This document shows positions 1-64,000 of a stretch of DNA of 64,000 nucleotides, one piece after another. The stretch lies in NCBI GenBank assembly GCA_905160935.1, contig CAJHZI010000481.1:2602001-2666000 (forward strand), written 5' to 3'. The position numbers and the translations under genes are program-made. A model generated the notes under the pieces. That model was given only the letters and a program-made list of their open reading frames with translations, searched no databases and had not been told where the DNA came from. Position 1 is the stretch's first letter. Every line of letters begins with the position of its first letter. This DNA is from Enchytraeus crypticus. Lineage: Eukaryota; Annelida; Clitellata; Enchytraeida; Enchytraeidae.

Positions 1-15
1 CGGCCGGCTGCACGG
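1..15 (+). CDS. Laminin beta exon (3' end only), end of an LE repeat
   Basis: The first 15 bases read AGCT plus one base of the next codon and are followed by a GTATGT donor at 16. Joined to the exon at 641 this gives [13 protein letters not shown], matching vertebrate beta1 SGCKACECHLQGS. The phase (1) fits the downstream acceptor. Short, but the splice phase and protein context agree. Confidence 0.75.
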
Positions 16-3000
16 GTATGTTTGGCACTTTGTTAAATATTGATTTTTATGTTTATTTCAAGATATCTTTTTGCTTGTTGATATTTTTTGTTTTAGCTTG
101 TTTATTGTTGATGTTTGTTTTAGCTTGTTTATTGTTGATGTTTGTTTTAGCTTGTTTATTGTTAATGTTTGTTTTAGCTTGTTTATTGTTGATGTTTGTT
201 TAATCTTATTTATTGTTGATATTTTTTTTAGCTTGTTTATTGTTGATGTTTGTTTTAGCTTGTTTATATTTGATGTTTATATTAGCTAGTTTATATTTTA
301 TGTTTGTTTTATGTTTGATGTTTGTTTTAGATTATTTATAGTTGATGTTTGTTTAGCTGGTTTATATTTAATGTTTGTTTTATCTAGTTTATTTTTGATG
401 TTTGTCTTAGCCTGTGACTGTAACCCCACGGGCTCGATGTTTGTTTTAGCCTGTCAATATTTCATGTTTGTTTTAGCCTGTCTATATTTGATATTTGTTT
501 TAGCCTGTCTATATTTTGATGTTTGTTTTAGCCTGTCAATATTTCATGTTTGTTTTAGCCTGTCAATATTTCATGTTTGTTTTAGCATGTCTATATTTGA
601 TATTTGTTTTAGCCTGTCTATATTTTGATGTTTGTTTTAGCCTGTGACTGTAACCCCACGGGCTCGCTTGATGCTAACTGTGACCCACACACGGGCCAGT
701 GTAAGTGCGCTCCTAACTCTCATGGACGCCAGTGCTCTGGGTGCGAGAGAGGCTTCTTTGGGTTCCCGCACTGTCGCCCCTGTCAATGCAGTGGTAGGTC
801 TGACACTTGTGACGACAGTGGTAGATGTGACCATTGCAGGGACAACACCGGAGGTCAAAACTGCGAGAGGTTAGATGGAACTAATCATTCAATTAACCAA
901 ATTAATATTTACTATAGGCCCCGATTAGTTAATTAGTAACCAGGTCAATCTGTCAGTCAATAAAACAATCAGTCAGTTAATAAAGCAATAAGTCGATCAA
1001 TTAACCAATCAATCAATCCACTAATCAAACAATTAATAATTTAATCAATTATTAATGAATAAATGAAACAATCAATTAATCAACCAATCAATTAATACAC
1101 AAAGGAGTGCCTAAGAGTACGAAATGTATCATAAAATTAGAGTAAAATCGATGCATGTGAATGCTGTACTACATGCAGACGTCGGTACAAGCATGAAGTA
1201 TTTGTTGGTTTTGTTAACGTAAGTTATATCTTCAAAATTCCAAATTTATAGACTACTATGGACAAACGCTTTCTGTATGTAAATTAGTACTTTCATTTTT
1301 ACAATGCCGGTATCAAATTTATGTATATTTATCATATCGTTTTACTTTATTTCGACTAAATTAATTATAGCGACAAGAAATAAAAAATATATATTAATGA
1401 AATGTAATCTATATCAAATATTCTCATTTGATATTTGCTTATTGTTTTTAAAATATTCAACTGAAAACAAAGTTCTTACATTTAATAAATCTCATAAATA
1501 ACTGATTTATTTAAATCCTTTTCATGAAATGATCAACTTTCCTCGATATCACAGATGCGCAGAAGGCTACTACGGCGACCCTCAGACGGGCTGCAGGGCC
1601 TGCATGTGCCCAGGACCCCCGGGCAGCCCCCAGTCACACGGCAGGTCATGCAGGCTCGATCATCGTACCAACCAAGTTATCTGCGACTGCGAGCCTGGTT
1701 ACACTGGTAATATAACCTCTAGTTTACGAAAAATATTCTTTGTGGTTCGGAATTGTGTGTGTCAAGTTCTGTTTTATTTTGAAATGATATGATTATAATA
1801 ACGTCAGAAAGGGCATTCGGTTGGTGAGCGCCTAGTCTCCAGAAATTGCAACAAAAATTTAAACGAATGGAAAAATTTCAAATAGGGGATTGACTGATGG
1901 ATGATATGATGTAGGACAGAGATGATCTGAGAGAGTCAATTCCTATCTCGACCCTAGTCAAACTGGGATTCAAGGGAAGATGATGATGATGATGTTTATA
2001 CTAAAGTTGGTAGATGATGTTATGGTGATAAATTAATTCAAATTTTGTTGTTAGTTAATTTCTTGTGGACTCTAAAGAAGTAATTGTGCTTTCGGGTCCA
2101 GTACTGTTATGTTATTTTATGTTATGTTAGGTTATGTTATGTTATGTTATGTTAGGTTATGTTATGTTATTTTATGGTATGTTAGGTTATGCTATGTTAG
2201 GTTATGTTATGTTATGTTATGCTATGTTATGTTATTTTTGTTATCTAGGAGAGAAATGTGACCGCTGCGCTGAGAACTACTACGGAGACGGTAGGACTGA
2301 GTGCAGGAGATGTGAGTGCAGTGGTAACATCGACCACAGCCAGCCAGGCTCCTGTGACCCAAGGACTGGACAATGTTTGAGGTGCCTCTACAATACTGAG
2401 GGGCCTAGGTGCGAGAGGTGCAAGGCTGGATACTTTGGAGATGCCTCCAGGCAGAATTGTCAAAGTAAGATCGTCAGATGTCTGTTGAGGGATTCGATAC
2501 TTATGAAATGGTTTATGTCCGCAACGTATATGGCGTGTGTTATATTGATTATGCATTTGTGGAACTAAACGACTATTAATGATAATATATAACTTATAAA
2601 ATACATTTAGTGATAATATACAGTATTATATAATTAGAATTTCCGCCTTAAATTCTGTCGTAAATTCTAGCTATTTGTTGAAAGGGTATAGATCTTGTAT
2701 TGATCTATATTGATAAGAGAATATTAAAAATATTAAAAATTAAATCTAAAAGATTCTTCTTTACTCATAGTACAGTACGCCCTATATGGCAATTATGAAT
2801 AGTATAAGCCATTGATTTATGTAATGTTGTAATATTCATGTGGTAAATGTTAGCGAGAACAATTTTTAGTTTTATCTCTCTTATATCTAGCCTATTAACT
2901 GTTTATGCTATATCTGTAATTTGTTATGCTATGTCTGTTGGAATTTCTGTGCTGTAACTTTCTGCGGTTGTCAGATTGAACGAAAATAAACGAATATATT

Positions 3001-6000
3001 ATTATATTAATCCTGTTGCATTGAGATAAGGCATTGACTTCCTGTCGTTTTCCGGTTGTGATGTAATACTCTGAAGCGTGATTGATTAATTGTTGACTTT
3101 TATTTTATGTAATGAAACAGTAATTTTACTTATTAATAAATTGCATACTGTGTAATTTATAATAATTTATAAACTTAATCGTTCTGTCTTTTTCTGAACA
3201 AAATAAGAAAACCGCTTCTTAGTTTGAACATTTAATCTGTCATGCCACCATTTCCAAATACTTTACTCTATATTTTACGTTTCCAAATATTTTACTCTAT
3301 AGCAGCACGACCATTGTAGCAGTGACAAGTTGTTGTTGTTATCCTAGTGTGCGTCTGTAACATCCTGGGAACAAGGAAGGACGCCGGACCCTGTGATCCG
3401 CTCACGGGACAGTGTCAGTGCCTCCCTCATGTGGTGGGAAGAAGCTGCGACCAGTGCGAGCCGAACTACTGGAAGATAGCCAGTGGCGTAGGGTGTGAGG
3501 CTTGTAACTGCGACCCTCAGGGTTCTGTCTCTACACAGTGTAATATGGTAGGAATATATGGCACAAGATTAATCTTATTTCTTGTCTGGTAGAATTAAAA
3601 TATGTATACTTATGTAAAGTTCTTTGGCTCGAACCAATCCTAGGATGATCACATGACATGACTCGACATGGCTAGAAAGCCAGTACTAACATATGGAATA
3701 TTGAATATGTCTATAAATGGAATATGTCTAACATATGGAATACATTAATATGGCTATAAATGGAATATGTCTAACATATGGAATACATTAATATGTCTAT
3801 AAATGGAATATGTCTAACATATGGAATACATTAATATGGCTATAAATGGAATATGTCTAACATATGGAATACATTAATATGGCTATAAATGGACTATGTC
3901 TAACATATGGAATACATTAATATGGCTATAAATGGACTATGTCTAACATATGGAATACATTAATATGGCTATAAATGGACTATGTCTAACATATGGAATA
4001 CATTAATATGGCTATAAATGGAATATGTCTAACATATGGAATACATTAATATGGCTATAAATGGACTATGTCTAACATATGGAATACATTAATATGGCTA
4101 TAAATGGACTATGTCTAACATATGGAATACATTAATATGGCTATAAATGGACTATGTCTAACATATGGAATACATTAATATGGCTATAAATGGAATATGT
4201 CTAACATATGGAATACATTAATATGGCTATAAATGGACTATGTCTAACATATGGAATACATTAATATGGCTATAAATGGACTATGTCTAACATATGGAAT
4301 ACATTAATATGGCTATAAATGGACTATGTCTAACATATGGAATACATTAATATGGCTATAAATGGACTATGTCTAACATATGGAATACATTAATATGGCT
4401 ATAAATGGAATATGTCTAACATATGGAATACATTAATATGGCTATAAATGGACTATGTCTAACATATGGAATACATTAATATGGCTATAAATGGACTATG
4501 TCTAACATATGGAATACATTAATATGGCTATAAATGGACTATGTCTAACATATGGAATACATTAATATGGCTATAAATGGACTATGTCTAACATATGGAA
4601 TACATTAATATGGCTATAAATGGACTATGTCTAACATATGGAATACATTAATATGGCTATAAATGGACTATGTCTAACATATGGAATACATTAATATGGC
4701 TATAAATGGACTATGTCTAACATATGGAATACATTAATATGGCTATAAATGGACTATGTCTAACATATGGAATACATTAATATGGCTATAAATGGACTAT
4801 GTCTAACATATGGAATACATTAATATGGCTATAAATGGACTATGTCTAACATATGGAATACATTAATATGGCTATAAATGGAATATGTCTAACATATGGA
4901 ATACATTAATATGGCTATAAATGGACTATGTCTAACATATGGAATACATTAATATGGCTATAAATGGACTATGTCTAACATATGGAATACATTAATATGG
5001 CTATAAATGGACTATGTCTAACATATGGAATACATTAATATGGCTATAAATGGACTATGTCTAACATATGGAATACATTAATATGGCTATAAATGGACTA
5101 TGTCTAACATATGGAATACATTAATATGGCTATAAATGGACTATGTCTAACATATGGAATACATTAATATGGCTATAAATGGACTATGTCTAACATATGG
5201 AATACATTAATATGGCTATAAATGGACTATGTCTAACATATGGAATACATTAATATGGCTATAAATGGACTATGTCTAACATATGGAATACATTAATATG
5301 GCTATAAATGGACTATGTCTAACATATGGAATACATTAATATGGCTATAAATGGACTATGTCTAACATATGGAATACATTAATATGGCTATAAATGGACT
5401 ATGTCTAACATATGGAATACATTAATATGGCTATAAATGGACTATGTCTAACATATGGAATACATTAATATGGCTATAAATGGAATATGTCTAACATATG
5501 GAATACATTAATATGGCTATAAATGGACTATGTCTAACATATGGAATACATTAATATGGCTATAAATGGACTATGTCTAACATATGGAATACATTAATAT
5601 GGCTATAAATGGACTATGTCTAACATATGGAATACATTAATATGGCTATAAATGGACTATGTCTAACATATGGAATACATTAATATGGCTATAAATGGAC
5701 TATGTCTAACATATGGAATACATTAATATGGCTATAAATGGACTATGTCTAACATATGGAATACATTAATATGGCTATAAATGGACTATGTCTAACATAT
5801 GGAATACATTAATATGGCTATAAATGGAATATGTCTAACATATGGAATACATTAATATGGCTATAAATGGACTATGTCTAACATATGGAATACATTAATA
5901 TGGCTATAAATGGACTATGTCTAACATATGGAATACATTAATATGGCTATAAATGGAATATGTCTAACATATGGAATACATTAATATGGCTATAAATGGA

Positions 6001-9000
6001 CTATGTCTAACATATGGAATACATTAATATGGCTATAAATGGACTATGTCTAACATATGGAATACATTAATATGGCTATAAATGGACTATGTCTAACATA
6101 TGGAATACATTAATATGGCTATAAATGGACTATGTCTAACATATGGAATACATTAATATGGCTATAAATGGACTATGTCTAACATATGGAATACATTAAT
6201 ATGGCTATAAATGGAATATGTCTAACATATGGAATACATTAATATGGCTATAAATGGAATATGTCTAACATATGGAATACATTAATATGGCTATAAGTGG
6301 ACTATGTCTAACATATGGAATACATTAATATGGCTATAAATGGACTTCGATTGCTTATAGTGATAGTTAACTTACATCGTAATGATTAGTTGTTGCTTCT
6401 AGTTTTAAATTACTTAATTATACTAGAATTTCCCCTTGTTGTGTCGGGGCTGCTTGAAGAATAGACCAACCTTGTACTGTACGTGTCGTAAAAAGCGACA
6501 TAAAAATAAGATCCACACCAACGTCAGAATGGGGATTAATGGGATGCGGAGATTAAAAGTATCTTCGTTATAATTACATGATAAACTAAGTTGTACATTG
6601 GGGTTGACTGATTAATTAAAGTGTATTTTGATTGATTAAGTGATTAATTAAGTGATCGACTTTTTGACTACTTTCAGTACGACGGTCAGTGTGAATGCAG
6701 ACATGATCGTGGGGGGCGGGACTGCAGAGATTGCCCCGCCCGTATGTGGGGAGATCCTAGGATTGGATGCAGACGTGAGTAAAGTTGATAATGTTCTGGT
6801 TAAGGTGTTCATCATCATCATCATCATCGTCATCATCATCATTATCATCATCATCTTCCCTTGAATCCCAGTTTAACTAGGGTCGGGATACGAATTCTGG
6901 TATTCTGGTTATGGTGTTCTGAGTAAAAATTAAATAAATGCAGCACATGTAAGGTAAATAAGTAAATAATGATAATTAACATGAGGTTTGGATACGACAT
7001 AGCGTTTTGTGAAGGGATTAACTTGTTGATCTGTGGCGCGCACTTTAGTGAGCGTGAAAGAAAAGTCCCTGTAATAGTATGTACCTTGGACCTGCCAATT
7101 GAGAGAACACTAGAGTGAGATTTAATCCTAATAGGCCCTAATAATTTTGGTATAAATTGAAGTGAGCGCTATGACACCAAACAAGCAAACATAAAACTAT
7201 GGATCTATTATTACAATTAAAGATTTTTTCATATATTGAATGCCTACGTGACTGCTTTTTATTGAGCTGGAGTCAGTGGCGATGTTGGTAAGATATTCGA
7301 CCTCTGATCAGTGCGTGCGGGGATCAAATCATGGGCTAGCCTGTCAATAACATGGCTTTCGAGTGAGGAAACTGACGTTAAAATTAGCTTGTAGCTTTTT
7401 ATCACCTTTATTTCCGATCATTTTAATGCTAAACATTAACAGTAATCATTTAAATCTGTTTGATTGGTTTCTGTTTATGAAAGGAAACCAATACGTCGAG
7501 TATCTTACCAACTTCGCCACTTGGCTGGAGCCAGTGGCGAAGTCGTTAAGACACTCGACCGCTCGACAGCGAATCAGTAAGTGCGGGGTTCACATCCTGG
7601 GCTCTCCCGTCACTGACACCGCTTTCGAGTGAGGAAACTGACGTTAACATTAGCTTTTAGCTTTTTACCAGCTTTATTTCCGGTTTTTTTAACGCTAAAC
7701 ATTAATATTAATTGTTTTAATCTCTTTGACTGGTTCCTATTTCTGAACGTTTCAAAGGCTGTGTAACTGATTATGTAACAGCGTGTGAGTGTAACCATCA
7801 AGGTTCAGCGAACAACGAGTGCGACAAGAGGACCGGTGCCTGTCAGTGCGCCCCTGGGGTGACGGGGGAGAGGTGTGACCGGTGCGCCCGGGGGACCACC
7901 GGCTCTCTGCCTAACTGCGTGCCCTGCGGGGAGTGCTTCGATAACTGGGACGCCATCATCAGCGGCATTAGAAGTAATTAAGATTATAAGTATATGCTTA
8001 AGTAATTGTAAAAATTGTATAAATTGTATAATTGTATAGAACTCATAGGCTCCAAAAATTACCAAAAAATTTAAACGAATGGAAAAGTCTCAAATATGGG
8101 ATTGACTGATGGATGATATGATGTAGGTCAGAGAGGTTTTGAGACAGTCTATTCGTATCCCGACCCTAGTTAAACTGGGTTTCTAGGGATAATGATGATG
8201 ATGATGATAACTTGAATAATTGTATAATTAGCTCATTTTATAGAACGTCAAGTATCGGCATGAAATTTAGAATGGCTGTTCCTGAGATATTGGGATCAAT
8301 TACATGTAGAGCTGATTAAAATTATAAGTATATACTTAAATAATTGCATAAATAGCTCATTATGTAGAACGTCAAGTATCGGTATGAAATTTAGAATGGC
8401 TGTTCCTGAGATCCTGGGATCAATTAAACGTAGAGCTAAGCGGAGAGTAAACTTTAAGACGATCACGGGACTGGAAAAGTGAAAATGATTATAAACTATC
8501 GAGGGTTTAAACATATGGTTTTTAAATATGTAGATAAGTATGTAACTAAGTTATTACAAGAATTAAATAAGTTATTATTTCAAAAGCGATATATACGTAT
8601 ATTTTCCACTTCCAGTTATCTTCTTGAGTTGTTCTCAATCATACAGATATGTATTGACCCATGTTGTGTCCGAGTCGCTGAAGGATAGACCAACCTAAAC
8701 TGCACGTAAAAGGCGAAAGACTATCAAAGGGAAACCATCTCAGAAGCCATATTATTCCAAAGGTATAGGCTACACGAAGATGTGCTTAAGCGTAGCCTTT
8801 TGTAAAGAGATTAACTCATTAATCGATGGAGTGCTCTTTATGGAATGCAAAAAGAAGATTTAAGTAGAGATATGTGCCTTGGGCCTGCACTTAGTAGAAC
8901 ACTTGAGGAGATCCATATTGTATAATTTATATCGATGTGTCATACTCTTTCTGTACAGATGCATATTCTCCTCATCATCAGTGTCATATATAAGCTCTAG

Positions 9001-9106
9001 ATATGCTATCTAGAGCTTAGATAGCACATCTAAGTATCTTAGATAGCATATCTACTTAAATGACGTCCCTGATATCATCCTTGTATGAGGAAACGGACGT
9101 TAAACC

Positions 9107-9144
<38 letters not shown>

Positions 9145-12100
9145 CAAGTTACTAGAACAGTCTTTGTACATCGACATTTGTCTATTTTTGAAATTTATGC
9201 ATTTTTCTTTTTCAAAGATGAAACAAATATTCTGATAATTGAGGGAGGCAACATAAGGACTGGCGGAGCGAGTGGTGCGTTTGAAAGAGAATTCATAGAG
9301 ATGGAGAGGCAATTAATGGAGGTAAGGAGAATCCTTAATGGGACTGGAGTGTCCGATGGAAGTATCGAAGACCTTCGACGCCAACTGGAATTTATCAGGT
9401 TAGACTAAAATTAACTAATTGCTTTGGGCAAAATGGAATATAAATATACAAAATTAAATCTAAAATTTCAGCTCACTCAGAGAATGAAACAACCGATTAC
9501 TGAGCTTGTTATAAGAGGCAACTGAGTAGGAAATTTGGAAGAAATCTCGAGGAAGCATTTCAGAAGCTATATTGTGTCAATTTTGTAAAGGTATGGCTGA
9601 TGTGACTGAATCATCATATTGGTGCAAGGATTTATCATTTTAAATATCTGCCTCGAAATAAATATATGTGTCTTAAGCTTTATTATATTACAAGCGGTCG
9701 AATTGTAAATTATGCAGTTGTCACTAAAAATAATATAATTGACAAAATTTGTTTCTAGGCAATTTTAAGTAGCAAGCTAAGACTTTAATATTAAAAAATA
9801 TAAACAATTAGTTATCAGAATTACCAAACAGAACAGAGATTAAGGAAAATGATTTATGAATTCTGTAGAATTAACCTCACCACGAGCTCGACAAATCTTG
9901 ACAAACTAGACGGTGACATTAGGGGTACGAATGACAGGGTGGAAACCGCCAATAACCGTATTGAGGAGATCAGGAGACGAATCGAAATACTGCTCCGAGA
10001 GGCTAAGATGCTTCGAGACAACGCAACGGGAATACTTGTACAGGAGCCAACAGGTGGGTTTATTCTCATTTATCTTTGGACTGATTTTCTGAATTTTGGA
10101 ATTTGCACCTTTTTTACCTTCTTTTTGCTCGCCGGCTTGATTTTGTCTCAATAGTGCTCGATGTTGTCATTGATGACTGTAGCACTCTAATTGTTATTAT
10201 TATTAGTATCGTATCGGTTCGTCAGCCATGGTATCTCTAATACTTTCAAGTTCATTGTTTTAAATCTATTTCGTTAACGTTTTCTACGCTTCTTTGTAAT
10301 TTTGATGAGATGGTTTTTAAAATGAATATAAGACTCTGTGGACTGCTACCATGTAAAGTAATATTCTAACGAATTTTTAGAACATCAATAATTTTGACAA
10401 TATGTTATAACAAAAATATCGCTGTAATTTTACAATTTCTCCTAAAGGCTGAAAGTGTAAAGTTTCATATTACTTTAAAAATGTTAATTCTCAATATTTC
10501 TAACGGATAGATTTTGTATGGAATTCCAGGGGAATTAGAGTTTCTCCCTCTTCCATTTTCCACGAAATTTTAGATATAAAAATGTTAAAGACACTAGTAA
10601 AATAACGTCCAAAGTACTACCACCTCCCTTTTTAGAAAAAATCTAAGAACTAAGACTGGAAAAATCCGCGTACCTTCTTGCTCGTTTTATTACACAAATA
10701 CCTCATATACACGCAGGCTCATGTTTCCTTGCTTAGATGCTCTTTTGTAGTTATCGTTATTCCTGCTCCTGGTCATGATTAACTGTCGTCCTTTGATAGC
10801 TCAGATTGCCGTTGTCATGGATTTAAGAAAAATGGTCCAATATTCAGGTTCCTTTTATAAGCTGTTAGTACTCTGTACTCCAAAATGGTCGCCAATCTAA
10901 ATACAAACTGAGCCCGACGTCATTCTGCTGGGTGGAATTGTTCTCACTAGATTCGTAATGGAGTTGGCTGACGTCATGTTGAGGCTTCTTCTTATTTCGC
11001 AGCTGCTTGGTGCTTTTGTGTCTCGATTGTAGGGATTCACAATCCAGCATCAATTGGGCTTGATCATGCTGTAACTTCCTTTACTTCGCGCACGCTCTAC
11101 CAAGACGCCAAAACCATCAACCGGAATATTATAATACTTTTTTTATTTCTCAATATATTTCTAAATTTCGCACAGGAGCCTACAGCGACATCCAGCAGAG
11201 TTACGAGAGGTCACGTAACGCCCACTTCAAGGTCGAGTCCACTAGGGTCACGATACAGAGGTCAGAGATGACCAGGAGACAGGTGGACGAGCTCATAAGG
11301 ACGAGGCAGTCAGAGTTTGACAGAAATCTCGGTCAGAATGAAGTGACGATACGTGAATTGAACATCACAATAGCCGGTCTCAATGGAAAAATCGTCGACC
11401 TCAATGAAATCGTTAGTTTTCTTGACTCATTTCTTCACTGATATCTTCATTTCTTCACTGATGTCTTCATTTCTTCACTGATATCTTCATTTCTTCACTT
11501 TCTGACATTGTAAGAAATGAAATGAAACTGTACGCACCTTAAAAGGCGACTGAGTAAGAACTGAGGAAGGTAGAGGGAACCCCTTAAAAGCCATATTTTT
11601 CTAAGCTATGGACTACATTGTGATGTAGTTCAGTCTTAGCCCTTTGGAAGGGATTGACTCGAGAGTTCTCAGGCGCCTATTGATGCAGAGTCTGCTTGAG
11701 ACGTCCCTGACATAGCCTTACGGCTAGGAACTGGACGTTAAATTCTTATTTATTGATTGATTATTGATGATATCGCAGGTGTGCGACGGGCGCGGCGATC
11801 CATGCGACCCGGTGTGCGGTGGCGCCGGATGCGGCAAGTGCGGCGGTGGTCTGAGTTGTCAGGACGGAGCGGTGTCGAAGGCATCATCAGCGTTGGACTT
11901 TAGTCGCCGAGCCGAAACGCTTCTGAGGGATAAGCAGCAGACAGCTGATGAAAGTCTTAGAGAGGTATACATTTAAATTGTAACTTAGAAGCAAAAAAGT
12001 TAATTATGTAATTAATATAAATGATTAATTTAAATTATAAACTTTCACGACCAAAGTTTATCAGATTTCAGAAGTTTTATATATCATATTTCGATAATCT

Positions 12101-14343
12101 TTCTTGATAAAAGTTATAAAGGAGACTGGAGCCCGTGGCAATGTCGGTAAGATATTCGACCGTGGGTCAGTGTATGCTGGCTTCTAATCTTGGGCTCACT
12201 CGTCACTGACATCGCTTTCGTGTGAGGAAACTGACGTTAACATTAGCTTTACCAACTTTAAAGCTAAGTTTAGCGTCAGTTTCAGTAGCACAAGGGGTAC
12301 TGCTACATACGATTTGGCTGAAAGTCGAACTGATGACCTCCTACTTCAGATCTATTTTCCCATTTTCTGTAGTCGCTCAATTATTGCATATACATTGCAC
12401 ATATTTTGACTGGATTAAGCTCTGTATTGTCTTATGTTTATTGATCAAGAATGGATTGATTGAAATATCCGATAAGCTATGAATTGCCACTAATTTAGTC
12501 ATGATATTATAGATTAATTTCAAGAGTTTTGCCCTGTGTTTGATTGATTTATAAACCCGATGAACTAAGCGAGATATGATTGTGATACTATCAACTATTT
12601 TACTGAATTCAACTTTATCGCGTTTCATTGATTTGATTTGCAACTAATCGATTGATTAATTTATCAGATCAGCTCAGCTAGAGATCTTAGTAATACCCTT
12701 GATTAATCGATTAATCTCTATACTTCTATATATTCATTTTATTGACCAAATATTGATTGATTGATCTCTCAGAAAATTTTAACGAGAGATCTGAGAGATA
12801 CTCCGGAATAATTGATTAATCAATTCTCTTACCCTGCATTGATTTGATTTACTAGTAATTCATTGATTTATTAGTCAGATAAGCTCACATGAGCTGATGT
12901 ATTGAATTAATTTACCATTAGTGATATTTAATTCATGTACTAGTAATTGATTGATTGATTCCTGATATAGATTGAGTCATCAGATAACTTCCGCTAGGGA
13001 CCTGTGTAATATGATTTGACGTATTGATTTGATTTACTTGTAATTGATTGATTCATTCATTAGATAAGCTCGGCTAGGGACCTGTGTGATATGATTGTAT
13101 TTATTTGTATTTGATTGATTGATTAGATAAGCTCAACTAGGGACCTGTGTTATATAATTTGATGTACTGATTTTATTTACTTGTAATTGATTGATTGATC
13201 AGCTAAGCTCCGCTAGAGACCTGTATGACATGATTTGATTGATTTGATTTACTTTTAATTGATTGATTGATTCATCAGTTAAGCTCTGCTAGAGACCTCT
13301 GTGATATGATTTGATGTATTGATTTGACTTACTTGTAATTAATTGATTGATTGATCAGATAAGCTCGGCTAGGGACCTGTGTGATATGGCGCATGGGGAC
13401 GCCCAGATGGCGCACGACCGCGCCCAGACGGCTAAAAACGAGTCTGAGGGGGCGCGCGCTGACCTCCAGGCCCTCATCATCACCATCGAGAAATTCCTCG
13501 CTACAGAGGGAGCCACCCCGCGAGAGATAAGAGAGGTGTTAAATCTTTAAATAACTGTTCAAGTTTTGTTTTTGAGGTGTTAATTTTTATTTCGTTTAGT
13601 ATCGTTTATTTGTTCATCACAGCACAGATTAATAATAATAAAGGTTTAATAAAGGTTTAACGTCGGTTTCCTCATCCAACTATGATGTCAGGGACGTCCC
13701 CACAGCACACATCACTACAACACACATCACTACAGATTATACAAACAATAGGAACGTGCATGAAGTTAGATAAACAAATAACAATACAAAAGATGCTACC
13801 ATAAAAGAGCCAGAATCTGTAAATAACTGTTCAGGTTTTATTAAAAAAATTTATTCAGTTTTTGTACACTGATGCGTAATCTTTAATCTTTTTGAATCTC
13901 TTTGAAGCTATTAAATGAAGAAATGAAATATTAGTTATCTAAATAAGTTTAATAATAATAATGTTTGATGAATTAAGTTAAGTGAATTATTTAAATGATC
14001 TGCCATATCAGCGCATTTAAAATTGAAAACAATGCTTATTATTTGCTAATTCTTAAACTATGTAATATCATTTTATTACAGTATCTAATAATTTGGTCAT
14101 GTTCTAAGAAAGACATTTTCTTGCGGCTTCTTTATTGTTGTAATAACCCCTTGTTTCTTTATTAATGTAATTACCATTTGTTTCTTTATTAATGGAATTA
14201 AATTCAATTTCTTTTGAATGCATCATGAAGTATACATATATATTTTGCATATATTTTTCTTATATCCTTTGTTCATATGATTACGTAGAAATATAAGTAA
14301 TAACAAAAGTAATTCTCTTTCTAGTCAAGTGACATCCCCCCCC

Positions 14344-14375
<32 letters not shown>

Positions 14376-17300
14376 ACCCCAATGAAGGAACCGAAATACT
14401 TATTCTTACTCACATTCCTTTTTCAATCTCCATACGTAAGGCACTTAATCGATTAACAAGTTAGTCAAATTATTAAAGACTGTGCCTCATCCATATCTTG
14501 ATGTAGCCCATAGCCTGTGCAATTTTAGCACTAGGTGATTTTCCTTTTTCCTTCCTCATTTCTTGCCCAGTCGCCTCTTACGACAGGAGCAGTTTTCGAT
14601 TGGAATGTTCTTAAGTTACCCTCACGGGAAACTAACAATAATAATAGCAATATTTAAATTTTGTGTACTTGTTGATTTGAAAAAAGGTCGCAGAGGAAGT
14701 CCTGAGGATGTCCATTTCTCTGACACCGGATCAGATTCGTGAGTTGGCAATAAAAATCAACGTAACGATCCGTGGATTGACGAGAATAGACGAGATCCTG
14801 GAGAAAACGAGAGCGGACCTGCAGATAGTCAGGAATCTTGAGAAAAGAGCCAACGATGCCAAGTATGGGTCACGCTGTTCAAGCCATATTTTCAAAATGT
14901 TTAAAGTCATACAATGGTCATAATGGGTACAATGTTGTGTACTGCTCTAAATATTTGTTGTTAACTTTAATCATTTTAGAGCGACTGGAGTGCTGCAGTC
15001 TGATGTGAAAATTAATATTCTTGGGTCAGTGGATAAATGCCATCAGCTATGACGTCACTGCTTTAGGTTATATTGATAAAATGTTATTTAATCTCGTAAA
15101 TTTAATGCATGATACACTTCAGTTTCCCTTGTCGAAGTCATGTTCCAGATCCGTCCAAAAACAATCCGTACATTCTCAAGATATGATTCTGGTCTAACAG
15201 TTTACAGGACACACAAGATTCTGGGACCCATCTGTGCTAAATTATGAAGAACTTAAGTCTAAATGCATCAGTATCAGTTTGTGTGCGTGATTCAATTTTG
15301 CAGTTTAGTGTGAGGCTCGATTTTATGTCTCGCCCCTGCACTACTATCTTCAAAGAGACGCCTGCTCCAGAAATTGAGTTAGCCTTTGAACCTTTGATGC
15401 CATTCCTTTTAAAGTGTCCTAGAAAAATCTGTCCAAAACGTACATAATGTGTTGGTATAACAGGAAAGCGGCAGATGATATTCTAAGAACGGCCCAGAGG
15501 ATTATTGAACTGCTGCGCAAGGCAGCAGAAGCGCAGGACGCTGCCGAATCAGCCATCAGTTCAACCAGAATGCAGATCACTCAAACTGAAGAGGATCTGA
15601 ATAGCGTTAGTGTATTTTCTTTAAGTTTTACGAACGAGAGAAGGCGCAACTCCGTCTAAAATTCGACCTCCTTACCTAAATCCAAAGCTTATGCCAAATT
15701 TAATGTCAGTTTCCTGCTCGATAATATATAACTGATGGATTTGATCCCTGTAACTACTGATTCGCTCTAGAGCAACTTGCCAACAAACCACTGGTTCAGC
15801 CCATTTGACGCATGACCGAATACGCAACTTAAATTTGCCATTTTTATTTTAAATTTTGTACTTTTGTTACTTTATATTATAGAAAATAATCTCAAATCAT
15901 AATCGCTGTCTCAGAGAGAAACGGTATTTTGAAAAAGTACAATAAAAATTTGTACATCGGTACTTAATAGAAGTCCTTAGCAACAGTACTCTGGTACATT
16001 GCATCAGTACAATGTAGTTTACAATAGTACAACGGTACTTTGCAACAGCGGAACTGTACTTTGTACAATGGTATTTTGTACAACAGTACTTTATGCTGCA
16101 CACCGCAAACTGCGTTTATTCTGAGAGTTAAGGATGCCATATGAAAATTATCTAAGGCGCCTTTCTCTTGATTTCATTAGTCAGATTGAGCTTTTTAGTC
16201 AGATTTTTTAGTCAGATTTTTAGTCAGCTTTTTAGTCAGATTGAGGCTTTTATACCAGTCCTGTTTGATGTGTAAGTGCTACGATGCTTACGAGTGCGGC
16301 GCTGTACATTTAAACATTGCATTTGTATTGCATTTGAATTTATATTATTGATTGCATTGCATTTAGTGCATTCCTTTCTCCAGAAATTATTACACAATTT
16401 TCTAATCCTGACTCTAGTTAAACTGTGATTCAAAGGAAGATGATGAAAATGATGATGACGACGACGACTATGATGATGATGATGATGAAGGCGATGAGGA
16501 TGACGACGACAATGATGATGTTGATGATGATGACGATATATTAAATTAAATTGTATTTACTGCAATTTTTACCCACTAGATCGAAAGAATCGTGACGGAG
16601 ACTAGCGAGCAGTCGAACACGACGTTAATTAGAGTGATTGATCTAAGAGAGAGGGTCAATCGCTTGAGGCAGAGGTTCATTGAGAACGAAAGAAACGTTC
16701 AGAGGGCTGCTGCTGAAGCTAAGGAGGCAGAAGAACTAGCCAATAAAGCTGAAAGAGTAAGTTGTCTCGTATTTAATTGATTTAAATGCATTAACAGGGG
16801 CGCATATATAGCCATTATGCAATTCCCTCACCAAGAATACCCATTACGCAAATCCCCCTAAATATGTAAAAATTACCCCATATTTGTAAAAAAAAATCCC
16901 CTCTAATATTTTGACCACGCTCTCTGCGTAGTCGACAAGCCTTGTAGACGCCCCTGTGTATTAGTATACATTGACTATTATCAATCACTTATTGGATTGT
17001 AATTCGTTGAAGTAATTTAGATAATTATTGCGTTATTTGTTTTTATTTTTTTTATTTCATAATGATTTCTGATAAATGCGAATATTATTACAATGAAAAT
17101 CAACCTTTCAGATTTCTTAAAAATACATTTCGTGTTTAGTTTCTATTACTTTGCATTTGAGACGACACATGTTCAGAATATTGTATTCACAATGCAATAA
17201 TTACACCCGGAATATTCAAATGAGTTGAGGCTCCTAATCATTTATATCTAAACAATTTCTTCGTATTTACTACTTATTATTACTACGTACAGGATGCCAA

Positions 17301-19413
17301 TGAACTGGAGATTAAATACACGGAAGTCTCGAGACAGTTGGATGCTAAGTACAATGAGACGAGGATTGCTAAGGAGAAGGCCGATGCTCTGAAGGAAAGG
17401 GCCTCGAGCATGTTCACCAACATAAATCAGAAAGTCACCAATCTACGAAGTGAGTGAACTCTGTGATTTCAGTGAAGATTAAAATAATAATCATTTTAGA
17501 TTATGCAAGTTTAATTTTTGGCAACATTTTTAATGTCCTACTAGTCTAATTTTGGTTTATGGGCATAAACATTACTCACATAAAGAGTAAAGCAAAAGCT
17601 AAATATAGGAAAGAACCGAAAAAGATTAACAATGGTATAAGCATATATGACTAACAACCAACGCTATTTCCTCAGGTATTTCAGTCTGTGTTCATTTTGA
17701 AGTGGGCCGGGTAAACCGAAGTACTCCGCCCAGGCAAACCCCGCCCAGGTGAACCCCGCCCAGATGAACCCCGCCCAGGTGAACCCCGCTCAGGCATGCC
17801 CCGCCCAGGTGAACCCCGCCCAGGTGAACCCCGCCCAGGTGAACCCCGCCCAGGTGAATCCCCCCCAGGCAAACCCCGCCCAGACAAACCCCACCCAGGT
17901 GAACCCCGCCCAGACAAACCCCGCCCAGACAAACCCGCCCAGGTAAACCCCGCCCAGGTAAACCCATAATGGAAGTAATATCAGCGCAATGATGTCACAA
18001 AAGAGGATGGCTAATAAGTAATTTCTCTCTACCCGACTTATAAATGTTAATGCAATGGCATTCAATGGTAACAACATTACAATAGTCAAGGTCTAACCAC
18101 AACGTTTAATATAGGAATAATAACAACGGTTTAATGTCCTTTTCCTCACCCATGGTGTCGGAGATTTTGTATTGCCAAATTTAATTAATTTAATATAAAA
18201 ATTTAAACGAGAGATTTGCGTATTAGTAATTCATAGACTTTGTATGATTACATTCAACTTTTAGTAATAAATTGTTTATTCCTATAGATTTTTACAAGAT
18301 AGTTATATATCTAATCGGGGATCAGCCTCACATCTCCAGTAGTCCACTATTGTTGTCCTTTTTATTATATTATTCGATTTTAGCTAAAAATCGAAACGTC
18401 TTTTTACACATATTTTCAAAAATTTAAAATATATCTCAATAAAATCAAAACCGATATCCTAATGAATATACTGTGCTTTATAACGATTGAGTGGCCCAAA
18501 CTGTGACGAGATTGTTTGATAAACTGTTGGCTAGCGATACCGTACCTGACCATATCTTTTATGATGCCAAAACAGGCGTTAGAGTTAAAGTTAGCCTTAT
18601 ACTTTTCTATATAGCTACTTAATAATTGGCATGAGCAGTATAGTTTGATTCCTATAAATGCTATTTGCATGAATATGCTATATACTGTAGAATGTACTTC
18701 AAAACATGTTAAATATTTAAATTTGTCTTAAGCCAGACTGATGAGTTTTAGTGCAGCCGATTTGACGCTGTCATTAGACTTAAATAAGAAAACTCGAGTT
18801 TAATCTTCGTGTGATTTTATTGTAAACGAAGAGAATTAGCTTTGTCGTAATATAGAAATTAAGCCGTAATTACAATTCTATTTGGGCGCTGTTCAGACTT
18901 ACATTTTCATGCTGCTTTGTATGAAACTGTGTCTCTTCGAGTGCTATTCACAATGAGTTTAAGCTATGCCTGTTGAAGATTTACATGTATTTATCCTGCT
19001 TCATTTTTGATATTTCACGAGAACTTTATTGCATGTTTTGTTTGAATTTTTGTTGCCTATTCAATATCATTATAGCTAGTTGAACGATTATATCTTGAAT
19101 TCATTGTAACATTTGATGTTGCAAAAGTTTTCACTTCATAGATCTAGTGATATGAATTGTGTCCTTTTCTTTTCTAGTGTTTTAAATTATTTGGCAACAA
19201 CTGCAATTCATATTATTCACTTTGCACGTATATTTTGCTGATCATTCTAAAATCCTCGTACTCTATCTAGGTTGGGAGCGTGACTTTAAGTCAAAGGAGG
19301 AATCATTGACCATAATTCTGGGTCAGATAGGAGGTCTGCAGGTGAATATGGTGCAGCTTGTAGTCAGCATCAAGGATGCTGAGCGCTATCTAAGGACCTG
19401 CGGCACAGCCTAA
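1..19413 (+). CDS. Laminin subunit beta, 3' half of gene (isoform ending in first terminal exon)
   Basis: Spliced CDS, partial at the 5' end. The 17 exon segments (1-15, 641-869, 1555-1706, 2249-2464, 3348-3547, 6678-6774, 7782-7973, 9218-9398, 9869-10053, 11176-11411, 11779-11964, 13359-13535, 14687-14862, 15464-15605, 16580-16756, 17293-17449, 19271-19413) join in one open frame of 952 codons plus TAA. The product is the secreted basement-membrane laminin beta chain, which trimerises with alpha and gamma through its C-terminal coiled coil. Visible domains in order are the end of one LE repeat, seven full LE repeats, the CGECFDNWD junction into the coil, coiled coil, a Cys-rich beta knob (exon 11779-11964), more coiled coil, and a C-terminal Cys. 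Domain order and remaining length match vertebrate LAMB1 after its domain IV. The N-terminal LN domain, earlier LE repeats and domain IV lie upstream of the window. Assignment to beta is firm because of the knob; orthology to a particular vertebrate beta is not claimed. Confidence 0.95.
16..640 (+). repeat. Intron made of 27-bp acceptor-like minisatellite with a stray exon copy
   Basis: From about 60 to the acceptor at 640 the intron is a tandem array of a roughly 27-bp unit built around TGATGTTTGTTTTAGC. Each unit resembles a 3' splice site (T-rich tract then TTTTAG). Because 27 is a multiple of 3, it translates as a nine-residue repeat (LLLMFVLAC), so the long open frames here are not genes. 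Positions 411-436 are an exact 26-base copy of the first 26 bases of the following exon (641-666), 230 bp upstream. Confidence 0.9.
641..869 (+). CDS. Laminin beta exon: LE7 and start of LE8
   Basis: Acceptor TTTGTTTTAG at 631-640, donor GTTAGA from 870; enters with two bases of a split codon and leaves in phase 2. It encodes [15 protein letters not shown]... with Cys spacing of a full laminin EGF-like repeat, then [19 protein letters not shown], matching vertebrate beta1 CQCNGHADDCDPVTGECLNC. It follows a minisatellite of acceptor-like units. Confidence 0.93.
870..1554 (+). other. Laminin intron
   Basis: AT-rich intron. Positions about 880-1110 are a degenerate tetranucleotide run (AATC/AGTC type). 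I see no gene or dispersed-repeat copy in the rest. Confidence 0.7.
1555..1706 (+). CDS. Laminin beta exon: end of LE8, start of LE9
   Basis: Acceptor ATATCACAG ending at 1554, donor GTAATA at 1707. It completes an Arg codon from the previous exon, giving [19 protein letters not shown] (vertebrate beta1 CERCLAGYYGDP), then [17 protein letters not shown] and CDCEPGYTG. Leaves in phase 1. Confidence 0.93.
1801..1995 (+). mobile_element. Dispersed repeat family D (GAT-tailed), copy 1
   Basis: Contains the family signatures ACGTCAGAAAGGGCATTCGG, GGTGAGCGCCTAG, AAACGAATGGAAAAAT, CGACCCTAGTCAAACTGGGA and TTCAAGGGAAGATGATGATG ending in a short GAT microsatellite. It lies in the intron between laminin exons. 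Non-autonomous and noncoding; class not determined. Confidence 0.75.
2104..2240 (+). repeat. TTATG/TTAGG simple repeat abutting a splice acceptor
   Basis: A pentamer array (GTTAT with GGTTA variants) runs to within about ten bases of the acceptor TTATCTAG at 2248. The open frame across it ([11 protein letters not shown]...) is a repeat artefact. Confidence 0.85.
2249..2464 (+). CDS. Laminin beta exon: end of LE9 and LE10
   Basis: Acceptor at 2248, donor GTAAGA at 2465; phase 1 in and out. It encodes [21 protein letters not shown] then [20 protein letters not shown] and [16 protein letters not shown]. This matches the vertebrate beta1 LE with CHNNIDTTDPEACD and CLKCLYHTEGEHC, a beta-chain hallmark. 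Confidence 0.95.
2465..3347 (+). other. Laminin intron
   Basis: AT-rich intron without a recognisable gene, SINE or tandem array; it ends in TTGTTGTTATCCTAG. Nothing further supported. Confidence 0.6.
3348..3547 (+). CDS. Laminin beta exon: LE11 and start of LE12
   Basis: Acceptor ATCCTAG at 3341-3347, donor GTAGGA at 3548; enters with two bases of a split Met codon and leaves in phase 0. It encodes [35 protein letters not shown] and [16 protein letters not shown], matching vertebrate beta1 CLCLPNVIGQNCDRC and TWQLASGTGCDPCNC. Confidence 0.95.
3685..6347 (+). repeat. 43-bp minisatellite, 62 units, in laminin intron
   Basis: A unit based on ATATGGCTATAAATGGACTA plus TGTCTAACATATGGAATACATTA is repeated 62 times. 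The interval is exactly 43 bp for 60 successive steps (3729 to 6309) and only the first unit is 42 bp. The commonest variant is GGACTATG against GGAATATG; the latter is at units 1-4, 8, 12, 17, 28, 42, 50, 53, 59 and 60. Other changes are TGTCTAT for TGGCTAT in units 1 and 3, and ATAAGTGG in unit 61. No unit has an indel after the first. It fills most of the intron between exons 3348-3547 and 6678-6774. Confidence 0.98.
6430..6545 (+). mobile_element. 5' part of dispersed repeat family D
   Basis: TTGTGTCGGGGCTGCTTGAA, AGACCAACCTTGTACTG and CGTCGTAAAAAGCGACATAA-like sequence followed by CCAACGTCAGAATGGGG. The same block heads the full-length-looking copy at 49005-49275, so this is a truncated member. 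Confidence 0.65.
6678..6774 (+). CDS. Laminin beta exon: most of LE12
   Basis: Acceptor CTACTTTCAG at 6668-6677, donor GTGAGT at 6775; phase 0 in, phase 1 out. It encodes [20 protein letters not shown] then [10 protein letters not shown], aligned with vertebrate beta1 GQCQCMPGFGGRTCSEC and FWGDPDVECR. Small exon, correct Cys spacing. Confidence 0.93.
6812..6890 (-). mobile_element. Family D repeat, 3' end with CAT/GAT tail, inverted
   Basis: On the minus strand it reads CGACCCTAGTTAAACTGGGA, TTCAAGGGAAGATGATGATG and a GAT microsatellite of about 45 bp. It starts about 40 bp after a laminin donor site. Confidence 0.75.
7265..7490 (+). mobile_element. tRNA-derived SINE family A, first of a tandem pair
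   Basis: Diverged copy (AGTCAGTGGCGATGTTGGTAA ... GGGATCAAATCATGGGC ... GAGTGAGGAAACTGACGTTA). The similarity to the next copy (7521-7750) continues past the SINE into TTTATTTCCG... and TTGATTGGTTTCTG. The SINE plus its 3' extension therefore looks tandemly duplicated with a spacing of about 256 bp. Confidence 0.8.
7521..7750 (+). mobile_element. tRNA-derived SINE family A, second of a tandem pair
   Basis: GGAGCCAGTGGCGAAGTCGT (A-box region), GTGCGGGGTTCACATCCTGG (B-box region), GCTTTCGAGTGAGGAAACTG and the shared 3' extension. It ends about 30 bp before the acceptor of the laminin exon at 7782. Confidence 0.88.
7782..7973 (+). CDS. Laminin beta exon: LE13 and start of coiled coil
   Basis: Acceptor TTATGTAACAG at 7771-7781, donor GTAATT at 7974; phase 1 in and out. 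It encodes [41 protein letters not shown] then [11 protein letters not shown], matching vertebrate beta1 CHQCFALWDVIIAEL. The CxxC is where the LE stem ends and the laminin coiled-coil arm begins. Confidence 0.95.
8047..8215 (+). mobile_element. Family D repeat, GAT-tailed
   Basis: AGGCTCCAAAAATTACCAAA, AAACGAATGGAAAAGTCTCA, CCCGACCCTAGTTAAACTGG and a short GATGATGATG tail. It shares a GGATTGACTGATGGATGATA insert with the copy at 1801-1995, so these two form a subfamily. Confidence 0.75.
8234..8437 (+). repeat. Tandem duplication of about 115 bp
   Basis: GAACGTCAAGTATCGGCATGA and GAATGGCTGTTCCTGAGAT at about 8242-8290 recur at about 8358-8410. The region between also repeats (AATTATAAGTATATACTTAA). 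Noncoding intronic duplication. Confidence 0.75.
8655..9145. mobile_element. Composite dispersed repeat (family E) ending in a TTA-tail element
   Basis: Starts with GTTGTGTCCGAGTCGCTGAA and AGACCAACCTAAACTGCACG (as in family D heads), then AAAAGGCGAAAGAC and CTCAGAAGCCATATT. It ends with TGACGTCCCTGATATCATCC, GAGGAAACGGACGTTAAACC and a (TTA)n run at 9107-9143. Related pieces are at 6985-7090, 9530-9600, 11530-11760, 14440-14630 and 51520-51570. A local set of nested inverted repeats (AGCTCTAGATATGC/TCTAAG) is at 8994-9055. Confidence 0.6.
9218..9398 (+). CDS. Laminin beta exon: coiled coil (domain II)
   Basis: Acceptor TTTTTCAAAG ending at 9217, donor GTTAGA at 9399; phase 1 in, phase 2 out. 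It encodes [10 protein letters not shown]..., then the heptad-like stretch [19 protein letters not shown] and LRRQLEFIR. Potential N-glycosylation at NET and NGT. A (TTA)n run lies shortly upstream of the acceptor. Confidence 0.88.
9399..9868 (+). other. Laminin intron
   Basis: AT-rich, with a weak family E fragment at about 9530-9600 (AAGCATTTCAGAAGCTATAT). Nothing else supported. Confidence 0.6.
9869..10053 (+). CDS. Laminin beta exon: coiled coil (domain II)
   Basis: Acceptor TTCTGTAG at 9861-9868, donor GTGGGT at 10054; phase 2 in, phase 1 out. It encodes [38 protein letters not shown] and [12 protein letters not shown]. High charge with regularly spaced hydrophobics; NLT and NAT glycosylation sequons. 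Confidence 0.9.
10070..10205 (-). mobile_element. Dispersed repeat family G, inverted copy
   Basis: On the minus strand it carries ATTAGAGTGCTACAGTCATC, a GACAACATCGAGCAC core and AAGCCGGCGAGCAAAAAG, followed by AAAAGGTGCAAATTCCAAAA. The same modules occur at 36412-36490, 47068-47155, 54243-54305 and 59440-59562. Noncoding; class unknown. Confidence 0.7.
10206..11175 (+). other. Laminin intron
   Basis: No gene or clear repeat copy recognised. The 62-codon open frame on the other strand has no supporting features. Confidence 0.6.
11176..11411 (+). CDS. Laminin beta exon: coiled coil leading to beta knob
   Basis: Acceptor TTTCGCACAG ending at 11175, donor GTTAGT at 11412; phase 1 in, phase 0 out. 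Too few internal start codons made this exon easy to miss, but the frame is open throughout. It encodes [38 protein letters not shown] and [18 protein letters not shown]. It aligns with vertebrate beta1 sequence between GALDSITKYF and the knob. Confidence 0.9.
11530..11760. mobile_element. Family E dispersed repeat
   Basis: GTACGCACCTTAAAAGGCGA, CCCCTTAAAAGCCATATT, TCTCAGGCGCCTATTGATGC, GAGACGTCCCTGACATAGCC and GGACGTTAAATTCTTATT. The 3' module is shared with 53860-53950. Confidence 0.65.
11779..11964 (+). CDS. Laminin beta exon: Cys-rich beta knob
   Basis: Acceptor GATATCGCAG at 11769-11778, donor GTATAC at 11965; phase 0 both sides, 62 codons. It encodes [20 protein letters not shown] then [10 protein letters not shown] with six Cys, followed by a helical stretch [21 protein letters not shown] Cys-rich loop interrupting the coil is the diagnostic Lbeta domain of laminin beta chains (vertebrate beta1 CGGPNC...KCGGPGCGGL). 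The exon is clearly GC-richer than its introns. Confidence 0.96.
12121..12260 (+). mobile_element. tRNA-derived SINE family A
   Basis: GAGCCCGTGGCAATGTCGGTAA-like A-box region (12129-12150), degraded B box, CGTCACTGACATCGCTTTCG and TGAGGAAACTGACGTTAACA. An AGCTAAGTTTAGCGTCAGTT piece follows, like an inverted 3' end. Confidence 0.8.
12655..13358 (+). repeat. Tandem array containing copies of a splice acceptor and exon start
   Basis: About seven units of 60-85 bp precede the exon at 13359. Each has a GATTGATTGAT-type tract, an AG, and a copy of the first 25-30 exon bases (ATAAGCTCGGCTAGGGACCT then GTGTGATATG). The unit at 13064-13093 is identical to the first 30 exon bases. Others start near 12979, 13123, 13201 and 13280 with 1-5 changes; two more (near 12668 and 12880) are strongly degraded. 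No copy extends further into the exon. Confidence 0.92.
13359..13535 (+). CDS. Laminin beta exon: coiled coil (domain I)
   Basis: Acceptor TTGATCAG ending at 13358, donor GTGTTA at 13536; phase 0 both sides, 59 codons. It encodes [40 protein letters not shown] and [19 protein letters not shown], matching vertebrate beta1 LRNLIKQIRNFLTQDSADLDSIE in position. GC-rich against an AT-rich intron, which separates the real exon from the upstream copies of its start. Confidence 0.93.
13630..13745 (+). mobile_element. Family F (AAT/TTA-tailed) repeat
   Basis: AATAATAATAAAGGTTTAAT, GGTTTAACGTCGGTTTCCTC, ATGTCAGGGACGTCCCCACA and two ACACATCACTACA copies. This family is always tied to a TTA/AAT microsatellite at the GTTTAACGTC end. 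Confidence 0.75.
13746..14686 (+). other. Laminin intron
   Basis: AT-rich intron with two TTTCTTTATTAATG tandem units near 14150-14195, a C8 run and (CT)n microsatellite at 14336-14376, and an inverted family E fragment at about 14440-14630 (CAGTCGCCTCTTACGACAGG). Confidence 0.65.
14687..14862 (+). CDS. Laminin beta exon: coiled coil (domain I)
   Basis: Acceptor GAAAAAAG ending at 14686, donor GTATGG at 14863; phase 0 in, phase 2 out. It encodes [20 protein letters not shown] and [20 protein letters not shown], aligned with vertebrate beta1 VANEVLKMEMPSTPQQLQNL. Strong local similarity to beta1. Confidence 0.94.
14863..15463 (+). other. Laminin intron
   Basis: No recognisable repeat or gene. 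The open frame at 15244-15447 has no supporting features and runs to the acceptor region by chance. Confidence 0.6.
15464..15605 (+). CDS. Laminin beta exon: coiled coil (domain I)
   Basis: Acceptor GTATAACAG ending at 15463, donor GTTAGT at 15606; phase 2 in, phase 0 out. It encodes [40 protein letters not shown] and TEEDLNS; vertebrate beta1 has EKAQVAAEKAIKQADEDIQG here. Confidence 0.93.
15606..16579 (+). repeat. Laminin intron with three kinds of tandem repeat
   Basis: Degenerate GTAC-rich units of 14-17 bp at about 15940-16095 (CAACAGTACTTTG type). Then about five TTTTTAGTCAGA units at 16180-16255. Then a family D 3' end at 16405-16440 with a long GAT/GAC microsatellite to about 16540. 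Confidence 0.75.
16580..16756 (+). CDS. Laminin beta exon: coiled coil (domain I)
   Basis: Acceptor ACCCACTAG ending at 16579, donor GTAAGT at 16757; phase 0 both sides, 59 codons. It encodes [40 protein letters not shown] and [17 protein letters not shown]. Regular heptads; NTT sequon. Confidence 0.93.
16757..17292 (+). other. Laminin intron
   Basis: AT-rich. No gene or repeat copy recognised. Confidence 0.6.
17293..17449 (+). CDS. Laminin beta exon: coiled coil, last shared exon
   Basis: Acceptor CTACGTACAG ending at 17292, donor GTGAGT at 17450; phase 0 in, phase 1 out. It encodes [20 protein letters not shown] and [20 protein letters not shown]; vertebrate beta1 has LDEKYKKVENLIAKKTEESA nearby. 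Its phase-1 donor fits both terminal exons, at 19271 and 22652. Confidence 0.93.
17725..17968 (+). repeat. GC-rich 15-bp minisatellite in laminin intron
   Basis: About 16 units of CAGGTGAACCCCGCC and variants (CAGACAAACC, CAGGCAAACC, CAGGTAAACC). As 15 is divisible by 3, all frames stay open on both strands (NPAQV on +, GVHLG and GFTWA on -), so the four overlapping open frames here are artefacts. The minus strand repeats GGGCGGGG. Each + unit holds CAGGTGA or CAGGTAA, which resembles a 5' splice site. Sharp GC island in an AT-rich intron. Confidence 0.95.
17969..19270 (+). other. Laminin intron before first terminal exon
   Basis: AT-rich, with a short family F fragment at about 18105-18165 (GGTTTAATGTCCTTTTCCTC). 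No gene seen; it ends in CTCTATCTAG. Confidence 0.6.
19271..19413 (+). CDS. Laminin beta terminal exon 1 (C-terminal tail, isoform 1)
   Basis: Acceptor CTCTATCTAG at 19261-19270, TAA at 19411-19413. It completes a Ser codon and encodes 46 residues: [43 protein letters not shown]. The Cys 4 residues from the end is in the place of the vertebrate beta C-terminal Cys (VAVYSTCL) that bonds with gamma near the coil end. This tail is known in vertebrates to influence integrin binding. Candidate polyadenylation hexamers AATAAA follow at 19931 and about 20061. Confidence 0.93.
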
Positions 19414-19930
19414 CTTTTCTTCTGCAGCAAAAACAGAAATATGGTAGTCTCATTTGGACTTTCACAGATTTCGTATAGATGTGGACACTGGATGTTTTAA
19501 CATAGTTTGTTTGGTAGAGGTTCTTTTAGGATTCGAAAGGTGTTCTAACAAAATTTCTTTAGCAGTTCATGTTAAATGTTAGTTGATAGTGCTTAATTGC
19601 TAGATCTGAAATAGGTACAAATATTTAACTTTATTTATTTAAGATTACTTAATCAGGCCTTGTGATAAATCAAAGGAATCTTAATCTTTAATTCTAAAAG
19701 CATGTGTTAAATAAGTATTTAAGGCAACAGATTCAAAGAATATGAAGGAAGCATAATTATCGTGTTTTCACACTCAGCTAACATTAAGTGTCCTAGCATT
19801 GCTTGATTTAACATATTTCTATACTGAGGCGATTGCCTCATTCATCCAAACGATTTTCGTACAAATTTGGTAGCATTTATGTAACTGGTAACTGTTGCTA
19901 CAGATATGTTAGCTTTACTTGTACTCTACT

Positions 19931-19936
19931 AATAAA
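19931..19936 (+). terminator. Candidate polyadenylation signal after laminin terminal exon 1
   Basis: AATAAA about 520 bp after the TAA. Such hexamers are common in AT-rich DNA; a second lies at about 20061. Position fits a transcript ending before terminal exon 2. Confidence 0.35.
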
Positions 19937-21500
19937 TTTTGAACAGTTATTTTAGCTTTGCTTGAGCTTAATTTAAACTGTTTAGCATTATTTTCATATT
20001 TCAAGAGAATAATTACGTTAATTGCTTGTGATACGACCACTTTAGATAAATACCATGGATCATGAATAAATTAAATGTTAAATAAGGTAAATATAATAAG
20101 CTAAATTAAAAGGATCATAAATCAGGCTCACATTGGCTGGCTGCAAAAGTTTCGGTTAATTAAATGTTTCATTCAGTTGTTGTCATAACTGAAAGCGTAC
20201 AGTGTTGGGTTTGATCGGAAATTCCCAAGTCTCGTACTAAATTTATTGTATTCTCAAGTTTTAATTATCTCATAAGTTCATTAATATTCCTTGTTATGGT
20301 ATTTTATTGAAAAATTATATTTACACTAATTTACTGCTAATTTTGCATTATTCGCTATTATTCTGTAGTTCTATAAAATTTCCAAATTGTTTTTAATTTA
20401 TTTTTTAGTCTTTTTTACCCAATTTTATTAGTATAAGCTATGAATCTAATATTAATTATTATTAGTAGTATTTTTCGTTTACTCTTTCTTCATTAATTAT
20501 AATAATAATTTTATTTTTATATTATTATTATTATTATTAATATTATTTATTTGTATTATTATTTGTATTATTATTAGTATTATAGTATTATTATTAGTAG
20601 TAGTACTAGCGTTATTATTATTATTATTTGTAGTATTATCATTACGACTACTAATTCTAGTTAATTAATTATTTGAAGAAATCAATCCACTAACTTGAAC
20701 CTCATTATTTTAGTCAGTGTTCTAACTAATACTTCGTGTGGAGATATGCAATTAATTGCATGTAGTACATATATACATGTCTAACGTCGTGGTGATGGGC
20801 TTATCTAACGCTTGTTTGATCATGTTAATCTATATAAGATATTTTAATATATGTTCTAAGCTTCTAACTTGATCTTTAGTAAATATTATGTCGCTAACAA
20901 AACTTGCCTGCACAATACAATATACTTTTAATTTTGATTAATGATTACAGCAATGCTACATTTTTTCAACATGTTTATATTTCACTTGGTGCTATATTTT
21001 AATTTTTCAATTTTTTCGTTTATAATATCGGATTTTAAAGTTAAATATCTTAAACTCTCGTTCGTAAATCTAGATCTAGTAAATATTACATTCATTCTGC
21101 AAACTTATCTGTAACCTTTAAGTAAACATTTTATTGTATTATTTGTGCGATTTTAATTATTAAATTAGGCATTTATCATTTCTAAATATTTAACGTTAAA
21201 AATGTCTAGTAGGCCTACTAATGGCTAAAATTCTTTTAATGTAGAAGTATCTAGGTGAATTTATACGAAGCTAAAATAGATATTATATTATCCCTTGTCG
21301 AAACATTTATATTACTCCGATCGTGGCGTATTCTGAATGCGCTTGATTACAGTAGTGAGATGTTGCTGGGAAAACAAAAATATTATGTCTAAAAATTTGT
21401 CAAGTTTGTCCTCTGGGGTACTACATCCCGTTGCCTACAGTAATGATAGTAGCTGACTTGTGGCCTCCTTATTCTGCAGACCATTTGCCTCAAATGTAAA

Positions 21501-21689
21501 CTGAAGGCAATAGGCAGCCGATAAATGGTTGTACTAACTAAAATCATTTATCGATAAAAAAACATTTACCAAACACAACCATTTATCGATAAAAAACATT
21601 TACCAAACACAACCATTTATCGATAAGAAATTTAGCCGATAAATGGCTGTATTTAGTACAACCATTTATCGGCTGCCTATTGCTTTCAG
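21501..21689. mobile_element. MITE-like element with 36-bp TIRs and TAAA flanks
   Basis: Left arm 21501-21536 (CTGAAGGCAATAGGCAGCCG then ATAAATGGTTGTACTA) is the reverse complement of 21654-21689 with one mismatch. Both sides have TAAA (21497-21500 and 21690-21693), a possible 4-bp target duplication. The inside is made of about three 34-bp tandem units with AACCATTTATCGATAAAAAA. Noncoding; superfamily not assigned. Confidence 0.75.
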
Positions 21690-22651
21690 TAAACTGTGAT
21701 GTTAAATTAGTTAGCCGTTTTGTTCTGCCGTCTGAAACGGAAGAAAATCCAATATAGTAATTTAGCAGTGTGTTGGTCATTGCCTTATACAAGACTCAGC
21801 CTCTAGATCAAGTGGTTTGAATGATGCGTCTGGCCTCTATCAGATATTTATACCACCATTTAAGAGTAAACACGATAGCTCTGTTATTGCAGAGCTATCG
21901 GATTTAAACATGGCTCTCAGAGTATTGACCATCTGTAAAAGTTCTTTTTACCAGCACTTCTACCAGCATTTTGCTAGCACTCTCTGACAGTATTCTCACT
22001 TCTCTCAAATTCCTTTCTTCAGTTTTCAGTTGTAACAATGTTGCAAAACAGTTATTTTGCTAAACCATTTGGCAAGCCTGTTTTGTATTATTTTATTTTT
22101 GACATTTATTGTATGACTATTCTGCGATTTTTGGTTAGGTTTATCAGTTCAAATGGTTCATTCATATATTATGTTTCGAAAAGTTAAACTATTTATATTC
22201 CCTCTGTTTTTAACTGTCGCCCAGATGCATACCGTCCTTAAACATTTTTTCACTAGTATAGTTGGATCGAACCAAAAATTTCGAATGTTTCGCGAAAACT
22301 GTTAAGTAAGGCCTAATGCAAAAAATTAAAATTAATATGTCATCCGAAGTCTTCTTCTAGTCATCAGCATTCCGGCCCCAAATACCCCCTACCACATGTA
22401 GGGACGTTAAATATTACTTATCCCGAGGAGCATATCGTTAAGATATTTCGATTAATACAGTAATAAATGAGTGCACATTGTAGTACAATATGCAGTATTA
22501 TACAAGTGTACATTACTATATAATATGTCGTAATAATTGAATATAAATCTTTACCATTTTTCATTATCAACGCAGTATATGTGTATATATATATAAATAT
22601 AAGTTACATGTTTTTCTTTATAACAATAGCAACACTTTTGAATGTTTTCAG

Positions 22652-22791
22652 ATATGGAGAGCTCATTTAGGACTAACGAGGGCAAACTTGTGGACCTCTC
22701 AGGCAGGGTCATCCATCTGAATGGTGAAATGGAACGCCTTTTGGAAAGCATTCTAGAAGTCGCCAAATATCATAGAACCTGTACGCAGTGA
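22652..22791 (+). CDS. Laminin beta alternative terminal exon 2 (C-terminal tail, isoform 2)
   Basis: Acceptor AATGTTTTCAG ending at 22651, TGA at 22789-22791. Joined to the phase-1 donor at 17450 it completes an Asn codon and encodes 45 residues: MESSFRTNEGKLVDLSGRVI, HLNGEMERLLESILEVAKYH, RTCTQ. It aligns without gaps to the tail at 19271-19413, with 14 of 43 residues identical, including FxxxE, the L/M/L heptad positions, SI and Y-x-RTC at the same place. The frame is intact and the splice site is good, so it is unlikely to be a dead relic. It would give a second laminin beta tail. Confidence 0.88.
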
Positions 22792-22985
22792 TTGGGGATA
22801 GCTCTGGCTTTTGTTACTTTGAGCAAATTATAAACATTTTATATTTTATATACAGTCATAGTTTATATTTAGTCGATTAATTCTACGTACCAGGCTGCAA
22901 TTAACTATTGTATATAAACGTTATTATATAGTAGGGCTTCTTAATTATTGCCAAACCAGAGCCAGTCTTATCATAACAAAGAATT

Positions 22986-22989
<4 letters not shown>

Positions 22990-23032
<43 letters not shown>

Positions 23033-23073
23033 AGTCTATATATATGTATGTGTATAACTGTATATGCATATAT

Positions 23074-23133
<60 letters not shown>
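22990..23133. repeat. TA/TG dinucleotide microsatellites
   Basis: (TG)n and (TA)n at 22987-23033, and about 27 TA repeats at 23079-23132. Long IYIYIY open frames on both strands are artefacts. Confidence 0.95.
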
Positions 23134-23134
<1 letters not shown>

Positions 23135-25307
23135 TATATAATCAAATATTCCAGGCATCATACTTTGATGATGATCTAGATGCTAATTCTTCATTGTATT
23201 TTATTGTATTGCATCAAAGTTGTAGAAAGGAATTTACACAATATTTAAGAAATCTTTTAAGTTAAGGCTCATTCTGAATAGAGGTTAAATATGTGCATTG
23301 GACATTCACGCTAACAAATGGTTGGGTAAAAATTGCTCTCGTTGGATAGAACTAGATAGAGAGGTCCAGTTGAGTACAGTGTCTAAATACGAACGATTTT
23401 CTACGTAGGATTTTATTAATGTCTTTATGTGTTGTCGATATTAATTTTTATCTTTTGCGAATAGTATGTTCATGATTAAATATATGGGTCTATTTATTAT
23501 CTACAGAAATGAAATTTAGCTGAGTAAAGTTAGTTACTAGTTCGGAATTATGCCCTTTTTCTAACATGAGCTTAAATAAGATGTGACGTTGTTTTCTGTT
23601 TGTTTTTTTACGCTATAAAGTTCTTCCTAGAATGTTAAAAAGACTAATCAAGTATTACAGCGAAATTATCGATCTTTTATGACTACTTTCACTTTCAGTT
23701 TAGCTAATTATCCATTTACCGGTCTTGTCGTGTTTGTTCAAGATTTACTCTTTGATCCCCTCGCACAGGTGCTGTTTTCGCAGAACTTAAACATAAGCGG
23801 AGGGATCATTTTAGAATCTAACATTTTAGTAATGTTACATATTTATTCACCAATATGTTTTATTCAGTTCTAAGTCTGAATTAAGATTATGAAATTACTT
23901 AGTTATATATGAACATTTATTTCTGAATTAAATTCTAAAACTTTATTTATTTAGGCTAACCCAGTAACGTTTTCTATTGGCTATATGTAACATTTGCAAG
24001 CGTAAAATTTAAATTTGTGACATTTATCTCTGCTAGTGTTTTGTATACGTAATTTTACATACAGTAATAATGTAATAATTTTTACAGTGTAAGCCATCCA
24101 CAGTCGTGGATATGTGTATGCCATCTTATTCTTCAACTATATAATGTAATCTGCAATCTCTGAGTGTAACAAATTATGATAAGGATTTTAATTAATATTT
24201 ATATCAAATGATTAAACTTTATGAATTATAATTCACTGCCTGCAATATCTGTAAAGTTATGCATGCTGTTAAATAACAATTTGGTGATAAACTCTATTTA
24301 TATATGACTACACTGCCAATTCTTCTTAAAATTATAAATACGTGATTTAAAATATCTTACACGAACATGGTATAATAATGCTTTTGTTATGTGAAGTAAT
24401 TTAACTTCTTCTAAATTTCTTAGTATCACCGATGAAGTTTATATTGTGAATTATTTAATTACCTTAATGATTTCGTAAACACTATTGAGTAACATTGCAG
24501 TCATAAAGTTACTCGTATACATGTTAAATATTTAATTTTTACAATTTATTTATTATATTTTTAACCTGAATCAGCACCCCATATCACATATAATGCAGTA
24601 TGGATTATTTTTAATATGGTTCAGGTATTTGAAGCTAATTGCATGAAAAATAGAATAGTAAAACTTGAATCATGTAGTGAATATTTTTATATAGTATTAA
24701 TGTAAGTACAAACATATATGAAGCAAAAATATATGAGTAAGCATTTACTTTTAACATAAATGCGTAAATTTAAATCAAGATTTAGACTACAAATATATGG
24801 TACGCAGTACTACATTGTTAAACTTGTACAGATGAATTTGCTAATCGGCATATTTGTTGTGTACGAACTAATAGGATTATTAAGCAATATTTGGTAAATT
24901 TTAATTAAATGCCACTTGTTCAATACAAATGCGACCGATCGTAGTGTTACTGCTACAGTGTATATACAATTGTATGCACTATTGTGTAGCATGGGTATAG
25001 TAGTTGTCTTGTAGTTGATTTTTCAAATAAAATATTCATTTATTTTAACATTTTTGAGTACAGTTTCTAAGATATCTCTTTTAATTTCTTTTTTATAACT
25101 GTATTATACAACCATTGCCACTTCGTTTGCTGAATCATGAACAATTAAATTTAGATCAGACTCAAAACTTATCTCTCCTGATCGATTAACATAGACACTG
25201 GGTTGGGATTTAGCGCAGTCGGTTTAGCTGCGCGGAAACTGAATGCAAAACTATAAAGTTCTTTGCAATAAAAACACGCATTATAGTGATATGATCAACT
25301 ACGTTGA

Positions 25308-25515
25308 TATCTATCACTTATCACTTTTAATACCACATGTTATATCCGTTAGGCTATTTAGTCCATTTTCCGTGTAGCCAGGCCAGTGAATGTCCGAGAT
25401 CTTACTCTCAGATCAGCGCGGCTGGGAATCGAACCCACGAGAGTTCGATTCACCTCGGGGTCTGTCATTTAAAACTTAATGACGTCATCTATACCTTTAA
25501 CCATTGCGCTATTGA
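25308..25515 (-). mobile_element. tRNA-derived SINE family C
   Basis: On the minus strand: A box TAGCGCAATGG (25501-25511) and perfect B box GGTTCGATTCC (25425-25435), followed by CAGCCGCGCTGATCTGAG and a 3' part ending ACATGTGGTATTAAAAGTG. A second copy is at 28588-28850. Confidence 0.8.
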
Positions 25516-26947
25516 GACATTCAATAATTAGCTTACTTCATCAGATTACTTCATAATTTTTGCATAGGCTTCAAATTCGAATGTGAAATTTGTGGAGCCA
25601 GCGTCCAGTTGGCTCTGCAAAACCTTGGTACGCAATACGTACCAAATGGAGTGAGTTCTATTTGTGTGTGGGACTCACAGCAAAAATTAGCACTAATTGA
25701 GCTCTAATTTTCGGCATATGAGTGAGATTTATCTGAAGAAGTTGCGGAGCCACCTTGACGGAGCTGAATTAATAAGTTGTACGAAGAGAACTGAGACTGC
25801 CTTTAAATGAGCTATCGAGTCAGGGAGAAGGATAAAATGAAGTAACACTAGCAGAAGTATGGCTACAACGTTGAGATAAATGAAGTAACAAAACAGATGC
25901 TTGTGAAGATGCGCCTAGCAGGCCTACGTACGAGCCGTAGCTTGCTTAACTTCAAGCTTCAGACTTTATCCTAGGAAAACGTTTAAGGAAATACTTTGGA
26001 AAATACTGTAGTGGTATTTATAAAATTGTAAATTGATCCGTTTCGAAAGCCAATTTTTCTAATCGTAGCGAAACAATTAACTCGATAGCGTGCATAGAGG
26101 CTCCTAGGATTTAGTTTAAAGTGCATCGATAGTGTAGTGCTCATAAATAATGTAGTCTATGTCAGGCCGAATCATCTTGTAATCAGATAGCATTGTCTGC
26201 CGATAGACGAAGATTACTTACTAAAAGATAAAGCGATAGGGGTCCGAAGTATGAAGTAGGATTGAAGATTCCCGAAGTCTGACGTCAGTGAATGATGGAT
26301 TGTTTATATTAGTAGATAGAGGGAGTCAAGGTTAAAACTAGAGTAACCTGTAGATTTCTACCGTAACTAGAATTCACAATAACGTAAACATCATTGTCTT
26401 CTGAATTCGATTGGGAGATATCAACTTGTGCTAAATCAGCTTGTGCTAAATTCACAGTCAAAGTGGTTTTAACTAATTATAACCAATGATATACTTTTAA
26501 GTTGTCGTTTTAGGAATTGCTCCAATGGTAAACTTTCGTCCATAAAAAACACTGTTCGCTAGATTTTAATGCATGACAAGGAGGTTGTTGATGATGTGAT
26601 TAGGATGCAAAAGTGATTGTGATTTAAATCAATTGATTGACTGACTGATTGATTGATAGATAGATATATTGATTAATTAAAGCAAAACCTGCTATTCAGC
26701 TTCTCGCCCATATTTAACATTTTCGAACAATTTCTAAACGTTGCCTTAGGAATACAAGTTAAGCAACACTACAGAATGCAACTCTTTCTAATACAATAAA
26801 ATTATAATTTGCAAATAAGCCAATTTAACTACTGATGTATGATCAAAATAATATACACCAAATTAATAGACGACACTGAATTCCTTTAACCGACGAGATA
26901 ACAGAATAATTGTGTAAAAAATAAAAGGCAACATAGAACAACTAGAT

Positions 26948-27276
26948 ATGTCAGCGTCCCACGATAACGTCAGACACACTAGTGAGTGGCATGATGATAA
27001 AGACGACGATGTTTTCTCTCCAATTTATTCCTCATCATCGCAACATCGAGGAACGATCAGCCCCGGTGGAGCTTCGCAGCGGTTGCCACCGTCATCCATG
27101 TCAAGGTCGAATCCTTTCGAGTCCACGGGTCCCGACGGAAGACGAGTGAGTCCTGGCTATGAGAGAATATCTGTAGGAGACGTCCCTAACACTCGTCGCT
27201 CTTCCAGGTCACCTGCAAACAGCCGAGGATCCTCACCGAGACAGTTCAGAAGTCAGTCCAGTCTCACTGATCTCAG
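26948..27276 (+). CDS. Unknown gene, exon 1 (first coding exon)
   Basis: ATG at 26948 with an upstream in-frame stop; donor AG/GTTAAT at 27277, phase 2. Encodes 109 residues rich in Ser, Pro and Arg. An AAT microsatellite begins right at the donor (27280-27310). Confidence 0.8.
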
Positions 27277-27312
<36 letters not shown>

Positions 27313-30300
27313 GAAGCCGATTGATGACCTCGAGTGGCCGGGCGGCGATTCCGCACGTATTGCTTGAATCGTTTTTATCAAACGCCAGGTTCTTTACACC
27401 GGGGTAAAAAAAAATAAAATTTAAAAAAAGATAATTATAATTATAATATTAATGATTTTCAATATACTTTTGAAGAATAATAAGTATTATTAATATTATT
27501 ATAAAATAATAATAATAATAATAATAAGTCATTAAATAAGCAAGGTATCAGTAATATCGGATAATAATAATAATAAGAATAAGAATAATAATTAAATAAT
27601 AATAATAAAATTAATAATAATTTTAATTAAATAAAGTCTTGCTTTTATCTTATTTTTTAGCCCTGGGCAGTATAGGCGCTATAAGCTGGCTGAAGCCAGT
27701 GGCGAAGTCGGTAAGACGTTTGACCGCGGATCAGTATGTGCGGGTTTCAAATCCTGGGCTCGTCCGTCACTGACATCGCTCTCGAGTGAGGAAACTGACG
27801 TTAACCTTAGCTTTTAGCTTTAGCTTTTATAATTTAAAAAAACTAATAATAATAGTAATAATAAAGATTTAACGTCCTCACCCAGGGATGATGTCAGGGA
27901 CAACATCGTCTCTCACTCTCAATCTCTCTCTCACTCTCTCTCCCTCTCTCGGTTAGAATAGAACGTGTAAAACATGAATGTTATGTAGTATATGGATCCC
28001 AGGCCTGTGGCCTTGCAAACTGAGCTGAGCCGATAATGTATCGGCAAGTTGATCAATAGCGGATCAGTAGGCACAGAGTTTAAATCCAGTGATCTCCCTG
28101 TCACTGAACTGAGTTTAAACAGGAATCTGATGCTAAACCTGACTGTAAATTACAGTGAGCACGCGAAGTTATATAATGCAATCTATATAATCAACTAATC
28201 ACGCCGAGAATTGCGCACTTTTAGTATGAGGCGACTAACCATCTCATACTAATAGTGTACATTTTCCAGTATCTGCTCTAGAACAGATACTGGGAACTGG
28301 GAAGGCAATGGATATCTACTTAAGAAGTTCATTTCTTATGCCAACTATTCGAATATGATAAGTGGTAAATATTAATCATTTTTTATGAAATTAATGTGTG
28401 TTTAGTGTATTACTCGTTTACAATTAATTATTGCCGTAGACAGATTGTTTGTAAGAATGTGTGCTATGACATTCCTATTTGAAAGTACTCACTGATATAA
28501 AGTTAGCTTGCTATAAAGGCTAAGCGTTGACCAAGAGACATGCTAATTCTTAAACTTAATTTTTAGCGAAATGATCATTCATGATGATTTCTATCACGTT
28601 TAATACCACATGTTAAATCGCCATAGCAGTTTAGATTATTATTCATTTACCGATTCTGGGTTCTGTAAATGTCCTATAAAATATAGGATGTTTTGATATA
28701 GGTTTCTCCGCTCAGCATGACTGAGAATCGAACCTACGAGAGTTAACTGAACTTTGGGTTGAGCATTTTTAGATATCCTAACTGAAATTTCAGCCTTACA
28801 AAATTTAATGACGTCGCCTGTTTCTCTACACACACAGCTATCACATTTTTCTTAAACTAAAAATTGTGGATATACATATGAAGTCACTCCTGTTTGACTT
28901 TTAAATTTTATACTTAACGTGAAAAGCGAAATCTCATTTGAGTCTTCAAGCTTAATTATTGGATTATTAGAGAAATAAATGGCGAAAAATTTACTGCTGT
29001 AAGAACGATCATAAATTCTGAATTATTTTCTCATAGAAAAATTGTCTTAGCAACTCTATATAGTTCACTGAGTTTAAGATACCTTCATAAGTGCGATGTT
29101 TGAAATAGATATTTTTATTGTCTGTTTGAAGAAGTAATTCAAAACCTAAGAAAATAAAACGCAGCGGAAATCTAAAAGCGACCTCTAAGATCATTTCCAG
29201 GTCATATTAGTATATAGAGCAACAACGAGGAAAATTTATTTCCGACTCTGTCCCTTTTCTGAAAAGAAAAATCTGTGACCGCCCCACAAGGCGATAAAAG
29301 TTTAATTTGTTGACCTGTTCGAGTCCCGTAGAGCTTAAAACATTTTTCGCGGCAAATAAAAATATACATGTAATATCAGAAACATTGCACAAAAGAAATA
29401 GGAAAATAATAAATGAATAATGAATAAACGGTGATCAAATAAAAACAACGTGAAATTGCTAACACGCACCGTTGAAATTCTTGATAGAATTTTAATAGTT
29501 CACTATGAATTTTTTTACCGCTGCAGTAGGTTTTCCCATACTGCGGTAAAATTGCAACTTGTTTTCCATAACCGTGGTATTCCCGAAAGGTGAAATAATT
29601 ACCGGGGTAATTACCGATGATTACCGCACCGCGGATTACCTTGTCACTCTCTATACTTCAAAAATGGCCAATCCTGCGTTGTACTGAAGTTCCGTACCAA
29701 TCCTGCGTTGTACTGAAGTCCCGTACCAATCCTGCGTTGTACTGAAGTCATGTGTCCATCCTGCTTTGTACTAAAGTCACGTACCAATCCTGCGTTGTAC
29801 TGAAGTCACGTACCAATCCTGCGTTGTACTGAAGTCCTGTGTGTTCCATTCTCGGATTGGAGGATTAGAGAGTACAATTTCTGACATAGGGGCCTATATA
29901 ATGCACATGATTGGAAAGGTGAGAGATATAATTTTGGATGCTGGTTTTAATATTATTGGGCTGGACCGGTGGCTTCTTCGACAGCGTATCAGTATGTGCA
30001 AGGTTCAAATCTAGTACTCTTCCCGTCACCAACATGCTATCGAGCAGGAAACTGACGTTAAACTTGGCTTTTGATTTAGCTTTTTTATCTGCCTGAATTT
30101 TAAACAGTTTCGCTTTTCCATTAAGACAATTCCATTTTTCATTTTCTTCTCTTCAAATTTAACCGTCTCTGTTATTGTTTAACCTCCTAGCTTTTTCTTA
30201 TCTTTAGAATTATGTGCGTAGGTAGCCTGCTAATGCCGGGCTTCTGTTTTCTTCACTTTACTCAAAATGTCAAATTTTGGAAAGAGAATTCACAGTATAG

Positions 30301-33300
30301 CATTCCTGTTTAGTTTAGTATAATTTTTTAAATTATCTATTCTCACTGAGAAGCCATTGCACTCAAAATCTCAATGTACCTTAGATCATAGAGAAAATGT
30401 TCATTAGACCGATATGAATTAAACATGAACAAATTAAAAGATTTCATGGTTACTAAAGACCTAATTACATTAACTTCTTTTCTGGTAAAGTATATATTCT
30501 TTAGAGAACCTGATGTAAGATACAAAGTAATATGTAAATGTATATTATTTTAAACTATATAAAACATCCAAAACAATGCTTAATATAATTTGTTTAAATA
30601 TAGAGGAGCTCCGACAGTAACCAATTTATAGACTACGATGTCACTAGATAGAATAGAAAGTTTTTAGAAAATCAATGATAGAAGGTTATTGAAATTTTTT
30701 AGAAAATCAATGATAGAAAGTTAGAAACGTACCCTTGAGTTCCGGCAGACAATTTATTTCTCAGCCTCAGCCTCGTTCATTGATTTACCTATCAGCAATT
30801 TATCAAGTGTTCCACCGTTTCCAAGTTTCTACATCCACAGCCAGGTTTCAATGGCGCATGCTTTACCAGCCCCAGCAAGTATATAAGACAATTCTTACAA
30901 TCCTGAATTCAGTTCAGCAGTCAGGTGCTTGGATAGGAAGTAAGTAATTTGAAATAAATTTTTGTATATTAATACGTAGGCCTACTTCCAACACTAAAAT
31001 TTATTTGATTACTTTTGGAATCAATACAAAAGCGTTTAACCAAATGATTCACGGGGTTAAGCAATATGAATTACCCTGAGAGACTTAGAGAACTGGAATC
31101 CGAATCTCTGGAACTTCGCCGAATAAAAGCTGATCTAATTTCTACATACCTCTGTATAATTGAGATTACTTAACCTTCTGAAGAATTCTTTACAGTAAAA
31201 GGGCTTACCAGAATTAATGGAGCATTTTGTAATATTACAACCATTCAAATTAGAAGCAGAAAGATATTAATTTAAAAATAGATGCACAAATGTGTGGAAT
31301 GATTTGAAAAACTACTTGATCATGGCACCCTCAGTTGAAAAATTTATAATGGGTTTAAAATATTTAAATTTTAAAATATACTAAGAATTAGCTATGGCAT
31401 CTTTAAAGTATATTTCTTAAATTTTCATTTTTTAAATAAATTTTATCACATGGACTACTCTTATTTAACAAATTTAAATATATAATCTTTGGAATAAGTA
31501 TTTTACACTTATTTCAAACTTTAACTATTTTGAGATTCTCAAATAACATGAATCTCTTAATTAACAGGCAGTTTACATGTATAAATAAATAATGCTAAAC
31601 ATTTTTGTCGTAGTTTACTCTAATTGCGATCACTCCATTTACTGATTGATTTATTAATTGGTTCATTACAGAGATTGACTGATTGACCAACTGACTGATT
31701 CATTTATTGTTTGACTGATTGATCGGTTCGTGGATGAATAGATTGACTGATGATTGATATGTTAGATGATTGATTTATTCATTAATCGATTAATTGATTC
31801 ATTGACTCAGTTGACAATTGATTGACAGACTGGCTGACAGACTGATTGATTTCATTAAAAAGCTGGTAAAGCTAACATTAACGTCAGTTTCCTCACACGA
31901 AAGCGATGTCAGTGACGGGCGAGCCCAGGATTTGAACCCCGCACATACTGATCCGCGGTCGAATATCTTACCGACATTGCCACTGGCTCTAGCCAATATT
32001 ACTAATTGCTACAATTATTCATTAACTGATTGATTTCAATAATTGATACAATTATTCATTGACTGATTGATTTCATTAATTGATACAATTATTCATTGAC
32101 TGATTGATTTCATTAATTGATACAATTATTCATTGACTGATTGATTTCATTAATTGATACAATTATTCATTGACTGATTGATTTCATTAATTGATACAAT
32201 TATTCATTGACTGATTGATTTCATTAATTGACACAATTATTCATTGACTGATTGATTTTATTAAGTGATACAATTATTCATTGACTGATTGATTGATTAG
32301 ATCAGGATTAAATTTCGACGACAGCCAGTATGGAGGGGAGGATGAGGACAGGGAGTCCATGAAAGGATTGCAGGAACAGGACCTCGACATGGAAAGACGA
32401 TCATCTCACGGTGAACTACGGCGTAACAGCAGCAACCGTACATCCGGAAGCTTCTCCGGACCTCGGACATTTAGATCTTCCTTTAAAAATTCATCCTCCA
32501 GTCAAAGTTCTGACGGAAACAGAGAGAGTCGGAAGCCGTCAAAGGTAATGCTGGAAGATGATGATGACGATGATGATGAGGAATTAAATAAAATGAGAAG
32601 TAACGAAAATTTGGCAAAAGAACTGAGCGATAGACAAATAAGAGAGGCGGAGAGTGGAAAAAATGGAGAGAGAAATTCGATTTGTGACGAAGAGGAAAAT
32701 AAAACGAGAGATAGTGATGATGAAGAAGATAAAGAAGAACAGAAGATGACTTACAATGATATGTTTGAGATGTGTCTTAAGATACGAGAGAAACAATATT
32801 GCAGTGACATTTATAACATCTGGTAAGTCCGTTTAATTGATTCAAATTAGTTTAAATGTCTCTCTTAGTGCACTGCCTACTGGCAGGTCAATGGCATATA
32901 ACTCTTCCACTTTTATAAGTCTTCAGCTTTCCTGTTCATGTTCACATAAGAGTGAATCTTTAAATCATCTAACATTTCCTAATCTCGGTCTGCCTCTGCT
33001 TCTCTTTCCTTCCATTCCACCTTCGATGGGTGAAGAAGAGGAGAATTTAAAGAGCCATAGTGAAGAGGAAGTTTAGTGTATTTTAGTCAATTACAATAAA
33101 TTTACATTTCTAACAGATTTTCGTATAAGGATTGCATATGGAAGGGTTAATATTAATGATAACGTTAGTGATTACGACTGACAGTAACAACTAATAACAG
33201 TGACAATAAAAATATTTAGTAAATACTGATAATTGATTAAGCTTATAATTTATAACAATTTCTCGCAACAATTTATAATAATTTATAAAGCTATTGAACA

Positions 33301-35151
33301 TTTTCTTACGATTATTAACCTTATTTTTCTATATTTGCTTTGCCCTTCATGTGCACTAAGATCCAAACCAACGCTAGAATGGTCACACGGTTGGTGAGCG
33401 CCCTGGCTCCAGAAATTGCTACAAAATTTTCTGAAACGAATGGTAAATCTATTTTTATCTCGACCCTAGGTAAACTGGGCTTCAAGGGAAGATGATGAAG
33501 ATGTTATTCAACGCCAGAATGGTCACACGGTTGGTGAGCGCCTAGGTTCCAGAAACTGCTACGAAATTTTCTGAAACGAATGATAAATCTATTTTTATCT
33601 CGACCCTAGGTAAACTGGGCTTCAAGGAAAGATGATGAAGATGTTATTTTTTGATTATTTATTGTTTTATTTGATTTGATTATTTATTGTTTTATTACTT
33701 TTATTTGAAGGCAGGATCAGCTACACGAAGCTTTGAGGGACGAGGCAGCGGTCATGCTACAGAGGACGGGATTCGACGCTGGATCTAAGGACGCCGTCGA
33801 GTCGGTCGTCTTCGCTCTGAGGAAGGTTCCAGGGAGGTTCTTCGAGGATGAGTCAGTCACGTCGAACGTTTCGGTTATTCAATCGTCTGATGATGATGAT
33901 AATAATGATGATGATGATGATAGTAATAATAATACTAATAATACTAATACTAATAATAATAATAATAATAATAATAATAGATGAATTGATTGCTACAGCC
34001 AAGACTATGATTAATGGATAATAATAATAATAATAATATAAGTAATACTAATAATGATGCTGATGATGTTAATAATAATAATAATAATAATATTAATAAT
34101 AATAAAATTAAAGCATTATTTTAACAATGGAAGTGTTTTCCATGTTTCTGGTTACGTCAGGACACTAACAGCGTCCACATAGTGTTTCTGAACCACATCG
34201 CGACCGTCACCTAACACGTCAGTGATAATAATAATATAATAATAATAATAATAATAAAGATTAAATGTCCGTTTCCTCATATAGGGATGATGTCAGGGAC
34301 GTTCCCCATCACATGTCACTACAAATCGATTCACCTCCAAACGATCTGAAGAAACATGTGCTGAAGAGAAAGAAAAAGATCCTAAACGGTGCCGGTCCAG
34401 GTGATCAAAAAACAGTCAGGCAAGATGAAAAAGTATATGGTGGGAAGAGAAGTGATGCTACATTCATTGGCTACATAGGCTGCATAGGCTACAAAGGCTA
34501 CAGAGGGTATAAAGGCTACATAGGCTGCATACGCTACATAGGCTGCACAGACTACATAGGCTGCATACTACATAGGCTACATAGGCTTTATAGGCTACAT
34601 AGGCTATAGAGGCTATAGAGGCTACATAGGCTATATATGCTACATACGGCGCTGTCCCAAAAACCATTGGCATCCACATCGCGTACGGACTTCGAAGCCA
34701 ATTCAGTCCAAGCGCCAGATAGAGATAAAAAAAGATGAAGAAAAGTTTTATTGCGCCAGATGAGGCCAAGTTTCACTAGGCCAAGTTGAGGATCGATATC
34801 GTATAGTTCGAATTCTGTCTCTTCCGTCACTCATACCTCTTCTAGAGATGAAAATTCCTTTAAACTCGGTTTTATCCTATTTAGCCTTTACCCCTTGTCT
34901 CTCCTTCGCTCTCTCTCTCTCTCGCTCACTCTATCTCTCACTCGCTCTCTCTCTCTCTCTCTCCCACTAATACTAAACATGGCGGCATAAACCCATTCAT
35001 TTTCATCACCGGGCCGGCACCGTTTTGGATCTTTTTCTTTCTCTTCAGCACATGTTTTTTCAGATCGTTTGGGATGAAAGGATTTGTAGTGACATGTGAT
35101 GAAGGACGTCCCTGACATCATCCTTTTATGAGAAAACGGACGTTAAACCTA

Positions 35152-35182
<31 letters not shown>

Positions 35183-35495
35183 GTTATTATTCACCGTTCA
35201 GGTATCAGACTTGAGGACTATGGTGGAGGAGAGTATGTCGTCCTGGGAGGATCTCAACAGGCGCCAGAAGCTCATGACTCGAGCCACCACGCGCAGGAGG
35301 GCTCACTGTGTCCGTATAAATCCCGGAGCGGATATGGAAGAATACAGGCCGGACCCCAGGACTGTTCTTGTTCAGCATCTGTCCCTGAACATGCTCAATC
35401 TGAACATCCCCTTCTACTACATGCCGTCCTACATGGACTGGTACCTTGCCTCTCTGCGAAGTGCTAACGATAGCGACGAGGAAATGGTTGACTGA
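26948..35495 (+). CDS. Unrecognised four-exon gene, Ser-rich/acidic protein (about 419 aa)
   Basis: Exons 26948-27276, 32301-32822, 33711-33825 (or to 33873) and 35202-35495 join in frame (420 codons with stop; 436 if the longer third exon is used). The ATG has an in-frame TAA 33 bases upstream. The N terminus is Ser/Pro/Arg-rich and probably disordered (SSMSRSNPFESTGPDGRRVS, RSPANSRGSSPRQFRSQSSL). The middle is acidic ([21 protein letters not shown]). The C-terminal 200 residues have folded character: MTYNDMFEMCLKIREKQYCS, QLHEALRDEAAVMLQRTGFD, LRTMVEESMSSWEDLNRRQK and HLSLNMLNLNIPFYYMPSYM. No known domain, signal peptide or membrane segment recognised. Not assigned to a family. Confidence 0.75.
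27689..27828 (+). mobile_element. tRNA-derived SINE family A
   Basis: Perfect A box TGGCGAAGTCGG, B-box region GGTTTCAAATCCTGGGC, then GTCCGTCACTGACATCGC and GTGAGGAAACTGACGTTAAC. Ends in AGCTTTTAGCTTTAGC. Confidence 0.92.
27845..27910 (+). mobile_element. Family F repeat fragment
   Basis: AATAATAATAGTAATAATAA, GATTTAACGTCCTCACCCAG and ATGATGTCAGGGACAACA, followed by a (CT)n run to 27950. Confidence 0.65.
28023..28135 (+). mobile_element. Diverged SINE family A copy
   Basis: GAGCCGATAATGTATCGGCA, GCGGATCAGTAGGCACAGAG, TTTAAATCCAG and CCTGTCACTGAACTGAG keep the order of the SINE A modules. Confidence 0.55.
28588..28850 (-). mobile_element. tRNA-derived SINE family C, second copy
   Basis: On the minus strand AACTCTCGTAGGTTCGATTC (B box region at about 28730) and the 3' TAACATGTGGTATTAAACG shared with 25308-25515. 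The A box is eroded. Confidence 0.7.
29668..29841. repeat. 29-bp minisatellite, six units
   Basis: CCAATCCTGCGTTGTACTGA plus AGTCCCGTA repeated six times at exactly 29 bp with few changes. Intronic, noncoding. Confidence 0.95.
29957..30085 (+). mobile_element. tRNA-derived SINE family A, diverged
   Basis: TTGGGCTGGACCGGTGGCTT, AGCGTATCAGTATGTGCAAG, GGTTCAAATCTAGTACTCTT (near-perfect B box) and GGAAACTGACGTTAAACTTG. Confidence 0.75.
31862..31995 (-). mobile_element. tRNA-derived SINE family A, inverted
   Basis: Minus strand reads GAGCCAGTGGCAATGTCGGT, CCGCGGATCAGTATGTGCGG, GGTTCAAATCCTGGGCTC, CGCTTTCGTGTGAGGAAACT. One of the better conserved copies. Confidence 0.9.
32016..32300 (+). repeat. 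37-bp minisatellite abutting the exon 2 acceptor
   Basis: About 7.6 units of TGATTGATTTCATTAATTGA plus TACAATTATTCATTGAC. The array runs directly into the acceptor GATTGATTAG of the exon starting at 32301, so the polypyrimidine/branch region is repeat-derived. Confidence 0.93.
32301..32822 (+). CDS. Unknown gene, exon 2
   Basis: Acceptor GATTGATTAG ending at 32300, donor GTAAGT at 32823; phase 2 both sides. It encodes 174 residues: SGLNFDDSQYGGEDEDRESM, a Ser/Asn/Arg-rich part (SSQSSDGNRESRKPSK), acidic runs, and MTYNDMFEMCLKIREKQYCS at the end. Using a later AG at 32305 would break the frame. Confidence 0.8.
33368..33505 (+). mobile_element. Family D repeat, first of tandem pair
   Basis: ACGCTAGAATGGTCACACGG, TTGGTGAGCGCCCTGGCTCC, AATTGCTACAAAATTTTCTG, CGACCCTAGGTAAACTGGGC and TTCAAGGGAAGATGATGAAG. 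Confidence 0.85.
33509..33644 (+). mobile_element. Family D repeat, second of tandem pair
   Basis: Almost the same 136 bp as 33368-33505, directly following it; only scattered substitutions (CTAGGTTCC, GATAAATCT). This is a recent tandem duplication between exons 2 and 3. Confidence 0.88.
33711..33825 (+). CDS. Unknown gene, exon 3
   Basis: Acceptor TTATTTGAAG at 33701-33710; completes a Trp codon. It encodes QDQLHEALRDEAAVMLQRTG, FDAGSKDAVESVVFALRK. The donor is uncertain: AAG/GTTCCA at 33826 or TCG/GTTATT at 33874 both leave phase 0, as the next exon needs; neither is a strong site. Reading on gives only a D/N simple repeat. Confidence 0.7.
33885..34260 (+). repeat. GAT/AAT trinucleotide repeats in intron 3
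   Basis: GATGATGATAATAATGATGA and long AATAAT runs at 33885-33980, 34018-34110 and 34220-34260. The Asp/Asn-rich translation is not considered coding. Confidence 0.85.
34207..34445 (+). mobile_element. Family F repeat, left arm of an inverted pair
   Basis: AATAAAGATTAAATGTCCGT, TTCCTCATATAGGGATGATG, TCAGGGACGTTCCCCATCAC, ACGATCTGAAGAAACATGTG and AAAGATCCTAAACGGTGCCG. Its reverse complement is at 34980-35190. Confidence 0.82.
34455..34660. repeat. GGCTACATA nine-bp repeat
   Basis: About 20 units of GGCTACATA/GGCTGCATA/GGCTATAGA. Open frames (GYIGCIGYKGYRGYKGYIGC on +, SLCSLCSLCSV on -) come from the unit length being a multiple of 3. It fills the loop between inverted family F copies. Confidence 0.92.
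34905..34965. repeat. (CT)n microsatellite
   Basis: Imperfect CTCTCTCTCTCTCGCTCACT run. Noncoding. Confidence 0.9.
34980..35190 (-). mobile_element. Family F repeat, right arm of an inverted pair
   Basis: ACCGTTTTGGATCTTTTTCT, TCTTCAGCACATGTTTTTTC, GGACGTCCCTGACATCATCC, GAAAACGGACGTTAAACCTA and a TTATTATT run. It ends about 15 bp before the exon 4 acceptor. An additional member lies at 38195-38405. Confidence 0.82.
35202..35495 (+). CDS. Unknown gene, exon 4 (last exon)
   Basis: Acceptor TTCACCGTTCAG ending at 35201; phase 0; TGA ends at 35495. It encodes 97 residues: VSDLRTMVEESMSSWEDLNR, RATTRRRAHCVRINPGADME, HLSLNMLNLNIPFYYMPSYM, DWYLASLRSANDSDEEMVD. GC-richer than its surroundings and the most convincing coding exon of this gene. 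No family recognised. Confidence 0.85.
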   Translation, partial: VSDLRTMVEESMSSWEDLNRRQKLMTRATTRRRAHCVRINPGADMEEYRPDPRTVLVQHLSLNMLNLNIPFYYMPSYMDWYLASLRSANDSDEEMVD

Positions 35496-35509
35496 GTTTT
35501 ACAAATAAT

Positions 35510-35680
35510 ACTTCTAGTGACAGACTGCTGCCACGCTGATTATCGTCTACCAAGAGAGGGTTAACCTCTCTTATGATTACCTCTCAAGCCCTCATATATT
35601 GTCTTATGATAAACTTCTGGGCTAAAGCATAAATTACTACATCTAGTGACAGACTGCTGCCACGCTGATTATCGTCACTG
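35510..35680 (+). repeat. Direct repeat of about 38 bp in the 3' UTR region
   Basis: CTAGTGACAGACTGCTGCCA plus CGCTGATTATCGTC at 35514-35547 recurs at 35643-35676, 129 bp apart. Confidence 0.85.
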
Positions 35681-35772
35681 ATCTCGCTTTCGAGAGATGT
35701 TAACATCGGCTTCACAGTATTGTTAGACTTTTATAGTGCTATCTAAATAGTATCAATGTTAATCGCACGTTA

Positions 35773-35905
35773 AAAGCTACTAAGGCTAATGTTAACGTCA
35801 GTTTCCTCACTCGAAAGCGATTTCTGCGACGGGCTAGCCCAGGATTTGAACCCCGCACATACTGATTCGCGATCGAATATCTTACAGACATCGCCACTGG
35901 CTCCA
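35773..35905 (-). mobile_element. tRNA-derived SINE family A, inverted
   Basis: Minus strand: GGAGCCAGTGGCGATGTCTG, CGCGAATCAGTATGTGCGGG, GGTTCAAATCCTGGGCTAGC, TTTCGAGTGAGGAAACTGAC. AATAAA at 35948-35953, just after it, could serve the preceding gene. Confidence 0.92.
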
Positions 35906-37795
35906 TTGGCATATATAATAGTATATATAAGTAATATTTACTATTTTAATAAACCGAAAATGGTTACTATAAATATAAATTAGTTTTAACATTTTAATTT
36001 GTTATACGTATATTACAATAGTGATGAGAAATTGGTGGAGAGAGCAATAATTAGTCAACGGACTATAAAAATAGATTTATTTGTTTATTTTAAGTGTTAT
36101 AAAGAAGTAAAAGTATTTTTTTAAAGTAGAGAGTACTTTAACAGAGATTTTGAAGAATAATAGGTTTTCTTTAATAGGATATAAAATATACTTGAAATGC
36201 AAATACATATTACGAATCCCAACCTCATTATTTCTCCGCAAAACCAGACGTTCTAATTTTTAGTTCTTTCCATTAATCACTACTAGTGTTTTACAAGTAT
36301 GTTTCACTTAGTTTTTCGCTCTAGCACACTATCAACAACTGCAGTAACGCTACCATTTCGTGACTCTATTATATGTAAAGATTCAACAACAGCAGCAACA
36401 ACAACAAAGTAATTAGAGTGCTACTGTCGTCCATGACAACTTTGAACACTATGGTACCAAATCCGACTAGCAGAGTGTGGGGTTCAAAACGATACGTACC
36501 AAAATCCGGGAAATCAGTCCAAAGATGGGTTCTAGTGGAAAGAAGGTTTACGTATTGGTCTCAATTCCTGTGCAATGGGTGGATAGGAGAGGTCAAAGAT
36601 AAAAGCTTTTAACCGCTCATGAAACTGTTCTTAAAGAAGAAGAGAATGATCAGGAGAAGATGAGGGAGTGCGCAAAGTAGAAGGAAGAGAATTCCACATC
36701 TGTGGAATCGTGTGCTGGAAGAAAATTAATTACTCGCTACGAGACTTGGTCTCTCTAGAGTAATTAATTTAGAGGACCTACTAGATGATTGCAAGGAAAG
36801 AGGAAGGCTGCCTAGCTAGTAGTAAGTGGAATATATAGCCTTTGCCTGGAGTGGTGATAGATGGTATGTCAGAGAAGCTGCTTTTAAACAATGCGTTCTC
36901 TAACTTTGAGCATTGATTTTTACTGAGCATTGAATTTTTACTTTTAACTTGGAATTGTATGTGCTTGCGGAAGATGAATTGAAAGTCAAATCTAGCAGAT
37001 TGCAATTAAATCTAGAAGATATATTTAAATCAGTGCGCTTTCTCTATTTGATATTCTATCTATATCGTGTAAGATTTAAATTTCAAGATATAACCTAGGG
37101 ATATTTGCAAGTGTTGATATTACGTTTGTTGCAGTGGTTTTAGTTGCAAAGTTTTTGTGCTATCGGTATAGACCTATTCATGAACAAAAATTTCAAACAC
37201 CGATAAATAATTGTTAGAAAAACTATTTTACTTCAAATTGCACATAACCCATTAGAACTGGTTTTATTTCTAATTAATTATCAATGATAACATAACATTA
37301 CGCCTACTTTGTAGATAATTTCGAATAGCGTATTTTTTGTATACTTGTGTACAGAATATCATTGATAGTCTCAATTAATGACTTTAGTCAAATGCATTAT
37401 AATTAATTTGTATTGACCAATATTAACCTAAAATTGCTGATATGGTTCGATCACACTTTGCTTAAAATTATTCCAAATTCATATTCTCAGCCTACTGTGA
37501 TCTTAAGAAGTTCAGCAAAGGACACTCCAGTGACCAGCTAGTTGATACTATTACAAAATTAAGCTTTTACCGTGCCAGCCAGCTGAAAGTTATTAGCTTC
37601 AACACTGTCTTCTGAAGTGGTTTTCATGTGTTTTCCTACCTCGTTATCAGCCGCAACTGACTGTTATTTAACACCTGAATGTTTTGAGGGAACCATATTT
37701 ATCCCGTACTCTGCAACACCATCTATGCCAGTGTGCCACTGTACTATTTTGATTTTATAATTTAATGGAAACAGTGTTCTGATATACGAGCTTAA

Positions 37796-37860
37796 AAAAG
37801 TCTAATGTTAACGTCAGTTTCCTCACTCGAAAGCTACGTCGGTGACGGGCGAACCCAGGA
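37796..37860 (-). mobile_element. SINE family A, truncated
   Basis: AATGTTAACGTCAGTTTCCT and CACTCGAAAGCTACGTCGGT, then CGGGCGAACCCAGGA. Only the 3' half is present, cut just before the B box. Confidence 0.8.
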
Positions 37861-37954
37861 GGAGAGAATGAGAAGAAAGATGAGTGAATATGTGGATTAC
37901 TCATTGGAATGTAGTCATACAAATTGCTGGGTTACTTATTCAGTCAAAATTAAA

Positions 37955-38095
37955 GGCTAAAAGCTAAAGCTAAGTTTAACGTCAGTTTTAGTCTCTTAAG
38001 CATATCTGTGATAATACGAGCACTGAATTTAAACCCTGCACCTACTGATCAACATTCGGACAAATTACCGACATGCTACCGGCTCAGCCAAATAA
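37955..38095 (-). mobile_element. SINE family A, diverged
   Basis: AGCTAAGTTTAACGTCAGTT, TTTAAACCCTGCACCTACTG, ATTACCGACATGCTACCGGC. Module order matches the family on the minus strand. Confidence 0.7.
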
Positions 38096-38194
38096 TATAC
38101 TTTAATCACGATTTCACGCTGGATAATAGTGTAAAATTTGATTATGGAACATTTCTTCTTCTCTTTCAACTTTCTGTAGTAAGCTAAGACTTAC

Positions 38195-38405
38195 CTTTTC
38201 CCACCGTAGATTTAATCGATCTACCCGACCATTTTTGATCACCGGACCGGCTTTCGTTTAGCACCTTACTTCTCAGCACATTTCTTTTGCAGATTTATTT
38301 GGGTGTATTGATCTGTAGTGATGTGTGCTGTGGGGACGTCCCTGACATCATCCTTGGATGAGGAAACGGACGTTAAACCTTTATTATTCTTATTCTTATT
38401 ATTAT
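38195..38405 (-). mobile_element. Family F repeat (TTA-tailed)
   Basis: TGATCACCGGACCGGC, CTTCTCAGCACATTTCTTTT, GTGGGGACGTCCCTGACATC, GGATGAGGAAACGGACGTTA and a TTATTATT tail. Close to 34980-35190. Confidence 0.82.
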
Positions 38406-39151
38406 TATTTGAATTCGCTAGTCTTAAGCCTAATTCCTACAAACTGATCAAATAAAGCGAGGAGTATAAAATCATTCACGCTGGGTATCAACTGCACGAA
38501 ATACAAGAAACGCTCAATAGTTACAGTTCTGTAGTTCTCTATAGTTTCAGAAACGCTCGTCGCTGATGAACTCTTCAGATAAAGAAAAATTGATGCGAAT
38601 CTGGTTTAACTTTCTAAATTTAAATATAAGTAATAGGAACAGAACACAAGAAATTCTATCCAGAATGCTTTCTTGCGTAACAACTAAATTATATCTACAT
38701 TTACAATGTTAGATATAAGTCAAAGTTAGCTAAACACATAGGCCTATTAGGCATCTACAGACACCGAGCTAAGATTTGCATCGTTATAAAAAACAAAAAG
38801 CAGAATAATTCTGAAAAGAGAAAATAACAAAACCAGAGCTAAACGACAACGACAGAAGCAAATGGCTGTTTGTGGATGAAGTCAGGGCTTTGTTACGATA
38901 CTACAAATACATGTAAGTGTACATAATGTAGGCCTAGTGACGAAATACCTTATCCTGCTAATAGCATACAACGCAGATCAAATGAAAAGTCTCAGTGAAT
39001 TTCGTATTCCTTTGTGTATTTCTCTTTATTTGTATTTCTCTAGCTTATTTAAACATTAGTATTCGATAAGAAAGAGAAACTGATAGCCGTACACGCCTTT
39101 CACGGCGGTTGTAAACGTAGCGTATATACATGTAGCTAAACGGTTACATAA

Positions 39152-39189
39152 ATTTCTTCGACCCTTTCTTGAGAAAGGGTCGAAGAAAT
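39152..39189. repeat. Perfect 38-bp palindrome
   Basis: Arms 39152-39169 and 39172-39189 (ATTTCTTCGACCCTTTCT) are perfect reverse complements around a 2-base centre. Confidence 0.95.
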
Positions 39190-42100
39190 ACAGAGGTGGA
39201 AGAAAGTGCTATTGGAAAGTGTTAAAATCTACTCAAGGTAAAAGAAATAACATGAGTAGATTAAACGAATTGAAAAAGTTAATTCCATAGCAATCAGACT
39301 AATTCATCAAAGGAAGTAGGTCATATATATTGAGGGATGAAATGGAAATTGATAAAGTGGAAGGACTCTAGTAACGTGTCCAGGAATGGTGGGTAGTCGG
39401 TTTAGTGTCTGGATGAATAACAAGATTCAATTGGATGGCGCGAATTAATGCCTTTGAACATCTAAAAAACTGTCACAAAATTGTATAATTTTGTATGCAG
39501 GCCGGTTTATTGATAAGAATTGAACGCAGTAACTGCTAAGTTCTAAATTTAATTTACGGAGTCTGCTACATTAGTCTCATATACTGTACATGTATATTTG
39601 CTGTGGTAGAGAATGTTAAGCAAAAAATATTGACTTAATATTCTGAGTTGATTTTCTTCTGATGTCAGCAATTAAATAACTTTCGAATAACTGAAGTAGA
39701 ATATTGGTTTTGGAAACAAAAGATCTCTGGCTAAATATCCCGTATCACTTGGCTGAATGACCTCTCCTTAAATATGTTCATTCAATTCAACAAATGCAAA
39801 CAAAATAATCTTCCATAAAATTAATGAAGAATCAGAAACAATAGTATGTAATTTTTAGTAACGAAAATATTATTAGCAAACACGGTCTTATAATTATTAG
39901 AGGTAAGCAAGCACAATTAGAAGCTCAAAAAGAACCATAAATAAGAACAGGGTTGAAAACAGATCACATGCAAGCATATTACGAGTATAGTTAGTATCGT
40001 TTTGCTTTTTCTGCAGTTGTTTCATCAGAATATTATTTGTAGGTGTTAATACTTTTTATGTAATAGCATTTATGTAGGATGATATTGCGTATTGTACAAT
40101 TCTATATTCCCTTAAATACTGTTAAATTTAATAAAAAAAAAAACGACAGTAGACTGCATTAAATTTAGCCATCATATTGACAATAAACGATCTCTATACT
40201 TATATATATTAATTATTACTCATAGTTCTAACATATAATGCACGGGTATTGTAATATTTACTTAATGACTGCGTATTGAATCAAAAAGCGTAAAAGCTTT
40301 ATTTACGATTAAACTCTGACAAACTCAACTATTACTTTACCAACTTACATAAAAAATAAAATAATAAAATACTGTTATCGGACAGAACTAAGGCTAACAT
40401 TAAATCTCAGATATCCTATTTGAAAACCAATGACTTTACCACCAAGTCATCTAGACATGTGCCACATAATACGTGGAATATTAGCACCATTAAAATCCAT
40501 TTAAAATTATTCTGTACCCGTTTAGTACGCATGTAAAATAGGTCCCGAAGGAAATATTACTTCCATTTTAGTGCAGAGCCCCGGCAAGGCCCTAGCGCTC
40601 AGAGCCCCGGTACACTCAGCTTACCCCCCCCCCCCCCGCCTCAAGTGCAGGTCTGGGGCGCCTAGACATTCAGCCCTTGCACTAGAAATTCTATTCTAAA
40701 AGTCACAACTTTTGCAGCATATCATATATTCGTCATCTGAGAACTGAACGTTTCACTACGTGTCGAAAACAAATCTAGCATAAAGCATGTAGTTGAATTT
40801 GTGATATTTAGTCACGTTGCCGCATTCAGTTCATTTGCCAGAAAACTGAAGCCTGCCAAGCGATCGGAAAGAAATTCGCCTGAAAACATTACAGAGGGGA
40901 ATAATTTGTCAATTTACACTTAGTAAATTCTATCTCGCTACTGCAAAACCAATTGCGAATTTGGTTACAAGGAATAGAAATCAATCTTCCTTAATAGAGT
41001 CTATATTCATCTCGATCTATTATAGTTTAAGAGAAGGCGCCTTGCAATGATGCTCATGTAAATACACTACATCACTACTTTGTCGATAGAAAAAGTGAAG
41101 AACGAAATGATAATTCATTCTTCTGATTACTCATAGATTTTCTGATTACATTTATCACTGAAGTTGTCATGTCCTTCATATATGACTGAGTGCATCTACG
41201 TGATACGATGATAACCAAAACACGAATGTGTTTAATTTGCTTCTTTTGGTCAACAATTTTTAATTACAATATCTGAATTTATTCACATAATTTATAAATC
41301 GTATAGCGGATCTTTATTGTCAAATCGCAATAAATCTAAATAATAAATAGTTACAATACATTTTAAAGTCAACTTTTATTGTCGAGGCCCAAATTAAAAT
41401 TAAGCATTATCCACCATTTAACACTTATTTTCATTTAATGATAAATATCAGATCAACAAGAACAAACAAAAGAAAGAACAATATCAGAGAATTTATAGAT
41501 TAAAACGCTATAACTCCATATAATAAATTATACCTTGATTACCGAGTCGAAAACAAAGAACAGTAACAAAGAACAAAGCTTCCTAAAAATCGTAAATAAC
41601 AAAAAGCCAAATTCTATGAAGGAGAAATAGCTATCGGTAGATATCATACTTAAATGGTGGTTAAGAAATCTATATTGTGACCAGTTAAGATCCAAATCCC
41701 TTCAAGAATATACCCGTACAAGTATGTATTTTATATTGAACGAAAAATGATTAAGTTATTTGTAAAATATATAACATTATATTTTCATCTGCTGTTGATC
41801 ATAAAGTTTCGGTCGGATTTGTAAAAGATACGATAGAGAGAAGCTTTCATAGTAATTACAGTAATTTCAAGTACAAAATTCACTATTAGGCTACGTGTAG
41901 TTACAAGTAGTAAGCAACATAAATCTTAGTTTTTAAAATCTCACTTTTAAATTATATAAATATTATAGATATTCATATTCAGCATTTTTTATAATCAAAC
42001 TTTGATAATATCATTAATGTACAGCAGAATGAAGTAAATATTAGAAATATATTGCTTGGAAAATAACTAAGGGGCAAGTTCTAGGCCTCAATTATCATTG

Positions 42101-43571
42101 ACAAAATAAACTTTTTGTGAGTGATTTATTTAAGTAAATTACTGATTGATAAATATGATTACCCGTAAAAGAATTTATGAATAACTATTTCAAGTAGCGT
42201 GCAGAATCCTATTTTTCTTGCTACAAATGTAAGTGCCACGTTCAAGCGACGAAATCGCCTCTAGCTGATTTCGTCGATATTTGCTTCATTTTTTCAGGCA
42301 AAGCTTGGATTACACGATACGCATGTACATGTATGAAGAACCATGTAACAGAAGAATACAATGCATTGTTGAGCTAAAATTGCAGGTCAGAGTTGGTCTA
42401 TTTAGTTCTGGCAGGCAGAAAGTTTAGTAATTGTTCGCCATTATGTGACCCGATAATTTAACATTTTGGAAAACATAATCAATCATGCCGACATAGACCT
42501 ATACAAGTACATGCATAATAATATTCCATAATGTAGGTCTTCAAACACCAAGAACCCGGAGATAAGAAAATAAATTTAGCAGATAGTGAGATGAGTAAGT
42601 ACATGAGCACTAAATCCAGTTTCCACATACATGTATATTCTAAACTTCAGTAATGTTACAGTAAATGTCTACAATACTTTAAGCAGCCATAAGATGAATT
42701 AACCAGACCGTTCGTGCAATGAGCATCAGAACTTATCCCGGTCTTGAAGCCGTCAAGACACGAGGCAGGCGCCTGGGGTGTCTCTGCTATTGAGCCTTCA
42801 GCTTAATATTGAATAATTAAGAATTTTGAATTAAGAATTCTGGTTTCTTAATTTTGAATATTTATAGTAAATAATGTATTCCCCTTTGATGTGTAAAAGA
42901 AAACAAAGAATTACGTAAATTTGATATTTCAAAACATTTATACGAAATTTTATGTGATATTTGGTTGAGATACGAAATCTATGAATGCTTCGAAAGTTTT
43001 GTTACAAATAAAATTTATAACGCAAGAACTAGTCTCTGAGTTTGCATACCAAACCGATTTAAAATTAGTATAATTTAGAAACGAAAGATAGAAATTAAAT
43101 TTCGATTCACCTTTAACCTATCGACCTAAGAAGTTGCCAACCGTACAGTAGGAGACAAACGCAAAAGCATTAAACGAACTAAACCACATAAATATCTTAG
43201 CAATACATCTGAACTCGGAGTCATCCTTACATGTACTTCATCATCTTTTACTGAAGCGGGAATAACGTCAAACTTCAACCCGAAGACACATAAGCCACTG
43301 GATAGCGAGAGAATTACAAATCCAACCATTTCCACTGATACGCAAGCGAGATTCTTAACCAAAGAGCCACAGAGATAAACCAAGTATTCTAAGCATATGT
43401 TCAAGATCCAATAAGTTGTTTCTGGTTGCTGTATGTTTTGTTAATTTTGGTTGTTGCATACGTTGCTGTTGTTATCATTATTGCTAGCTTTCTAACAACT
43501 ACATGGTCAATATGGCAATCAGGGCGCTCGCTATAGGATGAGCTCCGTAGTGATAAAGCCACGGAGAAGGG

Positions 43572-43645
43572 CTACACCGTGTTGCGGGCCCTAGCCAATG
43601 TAGTGAGGGCCATGGCAGCGCTTATCTCTTTCCAATATAGGTCGT
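43572..43645 (-). CDS. mkx: mkx last exon (YWKEI motif)
   Basis: Acceptor ACCAGCAAG (AG at 43647-43646), TAG at 43574-43572. It completes an Asp codon and encodes DLYWKEISAAMALTTLARAR then NTV. Vertebrate MKX has DDTYWKEINAAMALTNLAQG at this place, so the tiny exon is convincing despite a weak pyrimidine tract. Ends soon after the motif, so this protein is shorter at the C terminus than vertebrate MKX. Confidence 0.9.
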
Positions 43646-46600
43646 CTTGCTGGTTTCTAAATTAATACAACAACATGTAAATGTTACCAGAGTGTCGTGA
43701 TAGAAAAACTCATATTAAGAGAATTTGCATACGTTCATTTTACTAATTCTTTATTAATTTTTACCTGGAATTCATAAGTCTGGAATTCTTAACCAATTTT
43801 TTCTATAATTTCATAAGCAACCTAAGAAAAAACAAAACTAATTATATATAAACTCTATTTCAAAGCTGCCTGTCAGACACGTTCGGGTGGAGTTTCAAAC
43901 CCGTGGCCTCATGCTTAGTAAATAAGCATAACTTTTAAATTAATTCGCATATTTTATCAGTTAGCTCAAATATTTCTGCATTTATTAGTTCTATGTCTTT
44001 CAGAGATTTTAGTCTCTGATAGGGTGGAACAAAATTTTGAGATAGCGGCTGTTCATCGCAATGCCCATCAATTTAAATTTCTTGAGGCCAAGCATATATT
44101 TATTAGTCTTGCTAATTACGAAAAAGGTAATAAAATTGAATTATAGAACCCTTGTATAAGCATTATTATGAAGATTACTTCTCCATACCTCTGAGGGGTT
44201 CCTGCAGGATTTCTGAAGATCTGTTGACTTTCCAGCCCATCGGGCAGAGGGTCTATAAACATCAATGTATTGAGCTTAAGAGTTACTGAATTGATACATG
44301 CGCAAAATGCTAAATTCTTTACTAGTACTAATCGTCGTCATCGTCATCATCATCATCATCGTCGTCGTCGTCGTCATCATCATCATCATCATCATCATCG
44401 TCGTCGTCGTCGTCATCATCATCATCATCATCATCATCGTCGTCGTCATCATCATCATCATCATCATCATAATCATCATCATCATCGTCATCATCATCAT
44501 CATCATCATCGTCATCATCATCATCATCACTATCATCATCATCGTCATCACCATCACTATCATCATCATCATCATCATTTTCATCATCATCTTCCCTTGA
44601 ATCCCAGTTTAACTAGGATAGGGATCAGAATCAACAAATAACTTATCAACCCGTCATTTATCAACCCGTTCGGTATCAATGCGTCAGTTATCAACAAGTC
44701 AGTTATCAACAAGCTAGCTATCAACTCTAAGAAAAGATGAGAACTTTAAAATTAGGCGGGAATAACCGGCGAATAACCATTAGTAATGCTGTGTAAAAAA
44801 TGTTCCTCCTGAGGCTATGACAATTGATAATTATTATATTTCACTACATAATTTGAAATTTTATTAACAACAAATCTCTAGCTTACATGTACTATCACTT
44901 CCACGTTGCCGAATGGGATGTATAATTGTATATGACCTGTATAATTGCAGCTGTTTCGTTGAACAGGGCGTTTCCCTAATCAATTTACTTGTAATTACTA
45001 AATTAACTAATTGAATTAAAATGGTCTCTCTAGTACACAACAACATACCATCGACATTCTTTATCGCATTGGGCGTCACAGTATGGGTTGAGGAACGAGA
45101 GTCTTCTTCCGGTGCCAGTCCAGTTCCATACATATCATCCTGTTCCTCCTCTTCCTCTCCCACTTCTTCCTCGTAATCGTGTGAACTCAGTGACCCCGAG
45201 GCGTTCCTGCGCCTCTCTACGTCATCAATGACGTCATCGTGACATTGATGACGTCGCATGAGCTCGTCATAGGAGTCGTTGAGATAGCGATGCAGAATAC
45301 CCTGTTTGAACTTGGCAGCCATGTTCCCGCCATTGCTGCCGTTACCCTGATTGGTCAAGCTGTCCATGGTTGCCAGAAGTGAGCTTCCATTAGGACGTCG
45401 ATCCTTTAGAGCCAGCTCTCGATCTCCAGTGCGCCCTGGAAGTCAGTTCAGAAAATATTAAAACTCAATGCAGTAAAAAGTACAATGAAGTAAAAAATGA
45501 ATTACACTTTGCTATGCTAACTATGTAATTGATTGTTGTATATGTACTATGTACTAACGATATAATAGTTTGTGCAGGTTACAGTGTGCTCTAACTAACT
45601 ATGAAATAGTTTGTGCATGTTACAGTGTGCTCTAACTAACTATGAAATAGTTTGTGCAGTTACAGTGTGCTAAAACTAACTATGTAATAGTTTGTGCATG
45701 TTGCAGTGTACTATAACTAGCTATGTAATAGTTTGTGCGTGTTACAGTGTGCTATAACTAACTGTGTAATAGTTTTTGCATTTTACAGTGTGTTATAGCT
45801 AACTATGTAATAGTTTGTGCATGTTGCAGTGTACTATAACTAGCTATGTAATAGTTTGTGCGTGTTACAGTGTGCTATAACTAACTGTGTAATAGTTTTT
45901 GCATGTTACAGTGTGTTATAGCTAACCTTGTAATAGTTTGTGCGTGTTACAGCGTGCTATAACTAGCTATGTAATAGTTTGTGCGTGTTACAGTGTGTTA
46001 TAGCTAACTATGTAATAGTTTGTGCATGTTACAGTGTACTATAACTAACTATGTAACAGTTTGTTCATGTTACAGTGTGCTATAACTAACTTTGTAACAG
46101 TTTGTGCGTGTTATAGTATGCTATAACTAACTGTGTAATAGTTTTTGCATGTTACAGTGTGTTATAGCTAACTATGTAATAGTTTGTGCATGTTGCAGTG
46201 TACTATAACTAGCTATGTAATAGTTTGTGCGTGTTACAGTGTGCTATAATAAATTATGTAATTGTTAGTGTATGGTACAGTGTGCTATAACTGACTGTGC
46301 TTGTTACAGTGTGCTATAACTGACCCTGCTTGTTACAGTGTGCTATAACTGACTCTGCTTGTTACAGTGTGCTATAACTGACCCTGAAGTGGATGTTCAT
46401 CCTCTTCCTCGTCCCCCCAGCTGCCGCCACTGCTCTCAGAGCTAATACTCAGCAGCTCTTGGTTGCCCACCACGTGACTGTTGTAGAGCTTCATCCGCTT
46501 AGCCCAACTCAGAGGTTGTCCGTTAGCGTCCAGCTCTTGTACAGTGTTCTTTAGACGACGTCGAGCATTGGCAAACCAGTTCGATACCTAATCAATCAAT

Positions 46601-48910
46601 CAAGCAATTGATCGTTTAAGAAATTTGATAATCAATTACAAATAAAAGTGTCATGCTCAATTCATCTATTGATCAAATAATTAATTCAACACTTTTACCT
46701 GCCGCTTACCAGTTGTCAATGACTCATGTTATCAATGACTCATATTGTCAATGACTCATGTTATCAATGACTCATATTGTCAATGACAATCTAGCGGTGT
46801 TGACGTCCGCAACCTGAATTGATTATAAATGCCTAAATGCAGAACCATGCGGGTTATGAGCTGAGTTAAGAACCGGCTTTCACACTGAATTATGAACCTG
46901 GTTGCCTTAGTTTATACTAATTAAAGCCTAAAGTTACTGGGTCAGCCTTGACGCTATCAATAAATAGCTGTCAATATTAACTAAACACTAAAAAGAGCTT
47001 AATGTCCGAGCTCGCCCATCACTAATGTATTTTCAAGAGATGAGTCTGACGTTGATAAAAACAACAATTAGAGTGCTACTGGCGTCCATGACAACATCGT
47101 GCCGGTGAGCAAAACGAAGGTCCTAGACGGTGCAAATTCCAAAATCCAAAAAAGATTAAAAGAAAAAAAGATAAAAGAAAATAAAGAAAAGGAGATTTGA
47201 ATTCAGTACTCTCTTTCAAAGTGTATTCTTTAATCAGTATCATTTAGGCTACGAGAAGCACACAAGCTAAAAGCCAACAAGATCTGCCGTGAAAGCAAGA
47301 GATAATAATAGAGATAGTAGACAACACAGACTCACAGAGAGAAAGAAAGATAAATTTAGAGAAGAGAGAACGAGGAAAATAGATGACAAACGTCGATAGA
47401 CACAGCCTTGGCAATAGCTTCCTGACTGCAGGGCAAATGAAGGCAGATGAGAGGAAATGTTGTACTACACAAAATGTCAGATTTGTTAAAACTACACGGC
47501 AACTTTCTGCTGCCTACTTTTCGTCCAACGACGAAAATCATTTTAATTTTAAATGTAATCTCCTATATTATAATCAATTTTTCTGATCAACACAAGGTAC
47601 TTGATAACATAATGAGGCGTCTAGATTGATGCCGAACTTACACTGATCTATCTGCTGATTGATTTGTTAAACGATTTCATGCATTGATTGGCTAATCGAT
47701 AATCAATCAATCAAATAATCTAAAATTTGATCTGTAGGTAACTTCAATATTTCCGACTTACAGTAAATTTGCTGATTCCAGTATATATCATCAGAACTAT
47801 TCTAAATGCGGTAACTAAGACGAAGTGAAAAAGTACCGAAAAAAACAATCATAATCCATTACAGTGAAAATGATTAAAAACTAATTGCACTAAAATTAAA
47901 ATAATACGACCTAGTTCTGCCGAAGTTATTCAATCTATTTTTAGTTGTCTCTCTCTCTCTCTAGCGTTCTGCCAAATGGCAGTTCCAAGGTACATATTCA
48001 AACTCAGATTCCGCTTTCACGATCCATCACTATTTCTAGTACTGCTTCTTAAAAACGCTGGAATCACTTAATTGCCGTGACATTTTTCATAATAATATAT
48101 CGTCGTATCAACGAATGACACTAGAACACTATTTATAGAATTATCTGCTCAATGACAAGCCCCGGAGCCAAGAGACTCGCTCCTATTTCTGCTTGCTCCG
48201 TTCGCTTGCAGACTCCGCAAAGCTGAGTGTCTGAAAATCAATAACCAACTTATTATCCCATCGATTCAGGCGATCAATAGCAGCTACGCAAAGAAAAAGA
48301 CGAATCGGTGATTGACAAGAGAAATAAAACTGACAAAAACTAAACGGTCGATCAATGAAGCGTCACTTTAATCAATTTTCTTATCAGTCAATGAGCAATA
48401 CTCTCTTGTTGGATTGGCAAACGTCAATCAGATGGTCCCTTCTAAATTCTTATTTTTTGGGTAAATCCTTCCCAAAGTCTCCGTTCATTTTATTCCCTGT
48501 ATGCCATATTTGCAGCTATTTGCATTCACTGCTTTAGTTTTATTATATTTTGTACGCTTTGATTGGCTGGAGCCAGTGGCGAAGTCGGTAAGATACTCGG
48601 CCGCGGATCAGTAGGTGCGGGGTTCAAATCCTGGGCTCGCCCGAAACTGACATCGCTTTCGAGTGAGGAAACTGACGTTAACCTTAGCTTTACCAGCTTT
48701 ACTCTTTGATATCTATTTTAATATTTTATTACAATAATAACAATTACCTGTGTAAGCGACATGTTGGAACGCACTGCCAGCTCTAACTTGTCAGATCTCG
48801 TTGGGTAGGGCACCTCGCGATGCGAATAGAGCCATTGCTTCAGAGGTCTGACCATGTCCCGGGCTGTCTGTCTCTTTTGTCTCACTCTACCACCGCCTTC
48901 CACAGGTCTC
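43572..48910 (-). CDS. mkx: Mohawk-type TALE homeobox transcription factor (5' exon(s) missing)
   Basis: Four minus-strand exons join in frame: 48910-48748, 46587-46383, 45435-45049 and 43645-43572 (275 residues plus a split first codon). The homeodomain is split between the first two: VRQKRQTARDMVRPLKQWLY, SHREVPYPTRSDKLELAVRS, NMSLTQ/VSNWFANARRRLKNT, with the three-residue PYP loop of the TALE class. Vertebrate MKX has VRHKRQALQDMARPLKQWLY and VSNWFANARRRLKNTV. Downstream, LSWAKRMKLYNSHVVGNQEL, GILHRYLNDSYDEL, SGSLSSHDYEEEV and YWKEISAAMALTTLA all have MKX counterparts in the same order. It would act in the nucleus as a DNA-binding regulator. The N-terminal exon was not found. Confidence 0.95.
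43646..45048 (-). other. mkx last intron
   Basis: Contains a family D element with a 250-bp CAT/CGT microsatellite (listed separately) and four ATCAAC(A/C)(C/A)GTCAGTT-type units at 44645-44715. No exon recognised. Confidence 0.7.
44330..44630 (-). mobile_element. Family D repeat with very long GAT/GAC tail
   Basis: Minus strand: CCTAGTTAAACTGGGATTCA, AGGGAAGATGATGATG then about 250 bp of ATG/ACG triplets (44332-44588). All six frames stay open as poly-His, poly-Met or poly-Ile/Val, so the 100-120 codon frames are artefacts. Confidence 0.9.
45049..45435 (-). CDS. mkx: mkx exon (RYLNDS block)
   Basis: Acceptor CTGACTTCCAG before 45435, donor GTATGT from 45048; phase 1 both sides. It encodes TGDRELALKDRRPNGSSLLA, KFKQGILHRYLNDSYDELMR, RRRNASGSLSSHDYEEEVGE, then an acidic run and NAIKNVD. 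Vertebrate MKX has SSLLNRYLNDSLRHVM and HSGSFSSNEFEEELVS. Within the exon GACGTCA palindromes occur (about 45218-45256). Confidence 0.93.
45545..46260. repeat. 41-bp minisatellite in mkx intron
   Basis: About 17 imperfect units of CTAACTATGTAATAGTTTGT plus GCATGTTACAGTGTGCTATAA. Higher-order pattern: a pair of unit variants (TTGCAGTGTACTATAACTAG then CTAACTGTGTAATAGTTTTT) recurs near 45700, 45830 and 46190. Confidence 0.92.
46291..46386 (-). repeat. 29-bp array made of copies of the mkx splice donor
   Basis: On the minus strand the exon end CAGG/GTCAGTTATAGCACAC is followed by further CAGGGTCAG, CAGAGTCAG and CACAGTCAGTTATAGC units. Units start (+ coordinates) at 46291, 46320, 46349 and 46378, each 29 bp apart; the last includes the real donor at 46382-46381. 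Confidence 0.9.
46383..46587 (-). CDS. mkx: mkx exon (homeodomain recognition helix)
   Basis: Acceptor GATTGATTAG before 46587, donor GTCAGT from 46382; phase 0 in, phase 1 out. It encodes VSNWFANARRRLKNTVQELD, LSWAKRMKLYNSHVVGNQEL and LSISSESSGGSWGDEEDEHP. WFANARRR carries the TALE recognition helix (W48, N51, R53). Without splicing the frame stops a few codons later (GQL then TAG), so the donor matters. Confidence 0.97.
46717..46790. promoter_or_regulatory. Four AP-1-type sites at 16-bp spacing
   Basis: TGACTCA at 46720-46726, 46736-46742, 46752-46758 and 46768-46774, in alternating units TCAATGACTCATGTTA and TCAATGACTCATATTG. TGACTCA is the consensus for AP-1 (Fos/Jun) factors. The array may be a simple minisatellite; regulatory use is inference. 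Confidence 0.5.
47068..47155 (+). mobile_element. Family G repeat
   Basis: AACAACAATTAGAGTGCTAC, TGGCGTCCATGACAACATCG, GGTGCAAATTCCAAAATCCA. Noncoding. Confidence 0.7.
48563..48702 (+). mobile_element. tRNA-derived SINE family A (best-preserved copy)
   Basis: Perfect A box TGGCGAAGTCGG (48577-48588) and B box GGTTCAAATCC (48621-48631) at tRNA-like spacing, then TGGGCTCGCCCGAAACTGAC, ATCGCTTTCGAGTGAGGAAA and CTGACGTTAACCTTAGC. These are RNA polymerase III promoter elements as in SINEs from tRNA genes. It lies 45 bp downstream (on -) of an mkx donor. Confidence 0.95.
48748..48910 (-). CDS. mkx: mkx exon (homeodomain helices 1 and 2)
   Basis: Acceptor GTTTGCTCAG before 48910, donor GTAATT from 48747; phase 2 in, phase 0 out. 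It encodes RPVEGGGRVRQKRQTARDMV, RPLKQWLYSHREVPYPTRSD, KLELAVRSNMSLTQ. PYP is the TALE loop insertion. The preceding exon would supply the start codon but is not identified. Confidence 0.96.
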
Positions 48911-49004
48911 CTGAGCAAACAACAACAAAATATTTACAATTACACAGTAGAAGTAAATAGATGTACGTGTGTATGCTTTATCCTTTTTAGAATGCTTTAC
49001 CCGT

Positions 49005-49275
49005 GCTGTGTTCGGGGTTGCTGAAGAATGGACCAACCGCGGACTGCATGTTTCGCATGTGGACTGCAGTCGTGGACTGCGTGTGTCGCAAAAGGCGACA
49101 AAGCTCGAGGATCAAACCCAACGTCAGAAAGGGCATTCGGCTGATGAGCGTCTAGGCTCCAGAAATTTGCTACAAAATGTTCTAAAACGAATGAAAAAGT
49201 TTAAAGATCTATTCGTATCCCAACCTTGATTGGCTAGATTGGCATTCAAGGGAAGATGATGATTATGATGATGAG
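49005..49275 (+). mobile_element. Family D repeat, longest copy
   Basis: Head GTGTTCGGGGTTGCTGAAGA, AATGGACCAACCGCGGACTG, GTGTCGCAAAAGGCGACAAA, then CCCAACGTCAGAAAGGGCAT, GATGAGCGTCTAGGCTCCAG, GAAATTTGCTACAAAATGTT and GGGAAGATGATGATTATGAT. It links the 5' module (6430-6545) and the 3' module seen elsewhere as one element of about 270 bp. Confidence 0.8.
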
Positions 49276-49706
49276 TACAGTTAAATAGAATTAAATAATA
49301 CGAATAACGCTAGAATGACAACGATATACACCGTAAAATCAATAAAAGAAAACAAACAGAAAGCAAAATACAAAACCAAAAATACAATATAAAGCAAAAA
49401 AGCACAAAAGCATAAAATAAAAAATAAAACTAGTTTAAAGTTTGTTGGACTGCATGCAAGGAATGGCCATTGAAAAGGAGCAGTAAACTGTGCAGCAAGA
49501 CGTTAAATTTAAAATCATAAGCTGTCGTTACAGAAATTACATTCCTAACATAAAAGCTAAGGTCACGCTATCTGATTGGCTACAACAGCCAATTTCCGAA
49601 TGGAAAATTTGGCCGAAGTCAACAAATTATCATTTTTGCGGAACTGACAGAATATTGATATGAGAGTGGACGGAATCTTAAGGGCCACGATACCTTGCAG
49701 AGATTT

Positions 49707-49880
49707 TACATTGCTAAAATAGGACTTGGTTGAACATTGCTAACATAGGACGTGGTTGGACATTGCTAACATAGGACGAGGTTGGACATTGCTAACATAG
49801 GACGTTATTGGACATTGCTAACATAGGACTTGGTTGAACATTGCTAACATAGGACGTGGTTGGACATTGTTAATAAGGAA
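49707..49880. repeat. 26-bp minisatellite, about seven units
   Basis: ACATTGCTAACATAGGACGT plus GGTTGG repeated with a few substitutions. Noncoding. Confidence 0.93.
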
Positions 49881-51584
49881 TTGGTTGGCATAGATATGCT
49901 AAAAACAAAGCATTGCTGTTACCGGGTCACCTGACACGAAGCCGGCAGAAAATCAATTTCCAGTCTTAACAAATGAAAATAACCAGGCAGTGGAATGATT
50001 TTTCTTGAGTGAGAACAATTTGTCGAAATAACCATCTGAATTAAAATTAATAGTGGAAGTTATTTAAGAGAATCAATAGCAACTTCGTATTCTCACTTTC
50101 TGAAAGCTTTTTGGAGCTGATTATGCTTGCTCATTTAGGCCTAGTATAAATATAAGCTCGCCAATTACTCGTATTAAGTAAGGGTTTATCTTTTTTGGAG
50201 AAAAAAATATTTCATGAACAATACGTTCAATTCCATAGCAACTATCGATTGAATTTACTAGTAGACTCAGGTTAAAGTATGCTAATTGATAACTAGGGAA
50301 GACAAAAAGTAATACTTGAATAGACACTAACCGAGAGTTCTCGATTGACAGTGTAGAGAGATTTATTGCTTTGCCATTAAGAAATGAAAGTATATTACTG
50401 TCACAAAAAGTTTTATCAAACCTTCGCAAAGTTTTTCTTTTATCTTTTATCAAATCTCTTAGCTCGAGCCCTAATCGCGACGATAACACACAGTTTCACT
50501 GGGTCTATTTGCTTAAATGTTCCCGATCTATATGTATAGTTGTTACATAATATCCTATAAGTATCGAATATGTTTTTCGAATGCAAATTATATACATGCA
50601 TAATGTTGGAATATAAAGTAGGCCTACTATTAATTAGAATACGGGATGGACACAGCTAGTTTGCATGTAAGATTTGAGACCAGACGAAAGGATTATCGCA
50701 GATTTATCAGGATTTATCAATGCTCATGAGCTGATTCGAATGTATAATGATGACGTTGATAGAAATAAGCAGTAAATTAATATAATAAAAATTGTGTTCA
50801 AGGCATACATCAGAGGCTTCAAAATTTTTATTGCACTTCAATATCGAAAATAGATTTATTTTTCTACTAAGAGTGTCGTGAAGTGTCACATTTTTATTTA
50901 AAAATACAGAGTCTCTACATTTGCATATAGATGGTGGAAAAAACTAGCATGAATCATATGTGAGGGTGGAAACTTCAACTATGAATTGTACAACTCCAGA
51001 TATCTCTAGAATTCTTTGATGTATCTTAAAGCATTTAGTTTCAAAGATATTTTTCGAGTTTCTAAATTAAAGGCTAGTAACTAATCAACTTCAACCTACA
51101 TTATCGTTTAGAGCGTACATTTATCTATAAGTTCGTAGTCCTCTCTGTAGCTTACCTTGCGCAATATATCTGCATCTCTTCGACAACGCATCTGCTTTTA
51201 ATAAAAGCGCCGAGTCAATTATCACCGAGCCTTTCTCAAAACAGTCTCACTATTTGCATTTACGCAAATTGGTACCAATCCATTCTTAATCATCTGCTTC
51301 GGATTATGCCTATGATATTATCAGCATGTAGGATGTGTTAGCCTATCTTTTTCTAGTGTTGGGCTTAATGGCAGGTTCAAGCTACATATTTCGACTTGCA
51401 ATAGGCTTACAAGCTCATTAAATAGCAATCCACTGACCAGGAAGTTGATTTAAACACAAAGGCTAATCCTTTATCAAACCCTATTTTAGCTTACAACTTG
51501 GCAAAGTATAGCTTCTTAGGGAGATTTCTCATTGCCTTTCATTTCCTGCTTAGTCGCCTCTTATGACAAGTTCAGTATACAGTT

Positions 51585-51715
51585 AAAGCAAAAGCCAAGT
51601 TTAGCGTCAGTTTCTTTCTCGAATAGCATATGAGTGATGGGAGAGCACAGTATTTGAACCCTGCAACTACTGATCCAATGTCGAACAACTTGACAACAAG
51701 TCATCTGCTCAGACC
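51585..51715 (-). mobile_element. SINE family A, diverged
   Basis: AAGCCAAGTTTAGCGTCAGT, ATTTGAACCCTGCAACTACT, GACAACAAGTCATCTGCTCA. A family E fragment (TTAGTCGCCTCTTATGACAA) precedes it at 51520-51570. Confidence 0.7.
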
Positions 51716-51864
51716 GGAGTCAAAGTTGATTTAGTCTGTTGAAACCTAGACGCAACACGAGAGTAACTCTCGAATCATTCTTTAATTAAGATTGATTTAT
51801 AGTCAACATTTGGAGTTATTTATCATATACATGTAGGCCTATATTCAGAGTTACATATCTGACT

Positions 51865-51892
51865 TGAAAGTGTACTTGTGAGTACACTTTCA
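51865..51892. repeat. Perfect 28-bp hairpin
   Basis: TGAAAGTGTACT / AGTACACTTTCA arms with a 4-base loop TGTG. Confidence 0.9.
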
Positions 51893-52607
51893 ATTCTCGA
51901 ACAGAATATCTTCAAATTAATGTGTTGAATTGAATAGTGTTTATTTCACTCCATTTGGCACACAAACGTACGAGTAAAGCATGTAGATGAAGCGCAAGTG
52001 GATAGAAAGGCCCGAAAACACTAACATGTGCCCCAAACATATAGGCTCCTATAATACAATCCTATAAAATATCTAAAAACTTTGTAACACATTTTGACAT
52101 GCCGTTGGCTTACAAGACAAATATTATCTGCTCGTGTATATACGCCACACTATAGCATGTACAATAGATTTTATTTTGAAAAAGGCGTTGAATCCAACAA
52201 ATGGATGTTGAATTGGAATAAAAGGAACTTATCGGCTTGATCGATGGAGTGCTCTATGACTACTGAGATGCGCAAATGCAGATAGCTCATATATATGTGC
52301 CTTTGTCTTGCCAAATTGATCGCTAGATGCAGTGGCATATAGACTACAAAATCTACTCGACATAATAGTATTGATTCCAAACAAGCTATCCAATTGCTCC
52401 TGTCCAGGATGGAAAGATCGATGACGGATTGATGGATGATCTGAAAAGCTTCCGGAAGGGGTGAGAGGATTGTTCTCACCAGCTGAATGCTTTACAGCCG
52501 GTGGCTTAGCACAACTAATGATATAAATAGATTGACGTAATTATGGATTCAGCTGGATATGAATAGCAACGATTCAACTACATTATAAATACTGGTCAGT
52601 GATTGAA

Positions 52608-52636
52608 AGTGGGGGGGGCGCAGGGGGGCGCAGGGG
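52608..52636 (+). other. G-rich run with quadruplex potential
   Basis: G8, CGCA, G6, CGCA, G4 on the + strand. Three separated G runs, the first long enough to supply two tracts. Formation not shown. Confidence 0.5.
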
Positions 52637-54242
52637 AGCTCAGTTTCCCTAGCTCTTATTTTCTGTGGTGCGTTTCCCCTGCTAGGGGCCCATGTTAGAT
52701 ACTAAGGTACCTGTAAATATATTACAGAGGGCCACGAAAAATTTTGTCCTTTCCTCTAGCTCTCAATTCCCACTTTACCCACTGACCATTGTTCTCATAA
52801 TACATAACAGCCTCTTATAATGAACATTTTATTCAGCGCTCAGAGACATTCACAATGCAAGACGAGGGTTGCACAAATTTGTTAACTTCCTAGTTATTAT
52901 TCAAAGGGTTCACGATAAATTTTTCATTTTTATTCTTTTGCGGTTCCTCTTGTAATTTTATTCTATATAGTAGATTTATAATATCTACGCTAAATAAGAT
53001 CCTAGTAAAGCCGCCAAATTGTTATTAAAGATATGCCACGTAGCCGGGTTTGTAAGAAAATTAAATTTAGACTCCATAAATCATTCCACACAAGCTCGAT
53101 ATGCAGTATATCATTGCGAGTACCGTCAGGCTTAAAACAGGCGACGATAAAACATGCTTAGTAAGCATAAACACTGTGACGTAAGTAGAGAAAGGAATGT
53201 TCTATGAGTAGGCCTCTGAAATAACCACGTCAATAAAGTACAACGTGCAAAACAAGAAAATACAAAAGACAGTACCATAATAATATTCCCATGACGGATG
53301 TAACCATGTAAACAAAGTGCCTCTCTATATAAAGTCTACTGGCAGGTCCACGACACAAAAATCCTCTTCTTATCTCTTCTTTGTATGTCGCTTCATACGT
53401 CCATGCTATATAGTAGTATATACATGTAGATAGGAACGAGTTGTTAAATTATCAAATATCACCTGTCTATATTTTCCTTTAGCAACTATTTCTATTTTTT
53501 ACTTCTATTAAATACCTTTTCATGTCCTTTTTAGAAAATCTCTACCTTTGCAACATGTGTTATTCTGATACTATTCTTAGTTTATATTGCATTTATTACA
53601 TCACTGTCAGCGCAATCTAGCATCGATCTTTAAATAAATGCTTTCAATATTACAGGACCATTTCTGATTTACGTGTAGGCTATATTATGCCTTCTACAAA
53701 TATATTATGTCTCTTATATGTCCCACAAGTAGTTTCGCTTACAATACCCAATCTTAGCTCTTAGACTTGCATTGTTTTGATCTCGCTTTCTCTGTCTTTG
53801 TATAAAAAACACATGTCTTTATATACTCAGTCGTCGTGGTGTGGTGTTTTAGCGTCTATTGATGCAGAGTCTGCAAGAGACGTCCCTGAAATTGCTTCAC
53901 AGCGAGGAATCGGTAAATTCTTATTGATTGGTTAATTGATTGTTTGTTTGATTGATTGATTCTTCGTATGTATTTTTAATAATTCAACTGATTAATTTCA
54001 TCATCAAAGCCGCATTTGTTACAACAATTTTCTTCTTTAACGTTCAATTTTCCAACCTTAAGAATGTAGTTCACACTACAGTGGATCACATTTCGCTACA
54101 CCATATTACCAGTTACTGATTAGATATCACTAGATAGCAAAGATATATATTTGAATAGAGTGTTCTCATTTAATTAACATTTCTTATATATTTGAATATA
54201 TTGTTTTCCTAAATCTAGGCTAATGAATAACAATAACAAAAA

Positions 54243-54305
54243 AATTAGAGTGCTTCTTTTCGTCCATGACAACATCGAGCACTGTTGAGACAAATTCAAG
54301 CCAAA
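54243..54305 (+). mobile_element. Family G fragment
   Basis: AATTAGAGTGCTTCTTTTCG, TCCATGACAACATCGAGCAC, TGTTGAGACAAATTCAAGCC. Confidence 0.7.
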
Positions 54306-57164
54306 TGATTAAACACATCTAGGACCAGCTAACTAAAAGTGTGAATTCGAATATAACTGTGTACATTATGAACTATAAATAGCAATTGATCACGGCTGAA
54401 TGCTTTACCACACAGCCTTACATTGTTCGCCGGATGCACAGCTACCAACTCACATAAAAAAAACACCAATAGGCCAACTCCTACTCACATTCAAGGTTTT
54501 TCAGTCTCTGTTGTGAACACAGCGTCAGCCTATTTCACATGTCATTCTGCGTCAAATCTTGACAGCCAATATAATTACATCTGGTGAACGTGTTGCCGTT
54601 ACAGCTGATCACAAGCTTACCAGCTGGTCAGGCGAGAAGGCGTATAGGCCTGGATCTATAGGTAGAGTTTGTTGTAAATTATGCTCCCTATGTTGTCTAT
54701 ACATGTGTCAGTGACTTATAAGTTTAGCAAATCTATCCATCGTATTCTTATTCTATTAGAATGTGTTCTATCCAGTTTTTCCAGATACATTTACATGTAT
54801 ACAACAGTTTTATCTGTGTCAATTTCCTTCAGCGTTTCTCTATTTGTAAATATTTCTGGCCGCCTAATCTTCCTTCATTAATCTTCTTACAATTAATCCT
54901 TACAATCTTCTTCGTTCTTCGTTTCTCTTCCAAGACAAAATATATTTCCATTTGTATTGATGTCCAAAATCTACTCTGGACGTTCTTACGTTGCCTTCGA
55001 AACCAGACTTCAAGATCTATTTGATTGAGCTGCTAATTTATTAGTTAAATTGTTTATTTATTTATTAGTTCATTGACTGGTTTAGTATTGATCGATTGGT
55101 TGTATATATTAATGACTCTATATAGTTAACTTCGAATGAATGCTTGTTAAAATTGTAAGGACAGAAGTTGCGCATTCTATAATGAATAAAATAATTGCTC
55201 GAATTTTACCGAATTTCCAATCCGAAATGAATCTCGTTTACATCAACAACGCTTTAACCTTCAAACCCTATTTAATAAATCAGTCATGACTGGCGGGACG
55301 ATTTCAAACCTCAGAGGAAAATAAATTCATCCACGTGCCTTGTCTGTAATAAGTCCAGTCCGCGGATATCAGTGAATTGCAGGACTGACAAATCCAAAGC
55401 ATCTAATAGGTCGATGGTCCACGTAATGAAATTACGAGTGACACGACACAGCACGATCTGCCAGTCACATGATCGGCTTGTGCAATGGGCATGCGACGTG
55501 CTACAATGATCCAAGCTACTATTTACATGTTCTATATTGTAGTGGACGTGGTGGTGTATTGTTTGGTATTGCTGGTAGATACAACAAATTGCGTGGTAAC
55601 TAACTGCATCATGGTAGAGTAATGCTTAGTATTGTTGATATAAGGGATGGCCTGGTGGTAAGTAAACAAGCAGTTGTGCTTCCTGACCCAGTGTGCCGTT
55701 ATGTTAAGTAACTAACTGCATGTTGTGGTGGTGTATTGTTTGGTATTGTAGATACAGGGGATGGCTTGGTGGTAACTAACTGTATTGTGGTGGTGGTGTA
55801 TTGTTAGGTTTCTGTAAAACTCAATACCACTTAAAGGAACAAATCATGCAACCACATGGCTTATACTAGTCTGGGGAAAAATTATCTTATAGGTTTTTAA
55901 TTTACTAAATTAAATTTACAAATCAAACAACCTCGTGGCTTATCTAGTGGCTCGTCTGGGAAAAATAATAAACTTTTAGAAATATATAGTAGCTGATACT
56001 GAAACAGCATAGTATCAAAAAGCACAGTTAAACCGATTGAACAATCACTCGGGGCAACTGGTTCAGAAGCACCGAAGAATTGTCTCAAAAGCCGTGGCGT
56101 AGTAAGGGGTGACAGAGGGAATATGGCCCCTCAAGCTGTTTGGTAACGTTTTCATTAAATCCTAAATATAAGTGCACACATTATATAAAGTATGTGCATC
56201 CACCATAATGCCTCAAGATTAAAGTGAAACCCAAGATTAAATCCGTGCTAAACAACAGTTCAAAGAACCTCTGACTTATTTCAAAATCATCCATGATCGA
56301 TGAACTGTTTAACGAGCATAAGCGAACTTGTCCAAAGCAGCAATAAAATGATTCATAATCATGTATGACCTATTTACTATCACCGATACACCCCTGTTAG
56401 ATTTCATTTGACTTGAGTTCGGCCGATACGCATCTTAAATATTTGTAAGATAATCACGAGGCAGAAAGTTCCAGGCAGGCCAGTCTCTGATAGTGCCTTC
56501 ATACTATAACCAATAACGAAGTTAAACTAGGATAGCATACAATACATATCTATATTATGTACATAATTAGAGAAAATAGATGTACATATACATTAATATT
56601 AACGGCATGAAGGACAATATATATGGCAGCCAGGTAACAGGCATGTGAGAGGTCTCGATAGTTTACTAGGCACGCAAAACACGTCGAAGGCTTTAGAAAT
56701 GTGATATTGACACCAAAGCGTACGCATTTTTGTCACGTTTACTCAACGCTGGATGTCCTTATTTGCCATTCGATCATTGCTGAATACAACAGTTACTGTC
56801 ATAGAAACTTCAATCATTCAATGTGATTTAAATCTGAGTTTGACACAGATGTTTGAGCGACATTATTGCACGGAATTAAATTACTATTGTAGTAATTTAA
56901 GTAACATAAAAGGAAATATACAGTATGCTGCTGCAGAGTGCCATATAACAGAGCTATTACGTACTGCATAAAAATCATACAAAAGAGTAATTTGACACAG
57001 CGATTAATTTCTTCTGAAACGTTTCAGTTTAGTAAATCAACCACAAATTTGACAAGAACTAAAGCTTTAAGGTAAGCTTTTAACTATAACTATATAGTCC
57101 AAGACACGCCTGCAACATAATAATTTGAAGACTTTCACTCAGGTGTTAGACATAAATACTGACG

Positions 57165-57280
57165 GATGGTTGAGTTAGCAGCACGCTTGTTAATAGGCAA
57201 GAGACCATGGGTTCTTAACTTCACCGCATCACCTCTGTCAGCACACTTTTACACGGAAACAGACGTTAAACTAGCTTTGT
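57165..57280 (+). mobile_element. SINE family A-like, strongly diverged
   Basis: TGGTTGAGTTAGCAGCACGC, CATGGGTTCTTAACTTCACC, CCTCTGTCAGCACACTTTTA, CGGAAACAGACGTTAAACTA. Order fits the family; identity is low. Confidence 0.5.
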
Positions 57281-57660
57281 AGCTCTATAAATACTAGAAA
57301 TTACCTTCACATACGCGCTATAATAGATATCTATAGATGAATGTATCTGTTTTAAATTTGATGATCGCCACCTCTCAAAGACGAATAATGCGTAACTCAG
57401 ATATGTAATTAACAATTTCATGAATCGGTTGGATAGAGTAATACCTAATTAATTCCATGTCATCGCCTCAAGAAGGAATGGTCAGCTATATTTGTCAACT
57501 ACATCTTCGATACTTTTACTCCGTGGTTGAGCGATTGATCGGTGGAATTGTCCTGATCTATAAGTGGAACAAAACCGATCTATGAACGAAATAACCATCG
57601 CGCATGCCATTGGAGATTTGCCATACATTTATAGCAGATTGTAAGAATCAAGTTGAATGA

Positions 57661-57772
57661 AATACTCGACCGCGGATCAATATGCGGGGGTTCAAATCCT
57701 AGGCTCGCCCGTCACTGACATCACTTTCGAGTGAGGAAACTGACGTCAACCTTAGCTTTACCAGCTTTAAGT
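57661..57772 (+). mobile_element. SINE family A, 5' truncated
   Basis: ATACTCGACCGCGGATCAAT, GGGGTTCAAATCCTAGGCTC (B box), GCCCGTCACTGACATCACTT, GAGGAAACTGACGTCAACCT. The A box is missing. Confidence 0.9.
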
Positions 57773-59439
57773 AAAATTTCCATGGCAATTTTTAAGAGTT
57801 ATCTGACTAAGAATGATTAGTGAACAACAAGAGAAAGCGCTGAGTCACGTGATTACGAAAGAGAAAGGGCGTGTCTAAAAGGCATCGGTACTGTACTTGA
57901 AAGCTTGATAATAATACACAGACTAAAAACAAGATTTTACTCTTGAAAATTGCAATCTGATACGACGTTAATCAAGTACAGCAATTGCAGACAAAGTAAA
58001 TCATTTAAAATAGTAGATTTCAATAAACTTATGTAACGCAATGTCGTGAAGTAAGAAATACAATTCAGATACTTCGTTAATAATAATAATTGTGTTCAGG
58101 AAGGCTATGAAAATCTAACATTTATTGAGTAAGTCTGAAATTGTTTGGGTGGGATGTACCATTCCAATGATTAACGTTACAGATGGCTAATAATCGTAGT
58201 GATTTATTTCAACTTGTAGCACAGACGGACTACTGTAGTATATTGCCTGTAGTAGTAGTAGTAGTAGTACTTGTTGACAAATGAAAAAATATACAAAAAA
58301 ATTAAATTAAATAAAAACAAAAATAAAATAAGATTAAAATGTAAAAATAAATTAATGGAAGGTCTCCGAAGTAAGAGACAAAGTGTAAAAATCTGAATAT
58401 TTCTACAGGACTATAGAAGTATCAATCAACAAGTTTATTAGAAAAAAAAGAAAATTGATTCAACAAGCTTTGAGAGTAGCTTTAGGTGTACTGCCTTGTA
58501 ACTGAATTTAGATTACAGGCTCAAGATTGCGTGCGTATGTATTTGCTTCCAGCACCTTTGTATGGAATAAAAACTGTAATTTGCAACATAAGACAATGTC
58601 AATTAGGTGTTCGTGCAATAAGTATAATTAATATAGTGGGATCTGTTAGTAAAAAATATCACCAGATTACAGATGCGGCAGACAATTACATGCACAATTA
58701 TAGCATAGTGTAACGAAACAACATTTAACGTTCGTTTTACTGAAATTTGTAACTAACTAATTAAAGTGGACCTACAAGACTAGTATTACAATTATTATAT
58801 AAGCATATCAATTATAAAGTATTTCAAACAGAATTTACGGCTAAATAGAACAAAACAATGCTGTTAAATGGTAAGAACAGGGACACGTAAAAATAGCTGT
58901 CGAAGAGGACTCTTGTTCTGCGAAATCTATAGGAATAAAAATACTCGAGAACTTGATCAAGAAAGGAAAGACGGTAAAGTGCCGAATGAAGGTCGATTAG
59001 TGCATATAAACATCATCACATCAACAAGCATAAGCACGTAGACAGCGGGGCGGAATTACAAGCGAATAACCAGCGAGATAAAGAATGACAAGATGGCGAC
59101 CAGCTCGAGAATTGTCCTTGAAGTCAATATTCTGCAACAGCAGCTTTTGTATCAGGAATATTTTCCTTTGCAAAAAAATACTGATCCTGCCTCACTTTAG
59201 GAACTGAATTGTGATCCAATGCAGGCACAGATATAAGTTTCAATAGTTGCTAGTAAAGTGTAGGTAAGTTTCAATAGTTGCTAGTAACGTGTAGGTAGTT
59301 ACTTAAAATGCCCATGTGTCTAGAACGTCACCGACATCGTTTTGTGTTAGAGATTGGAATTTGATTTTGTTGATTGATTGTTTCATTGATTCATTTTCCG
59401 CTCATCTATGTGCCTATTTATATCTCTATTTTTTGAAAA

Positions 59440-59562
59440 TGGGATTGGTTTTCTGGATTTTGATTTTGCACAGCTTTTTTTACCCTTTTTGCTCGTCTGC
59501 TTGGATTTGGCTATATAGTGATCGATGCGGTCACTGACGACAGTAGCACTCTAATTGGTGTT
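59440..59562 (-). mobile_element. Family G repeat, inverted
   Basis: Minus strand: CAATTAGAGTGCTACTGTCG, AAATCCAAGCAGACGAGCAA, AAGGGTAAAAAAAGCTGTGC, AAAATCAAAATCCAG. Close to 10070-10205. Confidence 0.75.
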
Positions 59563-59854
59563 ATAAATCGGCTATAAGATCGAAAAGAAAAATCCCGTCG
59601 TTTATCGATGCAGCCTTTAATCTATAACATAACTAGTAATCGGCAACATAATATTATATCGATGTCCTATAAAATTCGCCATAAGCAAAGGTATATTCCA
59701 CAACTTGATTTTCATTTGGCGCAGTCATCAAACGTTGCTTAAATAATCTAGCAAATGATAGTGAAACAATTTCTAAAACAGATGCTTGAACGATATAAAT
59801 AGAAGAAGGTGTTTTTCACCTACAAGCAGTAAATTATGCTTAGTTATGATGATG

Positions 59855-59885
<31 letters not shown>

Positions 59886-61281
59886 GTACACTTATATTCG
59901 CGCTGCGTTATGCAACATGCCACAGTAAAGCAAGTACTTACACTTTTTACTAATATTTACTAAATATAATACTCTGCCATTGATAGATTTTCAATAATAA
60001 CACTAATAATGATATTATTATAATTGCATGGATTCGCGCCAGAAGGTGAAGTGTTAGACGGCTTTCAGCGAGGTATCAATTTGGATAATAGAACACTGCA
60101 TTATTAATTATCGGCATTCGTTCAAACAACGATCTATTCTGTTGGCAAAGTAGTCACTAGTCGGTATCTAAGAGACATGAGGAGACTTGATTCAAACTCA
60201 ATCAATGGCATTTCAGTAAGTTTCAAGTTAATTCACAGCAGCCTAGTCAAGCGAATGCGACTTATAAACTCTGAAGCCATCTTTGAGTTTTTTTTATCTC
60301 ACATACGAAATGCTAATCTAAGGAGACTTAATAAAAAAGACAGAAAGAAGAAATTAGAATAACATAGAAAAAGAAAGAAAATAGACTAGAAATAAATGTG
60401 CTTGACCTGTACGAAACTAAGCAACTAGTAAAAGATAATAGATTTAAATAGAGACAAAAGATAGGGTATACACACTTCTATACACATATCAATATATACA
60501 TTATATATATAGTATTTTTATTTAAAAATAAACAGAATGTGTATACGATTATATGGGTACATGTAAATACAGTAGAAACCTAGCCAGACAGACATTTATA
60601 CATATAGTTAGGAACATCGGACTGTAACAGATGCTGTATCACTAAAGTAATAACAATCACACATCTGTACCGAGCTATTTAAACACATAATTCACTAATG
60701 AATAGTTCGGTAGCCTGAAACTTGATAGATCACAGCTTTCTAACGCACCTGACTCAACCGAGCTTGAGAACAAAACTTTGTTTCATTGTGAGCACATAGA
60801 TGAAATTTAATAATAATACGGCTTAAGTGAATGATATAAAAGAAACCCAAGCTCTGTAGTAAAGAATTTCTGACTTGAAACCATAGTTTAGGCATATAAT
60901 ATTATAAAGATATTACATTATTATAAAGATTTTTTAAAGTGAATAATAATACATTTTATTTTTAACCCAGGGTCAATACAGCGCACGAAAACTTTTGCTG
61001 ATGGACGTAGTAGACAAATTTCACTGATTAAAATTAATTCTAGAAGAGTTAACTTAATCCACAACCCTTTAACCACACACACACAGCGTTATTCACTGGA
61101 GTAAACAAGGAAATACCCGGCAAAGCTTAAGCTAGCCATTCAGAGAGTCTACCAAATCCACTGAAGTAGCCATGGATAGAGTTTTAATCTGATTATAATC
61201 GTATTAGGTCATTATCCATATTTGAAGCCTGGTTTGAAATAGATCATATATAAACAATTTCCGACTGCTTAGGTTTTTAAA

Positions 61282-61311
61282 AATTAATCGTAATATTAAT
61301 TACGATTAATT
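61282..61311. repeat. Perfect 30-bp hairpin
   Basis: AATTAATCGTAAT / ATTACGATTAATT arms around ATTA. Confidence 0.9.
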
Positions 61312-61477
61312 ACACGATCCAAAAGGACACCATCGACAGTGGAGCCTGATATTCGTCGAGCCCTAAATGAAAGTGACATTAAGATACAGGATGTTTTGCT
61401 ACTGATCCTGCCAGATATCAGGTAGGTATTATATCCTGAACAGTCCGATTTATTCTCTTTATTGATTTGAGCACATA

Positions 61478-61645
61478 GTAACGCCTCGTGGCTCAGTTTT
61501 AGAGAGCTCGTTTCTTGAACGAGAGGTCGCGAGTTCGAACCTGCTTTGTGACGTGGGTTTTTGTTTTCCGAGGGAAGCATAAAACACTAATCGTGTACAC
61601 TTGGTGGTGTCAGGCCAAAGGATAGCCGACCTTAATGTTACATTT
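61478..61645 (+). mobile_element. tRNA-derived SINE family B (Lys-CTT-like head)
   Basis: AACGCCTCGTGGCTCAGTTT, TAGAGAGCTCG, anticodon-like arm CTCGT/TTCTTGA/ACGAG with CTT in the loop, then AGTTCGAACC (B box). The T stem is mispaired, so it is not a working tRNA. The body CGTGGGTTTTTGTTTTCCGA, GTGTACACTTGGTGGTGTCA, GGCCAAAGGATAGCCGA is shared with the copy at 63825-63990. Confidence 0.87.
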
Positions 61646-63824
61646 TTTATCTAGTCCTCTTTGTGTTGACCCCTTTAATAAAACTCTCTCTAAAACTACT
61701 GCATGCTAAAAGAAAGTTTTTACTATTATTGCTGTATTGAGTGCATAAAATCAAGATTTTGTGAAGATTAAAGCTTTTTTCAAGGTACTTTAGTAACGGC
61801 AAGATTGAAACGATTCATCCAGTCTATATGGTGTTTCTGGCGAGATCCTTTCATATCCTGAACCAGAGAGAGAAATATTTACTCAAACTCCCAAGTGTAC
61901 GAACATTCATTTCTGCTTCAGGAACTAGGAACAATTTTTTTTATTCTACTCTTTCAATCTTTCGACCAAAGTAACAACTCGTGCAGTCATGAATTCGTCT
62001 GTTTCTTTTCAGTAATAATAAAATTGATTTTACAGATTTAAGATAAAGCCGACAGGTTGATACAGTCAGTGCATAGTAACGCTCGTCAACAGCATTATAG
62101 TCATCATTATCATTAGCGTCATCATCATAATCATCATCGTTAAGAATATTAGCTGACGATCACTAAGACATAATATTAATCTTCGTAAGAACATGTCTGT
62201 CATCAGCGTAACGGTTATTCTGGATCTTTCAAAACTTTAATATTTATTCAACATGTAATATTAAACATTAACTTAGCTATAACGACCTACGAGACGTTTT
62301 TTGTAATTTACAGATGCCAATTAACTATGTGAAAGCTGAAATTTAATACAATGCACTTAATCGCTTAGTTAACGCGTCGCCGCAATTGAGTGCAAAATTC
62401 AATATGTATAGAATTATTTTAGATATTAGCACCTTTAGCACACAATTCCTTATTTAATAGCGATTATACTTGCGCAACAAATAAAAAAATTCAGACATAA
62501 TTTTAAAATCTATGCACCTAAAGTTGCTATTTAAATGGTTCCCTGCTAGGGTGAGGTAGTAAAGATCAATTATAGAAGTTTGCTGTAGCCAGCAGTAAAC
62601 GAGAAATCATTTAATAGAGGACTGATATACCGAACAATAAGCATGTTTGATCAAATTTCCATATTACACAATATATATACTGAAAAGAATAACAAAGAAC
62701 TATTATACGCTGCTCTATCATAGTCAAATTAGAACAAAGAACAGAAGTGCTTTGAAGCTGCAAGAAAAATATCTTTGAACTTGATAAAGAAAATGGGAGG
62801 TCCAAAAATAATGGACTGCAATCCAAATTATGGTGCTTGAAGAACATTTTCTCAGCATTTTCCTGTAAACTGACAGATCTTGGTTGAATTAATGACGACA
62901 CATGATATAAAATTTCAGCGTCTCAAATCATCATTATTGTTTTAGAGACATTCCAATGAGAAAGAAACAACGAAATGAGTCTTGAGTGTTTACTACAAGA
63001 TGCGGTTGAAAAAAAGAAACGCAAGGAAAAATTATTTGCGAATAACCGGGACAAGGCTGTTGGGAAATTTAATAGCTCATCATACATTGAGATGAAAATA
63101 AAAGTATGAAAGAATTACATGTCGTTAAGGCGCCGTTAATCAGAACATTGAAATATAAGGATAGTGAGAGAGAGAGAAGGAAAACAGGTAGTTTTCAATT
63201 TATTCAAAAACAATTTTGTTTAAAACTCAAAAATGGATCTTAGCATTGGTACAGCAAGATTCGCCTTCGGAGTAAATTTCAACTAAATGTACTACATACA
63301 GAATGGAAAGTTGGGCAAGAAGTACGCACATCTACTAAAATGGCAGCATTTCTTTTTCAATAATAATTTTAGTCTTATACAGATACGTATATGAATAACG
63401 TGACAAGTGGTATAATAGCGAAAACTCTTTGAATTAATATCATAGAAAACTTGTCACGTTACTCAACTGAGAGAAAAGACTGAATAAACTGCATGTAAAA
63501 TATCTACTAAAAATTATTTTTGGGAAAACAGAAATTTCAACGCAGAATAATAAATAAGCGAAAGGAAAAACTTCGACAATGATTAATTGATTAGATGATG
63601 ATTATTAGTGAATAGATTTTGCTTTGAGATTGTAGTGAAATTTATGTGCGGGATTATCAAACTAATGGTAAAGTGGTCGCCAGTTTTTGAAAGAGAAAGT
63701 TTGATCTGCTGTCTGGCATTGTGACTGATTAGATCATATCCAACACAGACATAAAAAAAACTTCCGTTTAACGTGCGGTATATCCCTATTCGGATCAATT
63801 CGTAGGGGTCTAGATAGGAAATGG

Positions 63825-63990
63825 AACATTAAGATCGGCTATCCATTGGCGTGACACCACCAAATATACACGAACAGGTTTTTATTAGCCCCTCGAAAGA
63901 GAAAAACCCATGTCGTAGCGCAGTCTCGAACTAGCGACCTCTCGTTCAAGAGGCGAGCTCTCTACCACTGCAGAGGCGTTCCTAATCTAA
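63825..63990 (-). mobile_element. tRNA-derived SINE family B, second copy
   Basis: Minus strand: GGAACGCCTCTGCAGTGGTA, GAGAGCTCGCCTCTTGAACG, AGAGGTCGCTAGTTCGAGAC, CATGGGTTTTTCTCTTTCGA, TATATTTGGTGGTGTCACGC, CAATGGATAGCCGA. Same layout as 61478-61645, in opposite orientation near the window end. Confidence 0.87.
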
Positions 63991-64000
63991 TGGAGACATA

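Follow-up and report, generated by a model that had tools for sequence, protein, structure and literature searches.

Two in-phase terminal exons in one laminin beta gene of Enchytraeus crypticus: a putative switch between two C-terminal tails

Introduction

Can a single laminin beta gene provide its chain with two different C-terminal ends? Different laminin isoforms are generally attributed to distinct genes for the chains. In the 64,000-nucleotide stretch of Enchytraeus crypticus DNA analysed here (hereafter the window), a laminin beta gene lies with its 3′ half on the plus strand, and one of its splice donors (17449|GT) faces two in-phase acceptors, each leading into an exon with its own stop codon; the second exon (B) starts 3.2 kb beyond the stop of the first (A). 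We read this pair as an ancient exon switch that would produce two E8 ends and allow the animal to retune receptor affinity or chain pairing, on top of its beta paralogues, and we hold this reading tentatively, with a probability of roughly 0.43. If it is true, the swap would be limited to the last ~47 beta residues and would amount to a natural experiment on integrin affinity and trimer choice, and invertebrate basement-membrane diversity would be undercounted wherever identity clustering collapses isoforms.

Results

Identity and extent of the gene

The relevant features, in window coordinates, are as follows.

7782..7973, plus strand: exon with the last LE repeat and the start of the coiled coil (..CGECFDNWD..), placed by phase, GT-AG ends and homologues
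9218-9398, 9869-10053, 11176-11411, 11779-11964, 13359-13535, 14687-14862, 15464-15605, 16580-16756 and 17293-17449, plus strand: nine further coiled-coil exons, in phase, with GT-AG ends
17293..17449, plus strand: the last of these nine, penultimate exon common to both tails, 157 nt, phase-1 end, donor GTGAGT at 17450
19271..19413, plus strand: terminal exon A, 143 nt, 46 codons after the split codon, stop TAA, acceptor CTATCTAG|GTT
19931..19936, plus strand: first AATAAA past tail A, a candidate poly(A) signal by motif only, as is the next one at 20065
22652..22791, plus strand: terminal exon B, 140 nt, 45 codons, stop TGA, acceptor TTTTCAG|ATA, protein ..NMESSFRTNEGKLVDLSGRVIHLNGEMERLLESILEVAKYHRTCTQ
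23475..23480, plus strand: ATTAAA, first weak poly(A)-like motif past tail B (others at 23927 and 24211), by motif only

The ten successive exons from 7782 to 17449, whose boundaries were picked by eye from open frames, are all in phase with GT-AG ends, and the penultimate one closes on ...CGA A|GTGAGT. Contig C388 also carries, on this strand and 5′ of the window, an LN domain ~23 kb away (PF00055 positions 1-175 of 233, C388:2578437-2578967, E 5.3e-59) and LAMININ_IV_B (PF21199) in four pieces that reach to ~1 kb from the window (C388:2598026-2600573). The joined chain scored above the Pfam cut-offs for PF00053 (7 stretches), PF24973 and PF23219 (the LAMB1-4 helical domain), and the closest proteins were laminin beta chains, namely P0001 (52% identity over a 650-residue region), P0002 (51%) and P0003, the chain of the annelid Ridgeia piscesae (50%). 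With LN, LAMININ_IV_B, LE and LAMB1-4 helical domains and this level of identity to P0001, the gene is a true laminin beta, as the earlier note had claimed. Further LN matches lie ~1.08 Mb from the gene on the minus strand of this contig (G000:C388:1502198-1522745); genome-wide, LN matches numbered 29 (pieces of genes).

Two intact terminal exons

The two tails aligned without gaps, with 14/47 identities and the terminal Cys in register, and their BLOSUM62 sum over 45 columns (59, compared with a mean of -38.7 for shuffled B) was reached by 0 of 200,000 shuffles. A codon-usage score trained on the ten exons 7782-17449 gave +0.55 bits per codon for A and +0.42 for B, while among 5000 sampled intron windows the 249 that were stop-free had a mean of -0.77 and a maximum of 0.18, so that none reached the level of A or B. 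A parallel result was obtained for GC3 (A 0.59, B 0.53, gene 0.59), with intron GC at 0.32. Both exons carry a coding signature that is absent from intron sequence. On a rough position weight matrix the acceptors scored 2.2 (A) and 1.1 (B), within the range of the gene's ten other acceptors (-4.9 to 3.5), and 15/241 and 32/241 background AGs, respectively, scored as high; both acceptors are ordinary for this gene and not exceptional against background AGs. The proposal that two intact, phase-matched terminal exons share a matching Cys is borne out by frame, gapless alignment and coding signature.

One copy of each tail was found in the 524 Mb assembly; the tail-B query returned two other matches, at E 0.89 and 2.6. 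A profile search of the window with 19 beta tails, both own tails included, found no third tail exon, the next match (E 0.58) falling inside a known coil exon. The 3.2 kb between the stop of A and exon B would suit an origin in which B is what is left of the 3′ end of another laminin beta gene in tandem, but the profile search detected no other tail-like exon near B, the penultimate exon has a single match in the 524 Mb assembly, with no second copy found, and B sits in the exact phase of the window gene's donor; we give this origin almost no credence. The frames, phases and coding signatures point instead to an alternative-last-exon switch in one laminin beta gene, which we regard as likely. 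In such a switch, splicing into A with use of a poly(A) site near 19.95-20.1 kb would produce a chain ending ..YLRTC-GTA, and skipping of A with use of a distal poly(A) site would produce a chain ending ..YHRTC-TQ. A motif search of the 1.7 kb downstream of B (22791-24500) found no AATAAA.

Beta paralogues in the genome

Contig C329 carries another laminin beta gene, for which one tail was found; its last exon (~C329:665161-665025, minus strand, phase-1 junction by eye) ends ..KTATILHRTCS. We scanned 50 kb around this gene with the tail profile, covering 24 kb downstream of the tail. An A-like tail in this paralogue was rejected, its last exon not being A-type. A second match ('YYHRTCS') downstream of the tail was also rejected because it came from a minisatellite that lies just downstream of the gene and resembles the exon end (L044 ~3540-4040, minus strand), its many repeats being similar to the final codons of the C329 gene and the sequence around the stop (CATAGAACTTGTTC..TAG). 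A more divergent gene on C537, where 50 kb were likewise scanned with the tail profile, has LN and LAMININ_IV_B matches and is a candidate third laminin beta gene. The suggestion that the exon pair stands where vertebrates use separate beta genes does not hold as worded, since this genome has the C329 gene and the C537 candidate as well; the exon switch would therefore come on top of gene duplication and not be a mere substitute for it.

Tail B is of an ordinary type and tail A of a distinct one

Among solved structures, tail B matched the human LAMB1 E8 chain without gaps (5xau_B, E 3.6e-5) and also 5mc9_B (E 0.037), in a search where unrelated coiled coils appeared from E 0.0026; tail A alone had no significant match to any solved laminin. 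Nineteen tails (A and 18 others) aligned without internal gaps, with L2, I37 and C47 invariant. In the common heptad register the a/d positions were hydrophobic at 13/14 sites in A and 12/14 in B, compared with 2 to 9 and 0 to 8, respectively, in the other six registers. Among 118 other tails (the homologues with a terminal Cys among 120 listed, of 159 found), Met5 occurred in 68/118, Asn12 in 76/118 and Tyr44 in 105/118, whereas tail A has Trp5, Lys12 and Leu44, followed by Gly-Thr-Ala past the Cys. The two tails differ from each other by W/M at position 5, K/N at 12 and L/H at 44, and by three residues past the Cys (GTA) versus two (TQ). By its match to LAMB1 E8, B is the ordinary beta tail; A, with W5, K12, L44 and its Gly-Thr-Ala end, is a distinct type.

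Relatives showed the same division. The alignment chains of P0002, P0003 and P0005 terminated in exon B. The tail of P0001, which had no chained match to exon A or B, shares 18/47 residues with B and 10/47 with A and carries Met5, Asn12 and His44. By these residues and chains, B-type tails are found in many relatives and the A-type in one, among the 120 homologues listed of 159 found. A-type residues occur singly elsewhere: W5 in P0055, K12 in P0120, and L44 together with G48 in P0003. The tail of the last, from Ridgeia piscesae, is B-like at positions 5 and 12, yet ends ..RRLRTCG (Leu44 and Gly48 as in A and P0004); it could represent an intermediate state or an error in gene prediction.

Recurrence of the A-type tail in P0004

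The one relative with an A-type tail is P0004, which ends ..REWIQTF.YK......YLRTCGTA. It alone has the GTA end among the 120 homologues listed (of 159 found), and it alone combines W5, K12, L44 and GTA among the 118 listed homologues with a terminal Cys. The open frame of P0004 encodes 1755 residues, nearly the full length of the chain, and lies on a JGI contig of 6457 bases; the part of the window gene that matches P0004 spans ~43 kb in 24 alignment blocks, so a cDNA origin of the contig is the natural reading. P0004 is 60% identical over 1574 residues to the window gene, whose exon A its alignment chain picks; with the C329 paralogue it shares 53% over 1064 residues. On these identities P0004 is assigned as an orthologue of the window gene, and its candidacy as an orthologue of C329 was rejected.

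We asked how closely A and P0004 resemble each other beyond these diagnostic residues. Plain similarity does not single out the pair: P0004's tail shares 16/47 residues with A and 14/47 with B, and in simulations that placed the P0004 tail on the species tree (two trees, 2000 runs each) identities of 19/50 were reached in 323/2000 and 825/2000 runs and 16/47 in 470/2000 and 318/2000. By BLOSUM sum, the nearest tail to A was that of P0012 from Lingula (82, compared with 58 for P0004), and the nearest to P0004 was P0011 (73). On shared rare residues, a statistic chosen post hoc after the likeness had been noticed, A and P0004 were each other's best match (55.0 bits versus 33.8 and 29.0) and ranked 15 of 2701 pairs (74 non-redundant tails); without the three post-Cys columns the score was 39.8 versus 33.8 and 29.0, at rank 40. 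The same simulations reached the observed rare-residue score in 0/2000 runs per tree on 50 columns, a test flattered by simulated tails that lack real end gaps, and in 8/2000 and 6/2000 runs on 47 columns, and an identical run of at least 8 residues arose in 5/2000 and 14/2000.

These numbers bear on the idea that A is a tandem copy of B that arose in the window lineage and resembles P0004 by convergence. The 14/47 residues common to A and B and the unremarkable A-P0004 identity count are compatible with it, and the AU test on tails, which favoured A with P0004 by ~9 to 15 log units, left the alternatives standing (p 0.12 to 0.20; few columns). The scarcity of the rare-residue score and of the identical run among simulations argues the other way, as does the finding that A scores higher with P0004 than with B on rare residues, and we consider such a lineage-specific copy quite improbable. 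A is probably not a private oddity of the window gene, judging from its recurrence in P0004.

Searches for further A-type tails returned P0004 alone among 393 candidates when its last 116 residues served as query, and no match at E<=10 among 54 candidates when window tail A was used as a protein query. P0012 shares an ERDF..E.SLT stretch with A, its alignment chain also picks exon A, and a free 47-column tree groups it with A and P0004; we did not assign it to the A-type because in a control some tail scored as well in 98/1000 simulations.

Species pattern and age of the two tails

In a coil tree of 23 rows the window gene grouped with P0001, P0004, P0002, the Ridgeia chain and P0005 (support 100/97), which makes an annelid origin most likely, and within this group the order was (own,(P0001,P0004)), with support 100/99 and 100/98; the tree program flagged the window gene for unusual composition. 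Chain-wide identity between P0001 and P0004 is 68%, whereas their tails share only 10/47 residues. With P0001 B-like, P0004 A-type and the window gene carrying both, the pattern is most simply read as inheritance of both exons from a common ancestor of all three. Both tails would thus probably predate the split between the window-gene lineage and that of P0001 and P0004, an age that plain identity alone would not show, and on the simplest reading the P0001 and P0004 contigs, both cDNA-like, each display one isoform. A possible alternative is the loss of a different single tail in each of the two. Among the proteins listed, expression of both tails was seen in no single species; the 90% clustering of the protein set would hide such pairs.

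Divergence was alike for both types (16/47 between A and P0004, 18/47 between B and P0001), which gives no indication of weaker constraint on one tail than on the other, as far as identity rather than dN/dS can tell. Coil windows as poorly conserved as the tails made up 8% for P0004 (<=16/47) and 10% for P0001 (<=18/47), and both tails fall in less conserved stretches of the coil. Because other animals have counterparts of both tail types, neither tail has the appearance of a relic.

The pattern of one tail per relative, A in P0004 and B-like in P0001, P0002, P0003 and P0005, would also arise if A works in some lineages and B in others, with one of them normally used in the window species and the other recently retired while still intact. 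The common ancestor of the window gene, P0001 and P0004 would nevertheless need to have carried both types, and both remain open here, with intact splice sites and a coding signature; we judge such a recent retirement rather improbable and continue to prefer a switch in which both exons are used.

Discussion

The window gene resembles laminin beta-1 and beta-2 (LAMB1, LAMB2) and protostome betas in its domain types, coiled coil, terminal Cys and gapless tail alignment, and differs from them in having an A-type and a B-type tail as separate last exons. The choice between vertebrate beta1 and beta2 reportedly tunes integrin affinity, a result attributed to Taniguchi et al. 2009; the figure of about 20 final residues given in the earlier note presumably derives from that study. 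A vertebrate, too, can make beta chains with two different C-terminal tails, but these belong to two genes, whereas here they would come from two exons of one gene. Alternative terminal exons of a coiled-coil protein are familiar from tropomyosin exon 9, where, as proposed here, a common donor serves alternative last coding exons that alter the final coiled-coil turns; tropomyosin, however, is an intracellular actin-binding dimer, whereas laminin is a secreted trimer and receptors bind its end.

Among invertebrates, the silkworm has a second laminin beta gene, BmLanB1-w, and resembles the window species in having more than one beta-chain version; BmLanB1-w is a separate gene rather than an alternative last exon, and so is comparable to the C329 paralogue (PMC4515764). 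Drosophila Crumbs (PMC5312091) likewise uses alternative splicing of one gene for what mammals spread over paralogues, but there the isoforms of a membrane protein are distinguished by a single EGF-like repeat in its extracellular part. Alternative last exons and laminin isoform diversity are each known; their combination at the integrin-contacting beta end was not named in the titles and abstract starts among the open-licence PMC full-text matches listed.

What the choice of tail would do can be approached through the human complex. In the structure of laminin-511 with integrin alpha6beta1, the residue past beta1 Cys1785, the last of the human chain, lies in a small pocket formed by both integrin subunits and laminin gamma1, and the authors call it a possible important determinant of binding specificity (PMC8241838). 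Either tail is predicted to pair with alpha and gamma where the E8 rod ends and to form its bond with gamma via the same terminal Cys, and the differing core residues and post-Cys residues would then alter packing at the E8 end or the grip of the integrin. The two ends diverge both at this post-Cys pocket site and in three residues of the coil core, which makes it plausible by analogy that the choice of tail affects how tightly integrins bind, how well beta fits locally against alpha or gamma (chain pairing), or both.

The main functional rival is a change in mRNA fate only, in which both tails are expressed and functionally equivalent and the difference in 3′ UTR matters through mRNA stability or localisation. 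Alternative last exons swap the UTR by construction, and both tails keep the heptad and the Cys and diverge at a similar rate, as equivalence would predict; the recurrence of the A-type core residues and GTA end in P0004, and the position of post-Cys residues at the integrin interface in the human complex (PMC8241838), argue against equivalence. We regard a purely UTR-based function as unlikely.

Other features of the window

The intron before exon A contains a minisatellite of ~15 bp units (CCCGCCCAGGTGAAC-like, read by eye) at window 17705-17965; the long open frames on its two strands probably do not represent genes. A near-palindrome at window 21500-21690, in the interval that separates exon A from exon B, has 54-nt arms that are 91% complementary and resembles a MITE-type insertion. 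Several coding-looking open frames were also present 3′ of exon B on the plus strand (window 26918-35492), with no Pfam match in the 4 tested. On the minus strand, an open frame at window 46375-46587 (VSNWFANARRRLKN..), a fragment with no Pfam match, resembles a TALE homeobox of the Mohawk type.
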